DNA from: Bacteroidia bacterium
GTDB taxonomy: Bacteria; Bacteroidota; Bacteroidia; Flavobacteriales_D; Crocinitomicaceae
Direction of reading: 5' to 3'
NCBI GenBank assembly: GCA_030427935.1
Contig: JAUICI010000008.1
Span: forward strand, 1 to 57,122
DNA: 57,122 nucleotides
Of the stretch, positions 1 through 57,122 are shown in pieces; the stretch's first letter is position 1; the number at the start of each line of letters is the position of its first letter. The notes under the pieces were generated by a model. That model was not told where the DNA came from, searched no databases, and worked only from the letters and a program-made list of their open reading frames with translations. The position numbers were made by a program, and so were the translations under genes.

Positions 1-1
1 C

Positions 2-58
2 GATTATGGAATAATATTGGCATTTGTACGTTTATTAATAGGGTTTTCCTTAAATTAG
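2..58 (+). CDS. possible C-terminal end of an upstream membrane protein (partial)
   Basis: A short open frame enters from the left edge and stops at TAG 56-58. Its 18 residues are hydrophobic (DYGIILAFVRLLIGFSLN), as expected for the last membrane segment of a protein encoded upstream on the same strand. It would end 22 bp before the DUF4175 gene and could be the previous gene of the same operon. The fragment is too short for family assignment and may be a chance frame. Confidence 0.25.
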   Translation, partial: DYGIILAFVRLLIGFSLN

Positions 59-80
59 TTAGCTAGGCTGATTTTTAAAG

Positions 81-3000
81 ATGCATAAAGATAAATTTGA
101 CATAGTTTTAGAACAGATAGAAGCGTTCAAGAATAAGTTCTACCTGAACCAAATGTTCAAAGGTGGAATTTACTTCATTGCCCTTTCTTTGTCCTTTTTT
201 CTAGTGGCTTCACTTTCGGAATATTTGTTTGAATTTTCGAATTTCTGGAGAGGCGCTATTCTTCTTGTATTTGCTTTAGCGAATGTGGTTTTATTAACAA
301 GGAATATAGGTATTCCCCTATACAAGATGCTGGGTGGAAAAGGTAGAATGACCACAGAAGCGGCTGCTAAAGAAATTGGTGAATTGATTCCAGAAGTATC
401 CGATAAACTATTGAATACTATTCAGTTAAAGGAAAAGAACGTTCATAATTATGATTTGATTCTAGCTTCCTTAGAACAAAGAACAAAAAGTCTCTTAATT
501 CATAAGTTTAGCTCTTCCATTAAGATTCGATCCAATCGGGATAAATTGAAATATTTGGCTATTCCAATTGCTGCAGTCCTTGTAATATCAGTCTGGGATT
601 CAAACATCTTATTGAAGAGTGCAGAGCGTCTTTTAAATTATGAGAAAGAATATATCAAGGAAGCCCCTTTTAGTTTTGGATTAAAGAACAATTCCTTGGT
701 GGTTCTTCAAGGAGAAGATCTTAGGATAGACATGGAATTGAAAGGAAGGGAGATTCCAGGTGTTGTTAAAGTTTTATCGAATGGAGCCCGATTTTCCATG
801 ATTCGTGATGGTAAGAATCAGTTTAGTCATGAATTCAAAAACGTAAAAGAATCCTTTGTTTTTAGATTTGAAGGTAACGGTTATAAATCACGGGAATATG
901 AAGTTATTGTAATTCCGCGTCCTCGCATAAATGAATTAAAAGTTGAGCTGGAATTTCCGAAGTATTTGAACAAGGAAAATGAATTGGTTATAAATAATGG
1001 AGACTTAATAGTACCAGAAGGAACGGTTTTAAAGTACAAACTCAAATTAGAGAATATTAATGAGTATGTATTTGAATTTGCCGATAGCAGTATTCGAAAT
1101 TCTCAAGCTTTAGGCCTGCATACACTGGTTTACAAACCAAAGCATTCTCAAGACTATAAGATTGCCTATAAGAATGACCAAATAGATAGTTTTAAGGTGA
1201 AGGACTTTCATATTGATTTGGTGAAGGATCAGTTTCCACAGATTGGTATCCGGGAAAGTATGGATTCCAATAGTGTTTTTGTTCGATATTTTTCCGGTTC
1301 GGCAGAGGATGATTATGGATTAAGAACAGTAAAGTTTTATTTAAGGTCCATCCGAGAAGGTAAGATGGTTTTCGATACCTCGATGGTGGTCCAGTCAGGC
1401 ATTAAGTTTAACAAAACACGTTTTTTCCACAATATTGATTTCTCTCAGTTTGACTTAAAGTTGGATGACGATATCGAATATTATTTCGTGGTTTGGGACA
1501 ATGATGGTGTAAATGGCTCGAAGAGTACAAAGAGTAAAATTTTCAAATATGCTGTTCCGAGTTCAGCTGAATTTAGAGAAGAGGTTGAGAAGAACAGAGA
1601 GAAGGTTGAGAATGATCTTGAGGACGCCATGAAGAAGATGAAAGACTATCAGAAGAAAGTCGAAAAACTGAAGAATAATTTTTTAAACCGAGAAGAGAAC
1701 TGGAAGAATAAAAAGCTTCTTGAGGATGTTATTAATCAAAGAGAAGAATTGAATCAAGATTTAGAAGACATCTTGAATAATTTCAATAAGAACGAATCTT
1801 TCAATGAACAATTCGAAAATTATAATGAAGAGCTTCAGCAGAAAAAAGAAAAGATAGAAGAGCTTCTTGAAAACTTGATGGATGAAGAGTTAAAGAAAAT
1901 GCTTGAAGAGATGCAAGAATTATTGAATCAAGAGCAAGAAAACCTTAGTGAGGAAGATCTTGACAAGTTGGACATGGATTTGAATGAGATGAAAGACGAA
2001 ATGGATAATACACTTGAAATGTTGAAACGATTGGACATTGAAAAGGGTATTGAAGACAAGTCCAAACAGTTGGAAGAACTAGCCAAAAAGCAGCAAAAGA
2101 ATGCCGAAAAAACTAAGAATAAGGAAGGCGATAATGAAGACTTGAAAAAAGAACAGGAAGAGATTCAGAAAGAATACAACGAGATAAAAAAAGATCTTGA
2201 AGAATTAAAGAAAAAGAACGAAGAGCTAAAAGCACCGATGAACATGGATCCGGAAATGAAACAAGATGCAAATCCGGACATGAATAAGAGTAAAGAGGAG
2301 CTTGATAAAAAGAAAAATAATAAGTCTTCAGATGCGCAAAAATCTGCCGCGGAAAAGATGCAGGAAGATGCTCAAGCACTACAAGAGATGTTACAATCTG
2401 CCTCAAAACAACAGGAGGGTTTAGATATGGATGCGCTTAGAGATCTGTTAGAGAACGTGATACGTTTATCTTTTGAGCAAGAAGCCTTACTTGAAGAAAT
2501 AAAGACAACAGAAGTTACGGATCCTAAATACTTGGAACTGGTTCGTAAACAAAGAAAAATCATTGATGACAATAAAGTGGTTAAGGATAGCCTGAATGCC
2601 TTAATGAAACGTGTTCCTATGATATCCTCGACGATTGGTAAGGAGGTTCGAAGTATCGATCAAAATCTGTCTAAATCATTGGATCAATTAGAAGAAAGAA
2701 AAACGTCTATTGCATTGAGCTCTGAACAATATGTGATGACGAGTTATAATAATATTGCTTTGTTACTGAGTGAAGCTCTAGAGCAAATGCAAAGTCAAAT
2801 GAAGAGCAAACAATCAGGAAATGGTAGTTGTAATAATCCTGGCGGACAAGGTCAGAAGCCGAGCTCTGGAGGTATGTCGCTCCAACAAATGAAGGATGCT
2901 GTTAAGAAGCAACTCGAGGAGATGAAGAAAGGGAATAATCCTGGAGGTAAACAAGACGGCGATAAACCGGGAAAAGGTATGGGTATGTCTCCAGGAAATG

Positions 3001-3434
3001 GCGGTTTAAGTTCGAAGCAGATTGCAAAGATGGCTGCGGAGCAAAGCGCTATCCGTAAGAGCTTGGAAAAATTAAGACAGAAGCAAAATGAGGATGGTTC
3101 CGGGAACGGGAATAAATTAAATGATTTAATTAATGAGCTTGAGCAGATGGAAGAAGATCTTGTGAATAAACGTTTTGATAAAGATTTAGTTAAGCGTCAG
3201 CAAGATATTTTAACAAGACTTTTAGAGCACGAAAAAGCGGAACGAGAACGGGATTTTGATGATAAAAGAAAATCAAATTCTGGAAAAAATAAGAATAATA
3301 GTAACCTTAAAGGATTTTTGGAGTATAAGAGACTTCAGGAGGAACAAATTGAGTTAATCAAGACCATGAATCCTGATTTGAGATTTTATTATAAATCCAA
3401 AGCGAATGAGTATTTCAACACAATTGAGAATTAA
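81..3434 (+). CDS. DUF4175 family membrane-anchored coiled-coil protein
   Basis: A 1117-residue protein with three predicted membrane segments near the N-terminus (about residues 28-48, 57-75 and 157-172). An all-beta-looking region follows to about residue 490, then a very long Glu/Lys/Gln-rich coiled coil to the end. The coiled coil is interrupted near residues 910-990 by Gly/Asn/Pro-rich low-complexity linkers. This matches the Bacteroidota family DUF4175, whose molecular role is unknown. The topology suggests an extracytoplasmic or membrane-associated scaffold. It is the first complete gene of the operon with the RsbW-like ATPase, ybeY and mnmG, and its stop lies 3 bp before the next ATG. 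The family call rests on layout and neighbours, and no catalytic motif is visible. Confidence 0.85.
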   Translation: MHKDKFDIVLEQIEAFKNKFYLNQMFKGGIYFIALSLSFFLVASLSEYLFEFSNFWRGAILLVFALANVVLLTRNIGIPLYKMLGGKGRMTTEAAAKEIGELIPEVSDKLLNTIQLKEKNVHNYDLILASLEQRTKSLLIHKFSSSIKIRSNRDKLKYLAIPIAAVLVISVWDSNILLKSAERLLNYEKEYIKEAPFSFGLKNNSLVVLQGEDLRIDMELKGREIPGVVKVLSNGARFSMIRDGKNQFSHEFKNVKESFVFRFEGNGYKSREYEVIVIPRPRINELKVELEFPKYLNKENELVINNGDLIVPEGTVLKYKLKLENINEYVFEFADSSIRNSQALGLHTLVYKPKHSQDYKIAYKNDQIDSFKVKDFHIDLVKDQFPQIGIRESMDSNSVFVRYFSGSAEDDYGLRTVKFYLRSIREGKMVFDTSMVVQSGIKFNKTRFFHNIDFSQFDLKLDDDIEYYFVVWDNDGVNGSKSTKSKIFKYAVPSSAEFREEVEKNREKVENDLEDAMKKMKDYQKKVEKLKNNFLNREENWKNKKLLEDVINQREELNQDLEDILNNFNKNESFNEQFENYNEELQQKKEKIEELLENLMDEELKKMLEEMQELLNQEQENLSEEDLDKLDMDLNEMKDEMDNTLEMLKRLDIEKGIEDKSKQLEELAKKQQKNAEKTKNKEGDNEDLKKEQEEIQKEYNEIKKDLEELKKKNEELKAPMNMDPEMKQDANPDMNKSKEELDKKKNNKSSDAQKSAAEKMQEDAQALQEMLQSASKQQEGLDMDALRDLLENVIRLSFEQEALLEEIKTTEVTDPKYLELVRKQRKIIDDNKVVKDSLNALMKRVPMISSTIGKEVRSIDQNLSKSLDQLEERKTSIALSSEQYVMTSYNNIALLLSEALEQMQSQMKSKQSGNGSCNNPGGQGQKPSSGGMSLQQMKDAVKKQLEEMKKGNNPGGKQDGDKPGKGMGMSPGNGGLSSKQIAKMAAEQSAIRKSLEKLRQKQNEDGSGNGNKLNDLINELEQMEEDLVNKRFDKDLVKRQQDILTRLLEHEKAERERDFDDKRKSNSGKNKNNSNLKGFLEYKRLQEEQIELIKTMNPDLRFYYKSKANEYFNTIEN

Positions 3435-3437
3435 CTG

Positions 3438-3833
3438 ATGGAAGAAAAAGTTACTATTTCTAGTTCAACATCGGAACTAGCAAAAGTGGAATCCCTGATC
3501 GACAAAGTGTGTGAGTCGAATAATTTTTCTGAAGACAATTATGGCAATGTTTTAATTGCGGTAACTGAAGCTGTAAACAATGCCATAGAACATGGAAACT
3601 TAAACGATGAGGGAAAACAAGTGGAAATTAATTGTGTTATGGAAAACGGTAAATTAAAGTTTACTGTAAAAGATCAAGGACAAGGATTTGATTTTAATAA
3701 TTTACCAGACCCTACTGATCCAGAAAACATCGAGAAGCCGAACGGAAGAGGCATATTTTTAATGCGCAATCTTGCGGATCGGGTAGAGTTCGAGGACAAC
3801 GGTAGTCGAGTCGACATTGAATTTTCGATCTAA
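3438..3833 (+). CDS. ATP-binding protein, RsbW-like anti-sigma kinase family (HATPase_c)
   Basis: A 131-residue single-domain GHKL ATPase. The N-box is visible as TEAVNNAIEHGN (residues 43-54), the G1 box as DQGQGF (79-84) and the G2 box as NGRGIFLMRNLAD (102-114). This is the layout of RsbW/SpoIIAB serine kinases, which phosphorylate an anti-sigma antagonist or bind a partner; no partner gene is in the window. The gene lies 3 bp after the DUF4175 gene and 5 bp before ybeY, so it is almost certainly in the same transcript. Kinase activity is inferred from the family. The fold assignment is secure and the physiological target is unknown. Confidence 0.9.
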   Translation: MEEKVTISSSTSELAKVESLIDKVCESNNFSEDNYGNVLIAVTEAVNNAIEHGNLNDEGKQVEINCVMENGKLKFTVKDQGQGFDFNNLPDPTDPENIEKPNGRGIFLMRNLADRVEFEDNGSRVDIEFSI

Positions 3834-3838
3834 AATAA

Positions 3839-4255
3839 ATGGTTGAATTAATCAATAGAGAAATATGTCCCATCCCATTCTCAGAGGACTATTTTATTGA
3901 ACGCATTTCTTTTTTAATTAATGAGGAGGGTTTCCAGGAAGGGGACCTGATTTTCGTTTTTATGTCGGACGACGAATTATTGGAATACAATAAGGAGTTG
4001 TTAGATCATGATTTTTATACGGATGTGATAACAATAGATCAAAAGGTTGGTGATATTGTAAGTGGTGAGATTATGTTATCGATTGACCGCATAAAAGAAA
4101 ATGCGCAAGAAAATAATGTAGACTTTGAAAACGAATTGTATCGTGTTCTCTTTCATGGAGTTCTTCATTTGATTGGTTATAATGACAAATCTGATGAAGA
4201 AATTATGGTAATGAGAGAGCGCGAAAATTTTTATTTATCCTTACTTAGTTTCTAA
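3839..4255 (+). CDS. ybeY: endoribonuclease YbeY, rRNA maturation factor
   Basis: A 138-residue cytoplasmic metalloendoribonuclease of the UPF0054/YbeY family, which acts in 16S rRNA 3'-end maturation and late 30S quality control. The metal-binding signature is HGVLHLIGYNDKS from His106, with His110 the second ligand. The third His of the canonical HGxLHLxGxDH motif is replaced by the ND(K) sequence that I recall as usual in Bacteroidota YbeY, so I do not regard this copy as defective. The length is normal. It sits between the RsbW-like gene and mnmG, a common order in this phylum. A parS-type palindrome begins 6 bp after its stop codon. Confidence 0.95.
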   Translation: MVELINREICPIPFSEDYFIERISFLINEEGFQEGDLIFVFMSDDELLEYNKELLDHDFYTDVITIDQKVGDIVSGEIMLSIDRIKENAQENNVDFENELYRVLFHGVLHLIGYNDKSDEEIMVMRERENFYLSLLSF

Positions 4256-4260
4256 TTTTG

Positions 4261-4276
4261 TGTTTCACGTGAAACA
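4261..4276. other. parS-type ParB binding site 1
   Basis: A perfect 16-bp palindrome TGTTTCACGTGAAACA lies between the ybeY stop and the mnmG ATG (5 bp before it). It is identical to the canonical bacterial parS centromere sequence bound by ParB/Spo0J. A second copy with one difference lies at 6150-6165. Such sites cluster near oriC, so the window probably lies in the origin-proximal part of the chromosome. Its position in the mnmG leader means ParB binding could also affect mnmG expression. Confidence 0.85.
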
Positions 4277-4281
4277 TTTTT

Positions 4282-6147
4282 ATGAACGATAAATACGATA
4301 TTATTGTCGTGGGCGCAGGACATGCTGGCTGCGAAGCAGCCAGTTCGGCCGGAAAAATGGGTATGAATGTTTTGTTGGTTACAATGAACATGAATACGAT
4401 TGCCCAGATGTCATGTAATCCTGCAACGGGAGGTGTAGCGAAAGGACAAATAGTTAGAGAGATCGACGCGTTAGGCGGTTTATCCGGAATCGTGTCTGAT
4501 CGCAGTTCGATCCAGTTTAGGATGTTGAACCGATCCAAAGGTCCAGCTATGTGGTCGCCACGTGCCCAGAATGATCGGTTTCTTTTTTCAAAATATTGGC
4601 GTGAAGAATTAGAAGCAAACCCTAACGTTCATTTTTGGCAGGATAGTGTTACAGGATTGTTGATTGATGGAGACAGTGTAATTGGAGTTTCTACAAAGCT
4701 GGGTGCTTCCATTTATGGAAAGAAAGTGGTCATTACTGCTGGCACTTTCATGAACGGTTTGATTCATGTTGGGTTGAATAATTTCGAAGGAGGTCGTGTT
4801 GGAGATGAAGCTAGTCTAGGTTTGTCAGATTCATTAACTGATTTTGGTTTTGAAATGGGTCGCATGAAAACAGGAACACCTCCTCGAGTTGATGGTAGAA
4901 GTTTGGATTATTCTAAAATGGAAGAACAACCTGGTGACGAAGCCCCTTCTAAGTTTTCGTTTGACAGCAAGATAAAACCTGTTTCCAACCAAAGAAGTTG
5001 TTGGATTACTTATACCAACCTGGAGACACATTCTATTTTAGAAGAAGGTTTTGATGAGAGCCCAATGTTTACTGGGAGAATTAAATCCTTAGGACCTAGA
5101 TATTGTCCATCTATCGAAGATAAGATCAATCGTTTTAAAGAGAGGGATCGTCATCAAATATTTGTGGAACCAGAAGGATGGGATACTTGTGAGATTTATG
5201 TGAATGGATTTAGTACAAGTTTACCAATGGATACTCAGTTTAAGGCGATCAAGACAATTCCAGGTTTTGAAAACGTGAAATTCTTCAGGCCTGGTTATGC
5301 TATAGAATATGACTTTTTTAACCCACAAGGCTTGGATCATACTTTGTGTTCAAAGAATCTAAGGAACCTGTATTTAGCAGGACAGGTGAATGGAACAACT
5401 GGTTATGAAGAAGCAGCTGCTCAAGGTCTCGTTGCTGGTATTAATGCATCGCTATCGGTTAAGGAAAAGGAACCTTTTATCTTAAGAAGAGATGAGTCTT
5501 ATATTGGGGTGCTTATTGATGACCTCGTGTTAAAAGGTACTGACGAACCTTACCGCATGTTCACATCAAGAGCAGAGTTTAGAATTTTATTGAGACAGGA
5601 TAATGCAGACGCACGTCTATCTCAGTATGGGTTTGAATTAGGTTTACTATCAAAAAGAAGGTATGAAGATTTTACTATTAAATATGATAAGATAAGCCAA
5701 GCCACTGATGATATTAAATCCTTAAGTGCAGACCCTAAGATTTTGAACACTTATCTAAAGGATAAAAATAGTTCTGAGTTAAAACAGAAAATGAAATATG
5801 ATAAGGTTATAAGTAGACCAAATGTTCATATTCAAGAGATGGCTCTAGAAGATGATAAATTGAATAGTACAATAATAGGTTTAACCTCAGAAGAGCTAGA
5901 ATCTTTAGAGATCTTAATTAAGTACGAGGGGTATATCAAAAGAGAAAAGGAAGTTGCTGAGAAAATGTTGAGATTGGAATCAGTTAAAATTCCTGCATCC
6001 TTAGAGTTTGAAAAATTAAGCAGTCTTTCTTCAGAGGCTGTAGAGAAATTAAATAATATTAAACCTCAAACAATCGGAGAAGCTAGTAGAATTAGCGGGG
6101 TGTCGCCTGCTGATGTATCAGTTCTTTTGGTTGCTTGTGGGAGATAA
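4282..6147 (+). CDS. mnmG: tRNA uridine-5-carboxymethylaminomethyl modification enzyme MnmG (GidA)
   Basis: A 621-residue, full-length FAD-dependent enzyme. With MnmE it installs (carboxymethyl)aminomethyl at U34 of several tRNAs. The N-terminal dinucleotide-binding motif GAGHAGCEAA is clear from about residue 11. Other family blocks are MSCNPATGGVAKG, GTFMNGLIHVG, GTPPRVDGRSLDYS, ATP/FAD-contacting NGTTGYEEAAAQGL, and the C-terminal tRNA-binding helical domain ending ISGVSPADVSVLLVACGR. MnmE is not in the window. The start codon 5 bp after a parS palindrome fits homologues. The gene is often linked to oriC and partition functions, which agrees with the two parS sites around it. Confidence 0.98.
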   Translation: MNDKYDIIVVGAGHAGCEAASSAGKMGMNVLLVTMNMNTIAQMSCNPATGGVAKGQIVREIDALGGLSGIVSDRSSIQFRMLNRSKGPAMWSPRAQNDRFLFSKYWREELEANPNVHFWQDSVTGLLIDGDSVIGVSTKLGASIYGKKVVITAGTFMNGLIHVGLNNFEGGRVGDEASLGLSDSLTDFGFEMGRMKTGTPPRVDGRSLDYSKMEEQPGDEAPSKFSFDSKIKPVSNQRSCWITYTNLETHSILEEGFDESPMFTGRIKSLGPRYCPSIEDKINRFKERDRHQIFVEPEGWDTCEIYVNGFSTSLPMDTQFKAIKTIPGFENVKFFRPGYAIEYDFFNPQGLDHTLCSKNLRNLYLAGQVNGTTGYEEAAAQGLVAGINASLSVKEKEPFILRRDESYIGVLIDDLVLKGTDEPYRMFTSRAEFRILLRQDNADARLSQYGFELGLLSKRRYEDFTIKYDKISQATDDIKSLSADPKILNTYLKDKNSSELKQKMKYDKVISRPNVHIQEMALEDDKLNSTIIGLTSEELESLEILIKYEGYIKREKEVAEKMLRLESVKIPASLEFEKLSSLSSEAVEKLNNIKPQTIGEASRISGVSPADVSVLLVACGR

Positions 6148-6148
6148 A

Positions 6149-7042
6149 ATGTTTCACGTGGAACAATTAGAAAAGAAAAAATGTCCAATTTGTTCATCTG
6201 AGAAAATGAGCTTGGTATTCCCAGTTAAGGATTATATGATCACAAAGGAAGAATTTAATGTGGTGTCGTGTGATCAATGTGGTTTCAAATTCACAAATCC
6301 TATTCCGGTGGAATCGGAGATTGGGAAATACTATGAGTCGGATGTATATGTTTCACATTCCAACACAAAAAAAGGGCTGAAGAATTTTATCTATCATTTG
6401 GTTCGAAACTTCACACTTCAAAGAAAGATAGATTTGGTGTCTCGTTACGCAAATGGTAAGAAATTGCTCGACATTGGTTCTGGAGCAGGATACTTTTTGA
6501 ATAAGGCAAAGGAGACTGGGTTTCAAACTCTGGGATTGGAACCAAGTGAAGAAGTTCGTGAAGGATCAATGAAAGAGTTTGGATTGGATGTGAAAGATAT
6601 TTCTGAGCTTCATCATTTGAAGAATAAAAGTATTGATGCGATAACGATGTGGCATGTGTTGGAACACGTGTATGAGTTGAATCGTGATGCCAAACAAATG
6701 CTTGATGTTCTGAAAGATGACGGTGTTTTAATTGTTGCGGTTCCAAATCCAGATTCCTGGGATGCTAAATTTTATGGTGACCATTGGGGAGGTTGGGATG
6801 TTCCACGACATTTATATCATTTCAGAGAAATTGATATTCGAAATCTATTTTCAAAGTTTGACGCAGAAGTTGTAGAAGTTAAGCCGATGCAATTTGATCC
6901 AGTGTATGTGTCCATGTTAAGTGAACAATATAAAGGTCGATCCGTACTGCATGCAATATGGTTTGGTATGTTGAGTTACTTCAATAAAAACACCCATGGT
7001 TGCACCTCTCAAATCTATGTAATTAAGAAAAAATCTAAATAG
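6149..7042 (+). CDS. class I SAM-dependent methyltransferase with N-terminal zinc ribbon
   Basis: A 297-residue methyltransferase. I start it at ATG 6149, which overlaps the mnmG stop region by a base or two and gives the N-terminus MFHVEQ, instead of an in-frame start 36 bp upstream inside mnmG. Cys12, Cys15, Cys41 and Cys44 form a zinc-ribbon-like module. The SAM-binding motif I is LLDIGSGAGYF (about 106-116), followed by the acidic GLEPS strand and the MWHVLEHV post-motif typical of Methyltransf_23/UbiG-like enzymes. The substrate is unknown; homologues are often found beside cell-surface or glycan genes. The first codons are written in the parS site itself, so ParB could cover the translation start region of the DNA. 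Confidence 0.9.
   Translation: MFHVEQLEKKKCPICSSEKMSLVFPVKDYMITKEEFNVVSCDQCGFKFTNPIPVESEIGKYYESDVYVSHSNTKKGLKNFIYHLVRNFTLQRKIDLVSRYANGKKLLDIGSGAGYFLNKAKETGFQTLGLEPSEEVREGSMKEFGLDVKDISELHHLKNKSIDAITMWHVLEHVYELNRDAKQMLDVLKDDGVLIVAVPNPDSWDAKFYGDHWGGWDVPRHLYHFREIDIRNLFSKFDAEVVEVKPMQFDPVYVSMLSEQYKGRSVLHAIWFGMLSYFNKNTHGCTSQIYVIKKKSK
6150..6165. other. parS-type ParB binding site 2
   Basis: TGTTTCACGTGGAACA is a one-base variant of the canonical 16-bp parS palindrome and fits the looser consensus TGTTNCACGTGRAACA. It starts at the second base of the methyltransferase ATG, so the site encodes residues 1-6 (MFHVEQ). With site 1 it brackets mnmG at a distance of 1.9 kb. Confidence 0.8.
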
Positions 7043-7044
7043 AG

Positions 7045-7062
7045 CCCTTTTGAGGGGTTTTT
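7045..7062 (+). terminator. weak rho-independent terminator after the mnmG operon
   Basis: Immediately after the methyltransferase stop, a short CCCT/AGGG stem with a 4-nt loop (7045-7056) is followed by a T-rich run (7058-7063). The stem is only 4 bp, so efficiency is uncertain, but the placement suits the end of the + strand operon before the convergent gene at 7146. Confidence 0.45.
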
Positions 7063-7145
7063 TCTTGGTTTGACATGTTGGGTGTTTAATAAAACTAGAA
7101 GTTTCGTTAAAACACTATTTCTGAAGGTCGTTTTTTGACTGTTTT

Positions 7146-10100
7146 TTAAAATTGTTCCACGTCGACTTGTCGCATTCCGCAGAAAAACTTTAATATCGTT
7201 TCACCTCCATCAGGAACACTTACATGAATTAAATACATGCCTGGTGCAATTGGGACTCCAATATGATTTGCTAGGTTCCAATCAATAAAAGTTAGGGGAC
7301 TGTCTTTTTTGAATTTTCTCACGAATTTTCCACGAATGTTTACAATGGTAATATCACATCTTTGTGGGAGGTTCGTGATTTTGGCCACATAATCTAATGG
7401 ACCAGTCTCATAAGAAGAATAACCTAAGTACGGATTTGGTACAATATTGATGTTGGACATATTATCAGCTAGGGACATTTGATCCTCGTTTATTACATCA
7501 AGGCCTCTCGTGGTGAACTCATATGTTGGCCATCCATTTCTTTCATTTGTCGCGATATAATTTTCGTAGGGCTTCTCTGTGCGAATTCGAATGATTACGT
7601 CTGTTTCCAATAACTGTCTACCTGGTGCGAGCATTGGATAGGAAACGTATATACATTCTTTCCAAACATTTCTATAAGAAAGAATGTTGCCATTATTCAG
7701 GTTGTCGTGTATGAATTGTCCCTCATCGTATACAGGCATTCCTGTAGGATCATCGCTTTTTCTGAATATATATATCGGATGTTGTCCTCCAAAGATTGGA
7801 TATCCCGAGCCATTGTAGAACATAGACGTGGGGTTCCATTTCATGTCTCTTCCATTATCTGCTCCTGTATACAAACCTGAGTTTTCACCAAAAGCAATGT
7901 TCAGTCTTTCTCCGGTATTGATGTTAATAGCATAGCCTGGAAAGTATGAATAACCAGTTGAACTATTATCCGTGTTTCCATTGATATCCAGAGAGTTAGA
8001 AGTTCTTAAAGACATGGGTTCAGCTCCTCCGATTGACTGGTTTGGATCCTTACATACTTCGATGACCGGACACCTGGACCATTTAGTTTTATCATTAGTC
8101 ATAACGATATTTATATCACTAGAATAACTAATACTCGTAAATCCAAATAAAGCATCTGCAGATGGAATAAATGAGTTTTCAGCAAAAGGCATTCCTTCAC
8201 ATTCATATCCGACTAATTTGAATGGTGCTATTGTTCCATTGAGTAGTGTCTGATATTTTTTGTCAACGTCAGCACCATTTCTATCAAAGTAACAACAAGG
8301 GTCATAATAATTTGATAAATCTGGTCCGTTTGGACAGTCGTTTGCACCGGGAAGGTTGGTTCCAGATCGAATCCAGTTATTCGGATTATTTGCGTCGGTA
8401 TCAAATACCCCAGCTAACCACATAAAGTTTGAATCTGCATAAGTAATAGTGGCACTTAATGGGTCAGTATACCAACTATTAACAGGAAGCGTATCTTTTT
8501 GATATCTAAATTGATTCACCATTACGGAAAGCCCTATTTCCGGTATGATCTGTTCGTTTCGAACTGCGATACTTTGATCGGAATAAATGGTATCGTTAGT
8601 CAGAAGGTTGATTAATCTCCAGTCAGAATTGTTTAATTCATTATTGGAATCTGGAAGTATTTCCAATCTAAAATCAGATGCTGGAACAGATAGTGGATCG
8701 ATCACTTGAATATTAATCGGCCCACTATTTTCTTTATAAGTAATTCTATCAGCTTCGTAATTGTTTACGATTTCATGGATACTAGCCGCGGTTAGATCTG
8801 TGAAGTTTGCGCCATTTCCTTTTCCATCGACCCGTGTGATTTCGGGCATTTGTCCATAATAGGAGTTAACATCTGTACCCATACCATTAGCAATTGGATT
8901 ATGGGGAATACATTCTAATGTTTGAATAGGTCCGAATGCACTTTTACGAGATAACAAATAAGGTTCTTTTTGACCATCTAATTTAGTTGGGTCTTCAGGG
9001 TCGTATTCATCATATTCATTATGAGCATAAGCGACTGCCAAGTAATAGTACTTCTTGAAGTTTACCAACTCCTTGGCGCTAGTTGCAAAGAGGTCTGTTT
9101 TAACAGAAAAACTGTGGGATAAACCTTCATCCGCTCCATCTACTTTTAAAACCGGAGAAGACACCCCAATATCCTGATTAAATTCATAATTAATCAAACG
9201 ACCAACACCGTCTTCTTTGTCGCACTGAAAAATTAACCTTGCTCTTCCTGGATCATCTAATTCACTCAAGGAAACAGAATTGTCGACCAATTGAAAAACT
9301 TGATATCCTTGAAATCTGTATTTGTTGTCTCCCGTGGAACTATCAGTTGGAATGATAAATGGATCTATTTCTTCATAGTTTTCATCATCGTTATTACTCC
9401 CAAGAGGATTGTAAATAGTAAAGACTAATTCATTTTCCAATTCCGTTACAGTCATCTCAGGAGCGTGTGGACCTTCCAATATCTTAAAACAATTCTCAAA
9501 AAGAGATTGGGCTTTGTCGTCTGCAATTTTCAAGGCCTGAACACTTTCAAAGGGATCTCCTCCTGCAGCTCTTGCATAGGCTACACCAACGGTAATATTA
9601 TTTACTGCTCCGGGTAAAAGTGTAAAAGGACCTGCAGACTGAACGAACCGTCTGTCATACGGTTGATTTCCTGCAGTTTGTTCATTCCAAGGTTGTTGTT
9701 GGACTCCATTTGTTCCCCAAGCCAAAGGATCAGAATCGTCTGGAAACATGAAGTAAGTTGGTTGATTTGGATTTGCTAAGGCATCAGAGATGTGTCCACT
9801 TCCACCATAGACCATTTGAGTACCATCTTTCCAAATACCCTGTAAATAATAATAGTATTCTTGTGCTGTAACGGGGTCAGTTTGAGCTCCGTTTCCTCCT
9901 CCAAGGTTGTTGTAGTAAACAAACCTTCTCATTCCATATCTTTCGTTATCAATGATACTATCTCCATATCCAATTCCATTCAATGCTTCTCCAGGTCCAA
10001 TTCCGTAGGCGTTATCAATTCCATCATTATCCTGGTATGGACCTTCGAAAAAGTCTACTCCAATTGCTGGTGGATTTGAACCGTACCCCAAAAATCCTTG

Positions 10101-11108
10101 TTCGGAAATATCCACTGCTCGACCATTATATGCATAAGCTAAACCTCGTGAAACATCGCAACCTACATAATCATCAAAAGGCCCACCAAGCGCCACATCG
10201 ACGAAGACTCCAAAATAAGTGTTTGTAAGAGTTTGCGTGGACCGGTTAATCAACTCATAATTGTAAAAGGTCATGTCGTTTACAGCATCATTAGAAGAAA
10301 ATGCAAAAGCTTGAGCTTTGATTTCCATCCCAATTGGTTCTGAATTCGTTTCGGAGTGGATATTTCCTTTGTCGTTCATAACCCACCAAAAAGTTTGATC
10401 TCCATAAAGGGTCAAAGTTCTGTCGTTATTACACTCAACATCCCCTTCAATATCATACCAAGGATAATCACCATCAAATGGATCGTAGGTTCCATCATTA
10501 TTTCGATCATAAAAAGGAGCCAAATAGTAATTCTGATTAAATGCAGGATCGCCATGTGCTGGCCATTCCAAAATGGAAGTTGGTATTACATAATTTGGAA
10601 ATAGTTCGTTTTGCGTATTTGTACCATTAGCCGCATCATATTCACCTGCTTTAAACCAAGCATCAAATTGGTTTACCTCGTCTCTATTGACTACAAAATG
10701 GCGGTCATATTTTTGACATTGTTCATATACAATCTCGGCAGTACCATCATCGGTGAGAGGACCCGTCCAATAATCTCTTCCCTGCAAGTATCTAAGCGCC
10801 GCTAATTTTAGCTGATCGTTTACGTCTGTACCACCTAGCCAAAGAGCAGAAGTAAACAAGGCCATTATTCCTGATCCTTTTGGTACTTCGTATTGTGCGC
10901 GGTTTTCTGAAGCAATTTGCCAAAGATTCCCTCCGGTATGAATTAAAGCTCGAACATTGTTTAACTCAAGAACAGTCTTACCCGTGGCCGGAGAACAACC
11001 GGATGTTTTCTGCTGATATTTACCCGCATTTGGGTTCACATGATCATAAAGCTGTGAAAATGAGAAGCTAAAAGCAAGTGAAAAAGAAATTAGTACTAGC
11101 GTTTTCAT
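7146..11108 (-). CDS. large exported protein with T9SS/FlgD-like C-terminal domain
   Basis: A 1320-residue protein starting at ATG 11108, where MKTLVLISFSLAFSFSFSQ forms a clear signal peptide; the longer frame would run into the upstream gene. The body is Asn/Asp/Gly/Tyr-rich, as in large surface proteins of this phylum, and contains no domain I can name. The last ~90 residues (NIVPNPYLGYSS..., then ITIVNIRGKFVRKF and IAPGMYLIHV) have the beta-sandwich pattern of sorting or FlgD-like domains. The end is MRQVDVEQF rather than the usual basic K-rich tail. I recall other large Bacteroidota proteins ending similarly (MRxxDL..F). It lies 37 bp after the M28 peptidase gene and probably shares its transcript. 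Function unknown; likely outer-membrane or secreted. Confidence 0.85.
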   Translation of the reverse strand: MKTLVLISFSLAFSFSFSQLYDHVNPNAGKYQQKTSGCSPATGKTVLELNNVRALIHTGGNLWQIASENRAQYEVPKGSGIMALFTSALWLGGTDVNDQLKLAALRYLQGRDYWTGPLTDDGTAEIVYEQCQKYDRHFVVNRDEVNQFDAWFKAGEYDAANGTNTQNELFPNYVIPTSILEWPAHGDPAFNQNYYLAPFYDRNNDGTYDPFDGDYPWYDIEGDVECNNDRTLTLYGDQTFWWVMNDKGNIHSETNSEPIGMEIKAQAFAFSSNDAVNDMTFYNYELINRSTQTLTNTYFGVFVDVALGGPFDDYVGCDVSRGLAYAYNGRAVDISEQGFLGYGSNPPAIGVDFFEGPYQDNDGIDNAYGIGPGEALNGIGYGDSIIDNERYGMRRFVYYNNLGGGNGAQTDPVTAQEYYYYLQGIWKDGTQMVYGGSGHISDALANPNQPTYFMFPDDSDPLAWGTNGVQQQPWNEQTAGNQPYDRRFVQSAGPFTLLPGAVNNITVGVAYARAAGGDPFESVQALKIADDKAQSLFENCFKILEGPHAPEMTVTELENELVFTIYNPLGSNNDDENYEEIDPFIIPTDSSTGDNKYRFQGYQVFQLVDNSVSLSELDDPGRARLIFQCDKEDGVGRLINYEFNQDIGVSSPVLKVDGADEGLSHSFSVKTDLFATSAKELVNFKKYYYLAVAYAHNEYDEYDPEDPTKLDGQKEPYLLSRKSAFGPIQTLECIPHNPIANGMGTDVNSYYGQMPEITRVDGKGNGANFTDLTAASIHEIVNNYEADRITYKENSGPINIQVIDPLSVPASDFRLEILPDSNNELNNSDWRLINLLTNDTIYSDQSIAVRNEQIIPEIGLSVMVNQFRYQKDTLPVNSWYTDPLSATITYADSNFMWLAGVFDTDANNPNNWIRSGTNLPGANDCPNGPDLSNYYDPCCYFDRNGADVDKKYQTLLNGTIAPFKLVGYECEGMPFAENSFIPSADALFGFTSISYSSDINIVMTNDKTKWSRCPVIEVCKDPNQSIGGAEPMSLRTSNSLDINGNTDNSSTGYSYFPGYAININTGERLNIAFGENSGLYTGADNGRDMKWNPTSMFYNGSGYPIFGGQHPIYIFRKSDDPTGMPVYDEGQFIHDNLNNGNILSYRNVWKECIYVSYPMLAPGRQLLETDVIIRIRTEKPYENYIATNERNGWPTYEFTTRGLDVINEDQMSLADNMSNINIVPNPYLGYSSYETGPLDYVAKITNLPQRCDITIVNIRGKFVRKFKKDSPLTFIDWNLANHIGVPIAPGMYLIHVSVPDGGETILKFFCGMRQVDVEQF

Positions 11109-11145
11109 AGAGATAAATATACGATATCCATTAATATCAATCAAT

Positions 11146-12423
11146 TTACGGGTATGTAGAGATAAAATCAATGAATAAAGTCCTCAAGTTTTCAAATTTA
11201 CCCAAGTCTAAATTTTCGGCTTTATCAAAGATGTCGTGATAAGCTTTATTCTTGCCCATTGTATAAATGAAGAAGGTTTTAATCCCTTTCAACTGAAAGA
11301 AATAATGGTCCGAATTTTGAGTTTTGCCTCTTGGCTTAACCACATCAAGCAACTTTTTATCCTCGTTCAACTTTTGAAGTCGTTCAAAGTCTTCTTTATA
11401 AATGGTCCCGTTTACTGCAGTAATTCCGATGTCACCCGATCCCATGATATCCAAATTCATCAAGAACTTAATTTTTTGAATGTCGAAAGTGGGATTGTCA
11501 ACAAACTCTTTTGATCCAACCAGTCCGGCTTCTTCTGCTGAAAAGGCTATGAAATAGGTATCGAATTCAGGTTGGTTTTCCGCGAAATGCTTGGCAATCG
11601 ACAGAATCATGGTCGTACCACTGGCATTATCATTTGCCCCGGGAAAGTAGGCATCGGTACCCATTGCGCCTAGATGATCAAAGTGGGCTGTGAAGACAAA
11701 ACAACTATCAGAACGTTTTCCGGCAACCTTTGCAACTACGTTTTTAGTTTTAAAATCTAGTAGTGGTTTATTTCGAACATCAACAAAGAGTTTTTTTGTT
11801 TTACCCAGAACAGAATCTTGAATTTGAATGATTGGAAATATTGTTTGGCTTCTTCCCACACTCCACATGAATTTTTCATTGGTTCGAAGTACAACAGGAC
11901 AATGATTGCTCAATTCAGTAGCAATTTCATTGAGCATACCGAGCGTATCACGATTGGTGGTTTGGGTCAAATCCATCACAAGCCCGATCTCATATTTGAT
12001 GGGGTCTTTTCTTGCCTTTTCAAATAATTTGATGGTTTTTTTGTCTTTCGCAATCATTTTAAATGGATCGAAAACCTTGAGTTTGAGGTCGCCGACATAG
12101 GAACCAGAAGTGGCTTTAACTAAATAGTGTATACCAGGTTTAAAATCTCTCTTATTGCTGGCAACCTCAATTTTATTAGGGAATGTGTTTACATTTAAGG
12201 AAAAGTGATGGAAATAGGTGTTGTTTTCTCCAGCAGGTTGGGCTCCAAACTTTTTAAATGTGGAAGCGATATAATCTGCCGCTAAATTAACGCCATTTGC
12301 AACATACCCACGTCCAAGAAACTCTTTGGAACATAGTTTTTTAAGAATTTCCTTTTCATCCTCAATTTGTCCAATCGAAATTATGGAACTAAAGAAAATG
12401 AAGGATAGTAAAAATAGGCGCAT
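11146..12423 (-). CDS. M28 family zinc metallopeptidase, secreted
   Basis: A 425-residue protein from ATG 12423, which opens a signal peptide (MRLFLLSFIFFSSIISIGQ); the longer frame adds 19 unlikely residues. M28 catalytic features are all visible: HFDHLG with zinc ligand His247 and neighbouring Asp249, GANDNASG with the bridging Asp, FSAEEAGLVGS with the catalytic Glu pair, MNLDIMG with the next Asp ligand, and SDHYFF with the last His. The family contains aminopeptidases and glutaminyl cyclases; I cannot tell which from sequence alone. The insert between about residues 90 and 220 resembles the PA-like domain found in some M28 enzymes. It is divergent from the YkgJ-type gene across 57 bp and precedes the large exported protein. 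Confidence 0.92.
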   Translation of the reverse strand: MRLFLLSFIFFSSIISIGQIEDEKEILKKLCSKEFLGRGYVANGVNLAADYIASTFKKFGAQPAGENNTYFHHFSLNVNTFPNKIEVASNKRDFKPGIHYLVKATSGSYVGDLKLKVFDPFKMIAKDKKTIKLFEKARKDPIKYEIGLVMDLTQTTNRDTLGMLNEIATELSNHCPVVLRTNEKFMWSVGRSQTIFPIIQIQDSVLGKTKKLFVDVRNKPLLDFKTKNVVAKVAGKRSDSCFVFTAHFDHLGAMGTDAYFPGANDNASGTTMILSIAKHFAENQPEFDTYFIAFSAEEAGLVGSKEFVDNPTFDIQKIKFLMNLDIMGSGDIGITAVNGTIYKEDFERLQKLNEDKKLLDVVKPRGKTQNSDHYFFQLKGIKTFFIYTMGKNKAYHDIFDKAENLDLGKFENLRTLFIDFISTYP

Positions 12424-12480
12424 ATTTGTATGTTTGATATAAAAGTAGTGAATCTTAGTTAAAGGTTTGCCACAAGCCAA

Positions 12481-12960
12481 ATGAAGGAAATATATAAATC
12501 ATATTTAAAGGACCCAAATGATGCTCAGTTTAAAAAGGGCATGCAACAATTACGAAAAAGGAAAAAGAGTTTGGACAAACAGTTTCACGAGGAACATGAT
12601 CGTGTCTTTGAAGAGATTGATTGTTTAGAATGTGCCAATTGCTGTAAGACTACTGGACCTTTGTTTACGAATCAAGATATTTCCAGAATTTCGAGAAAAT
12701 TCAAGATGAAAGAGGAGGAGTTCATCTCAGAATACTTGCATTTAGATGAAGACAATGATTACGTTTTACAATCAACGCCTTGTCGTTTTCTGAACGAAGA
12801 CAATACTTGTTTTATTTATGATTTCAGACCAAATGCATGTAGGGAATACCCACATACAGACCGTAAAAACATGTATCAAATCATGAACCTCACACGTAAA
12901 AATGCAAGTATTTGTCCGGCCGTTGGAAGAATCGTAGACAAGATATTAGAATCTGTCTGA
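12481..12960 (+). CDS. YkgJ family cysteine-cluster protein
   Basis: A 159-residue cytoplasmic protein of the zinc/iron-chelating YkgJ (UPF0153) family. The diagnostic cysteines are present: CLECANCC near residues 43-50, then TPCRFLNEDNTCFIYDFRPNACREYP about 60 residues later, and a final Cys near residue 141. The eight cysteines probably bind a metal or Fe-S cluster; the biochemical role of the family is not established. It reads alone on the + strand, divergent from the M28 gene, and its last 15 bp overlap the tail of the convergent outer-membrane gene. Confidence 0.92.
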   Translation: MKEIYKSYLKDPNDAQFKKGMQQLRKRKKSLDKQFHEEHDRVFEEIDCLECANCCKTTGPLFTNQDISRISRKFKMKEEEFISEYLHLDEDNDYVLQSTPCRFLNEDNTCFIYDFRPNACREYPHTDRKNMYQIMNLTRKNASICPAVGRIVDKILESV

Positions 12961-15330
12961 TTGCCCTCCTTTTTTAGCGTCTTCAATATGTGAAACAGCT
13001 TTTAGTCTTCCAAACTTATACCGTACGCTAAGTTTAAAAGTTGTAAAAGCCCATTGATACTGACTTTCTGTAGTATAATTAGCCCCGTACCAAGTGCTTC
13101 TGTTTTTTGGCGGTACAATATTATTTACATCAAACCGCAGGTTGAGATCTCCGTCTAATAATTTCTTTCCAATTCCTGCACTCCAGTAGACTTGGGGTTG
13201 CGAAATTGATTCCGCATTGGCCCAGCTTGAAATTCTCAAATTGGTGTTGATGCTCCAGTCTTTTGGAAGAAAAAATTGTTCGTATAAGTGGATACCAAAT
13301 TCGAGTGTACCAAAAGGTGATCGAAAGAAGTTTTGAGGAAAGTAAAACTTAGTGTACTCCGCATAAACGGAGTTGTATCCTCTCCACCATTTAAAATTAA
13401 TTGGAATTGATAAATCTGCCCCAATTCCATCGCTATATAAGGCGTTTCCAGGTGTACTATGAGAGATATAAGTATTTGAATCTACGAATGACCTTGTCGC
13501 AATAGGTCGAACATCTCTAGAATAATAAATCTCTAAGGAATAACCGTATCCATAACCAATTTCCAAGGACACATTATGGCTATATTCTGGCAAGAGGTTT
13601 GGGTTTCCATAAGTAATTGCAGTTGAATCGGGCTGTCGGATAAAGGGGTCATAATTCTCAAATTTTGGTCGATCTATTCGAGCTGTATAACTTGTAGAAA
13701 TGGTCCATTTTTTCTTTTTGCCAAGATTGAACATGAAGGTTGCACTTGGAAACAGATTGAAGTACATGGTGTCAATAATTTCTTGATTTAAAGCTTGAGA
13801 GAACCCATTGATAAAAGTGGCTTCACCTCGAAGGCCAAATTTCATGCTAAAAATCTTCCATTCCTTTTCGACATCGAAATATAAAGCCCCAATATGTTCG
13901 GTATAATCATATTGATTGGAGAACTGTTGATCCTTCACCCAATCATTGTCTTCAAAATTAAATTGATCATAGATTTTATCATTCAATAAACCAGAATGAA
14001 AACCTCCAACAGCCAATTCCCATCCTGAGGTATCGAAAATGTGGACATAATCGATAAAAGTGGTGAAGACATTTGGACGATCTTTGGAGTCGGTTTTTCT
14101 TTTAAAATTGGAGCTAGTTGTGTCAGTATAATTAAAGAAATCACTGGTGTTTTCGGTGTTTCCATCGCGTATGCTCACATTGTATTGAAAACGCGTACTA
14201 AAGTAACTGCCAGCCGAATCGGTTTTAAATTTATAATTCAAATGAGCGGTTGGATTCACCCAGACATTTCCATTTCTTGAATTCGTTAGTTCTTGTTGGT
14301 CTAAGATGGAATGTCGAAGATAACTAGCATCTCCGTCGGAACCACCTTTATTTCCTCCTCCCCAACCTCTAATGCCAGCGGTTAAGGAGTGTTTACTGTT
14401 GAATTCATACCTCATTTTCAGATTGGCATATCCCCAAAAATGCGTACCGAAATTCTGAGAATTACTTTCCGTTACAATTCCAGACGAATCCGTAAACTCT
14501 GTTCTTTCCCAGCTTGGATTTTTATATTTACTATAGCTTCCATTTACACTAAAATTCAAACTGAACTTTTTCTTTTTAAAGTTAACATTGATATTGGCCC
14601 CTAGATTTGGTTGAGCCAGTGTATTAATACCACCATTCAATCCAATCGAGGTAACCGAACCTTCCATATGATAGTTAAGTGTATAAACCTCAATAATTCC
14701 ACCTGAACCTGCAGCCGAATATCTTGCAGAAGGATTGGTAATAATGTCTATTTTATCAACAAAAGTTGCAGGAATGGCTTTTAATTCGTCCATGGTGAGA
14801 ATTTCCTGTCTGTCCACGTAAATCGTAGGAGTTCCCTTACCAATTATTTGAATGGATTCATCATCGGGCGACATGATTTTAGGGCTTGCTTTTAAGACGT
14901 CAAATAAAGTTTCCAGTTCGGCTAAAGGCGTATTGGAAACATTAACATTCATTCCTTTTAAGCTACGTTTAAACATGGGCCTGGTCGCTCTAACCGTAAT
15001 TTGATCCAAGTTTTCTTTTGGTTGTAAAGCAATGTTCGGAATAGTGAACTTTCCTTTTTCGGGCTTGGGCTCGATTAAAATGTATTCATTTTTATGGGCT
15101 ACCGAAAAGATCTTGATTAAAAAAGGCTTTTTGCCATGGTTAAATTCAAACTGATTATTTTCAATTAGATCTCCTTTTAAAAACGTAGTGTCATCGGTTG
15201 AGTATACTCCAAATTGCCCACCAAAAAGCGTGTCGTTTTCAGGAGTAGAAATGCTTCCTGAGTATTGAATTTGTGAAAAAGACAAATAGGAGAATAGTGT
15301 GAGGCATAGGGTTAGAGTTGTTTTCATCAT
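12946..15330 (-). CDS. TonB-dependent receptor-like outer-membrane beta-barrel protein
   Basis: About 794 residues from ATG 15330 (MMKTTLTLCLTLFSYLSFSQ, signal peptide); ATG 15327 or an upstream ATG 15348 are alternatives. A short N-terminal carboxypeptidase-regulatory-like segment (residues ~22-95) is followed by a plug-like domain with KIDIITNPSARYSAAGSGGIIEVYT, and then by a large barrel rich in alternating aromatic strands. The final strand is not classical but ends shortly after LSVRYKFGRLK. This is the OMP_b-brl_3 group of SusC/TonB-receptor relatives. The substrate is unknown; no SusD or TonB partner is adjacent. A TACATTTG -7 box lies 45 bp upstream. Confidence 0.88.
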   Translation of the reverse strand: MMKTTLTLCLTLFSYLSFSQIQYSGSISTPENDTLFGGQFGVYSTDDTTFLKGDLIENNQFEFNHGKKPFLIKIFSVAHKNEYILIEPKPEKGKFTIPNIALQPKENLDQITVRATRPMFKRSLKGMNVNVSNTPLAELETLFDVLKASPKIMSPDDESIQIIGKGTPTIYVDRQEILTMDELKAIPATFVDKIDIITNPSARYSAAGSGGIIEVYTLNYHMEGSVTSIGLNGGINTLAQPNLGANINVNFKKKKFSLNFSVNGSYSKYKNPSWERTEFTDSSGIVTESNSQNFGTHFWGYANLKMRYEFNSKHSLTAGIRGWGGGNKGGSDGDASYLRHSILDQQELTNSRNGNVWVNPTAHLNYKFKTDSAGSYFSTRFQYNVSIRDGNTENTSDFFNYTDTTSSNFKRKTDSKDRPNVFTTFIDYVHIFDTSGWELAVGGFHSGLLNDKIYDQFNFEDNDWVKDQQFSNQYDYTEHIGALYFDVEKEWKIFSMKFGLRGEATFINGFSQALNQEIIDTMYFNLFPSATFMFNLGKKKKWTISTSYTARIDRPKFENYDPFIRQPDSTAITYGNPNLLPEYSHNVSLEIGYGYGYSLEIYYSRDVRPIATRSFVDSNTYISHSTPGNALYSDGIGADLSIPINFKWWRGYNSVYAEYTKFYFPQNFFRSPFGTLEFGIHLYEQFFLPKDWSINTNLRISSWANAESISQPQVYWSAGIGKKLLDGDLNLRFDVNNIVPPKNRSTWYGANYTTESQYQWAFTTFKLSVRYKFGRLKAVSHIEDAKKGGQSDRF

Positions 15331-15374
15331 GTTAGCACGTTTCAGCATATAAGCCTAAATAAATAGTTCGGTTA

Positions 15375-15382
15375 CAAATGTA
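15375..15382 (-). promoter_or_regulatory. -7 promoter element of the beta-barrel gene
   Basis: On the minus strand the sequence reads TACATTTG, matching the Bacteroidota housekeeping -7 box TAnnTTTG, 45 bp upstream of ATG 15330. No clear TTTG -33 box is seen at the normal spacing. The remaining sequence of this intergenic stretch (15331-15515) shows nothing else I can identify. Confidence 0.45.
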
Positions 15383-15515
15383 GGGCTAACGCAACTTAAA
15401 TAAATTGTAAAAATGGTGAATTAACGTTAAAGATTGTAAACGAGTGTTAATTCAGGATGAGTGGAAACCTTAAAAAAGGGAATACGAATGGATAATGGTC
15501 TTGTTTTGAGTTGTT

Positions 15516-15857
15516 TTACTGTTTTAAAAAGGGCCAGTTTTCCAATTGACAAGTCCACTGCATTGTTTGATCATTATAAGAAGGGTATTCAGTAATGTTG
15601 AGTTTGATATTACCAATAATCAATTTATCGCTACTATTGATTCTTGCTGTACCTAAGTTCGTTTGGATGGTGTCTCCGTTGAGGTCCAATCGATCAAATC
15701 GGGCATTGTTTTCGTCATCTATAACAAGGATATAAGTATTGGTAAAATCAGTTGAAATCCAAGTTCCAACAAAGTCAGGATGTGAGTCTGTTACAAGTTC
15801 CCCACAAGAGTTTAAAAGAAAGGCCGAGCTTAAGAGTAAAAAAAGTAAATTTTTCAT
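15516..15857 (-). CDS. small lipoprotein, unknown function
   Basis: A 113-residue protein with a lipoprotein signal: hydrophobic MKNLLFLLLSSAFLL followed by the lipobox NSC-G with Cys18. The mature part (about 95 residues) contains GTWISTD near its start and several beta-rich segments. This resembles small lipocalin-like or DUF-type lipoproteins of Bacteroidota that begin 'LxGTW', but the match is not strong enough for a family name. It is probably anchored in the outer membrane facing the periplasm. It stands as a single-gene unit between a hairpin terminator and the beta-barrel gene. Confidence 0.75.
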   Translation of the reverse strand: MKNLLFLLLSSAFLLNSCGELVTDSHPDFVGTWISTDFTNTYILVIDDENNARFDRLDLNGDTIQTNLGTARINSSDKLIIGNIKLNITEYPSYNDQTMQWTCQLENWPFLKQ

Positions 15858-15896
15858 GTTTCATACAAATAGTGGTCCTAAAGATACGCAAAAAGA

Positions 15897-15932
15897 AAAA
15901 AAGGACGACCTCCGTTGAAGTCGTCCTTTTTT
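15897..15932. terminator. bidirectional rho-independent terminator
   Basis: A perfect GGACGAC/GTCGTCC stem (15903-15909 with 15920-15926) closes a 10-nt loop and is flanked by A6 on the left and T6 on the right. It can therefore terminate transcription in either direction. It lies just downstream of the 1049-residue T9SS gene (stop at 15963, minus strand). Confidence 0.85.
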
Positions 15933-15962
15933 GAACCATTACTGTGTGTTATGAAAAGAAGG

Positions 15963-18900
15963 TTATTGTTTGATGAATTTCACTGATTGGTTCGCTTCGT
16001 TGTTCAAGAAATAAACTCCAGGAGTCAATTCTGAAACATCCACCAACTTTGTGTTTGCTACTGTTTTGATCAATTTTCCAAACATGTCGTACACTTTATA
16101 AGTTCCAAATTTTGAAACATAAAGGTTTCCATCATTATTAGGATTTGGGTAAACCGTGAACTGATCGAAATGTAGTTCTTTTTCTTCTTCTCCCAATCCT
16201 GGGTAGTTGATCTGATAAATTGTAATTGTTCCTGATACTTCATTCGCAGAAATCAAGTATGGGTAGATTGTTGGAGATTCATTTTCTGCAATTACAATTA
16301 AGTCTTCTGGAGCAAGGTCTCCCGTTACCGACTCTCCGTTATTAATCGAATCAGCTGCCACAGAAAAGTCTCTATTCAATTCATATAGAACCATAGTTGG
16401 GTTGTTTACATCATCGATATCGTAAACCATGATTCCACCCATTCTTTCTAAACCGATGAAAGCATATGTATTCCCATCGATAGTAGCTACCGTGATTGCT
16501 TCAGGTTCTGTTCCTTTATCATCTGATCTATTGTCGAATGAATCGTTATCGTCATTTGTTGAGTTGAAGTTTGCAGCTTCATTGTTTGCTAGATATTGAG
16601 CAAACTCATCTCCAGAATCCCAAACTAAGTTTCCATAGATATCTCGAATTGAGAATGATCTTGCACCGTAAGAGTAGATGTATTCATTCTCCCCATCTCC
16701 ATTGATGTCTCCTTGAGCAACAGTAGTTTTCAATCTACCTAAGTTGGCGTCTTGTTGTAGAGATGCAGCTGTTGGAAAATAAGTAGAGTTCAAAGTCAAG
16801 TCGGCTACTCGATCTTCTTCGCTGTAACCATCATAATCTCTGGAATCTCCTTCATTCGCACTTAAGATATACGAATCGCCATTTCCGTCTGTGAAGCTGG
16901 TAATTGCATCTGGCATATAGTAACCATATGTTGGCCAGTTTGTGATATTGATTGCACCGTCATCATTTGAAGCGTCAATTGCATTGTTGCTTCCAATGTT
17001 TACAATTCCAAGTACTGAATTATCAGTAACACCCGCACCAGCTAAACCGAAATCGTTATCGTTTAATACAGCGATTGTTGTATCGTTGATCATTGAGATT
17101 CCTTCTGGTTTATCAGAAGAGATATAACCAATAGAAGAAAGATTCATTACTTTTCTTTTGAATACTGGGGTGATATTGTTTCCAACTAAATCATCAGCCG
17201 TCATCATTTCTAAAGTCAATGCTCCACCTGTTGTATCTGTGTTGATTGAGATTGCCGTACCTAAAATATCAGTAGCTCCGTCTAAACAGATTTCGTAAAC
17301 ATACTTTTTACCTTTCGTAGTTTGGTTTGGATCAGAAGAATCTCTTTCCAATACATAGAATTTACCGTTTCCAATGTAAACAGCGTCTCCAATCTTATCC
17401 GTTCTATTTAAAGCAAATCCAGCGTCTTTGTTTCTTTCCAATAAATAAACATATTCTGCAACTGGGTTTCCATTTGCAGGGTTGATCGCTAAAATTCGAA
17501 TAACATCTGAGTTGTTTTTCGTAACCGGACCCGGGTTGTACATTGGTGACTGAATAAAGGCATAGATTACATCGTTTGTAGCATCGTACGCAATTGCTTC
17601 GAAACCTCTGTTTGCCCATCTTTTAGAGTAAACCGATGGAAGTGTTTCTGAACCATAATGTCCTAATGTGTCTGCCGCTGTTGCAGGGTTCGCCAATTGG
17701 TGCGTACCAGCTGGAACAAATCGATCGATCATGTTACCATTACTAGCAAACTTGTAGATTGCAGGTCTGTACTCGTCGCACATCCAAAAGTTTCCACTGT
17801 TATCTTTTATAATTCCTTCGAAATCTCCTCCGAATCTATCAAAAGGCAAAGCTGTATATTCAACTCCATTTCCGTCTGTGTAATCCACTGTATTGTAGAT
17901 TGTAGAAGCATCGTAGTAAGTAACAGGAACTTCATCATAACCATTTACGTTTCCTTTTCCTGAGATTGGAGTTGTACCATTCGCTTGGAAAAGTAGTATT
18001 TGATCCGCTGAATCTAGAGTTACAGCTTGAGTCATTGGGTTGTAGTGAAACTCAACAATTCTTCCTTGATAATTTGGTAATTTGAATGGTCTTAAGTTTC
18101 CGCTTGGAGTTGGAGTTACAGTAGCCTTTTTAACCGCAGCATCATTTGGACCTCTGTCAGGAATCGCATAAAAAACCCAGTCACTTGCAGTTGAAGCGGC
18201 TGCATCATAATACATTCCAGAGAAACCTCCTAAATAAACAGTTGGCTGACCTCCACCATAAACTGGAGTTCCCAACATCGGCATTTGAACTGCTTGATTC
18301 AAAATGATATTGTCTACTTCTGCTCTACCTTTTGAGTGGTCTTTTTCACCAAGAGCATAAATGTCCATGATTGACTTTGTGTTCAAATTAAGGACAACAT
18401 ATGCGTTGTTTTCTTGACAAGCTACATAAGCAATCGAATCATTATCCAAAACAGTTACATACTCAGGCTCCATGTCTTGAGAAACAGTTGCATTTGGACC
18501 ATAAATACGAAGACCTTTATTCAAAAGGTGTTGTTTTTTATTGTCGTATGCATTGAAGTCGATTTGTGTAACCACACCACTTGCAGCTCCACCTGAAATA
18601 TCAACGATTGTAATCGATCCTTCTGGGTCTATCGTATAGTTATCATCTGGCTCACCTTCATTTGCAGAGATAATCAAATCTCCAGAGTGATCAAAAGTAA
18701 CCATGTCTGGTAAAGCTCCTGCAGCATACTCAGCAATAAAGGTTCCGTCCGTTTGGAAAAGAACGATTTTTCCTGGGTCTTGCTTTACGTTAGCTTCAAC
18801 TGCGGCAGCAACGATTCCGTTTTTAACTTTAACTGAATTCGCACCTCCACCATAAGTAGAAATGTCGATTTGAGAAATTAGTGAAGGAGCTGTTGGGTCA

Positions 18901-19112
18901 GACAAGTCGATAATATCAACAGTCTTGTCATCAGCATTAACACTGAATAATCTCATAGTTGTTGGATCATAAGATACGATCTCAGTTGCTCCTCCATCGA
19001 AGATTCCTGTGTGGTAAGTAGCAACTTTGTTTAGTGTGATCTGGGCATTGGCTGTGTTTTGCAGGACCAAGATTCCACCTAAACATCCTAGTGTAAGTAG
19101 AAATTTTTTCAT
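15963..19112 (-). CDS. choice-of-anchor I / phytase-like esterase protein with T9SS type A sorting domain
   Basis: A 1049-residue secreted protein with signal peptide MKKFLLTLGCLGGILVLQNTANAQ cut near residue 24. Residues ~25-260 form a beta-propeller-like choice-of-anchor I region (DIIDLSDPTAP, ISANEGEPDD). Residues ~265-690 look like the 'esterase-like activity of phytase' domain (PDRGPND, DFEGIIKDNSGNFWMCDEYRPAIYKF, RGFEAIAYD). The propeller part then resumes (ISANEGDSRDYDGY, EPEAITVATIDGNTYAFIGLER) to about residue 980. The last ~70 residues are a textbook T9SS type A domain: VYPNPNNDGNL, YKVYDMFGKLIKT and LTPGVYFL, ending in KFIKQ. The phytase-like domain thus seems inserted within the propeller. 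Probably exported and attached to the cell surface; a role in phosphate-ester hydrolysis is only inferred. Confidence 0.92.
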   Translation of the reverse strand: MKKFLLTLGCLGGILVLQNTANAQITLNKVATYHTGIFDGGATEIVSYDPTTMRLFSVNADDKTVDIIDLSDPTAPSLISQIDISTYGGGANSVKVKNGIVAAAVEANVKQDPGKIVLFQTDGTFIAEYAAGALPDMVTFDHSGDLIISANEGEPDDNYTIDPEGSITIVDISGGAASGVVTQIDFNAYDNKKQHLLNKGLRIYGPNATVSQDMEPEYVTVLDNDSIAYVACQENNAYVVLNLNTKSIMDIYALGEKDHSKGRAEVDNIILNQAVQMPMLGTPVYGGGQPTVYLGGFSGMYYDAAASTASDWVFYAIPDRGPNDAAVKKATVTPTPSGNLRPFKLPNYQGRIVEFHYNPMTQAVTLDSADQILLFQANGTTPISGKGNVNGYDEVPVTYYDASTIYNTVDYTDGNGVEYTALPFDRFGGDFEGIIKDNSGNFWMCDEYRPAIYKFASNGNMIDRFVPAGTHQLANPATAADTLGHYGSETLPSVYSKRWANRGFEAIAYDATNDVIYAFIQSPMYNPGPVTKNNSDVIRILAINPANGNPVAEYVYLLERNKDAGFALNRTDKIGDAVYIGNGKFYVLERDSSDPNQTTKGKKYVYEICLDGATDILGTAISINTDTTGGALTLEMMTADDLVGNNITPVFKRKVMNLSSIGYISSDKPEGISMINDTTIAVLNDNDFGLAGAGVTDNSVLGIVNIGSNNAIDASNDDGAINITNWPTYGYYMPDAITSFTDGNGDSYILSANEGDSRDYDGYSEEDRVADLTLNSTYFPTAASLQQDANLGRLKTTVAQGDINGDGENEYIYSYGARSFSIRDIYGNLVWDSGDEFAQYLANNEAANFNSTNDDNDSFDNRSDDKGTEPEAITVATIDGNTYAFIGLERMGGIMVYDIDDVNNPTMVLYELNRDFSVAADSINNGESVTGDLAPEDLIVIAENESPTIYPYLISANEVSGTITIYQINYPGLGEEEKELHFDQFTVYPNPNNDGNLYVSKFGTYKVYDMFGKLIKTVANTKLVDVSELTPGVYFLNNEANQSVKFIKQ

Positions 19113-19138
19113 CTATTAAACGATTTTAAGTTCGGGGT

Positions 19139-19146
19139 CAAAGGTA
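19139..19146 (-). promoter_or_regulatory. -7 promoter element of the T9SS phytase-like gene
   Basis: Minus strand TACCTTTG matches the Bacteroidota -7 consensus TAnnTTTG, 27 bp upstream of ATG 19112. A -33 TTTG is not evident. The rest of 19113-19361 between the divergent genes is AT-rich with no other recognisable element. Confidence 0.5.
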
Positions 19147-19361
19147 TTGGGCATGAAATCGCTTCGGATTATTAAGGTTTGAAGTTTGGGTTTAATTTTC
19201 CTTATCGATGTATTAATAAATTATTATGCGCATCTGTAACCCCTATTTTTATTAGGAATCGAAAAAAATTTATATTTTTTTGAAACCAAACGAGAAAAGT
19301 TGACACTAAAGAAATAAACAGCTGATAAAGCAAAAGTAAAATCAGATAAAAAAGAAGAATT

Positions 19362-19697
19362 ATGGTAGAAGTTTTAGTGCCGATAGCGGTTTTTGCGATG
19401 ACCTTTGGAATAGTATACATCGCGATTATGTCCAGCCACAGGGAAAAGATGTCCATGTTGGAAAAAGGAATCAATTTAAAAGAGTATGAATTAGAAAAGA
19501 GGAAAAACAAGGATAGTCGTAAAGGAGCTATGGTTTTGATAGCGGTTGGGCTTGGATTGTTTTTGGGTAATATTGTCCAAGAAATGGAATCCTTTCCAGC
19601 GAGTGATGTAGCCATTCCAGCGTTTATCTGTTTGTTTATTGGAATCGCGTTGTTTGCACATCACAGTATGACTAAGAATGAAGTAGATCCAGAATAG
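19362..19697 (+). CDS. DUF6249-type small membrane protein
   Basis: A 111-residue protein with an N-terminal membrane segment (residues ~3-22), a basic/acidic helix containing MSMLEKGINLKEYELEKRK (the hallmark 'MLEKG' region of DUF6249), and two further membrane segments (~53-71 and ~85-103). The function of the family is unknown. The gene stops only 2 bp before the sigma factor, a linkage I recall as common in Bacteroidota, so it may be part of the sigma factor's sensing or membrane module. Upstream sequence is strongly AT-rich. Confidence 0.85.
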   Translation: MVEVLVPIAVFAMTFGIVYIAIMSSHREKMSMLEKGINLKEYELEKRKNKDSRKGAMVLIAVGLGLFLGNIVQEMESFPASDVAIPAFICLFIGIALFAHHSMTKNEVDPE

Positions 19698-19699
19698 AA

Positions 19700-20254
19700 T
19701 TGGAAGACAAGGAAGTAATAGAAAAAATCATTGGCGGAGATAAGAACCTTTTTAGGGTTTTGATCCAAAGGTATGAGGACAGGCTTTTTGGGCTCTGTCT
19801 TCGTATGTTGCAAGATCGCGATAAAGCTCAGGATGTTTTGCAGGAGTCTTTTATTGAGATCTACAAACATTTGCCCGCTTATAAATTTAAGTCGAATTTT
19901 TCCACTTGGGCTTATACGATAACCTATAGAAGAATTTGCAAAGAATTTAGACAGGGAAAAAAGAATTTAATATTAGAAGAATTTGATCAAATCTCAAGCA
20001 AGGAGGGAGCAGCTATTACGCAGGATGAGGACTTACAAGTCGATGATACAGAATTATTGAAGCAAGCAATAAAAGACTTGAGTCCTCTGGAGCAGTCCTT
20101 AATGAGCCTTTATTACTACGATGATTTAAGCATTTCAGAAATAGCTGAAATCACGCATTATTCTGAAGGAAAGATTAAAACAGTGCTGTTTCGTTTGAGA
20201 GAGAAATTAAAAAGAAAGATTATCATATTAAGAAAGGAGGCGAATTATGTCTGA
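19700..20254 (+). CDS. ECF-type RNA polymerase sigma-70 factor
   Basis: A 184-residue ECF sigma factor. Region 2 is clear (LFGLCLRMLQDRDKAQDVLQESFIEIYKHL, residues ~29-58, then FSTWAYTITYRRICKEFRQ), and region 4 is LSPLEQSLMSLYYYDDLSISEIAEITHYSEGKIKTVLFRLREKLK (~130-175). It initiates at TTG 19700, 2 bp after the DUF6249 gene, with no in-frame ATG before region 2. The weak start suggests translational coupling. Its last 8 bp overlap the next gene, a membrane protein that probably acts as its anti-sigma factor. The promoters it recognises cannot be deduced from the window. Confidence 0.95.
   Translation: MEDKEVIEKIIGGDKNLFRVLIQRYEDRLFGLCLRMLQDRDKAQDVLQESFIEIYKHLPAYKFKSNFSTWAYTITYRRICKEFRQGKKNLILEEFDQISSKEGAAITQDEDLQVDDTELLKQAIKDLSPLEQSLMSLYYYDDLSISEIAEITHYSEGKIKTVLFRLREKLKRKIIILRKEANYV
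20233..20240 (+). promoter_or_regulatory. strong Shine-Dalgarno sequence before the membrane anti-sigma candidate
   Basis: AAAGGAGG lies 6 bp before ATG 20247 and inside the 3' end of the sigma factor gene. Most genes in this window lack any purine-rich SD, as is usual in Bacteroidota, so this one stands out. It supports ATG 20247 as the start and suggests that the downstream protein is made at a high ratio to the sigma factor. Confidence 0.7.
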
Positions 20255-20621
20255 AATGAAGAAAGACATTCCAAAAAATGCATTTAGCATAGACGAGAAA
20301 CCATCGATTAATATCGAAAACGAAGTGATGAGAAAGATTGATTCGGTGGAGAGAAAAGAGGTAAAACCTTTGGGTGTTCGACCACAATTAATGGGAGTCA
20401 TTATTGCCTTATTTTTCTTCTTACTAGCTGCGATTGGTGTCTTGGCGGATGTCAGCACCTATTCTGATACATGGAATGTCAATGGTTGGGAATTCCAAAA
20501 ATTGTTTGGACGAATTCCGGTACAATTGCACATCACCATCCTTGTTTTAAGTGGGTTTTTCCTTTTGTATACCATTTATAAATCAGTTCGAGAATATTCC
20601 AGTACAACAATAAGACCTTAA
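20247..20621 (+). CDS. two-TM membrane protein, candidate anti-sigma factor
   Basis: A 124-residue protein overlapping the sigma factor gene by 8 bp. Residues 1-45 are soluble and charged. Membrane segments follow at about 49-70 (MGVIIALFFFLLAAIGVLADV) and 92-112 (ITILVLSGFFLLYTIYKSV). The tight coupling to an ECF sigma factor, and an N-terminal cytoplasmic part before the first membrane helix, suggest that it holds the sigma factor at the membrane. It lacks the HxxxCxxC zinc anti-sigma motif. The anti-sigma role is an inference from position only. No named family recognised. Confidence 0.75.
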   Translation: MSEMKKDIPKNAFSIDEKPSINIENEVMRKIDSVERKEVKPLGVRPQLMGVIIALFFFLLAAIGVLADVSTYSDTWNVNGWEFQKLFGRIPVQLHITILVLSGFFLLYTIYKSVREYSSTTIRP

Positions 20622-20631
20622 GTATTTTAAA

Positions 20632-20739
20632 ATGAAAGAAGTGATCGAAAATAGTGTCATTGAAGCCATTCAATCCTTTGGATCAGACGGAATCAGTTTC
20701 TTTGATTTCATTTTGGACTTGCTGAATTGGATCTTCTAA
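20632..20739 (+). CDS. possible 35-residue small protein
   Basis: ATG 20632 opens a 35-codon frame ending TAA 20739. It begins 10 bp after the anti-sigma candidate and fills most of the gap before the next gene. The peptide starts with an acidic amphipathic stretch (MKEVIENSVIEAIQSFG) and ends with a hydrophobic helix-like stretch ending WIF. The position inside the operon and the continuous frame favour a real small gene. The length is short enough for chance and no family is recognised. Confidence 0.35.
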   Translation: MKEVIENSVIEAIQSFGSDGISFFDFILDLLNWIF

Positions 20740-20806
20740 TTGGATTGATTCAGTAGAGAAGGCACGGAAATTGCAACATTCATTCAAGAAAATCGTTGAA
20801 TTGAAT

Positions 20807-21283
20807 ATGCTAAGAATCTTGTTGATAGTGGTATTTATTTCCTGCTTAGGTTTTGGTCGCGCTCAGATCAAAGCCAATGATTCTTTGTATCAGAATTTTA
20901 ATCGGCACAATAAAGTGGATAGTGTTTGTCTCTATCAGAAGTTCAAATGGAAAGGAAATGAATTTGAATTGATCAATATAGAGAAGATGAACACCTTTCT
21001 ATTCGAATTATCCTCTAAAGGAGGCTTGATTAATATCACAACGGATTACAGCAATGAGGATTTCTTTTTCAAGGGAGAGAAAAAAGAGTTCATGGCATTT
21101 AAATTAGATGAAGAAGGAGCCTTGATTCACCAAAAAATTGAAGCCTACTTGTATGAGGACCAAGAAAAAGGGGTAGAATCTTATTTCTATTTCTTCTCTG
21201 ATCAAAATGATCGAATTTATCGTTTGGTGAAAACCAAGAAAAGAGAAGATGTTCTACTTTATTTTATCTCTCCGAAAGACTAG
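20807..21283 (+). CDS. small exported protein, unknown
   Basis: I choose ATG 20807, which gives a 158-residue protein beginning with a signal peptide (MLRILLIVVFISCLGFGRAQ), rather than a TTG start 36 bp upstream. The mature ~138 residues are rich in Lys, Glu, Phe and Tyr with no recognisable motif. It is the last gene of the sigma-factor transcript, 67 bp after the 35-residue frame. Its stop codon TAG 21281-21283 directly abuts the stop codon of the convergent gene, with no terminator between. Confidence 0.65.
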   Translation: MLRILLIVVFISCLGFGRAQIKANDSLYQNFNRHNKVDSVCLYQKFKWKGNEFELINIEKMNTFLFELSSKGGLINITTDYSNEDFFFKGEKKEFMAFKLDEEGALIHQKIEAYLYEDQEKGVESYFYFFSDQNDRIYRLVKTKKREDVLLYFISPKD

Positions 21284-21778
21284 TTACTTATTGAAAGAAC
21301 GAATCTTACAAAACTCTATTTTCTCAAAAAGCAGCCCTGTGTATTTGTATCCTGAGCTTTTATTTCCTTGCATGTCGTAGATCTGAGTCAAATGTACTTC
21401 GGCACCATTGTATTCCAAATAGTAATCGTATAATTTACCAGACAAACCACTTTTTACCGTAATCAAATACAAGTCGATTCCTTTTTTGTCTGTCACAGCA
21501 ACCACATTTGTAATTCTGTATACTTGAGAAATCATTTCTTTCTTACCTTCTTTACTTTTATACGCGCCTGGTGTATGCACAAAAATGGAGTCTTTAAAAG
21601 AGATACTAAAAGTGTTTACTTGTTTCACTTTCGAAACGGTTTCTCCACTTGTAAGCGCAAAATGATCCGAATCTTTAACCGCACTATTGGATTGTGAAAT
21701 AATAGTGAAACCATCAACGGATTGACCAAAAACAGAGGCAGAAAGGATAAAAATGAGTAAGAATAATGTGTTTTTCAT
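21284..21778 (-). CDS. small exported protein at the end of the MNIO-caspase operon
   Basis: A 164-residue protein with signal peptide MKNTLFLLIFILSASVFGQ cut after residue 19. The mature region is beta-rich without a named domain, has one Cys near the C-terminus (EFCKIRS), and shows a YKYTGLLFEKIEF segment. It starts 29 bp after the stop of the WD40-caspase gene in the same direction, so it is probably the final gene of that transcript. Function unknown. Periplasmic or surface location is inferred from the signal peptide. Confidence 0.75.
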   Translation of the reverse strand: MKNTLFLLIFILSASVFGQSVDGFTIISQSNSAVKDSDHFALTSGETVSKVKQVNTFSISFKDSIFVHTPGAYKSKEGKKEMISQVYRITNVVAVTDKKGIDLYLITVKSGLSGKLYDYYLEYNGAEVHLTQIYDMQGNKSSGYKYTGLLFEKIEFCKIRSFNK

Positions 21779-21807
21779 AGGGTTTTAATTTATAGAAAGT
21801 TACAATT

Positions 21808-24800
21808 TTATTTTATTCGAAGGTCTAATGATAAGTTGGATTGCCTCAAATTAGGCCTTTGTTTTCCTTTTGATAGAAAATAAACCTGATTCGTTACATA
21901 GCTAAGAAGTTCTGAAATGTTTATGGTTCCGTCATTGTCAAGGTCTCCCTGATTCTCTCTTAAACCCTTCAATAAGCAATAAGTAAACAGCCCGTTTTTC
22001 CATTTGTCTCCCTCCATCGAAAACTCTACACCACTGGAGGAGGATAAGATGACGGCTCCATTATTTGTTCGGAGATCACTAAACAGCGCACTCATATAAT
22101 TTGCTTTTTGCTGATAAGCACTTGAATAGGACATCGAATTTGAACCTCTAAAAGTAATGTCTCCATCTTCAATTTTTTCCGTGTTTTGAACGACTTCATC
22201 TTCTTCTAGTTCTCCGGAATGACAAGTATCCATGAAAAGGACTTTGTTTATGGATGCGACTTCTGTTAAAAGGTCTTCTAATTCCTCGAAAGAGATACCA
22301 TTTTTAGCTGGATCTTGAAAGTCCATATTGTGCGTGGCGTAATAGTAATTGAACTGATCATCTAATACGCCATGACCAGCAATAAAGACGATAACAACAT
22401 CTTCTTCCTTAGCCGAAGAAAGGAATTTTTTAATGTCTTGAATTTTTTCTTTGGAGACTTCTTGGTTTGAAAGTAGTAGGTCGTGTATTTTATTAAATTC
22501 TTTTGATTGCGCAAGTTCGATGTAGAAATCTTTCGAATCTTTGGCCGCATATTTTAGGTTATAGGCTTTGTTCGAAAACTCTGAAACACCCAAAGAGACA
22601 ATGTACAAGTCTGGTTTGGTCTTTACATCATAAGTGATTTCATAATAATCTTTTAATCCATAATGATTGTTTTTGCTCGGGCAGATTTCTAGCTTATTCT
22701 TACCCGGTATTAGGGTATAAGTGATTTCCAGTTCATCACCTTTTCGTTTGACTTTTGGTTTGACCGGAACATTATTATTAAAAAAGGCCAAGTCATCTGT
22801 GCTGAATTCCTTGGGAAGCTCACATGTCATTTTAAGCTGCTGATCTTCTACTCGCACCGAATACTGACTTTTATTATTGAATTCGATGAAAGGCAAATTC
22901 AAATCAAATAATTCCCCGGTTTTCTTTTTTCTGGACAAGACTATCTCCTCGTAGAACTTTACGGTCTTGTCTTCAGAATATGGTGATTCTTTTAAAACAA
23001 GATCAGGACGATTAAATTCTAAATCAAAATAGGAGCCCGGGTAAACTTTATCTTTGAAATAAAAAGCCAGTTCTTTGTGGGCCGCATTGGATGAAATGTA
23101 GTAGCCATCATTATTCACGGCTACTGCCCCGTGGTCTTTTAAAGTATAGATTTCAAACACTTTTTCTAGACTCTCGTCGTTTCTAAACAATCGAATAATA
23201 CGATCATCTGCATTAATGGCGATGATTTTCTGATCAGGAGAGATCGCAATTTCATCGGTAATGGAATTGTCTATTTTAGTTTTAAAGATGACCTCTCCAT
23301 TCATTGGGTTGACCACTTGCAATTCTCTTGTATATCCTGCGATTACTGCTTTATTTGGATTCCCAATAAATTTAACCGTAGCTCCTTCTCCGGGCTTCAC
23401 TTTATTTCTTTGAACCACTTTTTTCTTGTCCAGATCATAAAGCCAGTATTCATTTTCTAAGGTTCCAGCAATCAGCATGTTTTCATGAATATCTGCATCG
23501 TTGAGGTCCCAGGGTAATTCTATGGACTTTCCGTTTAAATTCATTCCTTTGGGGTCGCCTGAAACAACGTATTTACCACTATTGTCTACACAGACAATTC
23601 TTTTGTTGTTTTTGTATTTTCCTATTCTGTTTCCATTTTTCAAATCATAGTGATAGATGAAATCACCTTTCATGTAGGCCAAGTAGTTTTCGTTATCTGA
23701 AATCAACAAATTGAAAGGGCGGAAAATGAAGGTATCAATCTTAACCAGAAACAGCATGGAGTTTAGGTCGTAATAGATTTCGTGATCATCGGCTTTAATC
23801 GAAGAAAATTGATAGGTGAGGTCTTCATAATTTTCGTTGAAAGCAGGCAAACTCGTAAAAATCCCCGTTTTTAAATCCCAATGATTGGAATAGTAACCCG
23901 AAAAGGCAATAGTAGAATCCGGGTGAAATTTTAACCATCTTGGGATATCTGACTCTTGTCTTAACAGTTTGTAAGGAACTCTTCTAGAGCTGGTGTCACC
24001 ATAATTGATCAAGTCCAGAATAGTGATGTTCAAGTCGGTTCCAACAACCGCAGCATATCTATCATCTCTAGAAAATTTACATTTCGTGATGAATGGGTGT
24101 GAACTTACAACAGCTTGTTTGATCATAGTTTCGAGTCGGATGATGTCTACATGCCCTTTGTCTTGACCACTAATCATCCATCGACCATCTGAAGACACAT
24201 CCACTTCGGAAACGACATCGTAATTGTCCATGATCTTTTTTGTAGGAGCGGGTAAGGCTCCAAGCGCTTTCATGTCTGGTAGTTGCAATAGCTCTGCTCT
24301 TCCACTACCTAAATGTAAAATCATGAGGCTTCGATCGGGTGAAAACCGGATGCTTTTTACGGGTGTTTCCATATTGTGATTGATATAGGCCTTCCCATCT
24401 TCAACACCTAGAGCTTTAAAGGTTCCGTTATTGTCTCCAGTGAAAAAGAGTTTGGAGTTTGTAGACAATACAGCTTCATTCAGGAAACTGCATTCAATCG
24501 TGTATTCTTTGTGCAGTTTGTTGGAATTCGCGTCATAGATTCTAACTTTTCCATTAGGTGAGGAAGCGATCCAAAAATTATTGTCTCGATCGTAGGAAGC
24601 ATGATATACAGGTGCGCCAAAATAAACACTTTGAATTAGTGTAAACTTCTGAGCATCCCAGACTTTTATTGTGGAATCTTCACTTACGGTAATGAAGCGG
24701 GTTCCAGGTTCGTTAACACTTACGGAGTGAATGGGACCAGTATGAGAATTGAGTGTTTTGATCGGTTTTTTGGAAGCAATATCCCAAATCACAATTTTTT

Positions 24801-24954
24801 GATCAAAGCCAACGGAGATAACTTTATCAGAATTCGCGTTAAAAGCCACATCTGCAATCAATAGATTATTGCCAGAAGGTGGAAGAATTCGCTTTGTTTG
24901 ACTCAATCCAAATAAAGAAATGAATGCAAACAGTATACATAAAATGAGTTTCAT
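21808..24954 (-). CDS. secreted WD40-repeat protein with caspase-family (C14) protease domain
   Basis: A 1048-residue protein from ATG 24954 (signal peptide MKLILCILFAFISLFGLSQ); a second ATG 9 bp upstream is possible. WD40 repeats occupy about residues 25-330 (KIVIWDIASKKPIKTLNSH and IKVWDAQKFTLIQ are typical blades) and further blades reach about 640. After a beta-rich linker, residues ~785-1040 form a caspase/metacaspase-like domain (LYIVSLGVSEF). Catalytic His861 lies in FIAGHG and Cys911 in MDTCHSGE, so the dyad is intact. A Gly-Asp calcium-like loop DLDNDGTINISELLSY lies near the end. It starts 36 bp after the MNIO partner gene. Probably a periplasmic or secreted sensor-protease; the substrate is unknown. 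Confidence 0.93.
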   Translation of the reverse strand: MKLILCILFAFISLFGLSQTKRILPPSGNNLLIADVAFNANSDKVISVGFDQKIVIWDIASKKPIKTLNSHTGPIHSVSVNEPGTRFITVSEDSTIKVWDAQKFTLIQSVYFGAPVYHASYDRDNNFWIASSPNGKVRIYDANSNKLHKEYTIECSFLNEAVLSTNSKLFFTGDNNGTFKALGVEDGKAYINHNMETPVKSIRFSPDRSLMILHLGSGRAELLQLPDMKALGALPAPTKKIMDNYDVVSEVDVSSDGRWMISGQDKGHVDIIRLETMIKQAVVSSHPFITKCKFSRDDRYAAVVGTDLNITILDLINYGDTSSRRVPYKLLRQESDIPRWLKFHPDSTIAFSGYYSNHWDLKTGIFTSLPAFNENYEDLTYQFSSIKADDHEIYYDLNSMLFLVKIDTFIFRPFNLLISDNENYLAYMKGDFIYHYDLKNGNRIGKYKNNKRIVCVDNSGKYVVSGDPKGMNLNGKSIELPWDLNDADIHENMLIAGTLENEYWLYDLDKKKVVQRNKVKPGEGATVKFIGNPNKAVIAGYTRELQVVNPMNGEVIFKTKIDNSITDEIAISPDQKIIAINADDRIIRLFRNDESLEKVFEIYTLKDHGAVAVNNDGYYISSNAAHKELAFYFKDKVYPGSYFDLEFNRPDLVLKESPYSEDKTVKFYEEIVLSRKKKTGELFDLNLPFIEFNNKSQYSVRVEDQQLKMTCELPKEFSTDDLAFFNNNVPVKPKVKRKGDELEITYTLIPGKNKLEICPSKNNHYGLKDYYEITYDVKTKPDLYIVSLGVSEFSNKAYNLKYAAKDSKDFYIELAQSKEFNKIHDLLLSNQEVSKEKIQDIKKFLSSAKEEDVVIVFIAGHGVLDDQFNYYYATHNMDFQDPAKNGISFEELEDLLTEVASINKVLFMDTCHSGELEEDEVVQNTEKIEDGDITFRGSNSMSYSSAYQQKANYMSALFSDLRTNNGAVILSSSSGVEFSMEGDKWKNGLFTYCLLKGLRENQGDLDNDGTINISELLSYVTNQVYFLSKGKQRPNLRQSNLSLDLRIK

Positions 24955-24990
24955 GTAAGTCATGTATTATTCAATATAAAGTAAAGGTAA

Positions 24991-25458
24991 TCAGATTTTT
25001 AGAAAGCGTCGCCACCGAGGTTTTGCATTAATTTTCTCTCCTTCTTGTTTGAGATAATTTCGAATCATGTGGACACGATCTGAAATATGTTCATTTAGCT
25101 TTGTTTCCAGATCTTTTGGCAAATGATTTTCGGCAAAGTTTAAGGCATCGTATTGATGTTTAAAAACACTCAAGCTTAAAGGAAATAGTTTAGCGTATTC
25201 AAAGTAAAATGTTCTCAAATAGCGAGCATCTTTTTCTTCTAATTGTAAGAGTTCTTTAACCACTCCCCACCTTTTTCGTAAAAGAGCTTGTGCGGCTTCT
25301 TCTATTTGTTCAGCTGAGAGTTCTTTAAGTCTGTTTTTGGTTTCAGCACTAATGACCTCCGTATCTAGAAAAAGATTTCTATCGGTTAAAAAGAAATGCC
25401 GTACCTCACTAGAGGTAAGTATTTTGGATAATATATGTTGATATTCCTCTAGACTCAT
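24991..25458 (-). CDS. small helical partner of the DUF692/MNIO enzyme
   Basis: A 155-residue, almost entirely helical, charged protein with no signal peptide and no cysteine. Its ATG overlaps the end of the DUF692 gene by 4 bp (stop and start interlocked), which usually means translational coupling and a protein complex. DUF692/MNIO enzymes typically need a small partner (for example MbnC or TglI) that binds the substrate peptide. I infer this role here from position, size and cytoplasmic character, not from sequence similarity that I can see. The C-terminus is basic (KPRWRRFLKI), which could contact membrane or a partner. Confidence 0.75.
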   Translation of the reverse strand: MSLEEYQHILSKILTSSEVRHFFLTDRNLFLDTEVISAETKNRLKELSAEQIEEAAQALLRKRWGVVKELLQLEEKDARYLRTFYFEYAKLFPLSLSVFKHQYDALNFAENHLPKDLETKLNEHISDRVHMIRNYLKQEGEKINAKPRWRRFLKI

Positions 25459-26285
25459 GAAAACAAGATTTCTTTTGCTCTTTTGGTTTCAGCTCTTAGT
25501 TCTTCCATGGGACCAAATTTGTTGTCTCTTTCCAAAACACTTCCTTTGAGATTTGGACAAAGAGGTTGAATATAGGACATCACTTCCCAAATTTCTTCTT
25601 GGGTAGGATAGGAGTGATTGTCAATGAGAAGGCTTCCTCTTTGGTCGTGCCCAACATAGTGAATTTGAACTACACGATTACAATCAATTTGATTCAACCA
25701 TTCTTTATAATCATACCCATGGTTTTTTGAATTGATGAAAAGGTTTGTAATGTCGAGTAGCATTCCGATTTCTGGGTTTGAGTCGAACAGTTTTCTTAAA
25801 AACTCGGCCTCTGTCATTTCTTGAATCGGGTCGTTCAAAACATAAGTGATGTTTTCTAGAATAAGAGGAGTTTGAATATAGGACTGAACCTTTTCAATGT
25901 TTTTTGTGAATACATCTAGTGCTTCTTGAGAATAGGGTAAGGGCGTTAAGTGACCAATATTTAAACCATGACATTCGGTAAATGCAATATGTTCACTCCA
26001 ATAAGGAGGGTTGATTACTTCCAGAACAGAAGCAATTTTTTCAATATAAGATTCTTTTATGCCTTCTGCACTCCCAAGAGAAAGCCCGATGAAATGGGGA
26101 ATGGCTGTGTATTCAATCAAAAGGTCATGGAGTTCTTCTTTCATATAAGGCGCCTTGCCCATGAAGTGTTCTCCGATAACCTCCACAAAATCTATCTGAG
26201 TATGATCAAAGATGAGTTCGTCTTTAATAGCCCTTCTATAACCTATTCCAGAGCCCAATTTTGGTATGTTTTTGATTTCTTTCAA
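25455..26285 (-). CDS. DUF692 family multinuclear non-heme iron-dependent oxidative enzyme (MNIO)
   Basis: A 276-residue TIM-barrel enzyme of the MbnB/TglH/ChrH group. Family blocks are GSGIGYR (11-17), EVIGEHF (35-41), PHFIGLSLGS (63-72), WSEHIAF (96-102), LTPLPYS (113-119), LENITYVL (143-150), LLDITNLFINSKNHG (176-190), IHYVGH (208-213), DNHSYP (222-227) and LERDN (251-255). They carry the His, Glu, Asp and Asn residues that hold two or three iron ions in this family. Known members oxidise or rearrange cysteine residues of peptides. The only usable start is TTG 26285, because a stop lies upstream and the GSGIGYR block requires it. It sits between a Cys-tailed membrane protein and a coupled partner. 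Substrate is inferred, not shown. Confidence 0.9.
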   Translation of the reverse strand: MKEIKNIPKLGSGIGYRRAIKDELIFDHTQIDFVEVIGEHFMGKAPYMKEELHDLLIEYTAIPHFIGLSLGSAEGIKESYIEKIASVLEVINPPYWSEHIAFTECHGLNIGHLTPLPYSQEALDVFTKNIEKVQSYIQTPLILENITYVLNDPIQEMTEAEFLRKLFDSNPEIGMLLDITNLFINSKNHGYDYKEWLNQIDCNRVVQIHYVGHDQRGSLLIDNHSYPTQEEIWEVMSYIQPLCPNLKGSVLERDNKFGPMEELRAETKRAKEILFS

Positions 26286-26333
26286 TAGAAATGATTCTTG
26301 GAGTCTTCTCTAGAAAAGCATTTAATGGGTGTT

Positions 26334-27305
26334 TTAACCACAACCTCCGCAGCCGCCACATCCACCACCACAAGAGGAGCAACTTGAGCAAGAGGAACAA
26401 GAAGAGCAAGAGCTACAGGAAGAAGCTGCCGCTGCTGCCGCCGCTGCTACTGCCGCCACATAAGCTGTGGTTCCGATTTCAAGTACTTTTGAAGCGTTCA
26501 ATAAGTTGCCGTCAAAAATGAGGTGTTTACTATTCACTGCTGCTTTCATCTCATCTTCATGGGAGCGTATTTCTTTAATTTTGGCTGTTGAATAATACTT
26601 TTCTTCTAGTTTTTTACAATATTTCTTACCAGCAGACGTCAAGCCTTGTTTTTTGAAAGTGCCTAAAAATGAAGGGATGAAAACCGCAAATGCGACAATT
26701 TCAAAAATCAGGAATTGCACATTGGCATAACCTCTTGAAAGCGCAATAATCAGCTTAATTAGACCCGGCAAAGCAATCAAAATTCTCACTGTCCACAGCA
26801 AAGATTTTTGGCTACTTCTATAAGCTTCATCGTACATAAAGCCAGACTCTTCCCAGTCGTACTCATATCGTTGGAAGGCTCTAGAAAATTTTGATTTTAC
26901 AGTTGAAGAATTGCAATAGTCCAAGAAATCTTGGAAGTCATTTTGACCATCTTTGAGCAGTTCATAGACAATACGCTCTACTTCCTTCAGTTTATTCGGG
27001 TCTGGTCTTTTCGAGTTTTCGACCATCTTAATGGCCACTTTTGTTCGGGATGAATTTAAGTTGAGTTCAATGTATCTTTTGGAATACAAATTGAGAACGG
27101 CAAATTCAATCAGCTGGTTATAGTCTTTCGCAATGTAAGTATAAGAATAGCCGTCGATATTGGGTACGTCCATTCTTCTTTTTTTAGGCTGTTTGAATAA
27201 GGGAATTAGCAAGTAAATCACCAAAATCAATGCAGACCAAGCGGCAAAAAGTCCTAAGAAAACAGGGCCTTTAATACTTCCGATAAAATCAATAATCAAA
27301 TACAT
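26334..27305 (-). CDS. TIGR04222-type membrane protein with Ala-rich linker and nine-cysteine C-terminal tail
   Basis: A 323-residue protein. One membrane helix lies near residues 14-36 followed by basic PLFKQPKKRR. A soluble domain spans about 45-165. Two more helices lie at about 170-190 and 195-216, followed by the KKQGLTSAGKKYCKKLEEKYY block typical of TIGR04222 proteins. By the positive-inside rule the tail should be cytoplasmic. After an eight-Ala run (287-294), the last 29 residues are six consecutive SSC triplets, then GGGC, GGC, GGC and G, giving nine Cys. This looks like a RiPP-core-like or metal-binding tail. The adjacent MNIO enzyme makes modification of these cysteines the obvious hypothesis. 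Its ATG is 1 bp from the upstream gene. Confidence 0.88.
   Translation of the reverse strand: MYLIIDFIGSIKGPVFLGLFAAWSALILVIYLLIPLFKQPKKRRMDVPNIDGYSYTYIAKDYNQLIEFAVLNLYSKRYIELNLNSSRTKVAIKMVENSKRPDPNKLKEVERIVYELLKDGQNDFQDFLDYCNSSTVKSKFSRAFQRYEYDWEESGFMYDEAYRSSQKSLLWTVRILIALPGLIKLIIALSRGYANVQFLIFEIVAFAVFIPSFLGTFKKQGLTSAGKKYCKKLEEKYYSTAKIKEIRSHEDEMKAAVNSKHLIFDGNLLNASKVLEIGTTAYVAAVAAAAAAAASSCSSCSSCSSCSSCSSCGGGCGGCGGCG
26337..26423 (-). repeat. tandem SSC/GGC-encoding repeat (Cys tail)
   Basis: Twenty-nine codons at the 3' end of the membrane-protein gene encode six SSC units followed by GGGC-GGC-GGC-G. Ser, Cys and Gly codons vary (TCT, TCC, AGT, TCA, AGC; TGT, TGC), so the pattern is kept at protein level and is not a young DNA repeat expansion. 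Both triplet blocks keep Cys at every third residue except for one extra Gly at the junction. Confidence 0.85.
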
Positions 27306-27306
27306 A

Positions 27307-28014
27307 TTAATGGCTGTCGATTAGATGGATTAGTTCGTTCAAAGTGCCTCTATATTTGTGAAACAGTTCTAAAAAAGCTTCGTCGTTCAGGTTGACTTCA
27401 TTTTGATTCCATTTCATCAAGGTTTTAACAGAATCAAGGTTGATGTTTAAATCCGAAGAAATCAAGCTTATAATTTCATCATAATTTGTTACGATCTTCT
27501 CCTTTTTCAGCATGATGATTACCTCAAGATTGTTCATTAAAGGATAGATTGTTTTGCGCGTTTCCATTCTCACATGCCCTAGATCGCCTCCCTTTTTCAC
27601 AAAATTGAATCTCAATCTTAAGGCCATGTTTCGCAACTCTTGTTCGCATCTTAACCTCAAATTTTCCTGATGAACTTCAACTTTGTCAAATGGATCAGAA
27701 CCAACCAGTACTTTATGATTTTGAGAAATATCTAAAAATTTAATTGGATATACGTCCGCTGATTTTTGGAGTTCATCCATGGTTAAAATGAATGGAAGAA
27801 TCTCGCTATCGGTTTCTTTTTCAATGAGCTCACTTAGTCCATCTAAAACTTGCGCCTCAACCTTGTCAAAAATGAAGAGCAGACTAAAACTAGCTTCATT
27901 AAAGTCCTTAATTCGAAGATGTTTACCGTATAGTAATAAGCTCTGCGTATTTTCTGCAATAGAGGATTCTTTGAGCTTATTAACAAAAGCCTCTAGTTTG
28001 TTTTCGTAGTTCAT
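27307..28014 (-). CDS. nucleotidyltransferase-like protein heading the MNIO operon, unknown function
   Basis: A 235-residue soluble protein. The N-terminal part (SLLLYGKHL, then SLLFIF and LPFILTMDEL) has the strand-turn pattern of MNT-type nucleotidyltransferase folds, but the GSx...DxD catalytic signature is not complete, so activity is doubtful. The C-terminal ~110 residues are helical with Arg/Glu-rich segments, compatible with a HEPN-like or four-helix domain. It begins the minus-strand operon and ends 1 bp before the Cys-tailed membrane protein, implying coupling. The fold guess is weak; the gene itself is secure. Confidence 0.7.
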   Translation of the reverse strand: MNYENKLEAFVNKLKESSIAENTQSLLLYGKHLRIKDFNEASFSLLFIFDKVEAQVLDGLSELIEKETDSEILPFILTMDELQKSADVYPIKFLDISQNHKVLVGSDPFDKVEVHQENLRLRCEQELRNMALRLRFNFVKKGGDLGHVRMETRKTIYPLMNNLEVIIMLKKEKIVTNYDEIISLISSDLNINLDSVKTLMKWNQNEVNLNDEAFLELFHKYRGTLNELIHLIDSH

Positions 28015-28176
28015 CCGTAATTGTAAATAGTTGGATACAAAATAGTAAAAATCTCGAAAGTTTTTGTGTCTCTTATAGTTGGATAATATAAGAGAGCTAG
28101 AAGGTTTAGGTTAAAAGATTTGATTTTTGTATCTTAGTTGAATAAGCTAGTGAATTTGAGCTTTAAAATCTTTAGC

Positions 28177-28398
28177 ATGGATAAATTTTGGATCATACTA
28201 CTTGCAATTGCCTTATTCACAACTTTGAGTTTTGTCTTTTTCAAAGTCATTCGCTCCTTTACAAGAGAAAAATTTGGTCAGAAATGGCTGAAAGGAATTA
28301 CGAATAAATTGTATTTCTGGCAAAGTGTAATTTTCATGAGCACAGCTTGTACGGCTTTGATTTTGTATTTGATGAAGGTGGGGAATATGCTACCGTAA
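28177..28398 (+). CDS. small two-TM membrane protein
   Basis: A 73-residue protein from ATG 28177; an in-frame TTG 39 bp upstream is less likely. Membrane helices lie at about residues 3-24 and 48-67, joined by a basic loop (REKFGQKWLKGITNK), so both termini should be outside. No family recognised. It is divergent from the MNIO operon across a 162-bp intergenic region (28015-28176) that shows no perfect -7 box. Confidence 0.6.
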   Translation: MDKFWIILLAIALFTTLSFVFFKVIRSFTREKFGQKWLKGITNKLYFWQSVIFMSTACTALILYLMKVGNMLP

Positions 28399-28419
28399 TT
28401 TTATATCAAACAATCTATC

Positions 28420-28692
28420 TTGAAAACCTGTAAGCGCTGTAAAGTCGCCCTACCCGAACTGGATTTAACTGAAGAAACGAGAAAACAACTTTCCGAATTG
28501 ATCTTAGATAATCAAAAACTTCAAGGGGTTAAGTTTTTGATGGGTACGGGAGTTACTCATGAGAACGCCAAAATCATCATGGATCACATGATTACACAAA
28601 AAGGGGTTTGTGGAAGATGTGACTATAATTTTGAGGGAGTCGGTCCTTTTGATTGTCCTGATTGTGGGGCTTTTAATTATAATATTCTTTGA
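28420..28692 (+). CDS. small protein with three CxxC motifs (zinc-ribbon-like)
   Basis: A 90-residue protein starting at TTG 28420; a stop in the same frame at 28396-28398 rules out an earlier start. CxxC pairs occur at residues 4-7, 64-67 and 79-82 (CPDCGAFNY, rubredoxin-knuckle-like), separated by a helical segment. Such spacing suggests a zinc ribbon formed by the two C-terminal pairs or by the first and last pair. Role unknown. It follows the small membrane protein by 21 bp and is probably co-transcribed with it. The 165-bp region downstream (28693-28857) shows no identifiable element. Confidence 0.65.
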   Translation: MKTCKRCKVALPELDLTEETRKQLSELILDNQKLQGVKFLMGTGVTHENAKIIMDHMITQKGVCGRCDYNFEGVGPFDCPDCGAFNYNIL

Positions 28693-28857
28693 TCTTCTTC
28701 CCTTCTATATTTTAATAATCACCTTGCTAAGAATTGTTAAATGCACTGTTGGTTCAAGTAAAATGATGTAAATTAAGTCAAGTAACTAATGTACCTAAGT
28801 TCTTGATTTACTTCCAATATTTAGCAATCAAGTCTTCAGGAAATAAAACCAGATCGC

Positions 28858-30414
28858 ATGAAAAATTTATTAAGTCTAGCCTTACTAGCAGTATTATTCG
28901 GGTGCTCTTCCGAAGAAAAGAAAGATGAAAAGAAAAAGGATTATAAGAAAGAAGCTAAAGAGATGGCTCACGGTGAAGAAGCTCCCATACAAAGCACGCA
29001 CAATACCGAAGAATATGATTATATAGATGAGAACGAATTTTTAGAAGTGACCGCAAACCCACTTTCTACTTTTTCCGTTGACGTCGATGCTGCGTCTTAT
29101 AGCAATGTCAGAAGATTTATCACGGATGGAATGCTTCCACCAAAAGACGCTGTCCGAATAGAAGAAATGATCAATTACTTCTCCTATGATTACAAAAATC
29201 CTAAAGACCAAAAACCATTTTCAATTCATACTGAATTAGGGGAATGCCCATGGAATAAGCAGCATAAATTATTACACATCGGGCTAAAGGGAAAGGAACT
29301 TGAAAAAGGAAATATACCTCCAAGTAATTTAGTTTTCTTATTAGATGTTTCTGGGAGCATGGAAGATCCTGACAAGCTTCCTTTGTTGCAAAATTCATTT
29401 AATTTATTGGTGAACCAATTAGGTGATCGTGATAATGTGGCTATTGTAGTTTATGCAGGGGCTGCTGGGCTTGTATTGCCTTCAACTTCTTGTGATCAAA
29501 AGGATGTGATTCTTCAGGCGATTAATAATTTAAGAGCTGGTGGAAGCACTGCGGGAGGAGAAGGTATTCACTTGGCTTACAAAGTGGCAACTGAAAACTT
29601 CAAAGAGAATGGTAATAACAGGGTTATCTTGGCCACGGATGGTGATTTTAATGTTGGACAATCGAGTGATGCTGAATTGGAACGAATGATTGAGGAGAAA
29701 AGAGAATCAGGTGTTTATTTGTCTGTTTTAGGTTTTGGAACGGGTAATTTGAAAGACTCAAAAATGGAAAAAATCGCCGATAAAGGCAATGGGAATTATT
29801 ATTATATCGATAATATTTTTGAAGCGAGAAAAGTATTGGTAACAGAGATGGGGGCTACATTGAATACCATTGCTAAAGATGTGAAGATTCAAGTTGAATT
29901 CAATCCTGCGAAAGTTTACCGTTACAGACTCATCGGTTATGAAAATCGGATGATGAGTAGTGAAGATTTTGATGATGACACCAAAGATGCTGGTGAGATC
30001 GGTGCAGGTCATACAGTTACAGCTTTGTACGAGATCGAATTGGTTGGACCAAGTATAAAAGATAAGACAGGCAAGCAATATAAATACCAAAGCACTCAAA
30101 TAAATAAAGAAGCTTATTCTTCCAACGAAGTTGCGAGCTTGAAATTCAGATATAAAGAACCCGAGGATACCGTAAGTCAGTTAATCGAAAAGACTGTCAA
30201 TGCGAAATATTTGAGTTTAGCCAAGACTTCAATCAATTTCCGTTTTTCAGCTGCTGTGGCGGAATTTGGCTTATTGTTGAGAGACTCTAAACACAAGGGA
30301 GAATCTACATATGAACAAGTTGTGGAGATGGCTCTTAGTGCCAAAGGTGAGGACGAAGAAGGGTATCGTTCGGAGTTTGTAAAAATGGTTCGTTTAGCTA
30401 AAGATTTAGAGTAA
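28858..30414 (+). CDS. von Willebrand factor type A domain lipoprotein (YfbK-like)
   Basis: A 518-residue lipoprotein. Signal MKNLLSLALLAVLFGC places the lipidated Cys at residue 16, followed by a Lys/Glu-rich linker. An N-terminal vWA_N-type segment (PLSTFSVDVDAASYSNVRRFI and DAVRIEEMINYF) precedes the VWA domain. The MIDAS motif DVSGS begins at Asp163, with TAGGEG and ATDGDFNVG downstream supplying the other metal-ligand positions. The C-terminal ~160 residues match the DUF3520 region that follows VWA in YfbK-type proteins. Metal-dependent protein binding at the cell envelope is likely; the partner is unknown. It stands alone and is convergent with the following minus-strand genes. Confidence 0.93.
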   Translation: MKNLLSLALLAVLFGCSSEEKKDEKKKDYKKEAKEMAHGEEAPIQSTHNTEEYDYIDENEFLEVTANPLSTFSVDVDAASYSNVRRFITDGMLPPKDAVRIEEMINYFSYDYKNPKDQKPFSIHTELGECPWNKQHKLLHIGLKGKELEKGNIPPSNLVFLLDVSGSMEDPDKLPLLQNSFNLLVNQLGDRDNVAIVVYAGAAGLVLPSTSCDQKDVILQAINNLRAGGSTAGGEGIHLAYKVATENFKENGNNRVILATDGDFNVGQSSDAELERMIEEKRESGVYLSVLGFGTGNLKDSKMEKIADKGNGNYYYIDNIFEARKVLVTEMGATLNTIAKDVKIQVEFNPAKVYRYRLIGYENRMMSSEDFDDDTKDAGEIGAGHTVTALYEIELVGPSIKDKTGKQYKYQSTQINKEAYSSNEVASLKFRYKEPEDTVSQLIEKTVNAKYLSLAKTSINFRFSAAVAEFGLLLRDSKHKGESTYEQVVEMALSAKGEDEEGYRSEFVKMVRLAKDLE

Positions 30415-30423
30415 ATAGGATAT

Positions 30424-30457
30424 AAAAAAGGGCCCTGACTCTAAAATCAGGACCCTT
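30424..30457 (-). terminator. rho-independent terminator for the minus-strand head-GIN genes
   Basis: The hairpin arms are AAGGG-C-CCTGA (30428-30438) and TCAGG-A-CCCTT (30447-30457), 10 pairs with one mismatch. The adjacent A-run (30424-30429) gives a U-tract for minus-strand transcripts ending at gene 30481. On the plus strand there is no T-run after the stem, so it would act less well for the VWA gene. Confidence 0.75.
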
Positions 30458-30480
30458 ACCAAAAGCAAGATATTGAAAGC

Positions 30481-30675
30481 TTATTTTAAGATCAACTTAT
30501 CAACCTTTGTTTCTTTTGTGTCTTCGTTTAAAATTTTCACATTGTAAGTTCCTCTTTCCCAAGCTGAGATGTTTAGAACTATTGGGTTGTCTGTTGAAAC
30601 TTTGTCCAGCATCACTTTCCCTTTCTTCCAAGGTTTTTTCCAGAATTGGAGACGCTTTGAGTCATTAATTATCAT
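30481..30675 (-). CDS. 64-residue frame resembling the end of a T9SS sorting domain
   Basis: ATG 30675 opens a 64-residue frame whose start interlocks with the stop of the preceding head-GIN gene (11-bp overlap, different frame). The last ~35 residues (NPIVLNISAWERGTYNVKIL, ending VDKLILK) have the spacing of the final two strands of a T9SS type A sorting domain (LxxGxYxVKI...KKLIxx). The VYPNP start of such a domain is missing, and there is no signal peptide. It could be a small coupled gene, a decayed remnant, or the tail of the head-GIN protein reached by frameshifting. Confidence 0.45.
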   Translation of the reverse strand: MIINDSKRLQFWKKPWKKGKVMLDKVSTDNPIVLNISAWERGTYNVKILNEDTKETKVDKLILK

Positions 30676-31465
30676 CGATGACAGATCCGTCTCCGGAGAT
30701 GTCTGTTGTGATCGTTGGAAAGCCTTTGTAAAAAATATTTCCATAACCACTTATCGAAATATCTAATGTGCTATCCGCTTTTACACGCATACTGGCACTT
30801 CCGATGGCATTGCATTTGGTGTGGTAAGTATCCAAAGGGTAAGCGTAAATATTTCCAACGCCATCGACCTGAAGCTCTGATCTCCTTGCAAAACCGTATA
30901 AAGCGAGATCACCTGAACCAGAGATAATACCATAATTTACATTTGCAGTCAAGTTTTGGAGATGAATGTCTCCATCCCCAGAGATCAAAGAAAACATTGT
31001 AGATGCATCCATCTGATTCACGTTGATCATTCCGGTTCCACTAATTATCAATTCACTTCTATCTAAGTTGGTGTTGGTCGTTCGATTAATATTTATCTCA
31101 CCCTCTCCTTTAATGACATAATCTTTCACCAGTTTTGAGTTGACCGTAATTGTAATTTGATCATAATTTGTGATGGTATAGCCTTCTTTCAAACCAAAAA
31201 TCAAAGTGCTGTCGTCTACATAAACTTCCATGGCCTCCATGACTTCATCGCTTGAGTTTACGATAATCGTATGCTGCAAACTGTCTTCCGTATAATTGAG
31301 AATGCCACCAGATCTTAATTCAATACGGTTGAATGCTGGTAATGGAATCAGATGATCGGTCTTATCTCCTTTACTAGCATCCACTTTTTTACAGGCAGTA
31401 CTGAAAAGGCTAAAAAATACTATGGCAATAAGGAATCTTAAAATGGCTAATGCTTTTAGACAAAT
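30665..31465 (-). CDS. head-GIN domain (DUF2807) lipoprotein without a canonical start codon
   Basis: The frame encodes a lipoprotein signal (FLIAIVFFSLFSTAC, lipobox Cys) followed by a DUF2807/head-GIN beta-helix domain with repeated SGxG turns (ISGTGMINV, ISGDGDIHL, ISGSGDLAL, ISGYGNIFY, ISGDGSVID). A GTG at 31384 would exclude the whole lipoprotein signal. Upstream the frame stays open to 31465 but contains no ATG, GTG or TTG; only ATT 31463-31465 could start it. I give the longest frame as the extent. It is paralogous to the gene at 31939. It follows gene 31480 by 14 bp. Either ATT is used, or the start codon was lost and the gene is decaying. Confidence 0.7.
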   Translation of the reverse strand: MCLKALAILRFLIAIVFFSLFSTACKKVDASKGDKTDHLIPLPAFNRIELRSGGILNYTEDSLQHTIIVNSSDEVMEAMEVYVDDSTLIFGLKEGYTITNYDQITITVNSKLVKDYVIKGEGEININRTTNTNLDRSELIISGTGMINVNQMDASTMFSLISGDGDIHLQNLTANVNYGIISGSGDLALYGFARRSELQVDGVGNIYAYPLDTYHTKCNAIGSASMRVKADSTLDISISGYGNIFYKGFPTITTDISGDGSVIDDN

Positions 31466-31479
31466 CTAGGCAATTTGCT

Positions 31480-31875
31480 TTAATCCGACCAAATGAAGGA
31501 GTTGATTCTCTCCGAGATCATTTGAAAAATACGTTTATTGATTTCTTTGTAATTGTTGAGGTAGAAGTCGCTTTCGTTCAGAGTCATCAAGCCAACAATT
31601 AATCCTGCTAGTAGATGGCTCAGGGCTTTGTTGGTTTTGATGTAATGACTGATAATGGCAAGGGTTTGTTCCCTACTATTGTTTCCTCTTGAGAGAATTG
31701 TGAGTAGGTTTTTTTCCTTTTGAAAAGCCTTGTAAATTAAATCGTTTTGATATTTAATAATTGGCCTTAAACAATTGTTTTGAAACTGCTCAATCGAATT
31801 AAAATAGGAATCACTTTTTTCCAAACCTGGAATCTCAGGTCTAATCTGCATCAAATACTCCTCTTTCTCTCTCAT
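31480..31875 (-). CDS. conserved Bacteroidota protein, often mislabelled glyoxalase
   Basis: A 131-residue helical cytoplasmic protein. The pattern REKEEYL..IRPEIPGL, FQNNCLRPIIKYQNDLI and the C-terminal NNYKEINKRIFQMISERINS matches a small Bacteroidota family whose members are often annotated as 'glyoxalase'. The sequence has no glyoxalase metal-binding beta-alpha-beta motif, so I do not accept that function. Role unknown. It lies between two head-GIN lipoprotein genes, 63 bp after the first and 14 bp before the second, on the same strand, which suggests one transcript. Confidence 0.8.
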   Translation of the reverse strand: MREKEEYLMQIRPEIPGLEKSDSYFNSIEQFQNNCLRPIIKYQNDLIYKAFQKEKNLLTILSRGNNSREQTLAIISHYIKTNKALSHLLAGLIVGLMTLNESDFYLNNYKEINKRIFQMISERINSFIWSD

Positions 31876-31938
31876 ATTCGTCTTTGAGAGAAAACAAAGA
31901 AGAAAGCCTATTGTTTACTTTTTAAGTTGAAATAGAGC

Positions 31939-32655
31939 TTAGTTAGCGTCAATTACACTTCCGGAACCAGAAATTTCTTGGGTAACGGATGGGTTTCCTT
32001 TGTAGTAAACATTCCCCGACCCAGAAATTAAAACATCAAGAGCGGTGTTCACTCTACACTCAATCGTACCAGAACCCGTAAGTTTCGCTTCTGTATTATC
32101 CGTATTTAAATTGAAGTTAGCAATTGTACCACTTCCTGAAAGGAGAATATCTGAACCAGTTGAAACGCCTTCAAGCGCCATGTTTCCAGAACCAGATATT
32201 TTGGCGTCTAAGGTACCATTGTGATCAATATTATAGGCATGTATACTACCAGAACCCGATATTTCATATTTACCATTGGCAAATTGAGTTGAATTCATGT
32301 TTGCTGAAATGGAACCCGAACCAGAAATAATGAATTGACTAACATCAGGGTGTGATATATAGATCTTCACATTATCTCCATTTTGAATGGTAATATTTTT
32401 CTTCACTTTGATCACTAAGGTTGTCCCAGATACCTGAAATTCAAGGGCATCAAAAACTTCTTGTGAGGTCATTACCGTAATGGAATTGGTAGTGTCATTG
32501 GTGTACATAATCGTTCCAACACCTTGTAGATTAATCGCATCAAAAGAAGAGACATTTACTTGAAATTCAAGTTGCTCCCCTTCCAGGGCATCAATTTTTT
32601 TACAGGAAGTCCCGATTAAAACAAGAGGTAGGAGTAAAATCAATAGCTTTTTCAT
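31939..32655 (-). CDS. head-GIN domain (DUF2807) lipoprotein
   Basis: A 238-residue lipoprotein with signal MKKLLILLLPLVLIGTSC and Cys18 as the lipidation site. The mature protein is a right-handed beta-helix-like head-GIN/DUF2807 domain with at least six SGSG turns (ISGSGSISANM, ISGSGSIHAYN, ISGSGNMALEG, LSGSGTIANFN, ISGSGNVYYKG, ISGSGSVIDAN). Such proteins are presumed to act as envelope adhesins or scaffolds in Bacteroidota; no enzyme role is known. It follows the CHAT protease gene by 72 bp and is a better preserved paralogue of the gene at 30665-31465. Confidence 0.9.
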   Translation of the reverse strand: MKKLLILLLPLVLIGTSCKKIDALEGEQLEFQVNVSSFDAINLQGVGTIMYTNDTTNSITVMTSQEVFDALEFQVSGTTLVIKVKKNITIQNGDNVKIYISHPDVSQFIISGSGSISANMNSTQFANGKYEISGSGSIHAYNIDHNGTLDAKISGSGNMALEGVSTGSDILLSGSGTIANFNLNTDNTEAKLTGSGTIECRVNTALDVLISGSGNVYYKGNPSVTQEISGSGSVIDAN

Positions 32656-32727
32656 AACTAAGTTGTTTTCCCCTTTTTTACGTGGTATAGTGGGAAAAGG
32701 TTTAGTTTGTCTGTAATATTTCAGCGA

Positions 32728-35634
32728 TTACCTCAACAACACAAATGCAGCCCAAAAATAAGGGTCGTATTTTTTGGAGAACTTTAGTTGTGTAGCACGA
32801 AATGCTTCTTCAATAGGATTTCCATCAACTAGTTTGGAGTAAAATGTTGCCATGAACTCAGCAGTTTCCTTATCTGGAACTTGCCAAAGACTCATGATAA
32901 TGTTTTTGCAGCCTGCCATTTTAAAGGCTCTTTGTAAACCATACACCCCTTCTGATCCTTGTATGTCTCCTAGCCCCGTTTCACAGGCAGACATCACAAC
33001 AAGTCTCGTTTTTCTCATATCAATATGGGCGACTTCGAGGGCTGTTAGCACGCCATCATTTCCGTCTTTGCCCTTGTTCTCTTGAGCATTCGCATTAGCA
33101 AAAACAAGTCCGGAACGTATCATTGGGTTTGAACTTTTTACAAATGAACTCATTGCTTGTCCACGATCACCTCCTCTAAATTTAACGTCGGAAACTTCCG
33201 TTTCTAATTGTTTGAATGCTTGTTCAGGATCTGGATAAAAGAACCCATGAGTTGCAACATGCAGAATATCACTATTTGAAGCGATAGATTTGAACTGAAA
33301 TTCAGACGCCAACAAATCCTCGAATAAATTAACCTCAAATTTCTTTTTCAGTAGTATTTTTTGGATTTTTTCGGCTTCTGTTTTTGTGCCCTCCAGATAA
33401 CCCCAAATCCCAATTCCTTGATCGTTTTTGTTGTAATTAATTCCCCCAAAAATTGAAATTTTAGCATGTTGATGCAAGGCTTTTAATGTAGGGTTTATAT
33501 TTGAAGTACTTCCAATACGCTGAAGTTTATATTGAGAGGCTAGATAAATGTTTTGAGAGTTTCGAATTCCAGAAAAACTTACTTTATGTAACAAACCATC
33601 TGGGGAATAATAGATAGTTTTAATTCCCTCAAGTTCTTTTTGGATTGGCTTCCAAATGAGTTCAAATAGTTTTGACCCTCCTCCATCTTTTTTACCGTAG
33701 ATTTTTTCTACATAGTTTTTATTATTTCCACCAAACACATCTATAATTTCGATGAGATTCTCTTCGGAAAACAACTTAATGATCAAGGGTTGTTTAAAGT
33801 TCTTTTTTATTAGAAGCGCGCAGTATTGGTACGTGTCGTTAAAGTCATTAATTCCCTTTCCATCAAACTCGCGATATCTAAGAAATTCGATGGCGGCTTC
33901 GTTTGTTTTCAGTTTATTTCTAACATCCTTCCATTGATTATCCAAAACCAAATTAAAATCCGAAAAATCAGTAGATTTTGCAACCAAATTGGATTCGAGG
34001 GAATCTGCTTTGTCTTCCAGGAGTTTGATGTTTTGCTTCCTGTATCTTTCAGGAACCGCATATAATCCATCAATTTGTTTTTTCAGCTTAAGCCATTGTT
34101 CATAATCTTTGATTAGAGATGAGTCCTTTGAGTTTAATACGATGTTTCTCATTGCGGTGGATGACTTTAAAAGAAGGCCCTTGGTCAACAAGATATTGTC
34201 ATAAACCTGCCTTGATATACTGGGCTCTTTTTCCGAATATTCGATTGCAAATGAGTAGAACTTCATAAAAACGTCAGACTGTTCATTCATAAAGTTTTCT
34301 TTTTCGCTTTCAGAAATGAATGAGAAATTACTTTTTAACTTTTGTTGGATTAGTTGTAGCTCTTCGCTTAAATAAGAGAAAGCATTTTTCATATTGCCCT
34401 TAAACCAATTAACGCTTCCTAAATTTCTTAAGGCGTCTTCTTTTCTCAGTACAGAGCCAATATCACTGGCAATTTCATATGATTTTTTGGCATAATAGTC
34501 TGTGGAGTCTAAATATTGGGATTGTAAAGGCTCTCCTTTTTTCAATCTAGTCGCTAAAATTCGATAATTCGAAGCAAGGCTGTTTTTACTAATTGTTAGG
34601 GAATATAACCTTCCATTTTCTGTATATAATTGATCGGCCAAGTAGACATATTCTAGGGAGGCTTGGATTAAACTATCGTGTATTTTGTCGTTCGTGTTTT
34701 TGTAGTATTGGGCACAAGATTTCAAAAAGCTACTCAAGTTCGAGGTATTTGCCGCTATTCCCGCCTTGTCTTGAATTTCTGTACAAGTCTTTAATGCTTT
34801 TTTGAAATGCTCATAGGCCTGGTTTAGCAAGCTATCTCGTATTTGAGGTTGATTGCTATGTTCTTCTGCCAATTCAGCATATTCAATGGCGATGTTTTCT
34901 AAGTTAATACCCTGTGTATATTTCCCTCCAGTTTTGGTCGAAATTTCAAGGGCTTTTTGGTGATATTCAAGTGATTTCAAATGTGATCCTTGTTCAGAAT
35001 AAATAATGGCAATATTTCCGTAATCATATCCAATAGCTTTTTCCAAACCAAGTTTTTGATGCAGTTTTAAAGCAATTTGGAAATACTCGTTTGCTTTTTT
35101 AAAATCTCCAAGGTCCAAATAGATATTTCCGATATTGCCGCAATTGTTCGCATACACTTTATCATTTCCTAAATCTCTGCTGATTTCAGAAGCTTGAGTT
35201 AAGTATTTGAGCGCTTTTTGATAATCTCCACCTCTTCGAAACATCGTGCCCATATTGTTGAGAACATTGGCTTCTCCCTTTTGGTATTTTTCTTTTCGAA
35301 AGATTTTAAGTGCAGTTTCAAAATCCAACAAGGCTTCTTCGTTCATCCCTAATTCCTTCTTACACCAACCAATATTATTTACAACATTGGCTCTGGGAAG
35401 CGCTTTGTTAGAGTCTATATAGATTGATTCAGCCTTTTTATAATGCAGAATGGCTTTTTTAGGATTTCTTTTTTTCAACTCATCACCGATCGCATAATTC
35501 GTTTTTGCGATTTTCAGAACGTCATTAGATTGCTCAATTTTTTCCAGATGAGCCAATAGTGAATCCAATTTCGATTGTGAAAAAGAGTTAGCGGCAAATA
35601 AAAAAACCAGTAAAATAAGAATGTGATACCTCAT
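32728..35634 (-). CDS. secreted TPR-CHAT protease (first copy)
   Basis: A 968-residue protein from ATG 35634, which starts a signal peptide (MRYHILILLVFLFAANSFSQ); the longer frame adds 7 residues. Tetratricopeptide repeats fill about residues 40-430 (NNIGWCKKELGMNEEALLDF, YGNIAIIYSEQGSHLKSLEY). A helical linker follows, and then the C-terminal CHAT domain (about 650-968). The caspase-like dyad is complete: His796 in LHVATHGFF and Cys884 in MSACETGLGD. The motif GVYGLQRAFKMAGCKNIIMSLWQVPD follows. It lies 49 bp downstream of an AraC regulator on the same strand and precedes the head-GIN genes. A secreted peptidase activated through its TPRs is the simplest reading; its substrate is unknown. 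Confidence 0.93.
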   Translation of the reverse strand: MRYHILILLVFLFAANSFSQSKLDSLLAHLEKIEQSNDVLKIAKTNYAIGDELKKRNPKKAILHYKKAESIYIDSNKALPRANVVNNIGWCKKELGMNEEALLDFETALKIFRKEKYQKGEANVLNNMGTMFRRGGDYQKALKYLTQASEISRDLGNDKVYANNCGNIGNIYLDLGDFKKANEYFQIALKLHQKLGLEKAIGYDYGNIAIIYSEQGSHLKSLEYHQKALEISTKTGGKYTQGINLENIAIEYAELAEEHSNQPQIRDSLLNQAYEHFKKALKTCTEIQDKAGIAANTSNLSSFLKSCAQYYKNTNDKIHDSLIQASLEYVYLADQLYTENGRLYSLTISKNSLASNYRILATRLKKGEPLQSQYLDSTDYYAKKSYEIASDIGSVLRKEDALRNLGSVNWFKGNMKNAFSYLSEELQLIQQKLKSNFSFISESEKENFMNEQSDVFMKFYSFAIEYSEKEPSISRQVYDNILLTKGLLLKSSTAMRNIVLNSKDSSLIKDYEQWLKLKKQIDGLYAVPERYRKQNIKLLEDKADSLESNLVAKSTDFSDFNLVLDNQWKDVRNKLKTNEAAIEFLRYREFDGKGINDFNDTYQYCALLIKKNFKQPLIIKLFSEENLIEIIDVFGGNNKNYVEKIYGKKDGGGSKLFELIWKPIQKELEGIKTIYYSPDGLLHKVSFSGIRNSQNIYLASQYKLQRIGSTSNINPTLKALHQHAKISIFGGINYNKNDQGIGIWGYLEGTKTEAEKIQKILLKKKFEVNLFEDLLASEFQFKSIASNSDILHVATHGFFYPDPEQAFKQLETEVSDVKFRGGDRGQAMSSFVKSSNPMIRSGLVFANANAQENKGKDGNDGVLTALEVAHIDMRKTRLVVMSACETGLGDIQGSEGVYGLQRAFKMAGCKNIIMSLWQVPDKETAEFMATFYSKLVDGNPIEEAFRATQLKFSKKYDPYFWAAFVLLR

Positions 35635-35683
35635 AATTTTGACTTGAAGCCACAAATTTAGAAGTAATTAAAAGATTTGAGCA

Positions 35684-36592
35684 TCAATTCATATTCAACT
35701 CTCGATATTTATTTGGAGTAAGACCTGTTTTCTGCTTAAACAATCTCGAAAAATAATGGGGATAATTAAAACCTAAATCGTAAGCTATTACGGATACACT
35801 TTCTTCTGAGTTTAATAACCTTGTCTTGGCTTTATCCACTATAAAATCGTTGATATAATCCTTGGCATTTCGACCAGTTTCTTTTTTCAATAAATCGCTC
35901 AAATAATTCTGTGAAAGAGCCACTTCATCGGCAAAATACTGGATGCTTGGCGTTCCATCGGAAAGCTGTTTTTCTTCTTGATAGTATTCTTTCAATAATT
36001 CATCCACTCTGGTGATCACATCTTTATTCGATGAAGCTCTGGTGTGGAATTGGCGCTCATAAAATCGCATGCAATAGTTCAGCAGTAATTCAATATTCGA
36101 AACCAGTAATTGTTGGCTATGGGCATCAATATTCTGGTCCAGCTCAAAATCAATTTTATCGATACAGTCGTTTAGAATATCTTCTTCTTTTTTTGATAAA
36201 TGCAAAGCTTCATGGACATCATAAGAGAAGAAAGAGTACGCATCGATATGTTTACCTAAGTTGGATTTTCGAATCAGATCGGGATGAAAAAATAGCATCC
36301 AACCGTTGGCACTGAATTCATCTTTTTCGCTTTGAATGATTTGGTTGGGTCCAATAAAACTTAGAACACCTTCATTAAAATCATAATAATTTCGTCCGTA
36401 TCGCATTCCACAGTCAGCGTCTTTCATGCTTATCATGTAGAAATCCGTGGTCATTTTTACTCCCACGACTTCTTCCGGCACATTCATTTTGGAAACATCA
36501 ACGATACCAACCAAGGGATGTTTGGGTGGTTCCAATCCCATCATTTGAAATCCTTCGCTTAAAGATGATATTCTGACTATTTCGTTTGACAT
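35684..36592 (-). CDS. AraC family transcriptional regulator (adjacent to CHAT gene)
   Basis: A 302-residue cytoplasmic regulator. The N-terminal ~170 residues form a beta-rich sensor-like region (YDFNEGVLSFIGPNQIIQ, WMLFFHPDLIRKS). The C-terminal double helix-turn-helix of the AraC/XylS family spans about 205-300: SIQYFADEVALSQNYLSDLL with KKETGRNAKDYIN, then VSVIAYDLGFNYPHYFSRLFK and KTGLTPNKYR. The ligand is unknown. It lies 49 bp upstream of the TPR-CHAT gene and may be co-transcribed with it, so it may control that cluster. A -7 promoter element is visible 41 bp upstream. Confidence 0.92.
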   Translation of the reverse strand: MSNEIVRISSLSEGFQMMGLEPPKHPLVGIVDVSKMNVPEEVVGVKMTTDFYMISMKDADCGMRYGRNYYDFNEGVLSFIGPNQIIQSEKDEFSANGWMLFFHPDLIRKSNLGKHIDAYSFFSYDVHEALHLSKKEEDILNDCIDKIDFELDQNIDAHSQQLLVSNIELLLNYCMRFYERQFHTRASSNKDVITRVDELLKEYYQEEKQLSDGTPSIQYFADEVALSQNYLSDLLKKETGRNAKDYINDFIVDKAKTRLLNSEESVSVIAYDLGFNYPHYFSRLFKQKTGLTPNKYRELNMN

Positions 36593-36632
36593 AACTCTGA
36601 TTTTATGATATTAAGATACTACGATTTATTGA

Positions 36633-36640
36633 CAAAATTA
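36633..36640 (-). promoter_or_regulatory. -7 promoter element of the AraC-CHAT transcript
   Basis: Minus strand TAATTTTG matches TAnnTTTG, 41 bp upstream of ATG 36592. No -33 TTTG at ideal spacing was found. The 153-bp intergenic region also holds a hairpin at its other end (36726-36745). Confidence 0.45.
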
Positions 36641-36725
36641 GGTCAAAACCAAAGTACGAACTAACACAAAATCAGGAAGGGCTAACACATTTCACTAATA
36701 TGGGCTAAACTCTCAGAGCAAATAT

Positions 36726-36745
36726 CCCGGGAATGAATTCCCGGG
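36726..36745 (-). terminator. strong GC-rich hairpin after the PDZ-hydrolase gene
   Basis: CCCGGGAAT (36726-36734) and ATTCCCGGG (36737-36745) form a 9-bp inverted repeat with a 2-base centre. It begins at the base next to the stop codon of the minus-strand gene 36746. A short A/T run follows in the direction of transcription (ATATTT). Likely a terminator, since the T-tract is weak but the stem is very stable. Confidence 0.6.
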
Positions 36746-38116
36746 TTATTTTAGGGAATTCATCCAATCGATTGTCGTTTTTCCGACTTCTGGGTTGTAT
36801 TTCGAAGTCAATGCTTGAAAGTATCCTCTGGAGTTCAGCGTTTGCACGTTTTCTTCCATGGAGTTAAAAGTCACAAATCCGTGGTCCGCATTCTTGATGA
36901 CTTTCCAGCTTCCTTTACCTGGGTTGTTTGAGTTTACAATTCTTGCAATGGACTTTACGTGATTGGCGTTTAGAGCTTGGATATCATACTCACCGTAAAT
37001 GGCAAGGGTATGAGATTTTACTTGCAACCATTCATTGACCAAACTTACCTGCTGAAGATCCTGCCAAAAAGTATAGTGACGATCCATGAAAACACCATTT
37101 TTGAATTGCTCCAATGTACCTTCATCTTCTAGCATTTTATAGTGTTTTTCATTGGCCAATAGTTCTTCTTTTGATAAACCTCGGATATAATAATCATACC
37201 AAAAGGGAGTTACTCTTCGAATATCTCCTTCGACTTCGGCGTATGGGGTATTAAACATTTCACCTTGAACTCTTGTCAATTCTTGCATGTATTCAAACCA
37301 GGAGTGGATTAAAGTTCCGTAGGTCATCACTCCGAATGAATTAAATTCTTTTGCTAAAATTGGCGCGATAACTCCTCCCATGGAATGCCCGAAAATGAAA
37401 ATCTTTTCAGTATTCACCTGCTCATATTTTTGGAGTGATTTATAGGCTTGCCTGAAAATTTCCAGCTCCTCAGAAAAGTTCATTTCCATGCAGTGTTTTT
37501 CGCTTTGGCTATCTCCAATTCCTGCTTTTTCTACCCGGTAGACAGCATACCCAGCTTTAATCCAATCTGTATAAAGCTTCATGGATGTAATGTCTGGAAC
37601 CATAGCAAATTCGGTAGATGAACAGGTGTAGCCCTGAATAAAATAGACCACTGGCGGATTCTCGATTCCTTTTGGCGTAGCTAAAATCGATCTTAATTTG
37701 TGACCAGGAAGTTCTACTACATCGTAAAGCATGTCGGCCCCCTCTATCTGCTCATGAGGTCGGCCGACAGCTTTCACTTTCTTCGTGATTGTTTTTCCTT
37801 TTTGAAAGTAGCTGATTTCGATGGGATCACCATCTCTTAAAGTCCCAGCAGCAGGACCTATATCGCGAATTGTATTGATTTTATTTCCATTGATTTTAGT
37901 AAGTACGGCACCTGGTTTCATTCCTGCTTGGTCAACAGTGGATCCAGGAAGTACTAAGTCAATATAGGCTCCTCCGGCTTCCTTAAAGTTTGTGAGTTTT
38001 TTAAGGGAATCATTCATGTTTTGCATGCGTATTCCGAGAGCAGCCCTTCTTTTGAGTTCTTGTCCGTTTAGTTGACAAGTTATAATTGCAAGTGTGAGTA
38101 TGAAAATCGTTCTCAT
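36746..38116 (-). CDS. exported alpha/beta hydrolase with N-terminal PDZ domain
   Basis: A 456-residue protein from ATG 38116 (signal peptide MRTIFILTLAIITCQLNGQ); the longer frame adds 19 residues. A PDZ domain spans about 25-115 (DLVLPGSTVDQAGMKPGAVLTKINGNKI). An alpha/beta hydrolase (acyl-peptidase/S9-like) follows from about 140: VYFIQGYTCS for the oxyanion region and nucleophile Ser245 in FGHSMGGV, with YGEYD supplying Asp and NADHGF the His. The PDZ-hydrolase fusion is known from a minority of secreted S9-type enzymes in Bacteroidota. It is preceded by a promoter flanked by two inverted repeats and lies next to an AraC regulator gene. Substrate unknown. Confidence 0.9.
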   Translation of the reverse strand: MRTIFILTLAIITCQLNGQELKRRAALGIRMQNMNDSLKKLTNFKEAGGAYIDLVLPGSTVDQAGMKPGAVLTKINGNKINTIRDIGPAAGTLRDGDPIEISYFQKGKTITKKVKAVGRPHEQIEGADMLYDVVELPGHKLRSILATPKGIENPPVVYFIQGYTCSSTEFAMVPDITSMKLYTDWIKAGYAVYRVEKAGIGDSQSEKHCMEMNFSEELEIFRQAYKSLQKYEQVNTEKIFIFGHSMGGVIAPILAKEFNSFGVMTYGTLIHSWFEYMQELTRVQGEMFNTPYAEVEGDIRRVTPFWYDYYIRGLSKEELLANEKHYKMLEDEGTLEQFKNGVFMDRHYTFWQDLQQVSLVNEWLQVKSHTLAIYGEYDIQALNANHVKSIARIVNSNNPGKGSWKVIKNADHGFVTFNSMEENVQTLNSRGYFQALTSKYNPEVGKTTIDWMNSLK

Positions 38117-38195
38117 AAAATTTGTCTTAAAAGCGAAAGGAATCTGAATCGGGCGACTCAGATTCCTAACCATGATTACTTGTTGCTAAAAATTA

Positions 38196-38240
38196 TATAA
38201 CTCTGTTATAATGATTCAAAGATAAACGAGAACGTTTATT
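38196..38240 (-). promoter_or_regulatory. promoter with two flanking inverted repeats upstream of the PDZ-hydrolase
   Basis: Minus-strand TATCTTTG (38217-38224) is a -7 box. On the start-site side lies the perfect repeat TATAAC-TCT-GTTATA (38196-38210), and immediately upstream lies ATAAACG-AGAA-CGTTTAT (38222-38239). The block TTCTC(G)TTTATCTTTGA around the -7 box is nearly repeated at the promoter of the neighbouring AraC gene (39126-39133). The arrangement suggests operators for that regulator. Confidence 0.5.
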
Positions 38241-38258
38241 CATTTGGGGTAAAAATTG

Positions 38259-39116
38259 CTAATCGATAAATCCGTGCTTTTTCATCGATTTTCTCAGGTT
38301 TTTTGGGTCTGAAAAACCGACTTCCAAACTGATTTCGTTGTAAGAAAAGCCTTTGTTTCTTAATTTCTGAGCTTCGTTTAGTTTGAAACTTAAAAGGTAT
38401 TGGTAGGGCGACATTCCGAAAAATTCCTTAAAGCTTCTTAGAAAATGATATTTCGATAAACAGGACATTTCGGCCACGTGATCCAAGTTGACTTTTTCCT
38501 TGAAATTGTCAGACAAATAGTCTTTTGCTAAAGAGATTCGTCTAAAAAGCTCCTCTTTGGTTTGTCTTTTGGCTGCTGAATGATTAACCAGTTGCTTATC
38601 GACATTGATTTGATCAATGACCATATAATCCACCAAATCAAGGAAGAATGAATCCAAATCGAGATTTTCCCCTTTTTCGAGTTTTTGGATTAGTGAGGGT
38701 AGATAGCAATCTAAGAACTTGCCAGTTTGCGTCTTTTTAGTGGAATTAACTTGATGAAGAAAATGAAAGTCCTCATGAGAATTATGCTCTAGAATTTGTT
38801 CAAGCGAAGACTTTTTAGCTTCGTAAGCCTTTCTGATCAACTCTTCAGACGGGTAAACACAAATACCGTGTGCATACTCATCGGCATCAAAATCGATGGT
38901 AAATTCATCTTGAGCATTTACTATGAGATACTGCCCTTGACTCACTTCGAAATTGGTCTGATTCATTTTATAGCGCTCTTTTCCTTCGGTAACATATTTT
39001 ACAGAATAGGGCGAAGACTCCACCTTTCGATTGAATTGCTTTAGCCTTGAATGATTAATTTTTCCAGAGGAATTTTCAAAAGGCGTTAATTCTTGTATAA
39101 ATTCTTGTTGCTGCAT
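38259..39116 (-). CDS. AraC family transcriptional regulator (adjacent to PDZ-hydrolase)
   Basis: A 285-residue regulator from ATG 39116; an earlier TTG at 39128 lies inside the promoter box and is rejected. The N-terminal part is a cupin-like sensor region (VKYVTEGKERYKMNQTNF, IVNAQDEFTIDFDADE). The C-terminal ~100 residues form the AraC HTH pair: VNLDHVAEMSCLSKYHFLRSF with KEFFGMSPYQYLL, then SYNEISLEVGFSDPKNLRKSMKKHGF. It lies 142 bp upstream of the PDZ-hydrolase gene on the same strand, separated by a promoter with palindromes. It likely regulates itself and that gene. Confidence 0.9.
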   Translation of the reverse strand: MQQQEFIQELTPFENSSGKINHSRLKQFNRKVESSPYSVKYVTEGKERYKMNQTNFEVSQGQYLIVNAQDEFTIDFDADEYAHGICVYPSEELIRKAYEAKKSSLEQILEHNSHEDFHFLHQVNSTKKTQTGKFLDCYLPSLIQKLEKGENLDLDSFFLDLVDYMVIDQINVDKQLVNHSAAKRQTKEELFRRISLAKDYLSDNFKEKVNLDHVAEMSCLSKYHFLRSFKEFFGMSPYQYLLSFKLNEAQKLRNKGFSYNEISLEVGFSDPKNLRKSMKKHGFID

Positions 39117-39125
39117 AGGTTTGAT

Positions 39126-39133
39126 CAAAGATA
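39126..39133 (-). promoter_or_regulatory. -7 promoter element of the second AraC gene
   Basis: Minus strand TATCTTTG lies only 10 bp before ATG 39116, so the mRNA leader would be only a few nucleotides long. The flanking bases (TTCTC upstream of TTTATCTTTGA) repeat those at the PDZ-hydrolase promoter. Confidence 0.45.
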
Positions 39134-39232
39134 AAGAGAAGCAACAGGAGACGGGCCTTATTTTTTATCAGCGGTTTTTTGAGACTTATGAAAGGAAATT
39201 AAAATGGTTTGAATAGAGATCTCATATTCAGT

Positions 39233-42200
39233 TTATTCCATTGCTTCTTCTAGTTCTAAATTATCATTAAGAAAGTACTTTTTTCCCTCTTTAAGAAAGA
39301 AAAAGTTACCAGCCTCTTTTGAGTATTTATACTCAATAGGAAGAATTTCTTTTCCTGTTTTATCTAAAAGTCCGACGGTATAGTTATGATCAAGTGTTGC
39401 CCATGGATTTTTTAGTCCAACAATTATAATATTGTTTTTAAATACATGTACCAAGTCATATTCGGGCTTTATGATTTCCTTAAAGTTCTCATCAAGTAAA
39501 CCATATTTTCCATCTCTTTTGAAACGATAAAACTCAAAATGTTGTAAGACTTCTTCTGCATCCAGTTTGCAAAAGAAAGTATAGGTAGGGTACTCGTTTT
39601 TATAGATTTCTATGGTTCCTTGCTTTTCAATTTTCAAGTAATCATTGAAATCTTCGAAATCTAAAGCATTTGAAATGATGACACTGTCTTCACGATTTCT
39701 AAATTCATATTGACCATTTTTTTCCAGAATGGTGATCAAATTAAGATTCTGAATCGAATTGAATTCGACTGGAATAACCAACTCTTTTTCTCGAACCTGA
39801 TAGAGGCCCGTCAGCCCATTTTTCCAGACCAGCAGGAATGGAAAGTCATAGTATTGAATGGAATCATACTCCATGGGGATGCTCAGGCAAAGATCTTCAG
39901 AATTAAAAAGTCCCATTCCATCTTCACCTTCAACAAGGTAATATTGTGGTTTCATGTAATAGGCATCAAAGACATCCTTGGCTTTTCCTTTAATTGATTT
40001 GAATTTAAAATTTGGAACTTTGTTTCCAAGACTATCGAGAATTCCATAATCATTTTGGTTTCCCACCATAAAGAGAAATTGATCTCTGGCTTGTTCAATG
40101 AATTCATACTTACATTCAGCTATGAAATTTTGTTTTTCAAGGTTGTAAATTCCATATTGCATGTTTCCATTTACCTTTTGACCGACAATGGCTACCGGGT
40201 GAACGGTGGATTTCGGTAGGCCAACATAATCGTATTTACAAGGCAGTAATTCTTTTTCACCTTGGAGATAGATTCCGTAAGTATTTTCATTTAATATGGT
40301 CTTAATAAATACTTGTTCTTTCGGTTCGGAAAGCGATCTTAAGTACTCAAACCGACCATAGCGGGCTTCGATTAAAACTTTTTCATTTTCATCCATTCTT
40401 CCTCTTGATTGGCCAGAACCAAAATCGATGTAGTGTTCAGTTTTGTGCCACTCTAGCGGAGAATCATATTTAGGTTCGATTTTCCACACTATTTTTCCAT
40501 GATCTCTTACATATTGATAATCTATAAGACCCCAAGCATTTTCATTTTTTACATTGATTACGTCTGAGTTTATGTAAATGCTATCGTACGCGCAGTTCAA
40601 GATCATTTTTTTGAAATGAATGTTATATAAGCCATATTTTCCATTTTGTTTTAGAATTAGGGAAGCATCTTTAAGGCTAGGATTATCTGATGATTCGATG
40701 TGTGAATCGATCTTTTGATATTTACAGGAGAGAATTTGTTTCCCATAAGGATTGTAATACCCCAAAAGATTCGCTTTTCTAACTTTGAAATAGGGTAAAT
40801 CATCAATAAAATCTCGATTAATAGCTGTGTAATTTTCTTTAGATATTTGACTTAATTTTCTGCCCACTTGATACAGCGCAATGTTTCCATCTTTTTGTAT
40901 CCACCTAATGTTTCCTAAGGGCTGAGGCAAATCAAAATTGTGAGCTTCTAATGGACCTGCTAGAGGTTTTTTATTTTTGAGATCGTAAAGAATAAATTTA
41001 GAATTTGAATCTTGAGCAATCATTAGTTGATTATTCAGTAATTCTTTATTGTAATAACCAGTTTTAACAGTGTCTCCTCTAGAGGTAATTAAGATTTCCG
41101 GACTCATAATCAAGTTGCCATTCTCGTCATAATCATATTCACCCCATTCATTGATTATTTCCTGTTGTGGGGAAAAAAGAATGCCATCTTTAATTATGAT
41201 GGAAGAGGAGTAATCTTTGGGTTGTACAAGAATGATCTGTTCTGAATTCATGATTCCTGTTTCGCCATTTTTTGTAAACTGGATTAGGCCATTTTCTTCT
41301 TGAAAGGAATCGGCATTAAATTTCTTTTCATTATAGATATAAGAACTCTTAGAAGAGATTTTATCACCTGATCGTTCATCTTTCTCAAAAACAAGCCCTT
41401 TGGTTAAAGGTGCGACTCTACTGTGAATTTCTTCGAAACTTTTGGTTTGGGGATTAAAAACACCACCAAATCTCCACCCACTGATAGTATATGCATAGTC
41501 TCCATTCTCGTCAAACATTTGTTCACCCCATTCGTCCCATATAGGTTCTTTTCGAAGGTTGTTTACTGATAAAATCACTTTATTGTTCGGTTGTAAATAC
41601 AGTTCATATTGGGGAATCCAGTTACCAAAAGAGATTGTTTGAGTCTTTTTCAATTCTAGATTTCCTTTCTCATCTATCCCGTAAACTTTTCCGTTTATTG
41701 AAATAATGTGAGCAGGCTCTTCGTAGTAATCCACTTCATTTTGATATAAAATGAAAGATTTAATGATTTTAGAAGGAATTGAAGACAGGTTAATTTCCTT
41801 ACTGGTAGTGTTAAGATTCGTTTTCTTTAATTCAATTCTTCCTTTGTTTATGGTTAGAATCAAATCAAGGTCGGAACAATATGCAGCAAAATCGTGCAGT
41901 GGTTTTACAAAAGTTTCGGCTTTCATTTCGAATAAACTCATATAGAAAAGCCCAACTTTATTGTTCTTTTTAATAATCCATGTATGATCGTCATTTTGTG
42001 TGAGGACCTGGGCGTCTTTTGGTAAAAACGGTACTAAAAGCTTTTCTTGAATACTATCGGAGTATTCCAAAAAATGAATGGAATCTGAAAAGTAGCCGTA
42101 GGAACTTATTGTTTCATACATGTCGGTTTCTTTTTCTTTCAGGAGCATGAAACCATTTTCCACTTTACGAACATCAGTGGCTATAGGGGGTATTTTCCAT

Positions 42201-42835
42201 TTTCTACTTTTGAGATCGAAAATACCAGTTACATCTTCGCCTTCGTAGGCTGTTTTAAGAATATCTCCGTATTCATCGTAGAGATCAATTTCTTCCCGAT
42301 CGTGTTTAAGTATTCTATACAGCTGTTGGTCAAGCTTTTCTATCTCATAAGAAAATTCTGGATGAATTCTAATTTCTTTTTGCTGCTTTAAACGCATGGT
42401 ATCATCTTCTCCGTTGTAGACAATTTCATAGTACTTTCCATCTACTGTATAGGTGACAACACCCGCTAAGTCATAATCTAATCTCAGTGATTTTCTTGCT
42501 TGCAGTTCTTTAGAGATGACATATTCATTCCAATTACCTTGATTATGTCTTTTTAGGTAGTAGATTGTTCCATTCTTTATAGCAAATCGTTCATTAAAAA
42601 TCAGATCATAAGTTGGGGGAATTAAAACCTGCGCTTTCTCAAACATAATATTCGCCAAGCCCATTTTTCCTTCGTGAATGAAAGTGAAATTTCCGCCTTC
42701 GTTTGGAAAGAGATTAAACAATTGACCATTGGGGTAACCAATCGCACTCAAACTATCTCTTGAATTTTTAAATTCTTCTTGAGAATAACCAAATACAGAA
42801 GCGGAGAGTGCTATTATGATGATTAAATTTCTCAT
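39233..42835 (-). CDS. large exported WG-repeat protein
   Basis: A 1200-residue protein with signal peptide MRNLIIIIALSASVFGYSQ. The body consists of many degenerate WG/beta-repeat units of the kind 'xYGLYDxxxKxxLxCxYDxI': GLYNIHFKKMILNCAYDSI, NAWGLIDYQYVRD, KYGLLDENFKEIIKPEYDLV and TVGLLDKTGKEILPIEY. Such repeats form beta-stranded solenoids, usually for protein or ligand contacts at the envelope. It follows the propeller gene by 2 bp and ends the transcript that starts with the second CHAT protease. No catalytic domain or sorting tail is visible, so it is probably periplasmic or outer-membrane associated. Function unknown. Confidence 0.88.
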   Translation of the reverse strand: MRNLIIIIALSASVFGYSQEEFKNSRDSLSAIGYPNGQLFNLFPNEGGNFTFIHEGKMGLANIMFEKAQVLIPPTYDLIFNERFAIKNGTIYYLKRHNQGNWNEYVISKELQARKSLRLDYDLAGVVTYTVDGKYYEIVYNGEDDTMRLKQQKEIRIHPEFSYEIEKLDQQLYRILKHDREEIDLYDEYGDILKTAYEGEDVTGIFDLKSRKWKIPPIATDVRKVENGFMLLKEKETDMYETISSYGYFSDSIHFLEYSDSIQEKLLVPFLPKDAQVLTQNDDHTWIIKKNNKVGLFYMSLFEMKAETFVKPLHDFAAYCSDLDLILTINKGRIELKKTNLNTTSKEINLSSIPSKIIKSFILYQNEVDYYEEPAHIISINGKVYGIDEKGNLELKKTQTISFGNWIPQYELYLQPNNKVILSVNNLRKEPIWDEWGEQMFDENGDYAYTISGWRFGGVFNPQTKSFEEIHSRVAPLTKGLVFEKDERSGDKISSKSSYIYNEKKFNADSFQEENGLIQFTKNGETGIMNSEQIILVQPKDYSSSIIIKDGILFSPQQEIINEWGEYDYDENGNLIMSPEILITSRGDTVKTGYYNKELLNNQLMIAQDSNSKFILYDLKNKKPLAGPLEAHNFDLPQPLGNIRWIQKDGNIALYQVGRKLSQISKENYTAINRDFIDDLPYFKVRKANLLGYYNPYGKQILSCKYQKIDSHIESSDNPSLKDASLILKQNGKYGLYNIHFKKMILNCAYDSIYINSDVINVKNENAWGLIDYQYVRDHGKIVWKIEPKYDSPLEWHKTEHYIDFGSGQSRGRMDENEKVLIEARYGRFEYLRSLSEPKEQVFIKTILNENTYGIYLQGEKELLPCKYDYVGLPKSTVHPVAIVGQKVNGNMQYGIYNLEKQNFIAECKYEFIEQARDQFLFMVGNQNDYGILDSLGNKVPNFKFKSIKGKAKDVFDAYYMKPQYYLVEGEDGMGLFNSEDLCLSIPMEYDSIQYYDFPFLLVWKNGLTGLYQVREKELVIPVEFNSIQNLNLITILEKNGQYEFRNREDSVIISNALDFEDFNDYLKIEKQGTIEIYKNEYPTYTFFCKLDAEEVLQHFEFYRFKRDGKYGLLDENFKEIIKPEYDLVHVFKNNIIIVGLKNPWATLDHNYTVGLLDKTGKEILPIEYKYSKEAGNFFFLKEGKKYFLNDNLELEEAME

Positions 42836-42837
42836 GA

Positions 42838-44898
42838 TTACTTCGTTTTTAAGAATTGAACACCGCTACCACTCGTACCGACTGCTAGTCCATATTTGTC
42901 ATTCGGACAAATGGAGTAGATCCAGGTATTTGGGCCATTGAGTATTGGTTCCGCTTCTCCCTTTTCATTAAGCTTATATAAGCCTAAGGATTTTCCTGTG
43001 TACTCATCATAACCACAAGAGGGCTGGTAGATTCGTCCAGTACCAAGGTATAAATTGTCTTTGTTGTCATACCCAACTGAACTGACATATGAAAGATTGG
43101 TCCTTACAGTAATTGTGGACCATGCTTTCTTTTTCGGATCCCATTCCTTAATCTTACCATCGTAGAAAGCAATTTTACCTGAATTACTGAAAGCAATAGT
43201 TGGAACTGCTTTAACCCACCTTGTATGAAGATTGGATATCCCTTCAGAATCATTAATCATTTTAAGTTCTTTTAAACTATTTACCCATGCATTTCCTTCA
43301 TAATCAGTAAATACAAACATATGGTCTGCTCCGTAACCAGTTAACTTATCATACAATTGGATATTTTGATTGGAGTCGATTTTAATTAAAAGCACATCTG
43401 AATCAACCTCCTCTTCTTGATAATCAAATTCAATATTTTGGTATTTGTAGATCATATAAACAACATATAGGTTGTTGTCTTTATCTTTAGTAGCACACTG
43501 AACAATTGATTTACAGTAATCAGTATTTTCCCAATTCCTAACAATCTTTGCAATATTGATTTCAATTTTTTTGGATTTACCATCTTTTAATTGCCATAGT
43601 TCGCCGCAGAAGCTAAATAGTATAGAGTTATCAGCTTGAATCGTCATGATTTTAGTATCGTAACCTTTATCGGAAATGGGATTTTCCATCTTCAAATGCT
43701 GTTCGTATGCATTGAAAACATGATGCCATTCACCATCAAACATCCAGATGTCTGATTCATTTACTAGGGCATAGGTCTTTCCATCGTGCGAAGTAATTAA
43801 TTGCCTGACATCTGTAGCTACAAGCCCTCGGTCACTCAAGGGGCTAATTTTTTTAGATTTTTTCATCAAGTAGGGACCACTGCGGGATAACAAAATCCCA
43901 TCTCCCTTACCCAAATTATAATAATTACCGGAACCATTATAAAACATGTCACGAGGAAAGTTTTCGTTCAACTTTGCGATCTTTTCATTTGTTTCTTTAA
44001 AACCAAAAAGCCTCATACTATCATTTGTATATCTAGTTCCTTCACTTGCATAACCCTCATTATAGATTCCTTGCCAATTTAAATAGGCGTAAGGAATAAC
44101 TCCCCTATCTTGATAGTACTCAATGTCTGCATAAGCATATTTTGCTCCATTCTCCCAAGTATAATTGAACTCTAAATTTGAAGGAAGCTTGGTATTTGAT
44201 TTGAACTTTGTTAGTGTATTTGCATATAATTTATTTGTAGGGCCTGGAGCTTCATGTTTTGCCGAAATAAACTTCCATGATTGATTGACATCGGTCCAAT
44301 AATAAAACTTAGAATTACTTTCCCACCCACCATAGAGACCACGAGGGTAATCTACTTGAATGAAAATCGTGTCATTAGATTCTGCGATCGCGTATATATG
44401 CCAAGGACCGATTCCTTGATTTCGCATTTCCCAACTTTTACCTTTGTTATTTGAAAAATAGACTCCCCCGGAAGAACCTGTTCCCAACCAGTAATTACCA
44501 CGGGAATCTTTTAGAAAAGCAGTTGCATCTGCACCTAGAGGACCTTCACTACTTATCCATTCTGCTCTTTCGGGAAGGATGCAACCGCATGATTTGCTAT
44601 TGACTAATTTTGACTCGATTATTTCTTTTAATTCATATTCGTCATCTGGATGTTTTTCTTTTCTCCAATGAACGGATTCAGGATGATATAGAATTTTTTG
44701 ATTTAAATAGTGCAATGCCTCTTTATAATCTTCCTCCTCGATAAAAAATGCAATTACATTGTCAAAAGCCTTTTCGTTAGGAAGTTGACTAATCTGACAT
44801 AGTACAATTTCGCATTTAGTCGGATTCTCCTTGTCGCACTGTCCATAAAGACAGTTCAAATTAATAATGATGTAAATGGATAACAAAGCAAGTCTCAT
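42838..44898 (-). CDS. exported beta-propeller-like protein
   Basis: A 686-residue protein from ATG 44898 (signal peptide MRLALLSIYIIINLNCLYGQ); the longer frame adds 9 residues. Residues ~20-110 are helical (KEALHYLNQKILYHPES, TPR-like) with several Cys. The rest holds propeller-type blades such as AFLKDSRGNYWLGTGSSGGVYFSNNKG, DNKDNLYLGTGRIY and NDKYGLAVGTSGSGVQF, typical of periplasmic ligand-sensing propellers (two-component regulator propeller family). There is no histidine kinase domain. The gene lies 2 bp before the WG-repeat gene, so the two are made together. Likely sensory or scaffolding; no family name is claimed. Confidence 0.8.
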   Translation of the reverse strand: MRLALLSIYIIINLNCLYGQCDKENPTKCEIVLCQISQLPNEKAFDNVIAFFIEEEDYKEALHYLNQKILYHPESVHWRKEKHPDDEYELKEIIESKLVNSKSCGCILPERAEWISSEGPLGADATAFLKDSRGNYWLGTGSSGGVYFSNNKGKSWEMRNQGIGPWHIYAIAESNDTIFIQVDYPRGLYGGWESNSKFYYWTDVNQSWKFISAKHEAPGPTNKLYANTLTKFKSNTKLPSNLEFNYTWENGAKYAYADIEYYQDRGVIPYAYLNWQGIYNEGYASEGTRYTNDSMRLFGFKETNEKIAKLNENFPRDMFYNGSGNYYNLGKGDGILLSRSGPYLMKKSKKISPLSDRGLVATDVRQLITSHDGKTYALVNESDIWMFDGEWHHVFNAYEQHLKMENPISDKGYDTKIMTIQADNSILFSFCGELWQLKDGKSKKIEINIAKIVRNWENTDYCKSIVQCATKDKDNNLYVVYMIYKYQNIEFDYQEEEVDSDVLLIKIDSNQNIQLYDKLTGYGADHMFVFTDYEGNAWVNSLKELKMINDSEGISNLHTRWVKAVPTIAFSNSGKIAFYDGKIKEWDPKKKAWSTITVRTNLSYVSSVGYDNKDNLYLGTGRIYQPSCGYDEYTGKSLGLYKLNEKGEAEPILNGPNTWIYSICPNDKYGLAVGTSGSGVQFLKTK

Positions 44899-44983
44899 GG
44901 TAAATCGTATAGAGTTGTTTTCCACTAAAATAGAATTAATCTGTTAAATGAACTCAAAAAGAGTATACTCAATTCTAGTGATA

Positions 44984-45547
44984 TTAACCCATCATCCCCG
45001 ACCCAAAATAAGCATAGAAAGTAACGAGAATGATTTCTCCAATAAAAACACCCAAGAACATATATTTGAAGGGCATTTTCACAATTCCAGCAACATAACA
45101 AATTAAATCAGTTGGCACAAAAGGAAAGAAGGACCAACCGATTACGAAGAGAGTAGATCTAGGATTATTCAATCTTTTTTTCCATTTGTCCACACCATCT
45201 GGGTGTTTCTTCTCCAGGTATTTACTAAACCCTAGAATATCCGAAAAGTAATAAAGCGCAGCAGAGGTGAGCATGATGCCGATCATCGAAATAACTACGA
45301 CAAAAATCAGGTTATCTGGAAACAAAACAACCCCAGCGAGTACAAAAGGGGTGCTTGGAATCAAGAATAATCCCCGAACCAGAGTGAGTACAATATAAAT
45401 TAGGAGCATTTCATTTTCATAGGAAGAAATGAAGTCGCTCAGGGCTTCTACGGTTACCAAATCTGGTCTGACAAAATAGAAGATAATTAAGGCCAAAACG
45501 CTGGCGCTCCACAGGGCGTAGAATATGATTTTTGCTGCTTTGAGCAT
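44984..45547 (-). CDS. VTT domain (DedA/TVP38-like) membrane protein
   Basis: A 187-residue inner-membrane protein from ATG 45547; the TTG 15 bp upstream would overlap the CHAT gene's stop region. Four to six hydrophobic segments are visible (residues ~5-27, 45-70, 75-98, 135-155 and 160-180). The VTT/SNARE-associated signature is present: LFLIPSTPFVLAGVVLF, then SAALYYFSDILGFSKYLEKK and GWSFFPFVPTDLICYVAGI. Related proteins are lipid scramblase or flippase-like. The gene starts 7 bp after the stop of the second TPR-CHAT gene, a tight link to a secreted protease that is noteworthy. Activity is inferred from the family. Confidence 0.9.
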   Translation of the reverse strand: MLKAAKIIFYALWSASVLALIIFYFVRPDLVTVEALSDFISSYENEMLLIYIVLTLVRGLFLIPSTPFVLAGVVLFPDNLIFVVVISMIGIMLTSAALYYFSDILGFSKYLEKKHPDGVDKWKKRLNNPRSTLFVIGWSFFPFVPTDLICYVAGIVKMPFKYMFLGVFIGEIILVTFYAYFGSGMMG

Positions 45548-45554
45548 TTTATAG

Positions 45555-48500
45555 TTATTCAATTAAAACAAAAGCAGCCCAAAAGTAAGGGTCGTATTTG
45601 GATTTCATTGCATTTTGCGTTTTTTCAAAAGCAAGGCGAATATTCAATTTTTTAGAAATGAGATTATCGTATAGTATTTCCATGAATTCCTTGGTTTCAC
45701 GGTCTGGTACTTGCCATAAACTCATAACGATATAGTTGACACCAGCTATTTTAAAGGCTCTTTGTAAACCATAAACCCCTTCTGCTCCATTAATGTCTCC
45801 AAGTCCGGTTTCGCAGGCTGACAAAACAACCAATTTCATTTTTTGCAGCTCCAGATTCGAAACTTCTCTAGCAGTTAACACACCATCTTCCTGATTGGGA
45901 AAACTCTCTAAATTCCAAACTTCATTTGCCTTTGCCAAGGCGAGTCCACTTCTCATCATTGGATTTCTGTTTTTTAACAAAGAATAATAACCAAAGCCTC
46001 TAGTTCCTCCTCTGCTATTTCCTCTAAAAATAAGGGTTGAATCCACAGTAGTTTCAATATTCTTCCACAATTCATCTGGGTCTGGATAAAAATAGCCATG
46101 CGTAGAGATGTGAGCAATCATTGAATTTGGTAGTGCTTTTTTGATGTTCTCCTCTGAGGCTAGGGTATCACTATAAATCTTATTGCTTATTTTATTCTTG
46201 TCTAAAATGAATTTAATGCTGTTGATCTCTTCACTTGTTCCAGGTAAATAAGACCAGATTTCATCTTCAACTTTGAGGCTGTTGTATTTTACTCCTCCAA
46301 TTAGCGTAGCATTTAAGTTGTCGTCCAAATTCATTTGAGTCTCGTTTCCAATTATGGCTGTTGTGCTCATCAATTGAATGGAATAATTATCCGATAAATA
46401 CCAGTCTTTAGAGCCAATAGCAGCAAATGATACACGGTGCAATATGCCATCTGGGGAATAGTAAACTTTGGATCCTTTCGGTATATATTTTTCAATTGGT
46501 GCCCAAATAAGTTTGTATAGAGCACTATTTTTTTTCTTTTTACTGCCGTAAATCGAGTTCGATTTAACAAAGTCAGAACCGGTTACATCTTGGTAGATGT
46601 TGACCAGATCTTTTTCCTTGAATAAGTTAACCATAATGGGATATTCACAGGATTGATTTACAATGAGCGCCGCGTATAGAACAGAATCTTTTTTCTCAAA
46701 CATACCTGCATTGAACCGCACAAATTCGATGGCTAGTTCATTTTTCTTTAAATGTTTTTGGACTTTTTTCCAACTATAAGATTGATCAGAATTTTCATCA
46801 GCAAAAACAGAAGAAGCTTGTGCTAGTTCTCTTTCCAGTTGATCCGCTTTTTCCTTCCAGGATTTGAGGTCCTTATTTTGCTTACTCAATAATTTAGACT
46901 GTTCCTTGGTTATCTTTTTTCGAAACTTCATCCAATCTTGATATTTCTGAATCAAGTTAGGGTCTCCACTACTCAAAATAGCAAAGCGCATGCGTGTGGA
47001 AGATTTTAAAAGAAGCCCTTTATGCATGAGCAAATTGTCATAGGTCACCGCCGTAATTTCTGGGTTTTTTTCCTTTCGAATATTGGAAAAAGCGTATAAA
47101 CTTCTGAAGCTTTGATCTACATTTTTTATATAATTGACTTGTTCTTGTTCTGTAGTGAATGAAAAGCTTTTCTTAATTCTTGCCTTATTGATTTTCAGGT
47201 TTTCTTTCAAATAGTTTTCAGACAAATCTAAATCCCCTTTTCTTGTATAAAATTGATGTGCTCTTAAGAAGGAATAAGCCAATTTTGGGTGATTCCAGCT
47301 ATACTTCTTTTTCCTTGAAGAAATCGCTTTATCAAAATATACAATAGCCTTTTCATTGTTCTTCATTTGATCATAAAGCATGGCCAAATTCAAGAAATTT
47401 CTGGAGTATAAGCGAGACTCCACACCAAATTTGTTTTTATAGATTTCTTGAGCTTTTTCATAATAGTCAAGCGCTTCCTCATTATTTTCAAGGTAGAAAT
47501 TCAAAACACCTAGGGAGACACATGCGTAGGCATAGTTAGTATTTTCTGTTCCTACGACCTTTTCCATGATTTCACGCTGCAACTCGTAGGCTTTCTGAGC
47601 TTCGTCATAATTCTTGAGTTTCATTTGAGCCAAACCAACATCTCCACAAGCATAGGCATAATCCAAATGTTCTTCTCCCAGGACATTCTTCAAAATCTCC
47701 TTTTCTTCGCGATAGGCTTCCAAGGCTTTTTCGTAATTGTTGATTTTGACGTATAACTGACCCAAATTTGCCATTCCAATGGCGTAGTCAAAATGATTTT
47801 TTCTCCCTGTGTTCTCGAGGATTTCTAAATTTTCTCGTCCATATTTTAAAGCGTTTTGATAGTCGCCAACGAGGCGATAAATTCCCCCAATATTGGAACA
47901 AACGGCGGCATAATCTGGATGCGTTTTGCCCAAGACCTTAGCTCTGATGGCTTTGGTTTCCTTATAATTTTCCAAAGCTTTATCATAGTCTCCAACAACG
48001 GTAAAATACATGCCTAAATTAAAACAAGAATGCGCATAATCAGCGGTCTCTTTTCCTGTTGAATTTGCCTCAATATTTTTTGCTGCGAGCAGGTTTTCAT
48101 AGGCTTTATCAAACTGATTCATGTCTAAATAAACAATACCTAAAGACTTCAGAGTTTGGGCTCTTCTGGGGTCTTTTGACTCGAAGATTTGTTCATCGTA
48201 TTCCTTTAATTCAAGATAGAGCTTTAATGCTGCATCGAATTCGCCCAGTTTGCTCAAATAATGTCCCATTTCGAGACTAATCCGACGGTATTTATCATTC
48301 TTCTTTCCAATGCTTTCTGCAATTGCGGTTCGAGCCTTATTCAGATAGTTGTAGCATTCTTTAAAGTTTCCTTCATTTTCAAAAGAGGGAACCAGTCGTT
48401 GACAAGCATTTGCGTAAATAGTGTCTTTAATTTTTCCTTTGGATTCAAGGATTTCAATTTGTTTAAGTCCGAAGATCTTGGCACTGTCTAGATGCCCTTT

Positions 48501-48602
48501 TTCAAGATGGTATTGGCTTAGACGGTCAAAATCTTGCCAAGTTTTTTGGGCGTTTAGGAAATTGACAAAGGTCAAAAACGCAATTAGGTATATGGATTTC
48601 AT
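45555..48602 (-). CDS. secreted TPR-CHAT protease (second copy)
   Basis: A 1015-residue protein with signal peptide MKSIYLIAFLTFVNFLNAQ. At least eight TPRs of 42-residue period (kinesin-light-chain-like, for example YAAVCSNIGGIYRLVGDYQNALKY) span about residues 40-430. A coiled linker follows to ~640, then the CHAT domain to the end. The catalytic residues are His835 in AHISTHGYFYPD and Cys930 in LSACETGLGD, with GVYGLQRAFKIAGVNYIVMSLWQVPD downstream. The domain architecture and C-terminal motifs are the same as in the copy at 32728, but the TPR arrays differ. It heads a transcript followed by VTT, propeller and WG-repeat genes. A caspase-like secreted protease; the activating ligand is unknown. 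Confidence 0.93.
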   Translation of the reverse strand: MKSIYLIAFLTFVNFLNAQKTWQDFDRLSQYHLEKGHLDSAKIFGLKQIEILESKGKIKDTIYANACQRLVPSFENEGNFKECYNYLNKARTAIAESIGKKNDKYRRISLEMGHYLSKLGEFDAALKLYLELKEYDEQIFESKDPRRAQTLKSLGIVYLDMNQFDKAYENLLAAKNIEANSTGKETADYAHSCFNLGMYFTVVGDYDKALENYKETKAIRAKVLGKTHPDYAAVCSNIGGIYRLVGDYQNALKYGRENLEILENTGRKNHFDYAIGMANLGQLYVKINNYEKALEAYREEKEILKNVLGEEHLDYAYACGDVGLAQMKLKNYDEAQKAYELQREIMEKVVGTENTNYAYACVSLGVLNFYLENNEEALDYYEKAQEIYKNKFGVESRLYSRNFLNLAMLYDQMKNNEKAIVYFDKAISSRKKKYSWNHPKLAYSFLRAHQFYTRKGDLDLSENYLKENLKINKARIKKSFSFTTEQEQVNYIKNVDQSFRSLYAFSNIRKEKNPEITAVTYDNLLMHKGLLLKSSTRMRFAILSSGDPNLIQKYQDWMKFRKKITKEQSKLLSKQNKDLKSWKEKADQLERELAQASSVFADENSDQSYSWKKVQKHLKKNELAIEFVRFNAGMFEKKDSVLYAALIVNQSCEYPIMVNLFKEKDLVNIYQDVTGSDFVKSNSIYGSKKKKNSALYKLIWAPIEKYIPKGSKVYYSPDGILHRVSFAAIGSKDWYLSDNYSIQLMSTTAIIGNETQMNLDDNLNATLIGGVKYNSLKVEDEIWSYLPGTSEEINSIKFILDKNKISNKIYSDTLASEENIKKALPNSMIAHISTHGYFYPDPDELWKNIETTVDSTLIFRGNSRGGTRGFGYYSLLKNRNPMMRSGLALAKANEVWNLESFPNQEDGVLTAREVSNLELQKMKLVVLSACETGLGDINGAEGVYGLQRAFKIAGVNYIVMSLWQVPDRETKEFMEILYDNLISKKLNIRLAFEKTQNAMKSKYDPYFWAAFVLIE

Positions 48603-48725
48603 TTCGAAATTTTCCTATGAAAGTAAGGGTTTTTATGCACTTAAAATCATAGGGAAGAATCTTTCCTCATTTTCAAATTGATGAAAGTAGTTATCTGCAG
48701 TAATGGATCAATATACGCAGATGAA

Positions 48726-50477
48726 TTATTTCACTTTCGGTGCTATCATTTCTCTACCCTGTTGAAATAAAGTAAGGCTTTCAATTTCCCCATTTTTATT
48801 CGTGTTAAATTGTATTTGTGCTTCAATATCCTTGGAAAAAAAGAAGTTTTCTGTTTTTGGAAAAATTTGAATTTTTCCTTGTCCCGTAGCTTCTGCACTG
48901 AGTTGTTGTCCCTCTAAACTAATGGTAAGCATGAAATTTGGAGCTAGTTCGTAATTTCCTAAATAGCTTTTTAAAATGGCATCATCTATTTCTTTAGCAG
49001 TATTCTCTGTACGAACCCCTAATTTTTTTAGTACTTTAATTCCATGCGTATTCCCGGGATTTAATTCTACTGATTTTTTATAGTTCTGAATGGCTTCTTC
49101 TTTTTGATTGTTTTTGAGTAAGGCTTCTCCGTAACTGTCGTAAGCATTAAATGAGTTGGGAAATGCTTCGACATTTAGTTCGAAAATAGAAATTGCATTT
49201 TCGATTTCCCCATTATTTAAATAAGTATATCCTAAAGTATTCAAGTGTTGTTCAGAAAAATCTAGAATATCACCTTGTGACTTTTTCAGTTCACTATAGA
49301 TTTTAGAAACATCTTTAATTCCTTTAGTATCAATATACGCTTTCAATTTATTCGAAATTGGAATCTTAATAGTGCAAATATTTCCCATTTGGGCCTGGTA
49401 TTTCCATGAAACCCAATCGCAGAATGTTTTACGGTAAACAGTATGTCCAGCTCCTCCATTTGTAAACATGATAAAAGCATCCTTCGTTTCTCGATTAATC
49501 CAAAAAAGAGCATGCCATCCTGTATTTGCACCCGAGTGACCCGTAAGTTTTTCTGAAGTTCCATTTAGAGCCATTATTTGATATCCCAAACCATAACTTT
49601 CATTCGAATTTGGGACTGGATTCATCATAAGACTTACAGTTGATTTGGTCAAGAATTTTGGGTCGAGAGTAGCAAGAATCAACTTGGAGAAATCTTCAAT
49701 AGTTGTATGAAATCCTGCGGCCGCTTTCGCTGTGAATAATTCAAAATCGATTTTATTTCCGAAGGCGTCATATTCTTCAGAAGATTTTAGCAATAGATTT
49801 TTGTCAATCTTAAAACTACTATTGTTCATACCCAGAGCTGATAAAATATTAGACTGCATAAAGTCTTCAAATTTTTCTCCGGAAACCTCTTCTATAATCA
49901 ATTGCAGGATGGTATATCCACCGCCGGAATACTTCCACTGTGTTCCTGGTTCCATGATGATTTCAACTCTTCCTGGACCATTGTTTTTACCGTTTAGAGA
50001 TTCTTCAATGGTTGGTAAAGTATCATTTGGTGACCATCCAGGATAACCATGTAAGGACAAACCAGCAGTATGACTCAAGAGCCTTCGAATAGTTACTTTC
50101 TTTGAGTCATATTTTGACTCAGGCAATTTCCATCGGGTAAGATATTTTTCAGCTGGATCGTCCAGTTTAATTTTACCGTCTTGGACCAATTTCATAATTC
50201 CCCAAGCAGTTACCGTTTTGGAAATGGAGCCAATATTAAAACCTGTGGTATTGCTAACTTTTGTTCCTTTTGAGGTATTTGCTAAACCATAACCTTTCTG
50301 CAAAATAATTTCTCCATTGTCGATGATACAAAGAGCAGCTCCTGGAACATTAAAGTCTTCAAGTAATTCTGGGATTTCACGGTCTATGTTTTTTAAAAAT
50401 TCATCTGTTCTAATAGAGTCAGTTTGAGCGGAAATGACAAATGGAATTAGCAAAAGTATTACTAGAAATTTATACAT
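48726..50477 (-). CDS. serine hydrolase, beta-lactamase class C/AmpC-like family, with C-terminal TPRs
   Basis: A 583-residue exported protein (signal peptide MYKFLVILLLIPFVISAQ). The N-terminal ~350 residues are a beta-lactamase/DD-peptidase fold with active-site Ser84 in SISK (84-87), a Tyr motif YSGGGY in the position of YxN, and GHSGANTG for the third motif (HxG). The residues after 370 contain TPR-like helices (YTYLNNGEIENAISIFELNVEAF, YDSYGEALLKNNQKEEAIQNYKKSVEL), a combination common in Bacteroidota esterases. True beta-lactamase activity is unlikely from sequence alone; esterase or D-peptidase is more probable. It has its own promoter and is monocistronic. Confidence 0.9.
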   Translation of the reverse strand: MYKFLVILLLIPFVISAQTDSIRTDEFLKNIDREIPELLEDFNVPGAALCIIDNGEIILQKGYGLANTSKGTKVSNTTGFNIGSISKTVTAWGIMKLVQDGKIKLDDPAEKYLTRWKLPESKYDSKKVTIRRLLSHTAGLSLHGYPGWSPNDTLPTIEESLNGKNNGPGRVEIIMEPGTQWKYSGGGYTILQLIIEEVSGEKFEDFMQSNILSALGMNNSSFKIDKNLLLKSSEEYDAFGNKIDFELFTAKAAAGFHTTIEDFSKLILATLDPKFLTKSTVSLMMNPVPNSNESYGLGYQIMALNGTSEKLTGHSGANTGWHALFWINRETKDAFIMFTNGGAGHTVYRKTFCDWVSWKYQAQMGNICTIKIPISNKLKAYIDTKGIKDVSKIYSELKKSQGDILDFSEQHLNTLGYTYLNNGEIENAISIFELNVEAFPNSFNAYDSYGEALLKNNQKEEAIQNYKKSVELNPGNTHGIKVLKKLGVRTENTAKEIDDAILKSYLGNYELAPNFMLTISLEGQQLSAEATGQGKIQIFPKTENFFFSKDIEAQIQFNTNKNGEIESLTLFQQGREMIAPKVK

Positions 50478-50509
50478 GATTTTCTTTTATTTAGTTATTT
50501 GGCTTGGAT

Positions 50510-50538
50510 CAAAAGTAGTTTTTGAATTTTGACACAAA
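50510..50538 (-). promoter_or_regulatory. promoter of the serine hydrolase gene (-33 and -7)
   Basis: Minus strand: TTTG (50538-50535) as -33, then 17 bp, then the -7 box TACTTTTG (50517-50510), 33 bp upstream of ATG 50477. It matches the Bacteroidota TTTG/TAnnTTTG pattern at normal spacing and is the clearest promoter in the window. Confidence 0.7.
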
Positions 50539-50651
50539 ATATTTAATCTGTGAACGAGTCAATTATGTCTTTGAAATAGATAAGGTTATCTGTCAATTAC
50601 TCCAGCGAAATAAGAAGATTTAATACTCTATTTCGAAATGGTTTCAAACAT

Positions 50652-50697
50652 AAAAAGCATCTCTCCCTCCAGATAACTATCGGGAGAGACACTTTTT
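50652..50697. terminator. bidirectional hairpin terminator, copy 1 of a dispersed element
   Basis: TCTCTCCC (50660-50667) pairs with GGGAGAGA (50682-50689), with an outer AAAAAG/CTTTTT stem (50652-50657 with 50692-50697) and a small internal loop. The A-run acts as U-tract for the minus-strand gene 50715. The sequence is homologous along its length to 55526-55568. The 237-bp gap 50478-50714 otherwise contains only the promoter described above. Confidence 0.7.
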
Positions 50698-50714
50698 AAC
50701 TTGTTGCTTCTGTA

Positions 50715-51029
50715 TTATCGTTTTTCAAAGACAAACTTGAAGTTGTAGGTTTCTTCGCATGGGTAGATGTTCTCCAAATCCATTTTAGATAGTTCGGATT
50801 TTACGGAATTAATCAACCATTGATCCGACCCCATGATTTCTTGAACCTGAATTTTTTGATTCACTACCGTGAAACTTACGACTACAAAATCTTGGTATTC
50901 ATCATGGAATTTGTAATCGTGAAGATCAAGGGTAAGTTTATCTTCTAGTTCTTCTTTTATGGGACGATTCCCATTTGCCATCAGGGATGTTGTCACCACA
51001 AACCCTAAAATCATCATCATTGTTTTCAT
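50715..51029 (-). CDS. small exported protein, unknown
   Basis: A 104-residue protein with signal peptide MKTMMMILGFVVTTSLMANG. The mature ~85 residues carry an acidic helix (KEELEDKLTLDLHDYKF) followed by beta strands (FVVVSFTVVNQKIQVQEIMGS) and a single Cys (YPCEETYNFKFVFEKR). This resembles small TonB-C-domain-like Bacteroidota proteins, but I do not name a family. It lies between the glycine-zipper gene and a terminator. Confidence 0.7.
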   Translation of the reverse strand: MKTMMMILGFVVTTSLMANGNRPIKEELEDKLTLDLHDYKFHDEYQDFVVVSFTVVNQKIQVQEIMGSDQWLINSVKSELSKMDLENIYPCEETYNFKFVFEKR

Positions 51030-51123
51030 GTTCTTTTGCTTTAAATTAATACTTGCTTTCTTGATTATGTTTTGCTCTTTAGTGTTCCCATTTCTTATTT
51101 GGTTTCAATTTTTTTTTCGAATC

Positions 51124-51279
51124 TTAATTTTTCTTGTTTGGGATGGAGGCCCCAACCCCAGCTCCAATTGCGATTCCCAAGCTAATCCATAAGGCCAGAT
51201 TATTTGTTAAAACACCAACAGAAGTTCCAATTGCACTTCCTACTGCAATGCCGATAGCAATCTTTTTTTCATTCCTCAT
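51124..51279 (-). CDS. 51-residue glycine-zipper membrane protein
   Basis: ATG 51279 to TAA 51124-51126 gives MRNEKKIAIGIAVGSAIG..., continuing through LALWISLGIAIGAGVGAS to a Lys/Asn tail. The two hydrophobic segments with GxxxG spacing are typical of glycine-zipper peptides in Bacteroidota. The start lies 2 bp after the stop of the quinone-oxidoreductase-like gene, which supports co-translation. Probably an inner-membrane protein; role unknown. A short size alone would be weak evidence, but composition and position make it a likely real gene. Confidence 0.75.
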   Translation of the reverse strand: MRNEKKIAIGIAVGSAIGTSVGVLTNNLALWISLGIAIGAGVGASIPNKKN

Positions 51280-51281
51280 GT

Positions 51282-52256
51282 TTAAGCGATTTTGATGATT
51301 ACATTGCCTCTTTTGTGACCCAAGTCCACGTATTTGTGAGCTTCCTGCATTTCTTCAAGTGTGTAAACACGATCAATTACAGTTCTTATTTTTGCTGTTT
51401 CCAATAGGTTTATAATCTTGATCATATCTCTAATTCTGAGTTCTTTCTTTCGTAAACCAGTTGCAGAGAATCTTAATTTTTTCTTTGAAAAAGGGTTAAC
51501 AAAAAGCATTGTCATCAGCACATTTAATTTTAGTACTGGTGTTAAGAAAAGACCATTTCTTTTCAGGTGTTTTCTGGAATTACAGTAAGACAATTTTCCA
51601 ACGGTATCAAAAATGACGTCGAATTGATCAGTGGAATTTTCCAGTTCATTTTTAGTGTAATCTAGAACCTGATCTGCACCCAACTTGCTGACTAATTCAG
51701 CATTTTTTCCGCTGCAAACAGCCGTTACTTCAGCACCAAACTCTTTTGCTAGTTGAATGGCTGCGGTTCCAATACTTCCAGAAGCTCCATTAATGAGTAC
51801 CTTATCTCCAGGTTTAATTTTTACTTGATCCGTGAAGAAAGCCAAAGCTGTGCATCCTCCATCTAAGATTCCCGTAGCTTCTTCTGCAGATATGTTTTCT
51901 GGTCGGTGAACGATCATGTCGTCTTGTGGAATGCAAATATATTCGGCGTAGGCCCCACATTTTAAATCAGTAGCGGCAATGATCTTATCTCCGATACTGA
52001 AACGATTTACGTCCTGACCAACCGCTTCTACAATTCCAGCAAGATCGGTTCCAGGTGTTTTCACTTTTGGCCTTCTTAGTCCAGTAAATAAACGACCAAA
52101 ATAAGGGGTTCCTGTCCGCATCATCGTTGCGGCCGCAGTTATGGATGTTGCTTCAATTTTGATTAATACTTCGTTTGATTTTGGTGTTGGTTTTTCAACG
52201 TTTTCTAGTTTTAAAACTTCCGGGCCTCCATAGGCATTTACAATAATTGATCTCAT
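51282..52256 (-). CDS. NAD(P)-dependent alcohol dehydrogenase / quinone oxidoreductase (zinc-independent MDR)
   Basis: A 324-residue cytoplasmic enzyme of the medium-chain dehydrogenase/reductase superfamily. The N-terminal GroES-like part is VNAYGGPEVLKLENVEKPTPKSNEVLIKIEAT. The nucleotide-binding Rossmann motif is VLINGASGSIGTAAIQLAK near residues 154-172, with DYTKN downstream. The catalytic-zinc Cys/His pair of alcohol dehydrogenases is absent, so it belongs to the quinone oxidoreductase/enoyl reductase group. The substrate is not predictable. The gene is followed at 2 bp by the glycine-zipper peptide and preceded by a -7 box, divergent from nothing on this side. Confidence 0.9.
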   Translation of the reverse strand: MRSIIVNAYGGPEVLKLENVEKPTPKSNEVLIKIEATSITAAATMMRTGTPYFGRLFTGLRRPKVKTPGTDLAGIVEAVGQDVNRFSIGDKIIAATDLKCGAYAEYICIPQDDMIVHRPENISAEEATGILDGGCTALAFFTDQVKIKPGDKVLINGASGSIGTAAIQLAKEFGAEVTAVCSGKNAELVSKLGADQVLDYTKNELENSTDQFDVIFDTVGKLSYCNSRKHLKRNGLFLTPVLKLNVLMTMLFVNPFSKKKLRFSATGLRKKELRIRDMIKIINLLETAKIRTVIDRVYTLEEMQEAHKYVDLGHKRGNVIIKIA

Positions 52257-52281
52257 ACGATTTGTTTTTGTTATCTGAGAC

Positions 52282-52289
52282 CAAAATTA
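52282..52289 (-). promoter_or_regulatory. -7 promoter element of the oxidoreductase gene
   Basis: Minus strand TAATTTTG (TAnnTTTG) lies 26 bp before ATG 52256, in the gap between the oxidoreductase and the regulator gene whose stop is at 52379. No good -33 is visible. Confidence 0.45.
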
Positions 52290-52378
52290 GGGTAAGTGGA
52301 TTGTTAAAACGTTCGGAATCAAAATGATGAGGTTCTGAATTATAAATCCGAACCTTTTTCAATAGAGATCGGATAAAA

Positions 52379-54169
52379 CTAAGCTTGTTGGGATTGAATC
52401 CAGTCTTTCGGAGACTGCCCTGTACTCTTTTTAAAATAGGTATTGAAGACGGTTTTGGAATTGAAACCACTTTCATAAGCCAAACCTAAAATGCTAAATT
52501 GAGAACTATCTGGTTGCAGTGCCAGCTTTTTGAAATGCGCAATTCGGTAATTATTGATGAACTGATTGAAATTTTGCTCGTGCATATCGTTAATCAACCA
52601 AGAGAGTTTGTTGGGGTGAATATCGATTTGCTCTGCTAAAGATCTTAGTGTAAGTCCCGAATCCAAGAAAGCCTTGTTTTCTTCAACATGGGAAACCAAT
52701 TTTTCTTTGTATGCTTTAGCTGATGATTCGTCTAAAAGAGCTTTTTTACTTGAATTGGATGTGACCGCAGCAGTCGTTTTGTAAATCTGATCATGCAATT
52801 TTTGGTACCGTTCATCTTCTTTCAAAGACTCCACTATCGGATCTGGAAAACGCAGCATTAATAAAGAAGCTTTGTTCTGAATCCCTTTCTCGACCCATTC
52901 AAATGCCTTGTCAAATTCTCCGTTAACCGCATACATCATGAATACATAAGAATCAAAGGTGAATCCATCAGGATTTCCAGCTTTTTCTAAAAGGATATCC
53001 ATGTACTTGGAAATATTCTCCTGATCCTTTTTGTATGCGTGAACCAATGCAATGGCGCCGGTTTTTTCTGCTTCTACATATTTAGATTCGAAGGCATCAA
53101 AATAGTGAATCACTTCATCGTATTCGCCCATTTTTAGCAGACAAAGGGACATGACTGAATGTGCTGGGATATTTCCTGGGTTGACCTCAATGCAGTTTTT
53201 TAATTGTTCCGATGCGGCTGAATAATTTCCCGTCATATAATCAAAATAGGCCTTAAAAAATAAGGTCTCCTGATTATGGGGGTCGAGACCAAGAGCGATA
53301 TCCAAATGTTTTTTTGCTTTGTCAATTTTACCTGAAAGCACATAAAGAAAGGACATGAACTGTTGGGCTTCAGCATAATTGGGTTTTTGCTGAATGGCTT
53401 TATTTCCATACTCTAAGGCTTTTGAATAATTGACTTCAGTAAAAAAGGCACTATGACCTTTTTGGTAAAAAGCCTCGTGATTATTAGGATCAATTTCAAG
53501 TGTTTTTTCAATCAGGCCATTGCATTTCGTCCAAGCTTCTTCGAATGGCATCGTGCCTGTCATTCCCATGAAACTGTAGACATCCCCTAGGCCAATTATG
53601 GATTGTACAAGAGAAGGGTCCAAATCCAAACTCTTTTTGTAATACTCCTCGGCTAATTGAATATCCTTAAAGCTCCATTTATTCTTATGAAATCTTGCTT
53701 TAAGCGCGTATTCGTAAGCGTTGATGTTTTCTGTTTGGGGTTTTACCAGATGTTCTTCCAACTCTAGGTGTCCGGAACTTTCTCTTATTTTGTCTGCAAT
53801 CAATATGCTGATTTCATCTTGGACTTCAAAAATGTCATTCAATTCTCGATCCCAAGTTTCAGAGAAGAAATGAAAATCATCCTTTGCTTCAATTAGCTGT
53901 GCTGTGATGCGCACTTTGTTTCCTCCAAATCGTATGCTTCCTTCTAAGATTAAAGATACCTTTAGCTCTTCGCCAATTTCGGGGATAGGAATATTCTTTC
54001 CTTTATAGAAGAAAGAAGAGGTTCTTGAAGTCACTTTGAGTCCTTGAACTCGAGTAAGTGCGTTTATGATTTCTTCCGTAATTCCATCTGCAAAGTATTC
54101 GCTTTCCATTCGATCGCTCATGTTTTCGAATGGGAGGACTGCTATGGATTTTGTTGTGGGTGAATTCAT
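52379..54169 (-). CDS. cytoplasmic regulator: TolB-like domain, TPRs and C-terminal AraC HTH
   Basis: A 596-residue protein with no signal peptide. Residues ~5-130 form the TolB/FlgO-like amino-terminal domain found in CadC-like and adenylate-cyclase-associated regulators (IAVLPFENMSDRMESEYFADGITEEIINALTRV, ILEGSIRFGGNKVRITAQLI). TPRs follow from about 150 to 440 (PNYAEAQQFMSFLYVLSGKIDKAKKHL). The C-terminal ~100 residues are an AraC-type double HTH (LTLRSLAEQIDIHPNKLSWLI, then FSILGLAYESGFNSKTVFNTYF and KKSTGQSPKDWI). The usual place of the DNA-binding domain in this class is N-terminal; here it is at the end. It probably controls the adjacent oxidoreductase gene. Confidence 0.88.
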   Translation of the reverse strand: MNSPTTKSIAVLPFENMSDRMESEYFADGITEEIINALTRVQGLKVTSRTSSFFYKGKNIPIPEIGEELKVSLILEGSIRFGGNKVRITAQLIEAKDDFHFFSETWDRELNDIFEVQDEISILIADKIRESSGHLELEEHLVKPQTENINAYEYALKARFHKNKWSFKDIQLAEEYYKKSLDLDPSLVQSIIGLGDVYSFMGMTGTMPFEEAWTKCNGLIEKTLEIDPNNHEAFYQKGHSAFFTEVNYSKALEYGNKAIQQKPNYAEAQQFMSFLYVLSGKIDKAKKHLDIALGLDPHNQETLFFKAYFDYMTGNYSAASEQLKNCIEVNPGNIPAHSVMSLCLLKMGEYDEVIHYFDAFESKYVEAEKTGAIALVHAYKKDQENISKYMDILLEKAGNPDGFTFDSYVFMMYAVNGEFDKAFEWVEKGIQNKASLLMLRFPDPIVESLKEDERYQKLHDQIYKTTAAVTSNSSKKALLDESSAKAYKEKLVSHVEENKAFLDSGLTLRSLAEQIDIHPNKLSWLINDMHEQNFNQFINNYRIAHFKKLALQPDSSQFSILGLAYESGFNSKTVFNTYFKKSTGQSPKDWIQSQQA

Positions 54170-54246
54170 TGTTTTGACCTGTTAAAGATAGCAATCATTT
54201 GCATGAGGAATTATGTTTATTCATTAACCACGAATAAAAATTCGGC

Positions 54247-54254
54247 TACTTTTG
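54247..54254 (+). promoter_or_regulatory. -7 promoter element of the esterase-TPR gene
   Basis: TACTTTTG matches TAnnTTTG, 27 bp before ATG 54282 on the plus strand. The 112-bp intergenic region to the divergent regulator gene (54169) holds no other recognised element. Confidence 0.5.
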
Positions 54255-54281
54255 TAATTATAATTTGATTAAATAAACCAA

Positions 54282-55514
54282 ATGAGAAATTTGCTACTCT
54301 TCTTTTTAGTTCTTATTCAAGTCAATCTATTTGCCCAAAATAAGGACATTGTTATCGGTCAAATAGATTCAATACAATCCGAGATTCTGGGAGAAAGTCG
54401 AAAATTATGGATTCATGTACCTCAAGGAGCAGACAAAGAGATCTTTACACCAGAAAGGTACCCTGTAGTGTTTTTACTAGATGGTGATGCATTTTTTAGC
54501 TCAATGCAAGGTTTGATTCAGCAGTTGAGTTTCGTAAATGGAAATACACTATGCCCTAAGATGATTATTGTAGGTATTCCAAATACAAATCGATGGAGAG
54601 ATTTATCCCCTTCGAGGCCGAGTTTGGGAGATGATCCTTTTATGAATGCAGAGATGATTGCACAAACGGGTGGTGGAGAAAATTTCATTGCCTTTATTGA
54701 AAAAGAACTGATTCCTTATATTGACTCAAAGTATCCTACGGAACCCTATAAAATGCTAGTGGGTCATTCATTGGGTGGACTAATGGCCGTGCATACTTTC
54801 TTCCATAAACCTGAACTTTTTAATGCTTATGTAGCAATTGATCCATCCATGTCTTGGAACAAGAAAAAGTTGTTATTGGAGATCAAAAAGAAAAAACTTG
54901 GTAAGAAATATGAGAATCGGTCTTTATATCTTGGAATTGCCAATTCTGATACTGAAGAAAAAGATAGTTTGACCATTCGAAATGATCAAACTCCTTGGAC
55001 TGAGCATACCCGGTCGATTTTTGAATTCCACGATATTATGAAATCACAAAGAGATAAACTAAACTACAGGGCAAAGTTCTATCCAGCTGATGACCATCAA
55101 TCCATTCCTTTTAATGCGCAGTATGATGCATTTAGGTATATATTTAGATCACATAAATTTAAGCTAACTGCTGTAGACTACATGTTTCCGAATTCCAATA
55201 TTGCAGAGAAATTAGAAACTCATTATCAAGAATTAAGTTCATTTTTTGGATACGAAAAGAAGCCAGGTGAAGACTATTTAAATTCCATGGCCTATCAATT
55301 TATGAACATGAAACAATATCCGAAGGCAGAACAACTCTTTTTGCTAAATATAAAATTCTACCCAAAAAGTTTTAATGTTTATGACTCTATTGGAGATCTA
55401 TATGAATTGAAAGGAGAAAGAGAAAAAGCAATTGAGAACTACAAAAAAGCGATTAAACTCAATCCAAAATCTGCTTATACAAAAGAGAAATTGGAAGAAT
55501 TAGAGAACCAATAG
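54282..55514 (+). CDS. exported alpha/beta hydrolase (esterase D/Fes-like) with C-terminal TPRs
   Basis: A 410-residue protein with signal peptide MRNLLLFFLVLIQVNLFAQ. Residues ~30-280 form the PF00756-type esterase fold. Nucleophile Ser163 lies in VGHSLGGLMAVHTF, preceded by YPVVFLLDGDAFF for the first strand; DHQSIP near the end gives His, and Asp lies in the preceding loops. The family includes siderophore esterases and mycolyltransferases. Two C-terminal TPR-like repeats (MNMKQYPKAEQLFLLNIKFY, YELKGEREKAIENYKKAIKL) are seen, the same combination as in the serine hydrolase at 48726. It is divergent from the TolB-TPR-AraC regulator, which may control it. Confidence 0.9.
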   Translation: MRNLLLFFLVLIQVNLFAQNKDIVIGQIDSIQSEILGESRKLWIHVPQGADKEIFTPERYPVVFLLDGDAFFSSMQGLIQQLSFVNGNTLCPKMIIVGIPNTNRWRDLSPSRPSLGDDPFMNAEMIAQTGGGENFIAFIEKELIPYIDSKYPTEPYKMLVGHSLGGLMAVHTFFHKPELFNAYVAIDPSMSWNKKKLLLEIKKKKLGKKYENRSLYLGIANSDTEEKDSLTIRNDQTPWTEHTRSIFEFHDIMKSQRDKLNYRAKFYPADDHQSIPFNAQYDAFRYIFRSHKFKLTAVDYMFPNSNIAEKLETHYQELSSFFGYEKKPGEDYLNSMAYQFMNMKQYPKAEQLFLLNIKFYPKSFNVYDSIGDLYELKGEREKAIENYKKAIKLNPKSAYTKEKLEELENQ

Positions 55515-55525
55515 ACTTCTATTTC

Positions 55526-55568
55526 AAAAAGCATCATATCCTCCAAACAACTATCGAGAGGTGCTTTC
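55526..55568. repeat. hairpin element, copy 2 of a dispersed repeat
   Basis: AAAGCA (55528-55533) pairs with TGCTTT (55562-55567), and CCTC (55540-55543) pairs with GAGG (55558-55561). The order of bases follows 50651-50697 closely (AAAAAGCATC, CCTCCA and AACTATCG blocks in common). It lies just after the esterase gene and can serve as its terminator. Confidence 0.55.
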
Positions 55569-55589
55569 TAATTTTATATTTCCATACAA

Positions 55590-55820
55590 CTAAGCCTCTA
55601 CGATCTCTATTATCAGCTCGTCATCTGTTTTGGTCACTTTAGTCAAACCATGCTTAGCAAGACCTTTTACTCCTTTATCCCATTGCTTATTTGATAAACC
55701 AGCTTGCTCCTTCAAAACATTCAAATCCATCGATTTTTCCTTCTCTAGAATATCAAAAATCAACTTTTCGTTTTCTGTTAATTCTGGTCCTTTCGGTGCA
55801 TCCCACTTCTCTGGTTTCAT
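55590..55820 (-). CDS. small winged-helix-like protein, unknown
   Basis: A 76-residue cytoplasmic protein. From residue 15 the pattern LTENEKLIFDILEKEKSMDLNVLKEQAGLSNKQWDKGVKGLAKHGLTKVTKTDDELIIEI fits three helices followed by two strands, the layout of a winged helix-turn-helix. It has no other domain, so it may be a small DNA-binding protein or a partner of one. It is isolated, convergent with the esterase gene, and lies just left of the acquired-DNA junction. Family not recognised. Confidence 0.6.
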   Translation of the reverse strand: MKPEKWDAPKGPELTENEKLIFDILEKEKSMDLNVLKEQAGLSNKQWDKGVKGLAKHGLTKVTKTDDELIIEIVEA

Positions 55821-56038
55821 TTGCGGGAAGAAAAATTCACAATAACCTTAAATACTTATAAATAAAGAGTTTAGGGGTTTTTATAGGGTGCATTAAAATT
55901 AATAATAACAGAATAGTAACAAACTTATTATAGATTTTCACTTTAAAAGCACTTGTATAAGATTTAATACAAGTCATATTTCAAAGTAATTAACTATAAC
56001 TTAACTTTATCCCTTAACTGGTAAACATTAATCTGACA
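55821..56038. other. AT-rich gene-free stretch with an 8-bp inverted repeat
   Basis: About 220 bp of very AT-rich sequence separates the small winged-helix gene from a truncated recombinase. It contains ACTTGTAT (55951-55958) and ATACAAGT (55967-55974) around an 8-bp centre (AAGATTTA). Apart from that I see no gene, promoter or repeat. Confidence 0.5.
55951..55974. repeat. perfect 8-bp inverted repeat with 8-bp centre, possible recombinase site
   Basis: ACTTGTAT-AAGATTTA-ATACAAGT. Arms separated by 6-8 bp are the layout of tyrosine recombinase core sites, and a truncated tyrosine recombinase lies 65 bp to the right. It could equally be an operator or a terminator hairpin, since no T-run follows the second arm. 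Confidence 0.35.
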
Positions 56039-56224
56039 TTATACACCCACGATGTCATCCCATTTTAAATTAAGTAAGTCGGATGCTCTTAATCCGAGGT
56101 ATGAACCAATACAAATCAATAGATAATCTTGCCACTTCTTGTCTTTTTTAAGTTGGGTTAAAAGACCCAACATGACATTCCAATCTAGCCCAGAACAGGC
56201 AGTTTTACTTCCTCTAACGCTCAT
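56039..56224 (-). pseudogene. truncated tyrosine recombinase/integrase
   Basis: A 61-residue frame. LLTQLKKDKKWQDYLLICIGSYLGLRASDLLNLKWDDI is the beginning of the catalytic domain of a Bacteroidota tyrosine recombinase; Arg in GLRASDLL is the first catalytic residue. The frame stops at 56039 soon after WDDI, so the HxxR box, second Arg and Tyr are missing. No continuation is seen in other frames of the following ~200 bp. It is therefore a remnant that cannot be an active enzyme, and it marks a likely former integration of mobile DNA next to the metal-efflux genes. Confidence 0.75.
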
Positions 56225-56319
56225 GTGTGTTTATGTTAAAGTAATAAAAACCGTGATCCCTTGTTTCGCTTTTAAATGACTGTATATAAGGTTTTTAAAA
56301 GTTAATGAAATATTTTTTG

Positions 56320-56347
56320 TAACTTTGCGTTACACTATGAGTGTGAA
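56320..56347 (+). promoter_or_regulatory. promoter and possible operator of the metal-efflux locus
   Basis: TAACTTTG (56320-56327) is a -7 box 20 bp before ATG 56348. Just downstream, an imperfect palindrome around ATG (TTACACT at 56330-56336, AGTGTGAA at 56340-56347) covers the likely start site and could bind a regulator. No -33 is evident at standard spacing. Confidence 0.5.
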
Positions 56348-56830
56348 ATGAAAATTAGATTCGGACATAGAATAACAGCTGCTCTTCTAGCGGTTTTAAT
56401 GTTAAGCTCTTCTTTTGGCTTGTCTATGGACGTTCACTTTTGTGGAGGGGAGATTAAAAGCTTCAGTTTTTTTGGACAAGCTGAAAAATGCAAAATGTCT
56501 GAAGCAATAATAGAGAAAAAGTCGGCAAAGAACGCCTGTTGTCAGTCTCTAGAGAGTACTAAAATTCAAGAAACTAGGAAATGTAATCATAGCTCTAAGG
56601 TAAAAGGCAATTGCTGTCATAATGAAACTTTTAGTATTGATGTTTCTGATTCTTATGAAGGAGATCAGTTCACTTTGAACTTAAATCATTCTTTAGTTTT
56701 TACTTCTCATAGTTTTAATACTCAATTCACTTTCTCTGATTTCAAAAGTGAATTAGATTACTTCCATTATTATCACCCCCCTCCTTTGGATCAGGACGTT
56801 CAGGTTCTGTTTCAAGTCTTTAGAATTTGA
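56348..56830 (+). CDS. HYC_CC_PP family exported protein, metal-efflux associated
   Basis: A 160-residue protein with an N-terminal hydrophobic signal (residues ~8-25). The family signature is in order: a His-x-Cys near residue 31 (DVHFCGG), CC pairs near residues 59 and 84 (NACCQS, GNCCHN) and a C-terminal YHPPPL. Such proteins accompany CusA/CzcA-type efflux genes in Bacteroidota, and here the RND pump gene starts 72 bp downstream. The Cys and His residues suggest binding of a soft metal in the periplasm. Metal identity is not shown by the sequence. Confidence 0.85.
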   Translation: MKIRFGHRITAALLAVLMLSSSFGLSMDVHFCGGEIKSFSFFGQAEKCKMSEAIIEKKSAKNACCQSLESTKIQETRKCNHSSKVKGNCCHNETFSIDVSDSYEGDQFTLNLNHSLVFTSHSFNTQFTFSDFKSELDYFHYYHPPPLDQDVQVLFQVFRI

Positions 56831-56902
56831 TTTTATTTTTTGATAACGCTCAGCATCTTGTAGATGTTTGGGCTTTTTGTGTTTGTCAAAAAAAATAAAG
56901 TC

Positions 56903-57122
56903 ATGTTAAATAATATCATAAAATTTTTCCTTGACAATAAATTAGTAGCATGGATATTGCTAGGTTTATTTGTCATTTGGGGTTTAGTTACAGCTCCTTT
57001 TAATTTCGATTCTGATTGGTTGCCCAGAGATCCTGTTTCTGTGGACGCAATTCCTGATATAGGTGAAAATCAGCAAATAGTTTTCACTCAATGGATGGGG
57101 CGATCTCCACAAGATGTAGAAG
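56903..57122 (+). CDS. efflux RND transporter permease, CusA/CzcA family (N-terminal part, truncated by window end)
   Basis: The frame opens at ATG 56903 and runs off the right edge after 73 codons. MLNNIIKFFLDNKLVAWILL... gives the first membrane helix, and VDAIPDIGENQQIVFTQWMG with RSPQDVE is the characteristic start of the first periplasmic domain in heavy-metal RND permeases (HME family). These export Cu(I), Ag(I) or Co/Zn/Cd together with an adaptor and an outer-membrane channel. It is preceded by the HYC_CC_PP gene in one transcript. Which metal is pumped cannot be decided from the fragment. Confidence 0.92.
   Translation, partial: MLNNIIKFFLDNKLVAWILLGLFVIWGLVTAPFNFDSDWLPRDPVSVDAIPDIGENQQIVFTQWMGRSPQDVE

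Follow-up and report, generated by a model that had tools for sequence, protein, structure and literature searches.

We found three adjacent genes in the stretch of Crocinitomicaceae DNA analysed here (the window; 57,122 nucleotides) that appear to form a modification unit, in which an MNIO (DUF692) enzyme and a small partner would oxidise the cysteines of a cytosol-facing membrane-protein tail; going by the sequences, we give this reading a probability of roughly 0.6. The three genes lie within a five-gene row on the minus strand, running from 28.0 to 21.8 kb in the order 235-aa gene, membrane protein, MNIO, 155-aa partner and WD40-caspase, with spacings of 1, 48, -4 and 27 bp from 5' to 3'. 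The transcription unit probably starts with the 235-aa gene (27307-28014), which lies 1 bp upstream of the membrane-protein gene (26334-27305). A sequence-only reading had described the three middle genes, and its description proved accurate residue by residue. In favor of a modification unit are the complete MNIO ligands, the 4-bp couplings, a tail conserved over its body, Actinomycete triads and a cross-phylum partner match; against it are a Cys-less TIGR04222 protein beside an MNIO in Streptomyces BHT-5-2, the separate MNIO branch, and an SSC rather than an EGKCG context. This class of cluster was already proposed in 2025 (PMC12452194), and the cluster in the window is a rare Bacteroidota addition to it.

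The proposed substrate is a membrane protein of 323 aa. As had been claimed, it has three TM helices and ends, after an eight-Ala run (residues 287-294; 26424-26447), in a tail of six SSC triplets followed by GGGC, GGC, GGC and G (6xSSC+GGGCGGCGGCG). This tail, the proposed modification site, spans residues 295-323 (26337-26423), is predicted to be disordered and reads SSCSSCSSCSSCSSCSSCGGGCGGCGGCG. Nine of its 29 residues are Cys (positions 297, 300, 303, 306, 309, 312, 316, 319 and 322); in the 18 other ORFs of the window, Cys makes up 0.7% of residues (probability of at least 9 in 29 about 4e-13) and reaches at most 4 per 29-aa stretch. Across 296 Bacteroidota genomes searched with a pattern for five triplets of two small residues and Cys, the one in the window was the only genuine long ORF to match; the remaining matches inspected were low-complexity stretches within short non-gene frames.

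Aligned with that of a congener, Crocinitomicaceae MAG HKST-UBA68 (G542), the tail is identical at 25 of 26 residues (96%), with synonymous differences in 20 of the 26 codons, and the body of the protein is 59% identical (168/286); dS was saturated in most gene pairs. Hence, the tail is under strong protein-level constraint, and the claim that it is selected as protein holds, with the tail more conserved than the body despite the synonymous changes. A DNA-level repeat artefact was rejected, since the codons vary against the congener. The congener tail has five SSC triplets and the window tail six; hence, tail length can vary. Ser/Gly-rich tails are common in the DUF2207_C family, and the window tail probably arose from one of this type by gain of regularly spaced Cys.

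The MNIO (276 aa; 25455-26285) matches PF05114 (MbnB_TglH_ChrH) with 244.8 bits (cut-off 25; E 1.2e-72), and starts with TTG in the window and with ATG in the congener. TglH binds its iron through His71, His107, Glu151, Asp184, Asn187, His216, Asp229, His231 and Glu258 (PMC10880893). All nine positions are present in the window enzyme, as H64, H99, E144, D178, N181, H209, D222 and H224 by alignment with TglH and E252 via 3bww, so that the enzyme is complete, as had been reported, and adjoins the Cys-tailed protein. No second MNIO was found in this genome. Among equivalog models, BufB fits the enzyme best, at 200 bits, under the cut-off of 310. In a tree of 45 MNIOs, the window and congener enzymes form a deep separate branch whose exact place is weakly supported; this branch stands apart from a well-supported Bacteroidota group, whose enzymes are associated with precursors of the EGKCG type, and also from the Actinomycete MNIOs linked to TIGR04222. 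Viral contigs searched with the window MNIO held no relative.

The gene for the 155-aa partner (24991-25458) directly follows the MNIO gene and overlaps it by 4 bp, as the coordinates confirm. The protein has no DUF2063 signature and its model is all-helical (pLDDT 69); a fold search with this model gave no reliable match, and NGO1945, TglI and MbnC were absent among the matches listed. Comparing the partner profile with the post-MNIO genes of Nonomuraea and Streptomyces, we found an alignment of 63 columns (hhalign p 0.0034, probability 9.5%, two sequences per profile), and the proteins have a basic Trp-containing end in common. These sequence similarities are suggestive of homology between the window partner and the partner-like genes. 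The 155-aa protein is thus probably a PME-type 2 protein, and the earlier proposal that it is the partner of the DUF692 enzyme is plausible from its position, the profile match and the all-helical model.

The congener retains the block, with identities of 73% for the MNIO, 46% for the partner and 57% for the 235-aa protein. Between the first membrane protein (A) and the MNIO it carries an extra membrane protein (B), 26% identical to that of the window, with the tail VDSCSSCDSCSCSE. A diverged body with a retained Cys tail is what a substrate tail predicts. Two 4-bp overlaps are found in the congener, one between MNIO and partner, as in the window, and one between membrane protein B and MNIO. 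Synteny between window and congener runs on into unrelated flanking genes; hence, linkage in the congener alone is not evidence for function. The predicted linkage of DUF692 and membrane protein in relatives is nevertheless found, in the congener and again in Actinomycetota. The protein in the window has a very regular tail, and the sister species adds another candidate substrate whose body has diverged.

For the insertion we draw on the sequence, and for the modification on the enzyme family. Gene content, coupling, conservation and ligand residues come from direct observation, whereas complex formation, modification, its chemistry and the metal are inferred. The membrane protein would insert with its N-terminus out, leaving the large loop and the C-terminus on the cytoplasmic side. 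The partner would bind it, probably via the region before the tail, and bring the disordered Cys tail to the MNIO; with Fe and O2, the enzyme would oxidise several of the tail's nine Cys. The likeliest product is of the 5-thiooxazole type, as from related MNIOs. Formation of a 5-thiooxazole entails a loss of 4 Da per Cys. With a partner, MNIOs convert Cys to 5-thiooxazole groups, and peptides modified in this way bind copper (PMC13097082). By analogy, the modified tail may serve as a membrane-tethered ligand that chelates copper, or some other soft metal, on the cytosolic side.

An unlikely alternative is that the Cys tail is an unmodified thiol-rich tail for metal binding or redox, with the MNIO and partner acting elsewhere, for instance on an unannotated peptide or a different protein. 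TIGR04222 proteins often occur without an MNIO, an MNIO is seen beside a Cys-less TIGR04222 protein, and Cys-rich tails can bind metals unaided. However, the genes are coupled, no other Cys-rich gene was seen among the cluster ORFs, and the congener cluster has two Cys-tailed proteins and no further candidate.

We found the membrane protein matches TIGR04222 at 44.4 bits, just above the curated cut-off of 43, and DUF2207_C (PF20990) at 40.0 bits, above the curated cut-off of 33. The congener proteins A and B score 40.5 and 25.0 against TIGR04222, both under the cut-off of 43. Hydropathy gives three clear TM helices, TM1 at residues 16-34 (27204-27260; followed by KQPKKRR), TM2 at 169-187 (26745-26801) and TM3 at 196-214 (26664-26720). 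In an AlphaFold2 model of modest confidence, the region between TM1 and TM2 is a helix-rich domain that includes a beta hairpin; further on, a marginally hydrophobic helix at 269-294 ends in the eight-Ala run and leads into a disordered tail. The intervening domain (residues 50-165; 26811-27158) may be winged-helix-like in this model, with which a fold search returned no reliable match.

In full DUF2207 proteins from the same class (L059-L063), a signal-peptide-like N-terminus leads into an outer domain, followed by the matching helices and a tail rich in Ser and Gly. The window protein resembles DUF2207 membrane proteins in membrane topology, middle domain and Ser/Gly-rich C-terminal tail; in contrast, it lacks their signal peptide and extracytoplasmic N-domain, TM1 starting at residue 16, and the DUF2207 tails examined lack its spaced Cys. 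Hence, the membrane protein is a relative of DUF2207 and not a full member. By eye, two of the DUF2207 genes with Ser/Gly tails (L059 and L060) lie directly after a LemA-like gene.

The side of the membrane on which the tail lies matters for the question of whether MNIO products could function intracellularly. The K+R count close to the membrane rises from 1 ahead of TM1 to 7 in the large loop, drops to 1 in the short loop and reaches 9 beyond TM3, an out/in/out/in pattern, and the 9 K/R after TM3 fall within 20 residues. The charges point the same way in the congener and in those Actinomycete proteins whose three helices are clear. In full DUF2207 proteins, the signal peptide puts the N-terminal domain outside; hence, the chain crosses inward at TM1 and its tail comes to lie in the cytoplasm. 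Corroborating this, DUF2207 is predicted by Protter to have an extracellular N-terminus and an intracellular Gly/Ser-rich C-terminus (PMC10457818). This bridge to a signal-peptide-anchored topology gives a direct argument on the side of the tail. We consider a cytoplasmic tail likely from these sequence features, so that the earlier claim stands on the charge pattern together with the homology to signal-peptide-bearing DUF2207, with the marginal segment at residues 274-294 as the caveat.

In comparison, TIGR04222 tails have been placed in the periplasm by an AlphaFold-based topology (Antoine et al. 2025, PMC12452194). For the window this would mean that the tail is modified in the cytoplasm and then lies outside, via a helix at 274-294 or an inverted topology, to give a tethered periplasmic chelator, which we think improbable. 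Residues 274-294 are Ala-rich and marginally hydrophobic, with 274-292 passing the hydropathy threshold in both the window (1.61) and the congener (1.82), and they could in principle form a fourth membrane span that turns the tail outward; the published topology of other TIGR04222 proteins and the Sec signal peptides of bufferins (PMC12452194) also point outward. However, hydropathy shows nothing of this kind in the Nonomuraea and Tsukamurella proteins or in protein B of the congener, the positive-inside counts disagree, and the DUF2207 relatives anchored by a signal peptide end inside. A rough insertion cost is also positive for the Ala-rich segment (+3.3 in the window and +1.7 in the congener), a weak argument since TM2 and TM3 are positive on the same scale too. 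Our preferred location is therefore the cytoplasmic one. More tentatively, and at a little under even odds, we suggest that the MNIO modifies the membrane-protein tail in place, giving a thiooxazole-type ligand or sensor that faces the cytosol rather than a secreted peptide, and that the periplasmic assignment for the TIGR04222 class is wrong. Challenging the published idea of tail location is the main value of the window cluster.

The system is confined to this genus in the sampled Bacteroidota genomes. Of 200 genomes in the family, two encode the membrane protein, and these are also the ones that carry this MNIO; in a contig scan with a two-sequence MNIO alignment the congener alone matched. 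In comparison, any MNIO was found in 20 of 296 genomes of the phylum and 17 of 249 of the order; the Cys-rich genes seen near those MNIOs encode secreted or soluble precursors (e.g. EGKCG-type and ...CGMG peptides), with no TIGR04222-like membrane protein among those near the sampled Bacteroidota MNIOs. A TIGR04222 family search of 295 genomes of the class gave no match but missed the window's own copy too, so it is uninformative on absence. Plasmids searched with the membrane protein and the 235-aa protein gave no match, and plasmids searched with the Tsukamurella and Nonomuraea TIGR04222 proteins returned only themselves.

Antoine et al. (2025, PMC12452194) proposed that MNIOs assisted by PME-type 2 proteins act on TIGR04222 membrane proteins, mostly in Actinomycetota. 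In that paper, more than a quarter of the TIGR04222 family has no C-proximal Cys, and many members have no Cys or no MNIO. What we state on Actinomycetota tails is based on three records from the plasmid collection and that published survey. In Nonomuraea gerenzanensis, two Cys-tailed TIGR04222 proteins are followed by an MNIO and a partner-like gene, and in Tsukamurella two tandem Cys-tailed copies are followed by an MNIO and a 61-aa gene. The sequence-only reading had named Cys-less tails beside intact DUF692 genes as evidence against it; a partial counter-example of this type is present in Streptomyces sp. BHT-5-2, where a TIGR04222 protein without a Cys tail (L055:5463-6269) adjoins an MNIO and a partner-like gene. 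The cluster in the window shares with the published ones the Cys in a Ser/Gly-rich C-terminus, the MNIO and a small partner without a DUF2063 signature. It differs in its Bacteroidota host, its regular SSC triplets, its closeness to DUF2207_C, its 235-aa first gene and a tail that we read as cytoplasmic rather than periplasmic.

Among characterized systems, TglHI and MbnBC resemble the cluster in the window in pairing an MNIO with a recognition partner and in the conserved iron ligands; however, their substrates are peptides, and the window partner has no detectable sequence relation to theirs. Bufferins, oxazolin and fontiphorin (captophorins; 5-thiooxazole peptides made by an MNIO with PME-type 1) likewise combine an MNIO, a partner and spaced Cys. 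In contrast, their precursors have Sec signal peptides and their partners are DUF2063 proteins, whereas the candidate substrate of the window is a three-helix membrane protein; neither a Cys precursor with a signal peptide nor DUF2063 was seen among the cluster ORFs and profile matches, which separates the cluster from bufferins and oxazolin. The SSC context of the window tail also differs from the EGKCG motif of the known 5-thiooxazole substrates.

The flanking genes of the row are less readily tied to the system. Among the 200 family genomes, the 235-aa gene is present in two, those with the system; its product had nothing above cut-off in Pfam and NCBIfam, shares a 34-residue stretch with CpcN (8imn_5; E 1.2e-6), and by eye may be nucleotidyltransferase-like. 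The WD40-caspase gene (1051 aa; 21808-24963), with PF00400 and PF00656, follows the partner gene after 27 bp and occupies this position in the congener too; its membership in the system is doubtful given the general synteny. That the locus belongs to a broader stress or defence response, with the 235-aa and WD40-caspase proteins as effectors and the membrane protein as sensor, would be in keeping with the tight same-strand spacing in both species, the weak match of the caspase protein to the PADLOC caspase model and the confinement of the 235-aa gene to the two genomes, but is very unlikely, since synteny with the congener reaches well past the cluster and does not single out these two genes, neither was seen in the Actinomycete clusters examined, and the core genes have no PADLOC match. 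An anti-phage system was rejected on the same absence of a PADLOC match for the core genes.

As to annotation, the 643-aa TIGR04222 protein on plasmid 20 of Tsukamurella tyrosinosolvens (L051:4055-5983; WP_068741933.1) reads as two tandem copies. Its middle, rich in Arg as annotated, corresponds to the Cys/Gly/Ser tail of the first copy, which lies in a different frame and there reads SSCGSSFTCGGSSCSGGGSSCGGGGGCGGGGGCGG.

Follow-up and report, generated by a model that had tools for sequence, protein, structure and literature searches.

Subsets of TIGR04222 proteins have been proposed to be modified by MNIO enzymes on their C-terminal Cys-rich regions (Antoine et al. 2025, PMC12452194). In that account, more than 1,000 Cys proteins without a signal are encoded before MNIO genes, and 40% of them are TIGR04222 proteins; the tails of the latter are placed in the periplasm, and the nature of the potential modification is left for investigation. 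The same paper notes that MNIO products besides thiooxazole exist.

For a different type of substrate, Gadgil et al. (2026, PMC13097082) report that an MNIO and its partner (FonBC) install seven 5-thiooxazoles in a peptide with EGKCG repeats, and that the thiooxazole product binds copper. Directly after Cys, the native Gly can be replaced only by Ala; most other substrate variants are processed. The portions of PMC12452194 and PMC13097082 drawn on here contain no chemical data on a TIGR04222 protein, and a literature search on periodic-Cys RiPPs produced nothing relevant among the matches listed.

We analyzed a stretch of 57,122 nucleotides from a Bacteroidia bacterium (family Crocinitomicaceae; contig JAUICI010000008.1), called the window below. 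It encodes a membrane protein with a Cys-rich tail that shares with the systems of PMC12452194 its membrane segments, the Ser/Gly-rich composition of the tail, an adjoining MNIO, the lack of a DUF2063 match, and a candidate PME-type 2 partner. Because this kind of cassette is already described in that paper, the window cassette is another case of a known pairing; codon evidence and the regular Cys spacing are the additions made here. There are also differences. The paper deals mostly with Actinomycetota, and the word "Bacteroidota" is absent from its main text, whereas the window is from Bacteroidota. Cys spacing in the window is almost perfectly three, and the charge pattern of the protein leaves the membrane side open, in contrast to the periplasmic location given in the paper.

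Fontiphorin, oxazolin and bufferins ("captophorins", PMC13097082) resemble the window system in having an MNIO, a partner (in the window, a candidate) and many Cys. EGKCG-type captophorins further carry Cys in repeats with a small residue after each Cys, as does the window tail. However, captophorin and bufferin precursors have signal peptides and DUF2063 partners (PMC12452194), whereas the window protein is multi-pass, does not match DUF2282, has neither EGKCG nor Cys-Lys in its tail, and has no DUF2063 match in its genome; it thus falls outside these precursor types. The ACGX and Cys-every-fifth systems (TIGR04340, NF038107) are named for periodic Cys like that of the window tail, but they use radical SAM enzymes, and none was recognized in the window cassette.

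A Cys-tailed membrane protein and an MNIO gene in one cassette

The cassette consists of four genes on the minus strand, in the order 235-aa gene, TIGR04222 gene (after 1 base), MNIO gene (after 48 bases), and 155-aa gene (sharing 4 bases with the MNIO gene). The TIGR04222-type membrane protein (323 aa; positions 26334..27305), which is the proposed substrate, scores 44.4 bits with the TIGR04222 (near_uncomplex) model, marginally above the cut-off of 43, and 40 bits with PF20990 (cut-off 33). A six-frame genome search with TIGR04222 did not recover this protein; thus, its assignment to the family is marginal.

Hydropathy indicates three clear hydrophobic segments (residues 16-34, 169-187 and 196-214), followed by a low-complexity C-terminal tail. 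An Ala-rich stretch (residues 284-294; 26424..26456, minus strand) precedes the Cys-rich part. It is a helix in a low-confidence model and is kept in the orthologue described below. Being only weakly hydrophobic (Kyte-Doolittle value 1.6, octanol scale unfavorable), it is a possible but doubtful fourth membrane segment. The AlphaFold2 model of the whole protein has a mean pLDDT of 60, with most of the tail below 50. Positively charged flanks of membrane segments tend to mark the cytoplasmic side (the positive-inside rule). Within 15 residues there are five Lys or Arg past segment 1 and four past segment 3, so that by this rule the region after segment 3 would be cytoplasmic.

The MNIO family protein (276 aa; 25455..26285, minus strand), the putative tail-modifying enzyme, has a TTG start that aligns with the ATG of its orthologue. 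Its PF05114 score is 244.8 bits, against a gathering cut-off of 25. It was aligned to the solved chains 3bww and 8hci (DUF692 family) and to MbnB, and the motifs SEH, ENxTY, LDxxNxxxNxxNHG, IHxxGHD, DxH and LERD, which we take to hold the metal ligands, align with 3bww.

The 155-aa protein (24991..25458, minus strand) is a candidate PME-type 2-like partner. It follows the MNIO gene, its model is helical (pLDDT 68.6), and by eye it carries a KR...YA...P...DA..FA pattern that is common to frames after MNIO genes in Actinomycetota. An hhalign comparison with those frames gave a weak result (probability 7%, P 0.005). The protein has no match to a Pfam partner family, including DUF2063. Its model found no Foldseek match at E ≤0.001, the best VIA-align Z score was a middling 6.9 over 53 residues, and no MNIO partner structure appeared among the fold matches listed for this model of pLDDT 68.6, which does not argue against a partner role.

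The 235-aa protein (27307..28014, minus strand) is a conserved cassette member for which Pfam gives no match with E ≤1, and its lack of a known family leaves room for an enzyme role. A WD40 and caspase-domain protein (21808..24963, minus strand) is encoded 27 bases downstream of the 155-aa gene and could be specified by a fifth cassette gene.

A second genome of the same genus (G001) contains the cassette genes in identical order. There, the 155-aa protein is 46% identical, the 235-aa protein 57% identical, and the WD40-caspase protein, in the same place, 73% identical. An extra TIGR04222-like paralogue (L007:6978-7880; 25 bits, below the cut-off) lies between the first TIGR04222 protein and the MNIO. 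It ends in a short DSCSSCDSCSCSE tail, with Cys gaps of 3,3,2. Thus, the MNIO lies in a tight cassette with a Cys-tail protein in both genomes of the genus, in each of which a single PF05114 match was found. Neither genome has a DUF2063 match (E up to 0.001).

Elsewhere in the window, at 56348-57122 and approximately 30 kb from the cassette, a protein of the HYC_CC_PP family (82 bits) is encoded. After it there is the possible start of a CusA/CzcA efflux pump, a weak match of 15 bits that is cut by the end of the window. The window further encodes two TPR-CHAT proteins (32731-35655 and 45558-48602) and two paired DUF2807 (head GIN) proteins (30668-31381 and 31942-32655).

Spacing and possible function of the tail

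The Cys tail, SSCSSCSSCSSCSSCSSCGGGCGGCGGCG, comprises codons 295-323 of the 323-aa frame (26337..26423, minus strand) and is followed by the stop codon TAA at 26334-26336. It has the form (SSC)6-GGGC-GGC-GGC-G, with 29 codons and nine Cys. Our codon table agrees exactly with the coordinates and codons in the preliminary description of this DNA: Ser is encoded by TCT (6), TCC (3), AGC (1), TCA (1) and AGT (1), Cys by TGT (5) and TGC (4), and Gly by GGT (4), GGA (2) and GGC (2). That description also placed Cys at every third residue, which holds for seven of the eight gaps (3,3,3,3,3,4,3,3); the single gap of four results from the GGG before Cys316. When the 29 residues were shuffled, at least seven gaps of three arose in 1 of 200,000 trials. 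The residue after Cys is Ser in five of nine cases and Gly in four.

We consider it about an even chance that the tail is the substrate region of a TIGR04222 membrane protein, acted on by the MNIO to produce a membrane-tethered array of soft-metal ligands from oxidized Cys. The 29 residues would be the core region, and the adjoining MNIO, helped by the 155-aa protein, would oxidize several or all of the nine Cys. The product would most likely be 5-thiooxazoles, as in bufferins and fontiphorin, and the metal probably copper(I); both are extrapolated from those systems. Small Ser and Gly residues on either side of Cys would leave the chain mobile and suit the enzyme, and the three-residue spacing would set the density of ligands and not constitute a strict code. 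Action of the MNIO on this tail is inferred. Only one MNIO was found in each genome of the genus, and the other two short cassette proteins contain a single Cys in all (1 and 0). The MNIO is the only recognized modification enzyme in the cassette. Among the points against MNIO action on the tail, Ser, which follows five of the nine Cys, is absent from the residues reported to be accepted by FonBC after Cys (PMC13097082).

Cys tails and MNIOs in other genomes

The preliminary description linked the tail to an MNIO enzyme, and this link is supported by the tight cassettes in the genus, by examples in Actinomycetota, and by the published proposal for TIGR04222 proteins (PMC12452194). In a Tsukamurella record (NZ_LR134462), a TIGR04222 protein (128 bits) with a Cys tail is encoded directly before an MNIO, and the two genes are annotated as TIGR04222 and then DUF692. 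The annotated TIGR04222 gene (L100:4055-5986) corresponds to two TIGR04222 copies, and the Cys tail of the first copy is in another frame. In Nonomuraea, a Cys-tailed TIGR04222 protein (93 bits) likewise directly precedes an MNIO. In Streptomyces (L099), the MNIO and a partner-like frame come first, and the TIGR04222 protein that follows them (120 bits) has no Cys tail. In another Tsukamurella record (NZ_LR134459), the MNIO is followed by a small Cys-tail protein with no TIGR04222 match. This small protein (L112:5913-6182) lies between the MNIO and a partner-like gene, is annotated as hypothetical, and has no NCBIfam match. In Nonomuraea, Streptomyces and NZ_LR134459, the frames that follow the MNIO have a common KR...P...YA...DA pattern, and none of the three matches DUF2063.

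These Actinomycetota cases come from plasmid records, 354 of which were matched by the window MNIO and 357 by the Tsukamurella MNIO. Thirteen places were picked by eye among the matches listed, and the cases are therefore examples that give no rate. A tblastn search of plasmids with the Tsukamurella TIGR04222 protein found only the protein itself, and a scan of viral contigs with the Tsukamurella MNIO found nothing.

Within the phylum, a TIGR04222 search of 395 genomes gave 15 matches, three of them over the cut-off. Because this search missed the window's own protein, 15 is a lower bound. The window MNIO matched 25 of the 395 genomes of the phylum (window genome included) and 23 of 339 genomes of the order (both genomes of the genus included). 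In flanks of approximately 1.5 kb around the loci examined in phylum and order (some matches in the order came without a locus), no further MNIO was found beside a Cys tail of the Ser/Gly type; at several of these loci, other Cys-rich proteins adjoin the MNIO. A search of a genome-contig collection with the window protein found one relative only. A protein of G068 matches the window protein mainly via the tail and is not a TIGR04222 match; a match in G050, also mainly via the tail, was dropped as chance composition. A loose DNA pattern of six Cys codons in nine-base steps matched 135 of the 395 genomes and was set aside as uninformative: many places among the matches listed are microsatellites or simple repeats, and a reversed control also matched several genomes.

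Six genomes of one genus (g52, family f17) outside the order of the window organism but in the same class (L104-L109) encode TIGR04222-like proteins that score 20 to 28 bits, under the cut-off in every case. As in the window protein, hydrophobic segments are accompanied by a tail of Ser, Gly and Cys. These tails differ from that of the window in their (CGSS)n form, with Cys gaps mostly of four, and in that four of the six genomes yielded no MNIO. The codons of the units are diverse in five of the six. In L109, a radical SAM frame (4674-5864) nearest to the YhhB/FxsB models lies approximately 1 kb downstream of the TIGR04222-like gene, along with frames that by eye resemble transporters. This frame was not adopted as a tail enzyme; it is absent at the matching place in the close relative L104.

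The regular spacing does not extend to homologues outside the genus, and irregular Cys positions in homologues, named in the preliminary description as a refuting condition, do occur there. Cys gaps are 6,5,7,6,6; 5,8,3,3,3,3; 5,6,11; and 9,6,5 in the Actinomycetota tails (3 to 11 in the MNIO-linked tails of Tsukamurella and Nonomuraea), mostly fours in g52, and irregular in the G001 paralogue. A near-strict period of three throughout a long tail was found only in the genus of the window organism, in both of its genomes. Elsewhere, three-residue spacing is seen in parts of two tails (Tsukamurella and G068) and in that of G474, which has three Cys. The feature common to these tails is instead a Ser/Gly-rich composition, in which small residues adjoin most Cys. 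The earlier proposal that the conserved spacing reflects a required protein feature is supported in part: the tail is kept at the protein level in the genus, and a general spacing rule is not supported.

An alternative already raised in the preliminary description is that the tail acts independently of the MNIO. In this case, the unmodified Cys would themselves bind a soft metal in the manner of a metallothionein, and the MNIO would act elsewhere or only tune the tail. Spaced Cys with small linkers suit thiolate clusters. Eight genomes beyond the two of the genus, with Cys-rich Ser/Gly tails of similar make-up (TIGR04222-like or other), were searched for an MNIO, and none was found in six of them (G119, G180, G385, G420, G068 and G474), which speaks for this alternative. 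However, in both genomes of the genus the tail and the sole MNIO found share one tight cassette, where the other two short proteins offer almost no Cys. We regard a metallothionein-like tail as possible but somewhat unlikely.

The tail could also be the substrate of other Cys chemistry, such as disulfides, thioethers made by radical SAM enzymes, or a different MNIO product, with a role in assembly or envelope stress and not in metal storage. Support for this comes from G474, in which a TIGR04222 protein of 51 bits (L103:3221-3676) ends with the three-Cys tail GCGGCGGCGGG. A radical SAM/SPASM frame (L103:3703-4704) begins approximately 23 bases further on; the ACGX system model scores best for it and the SbtM model ranks near the top, both below their cut-offs. 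No MNIO was found in this genome, which is 77% complete. TIGR04222 scaffolds may thus pair with different Cys-modifying enzymes, and the existence of MNIO products other than thiooxazole (PMC12452194) also leans this way. In the window cassette, however, the MNIO is the only modification enzyme recognized, next to a 235-aa protein without a family, and another chemistry seems unlikely.

Phylogeny of MNIO proteins

In a tree of 42 MNIOs, six enzymes from two phyla, labeled beforehand as linked to TIGR04222 or similar tails, are set apart from the rest by a branch whose support is not strong (92/79) and at which long branches meet. The other side holds 36 enzymes (28 from Bacteroidota and eight from Pseudomonadota). 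Four of the six have cassette proteins that exceed the TIGR04222 cut-off by their own score (window, Tsukamurella NZ_LR134462, Nonomuraea and Streptomyces L099, the last without a Cys tail). The fifth row belongs to the cassette of the G001 orthologue, and the sixth, L112, later proved to lack a TIGR04222 match. In a first tree of 37 rows, a Streptomyces MNIO with another kind of neighbor (L098) fell inside the TIGR04222-linked set. For the second tree, the long rows L098, L091 and L071 were dropped and the eight Pseudomonadota rows were added; the one-sided grouping is therefore due partly to the omission of L098.

Selection on the tail

A tail of this composition might be a low-complexity repeat that slippage has extended and that has no function under selection. 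The orthologues do differ by one unit, with six SSC units in the window protein and five in the G001 protein, which indicates that units are gained or lost. Nevertheless, no two of the six units of the window tail have the same DNA sequence. On average, pairs of units are identical at a fraction of 0.667, compared with 0.614 ± 0.063 for random codons chosen according to codon usage in the window (P 0.22), and the five units of the orthologue are similarly unremarkable (P 0.14). Among unit-likeness tests of nine tails, only L105 exceeds chance (P 0.023), which is approximately what nine tests may yield. The statement in the preliminary description that the tail is not a recent trinucleotide expansion is thus upheld, and the nucleotide-level test proposed there reveals no simple slippage in the tail units of either genome, even though whole units come and go.

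Comparison of the two orthologues, the only pair available, indicates what has been retained. In the tail, 25 of 26 aligned residues are identical, with one G to S difference, whereas the body is 58.9% identical over 282 positions (Fisher P 7e-5 for tail versus body). The Ala-rich stretch, with 10 of 12 residues identical, was excluded from both counts. Identity of codons depends on which SSC unit is taken to be missing, and is 5, 6, 7, 8, 8 or 6 for units 1 to 6, respectively. Independent choice of codons would give 8.4 ± 2.2 matches, and the observed agreement is thus at chance level. If unit 1 is the missing one, seven of eight aligned Cys positions have TGT in one genome and TGC in the other, a silent difference. 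Four-fold sites in five genes are 25-33% identical between the orthologues, compared with 26-27% expected from composition, and are therefore near saturation.

Because silent sites are saturated and yet 25 of 26 tail residues are kept, the tail is under strong selection as a protein. The observation that the Cys pattern persists despite diverse codons, which prompted this analysis, therefore extends to the second genome. The number of units drifts, by one whole SSC unit between these two genomes, while the register holds. Slippage is refuted as a sufficient explanation, and we consider a tail without selected function very improbable. That the tail is the core of a bacteriocin (thiazolyl peptide or heterocycloanthracin) matured by a YcaO enzyme is scarcely credible, as the matches that suggest it (TIGR03892, 17.9 bits, cut-off 25; TIGR03601, 12.2 bits, cut-off 35) are below cut-offs and probably driven by composition, and neither genome has a YcaO match (E up to 0.001).

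Conclusions

The comparison of codons provides direct evidence that a tail of this kind is selected, as opposed to having arisen by low-complexity drift. A bolder form of the MNIO-substrate proposal, which we consider distinctly unlikely, is that the tail is a near-regular ladder with as many as nine copper(I) sites of the thiooxazole type, one for every three residues, which a multi-pass protein would hold permanently at the inner membrane, facing the cytoplasm. If this were true, the tail would face the compartment of the MNIO, contrary to the periplasmic placement in PMC12452194. The mature product would then be a membrane-bound protein and not a released peptide, and gains and losses of 9-base units would adjust the number of ligands. 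In any case, the short, regular and strongly conserved tail, together with its compact cassette, makes this protein a convenient substrate on which to test TIGR04222 modification.
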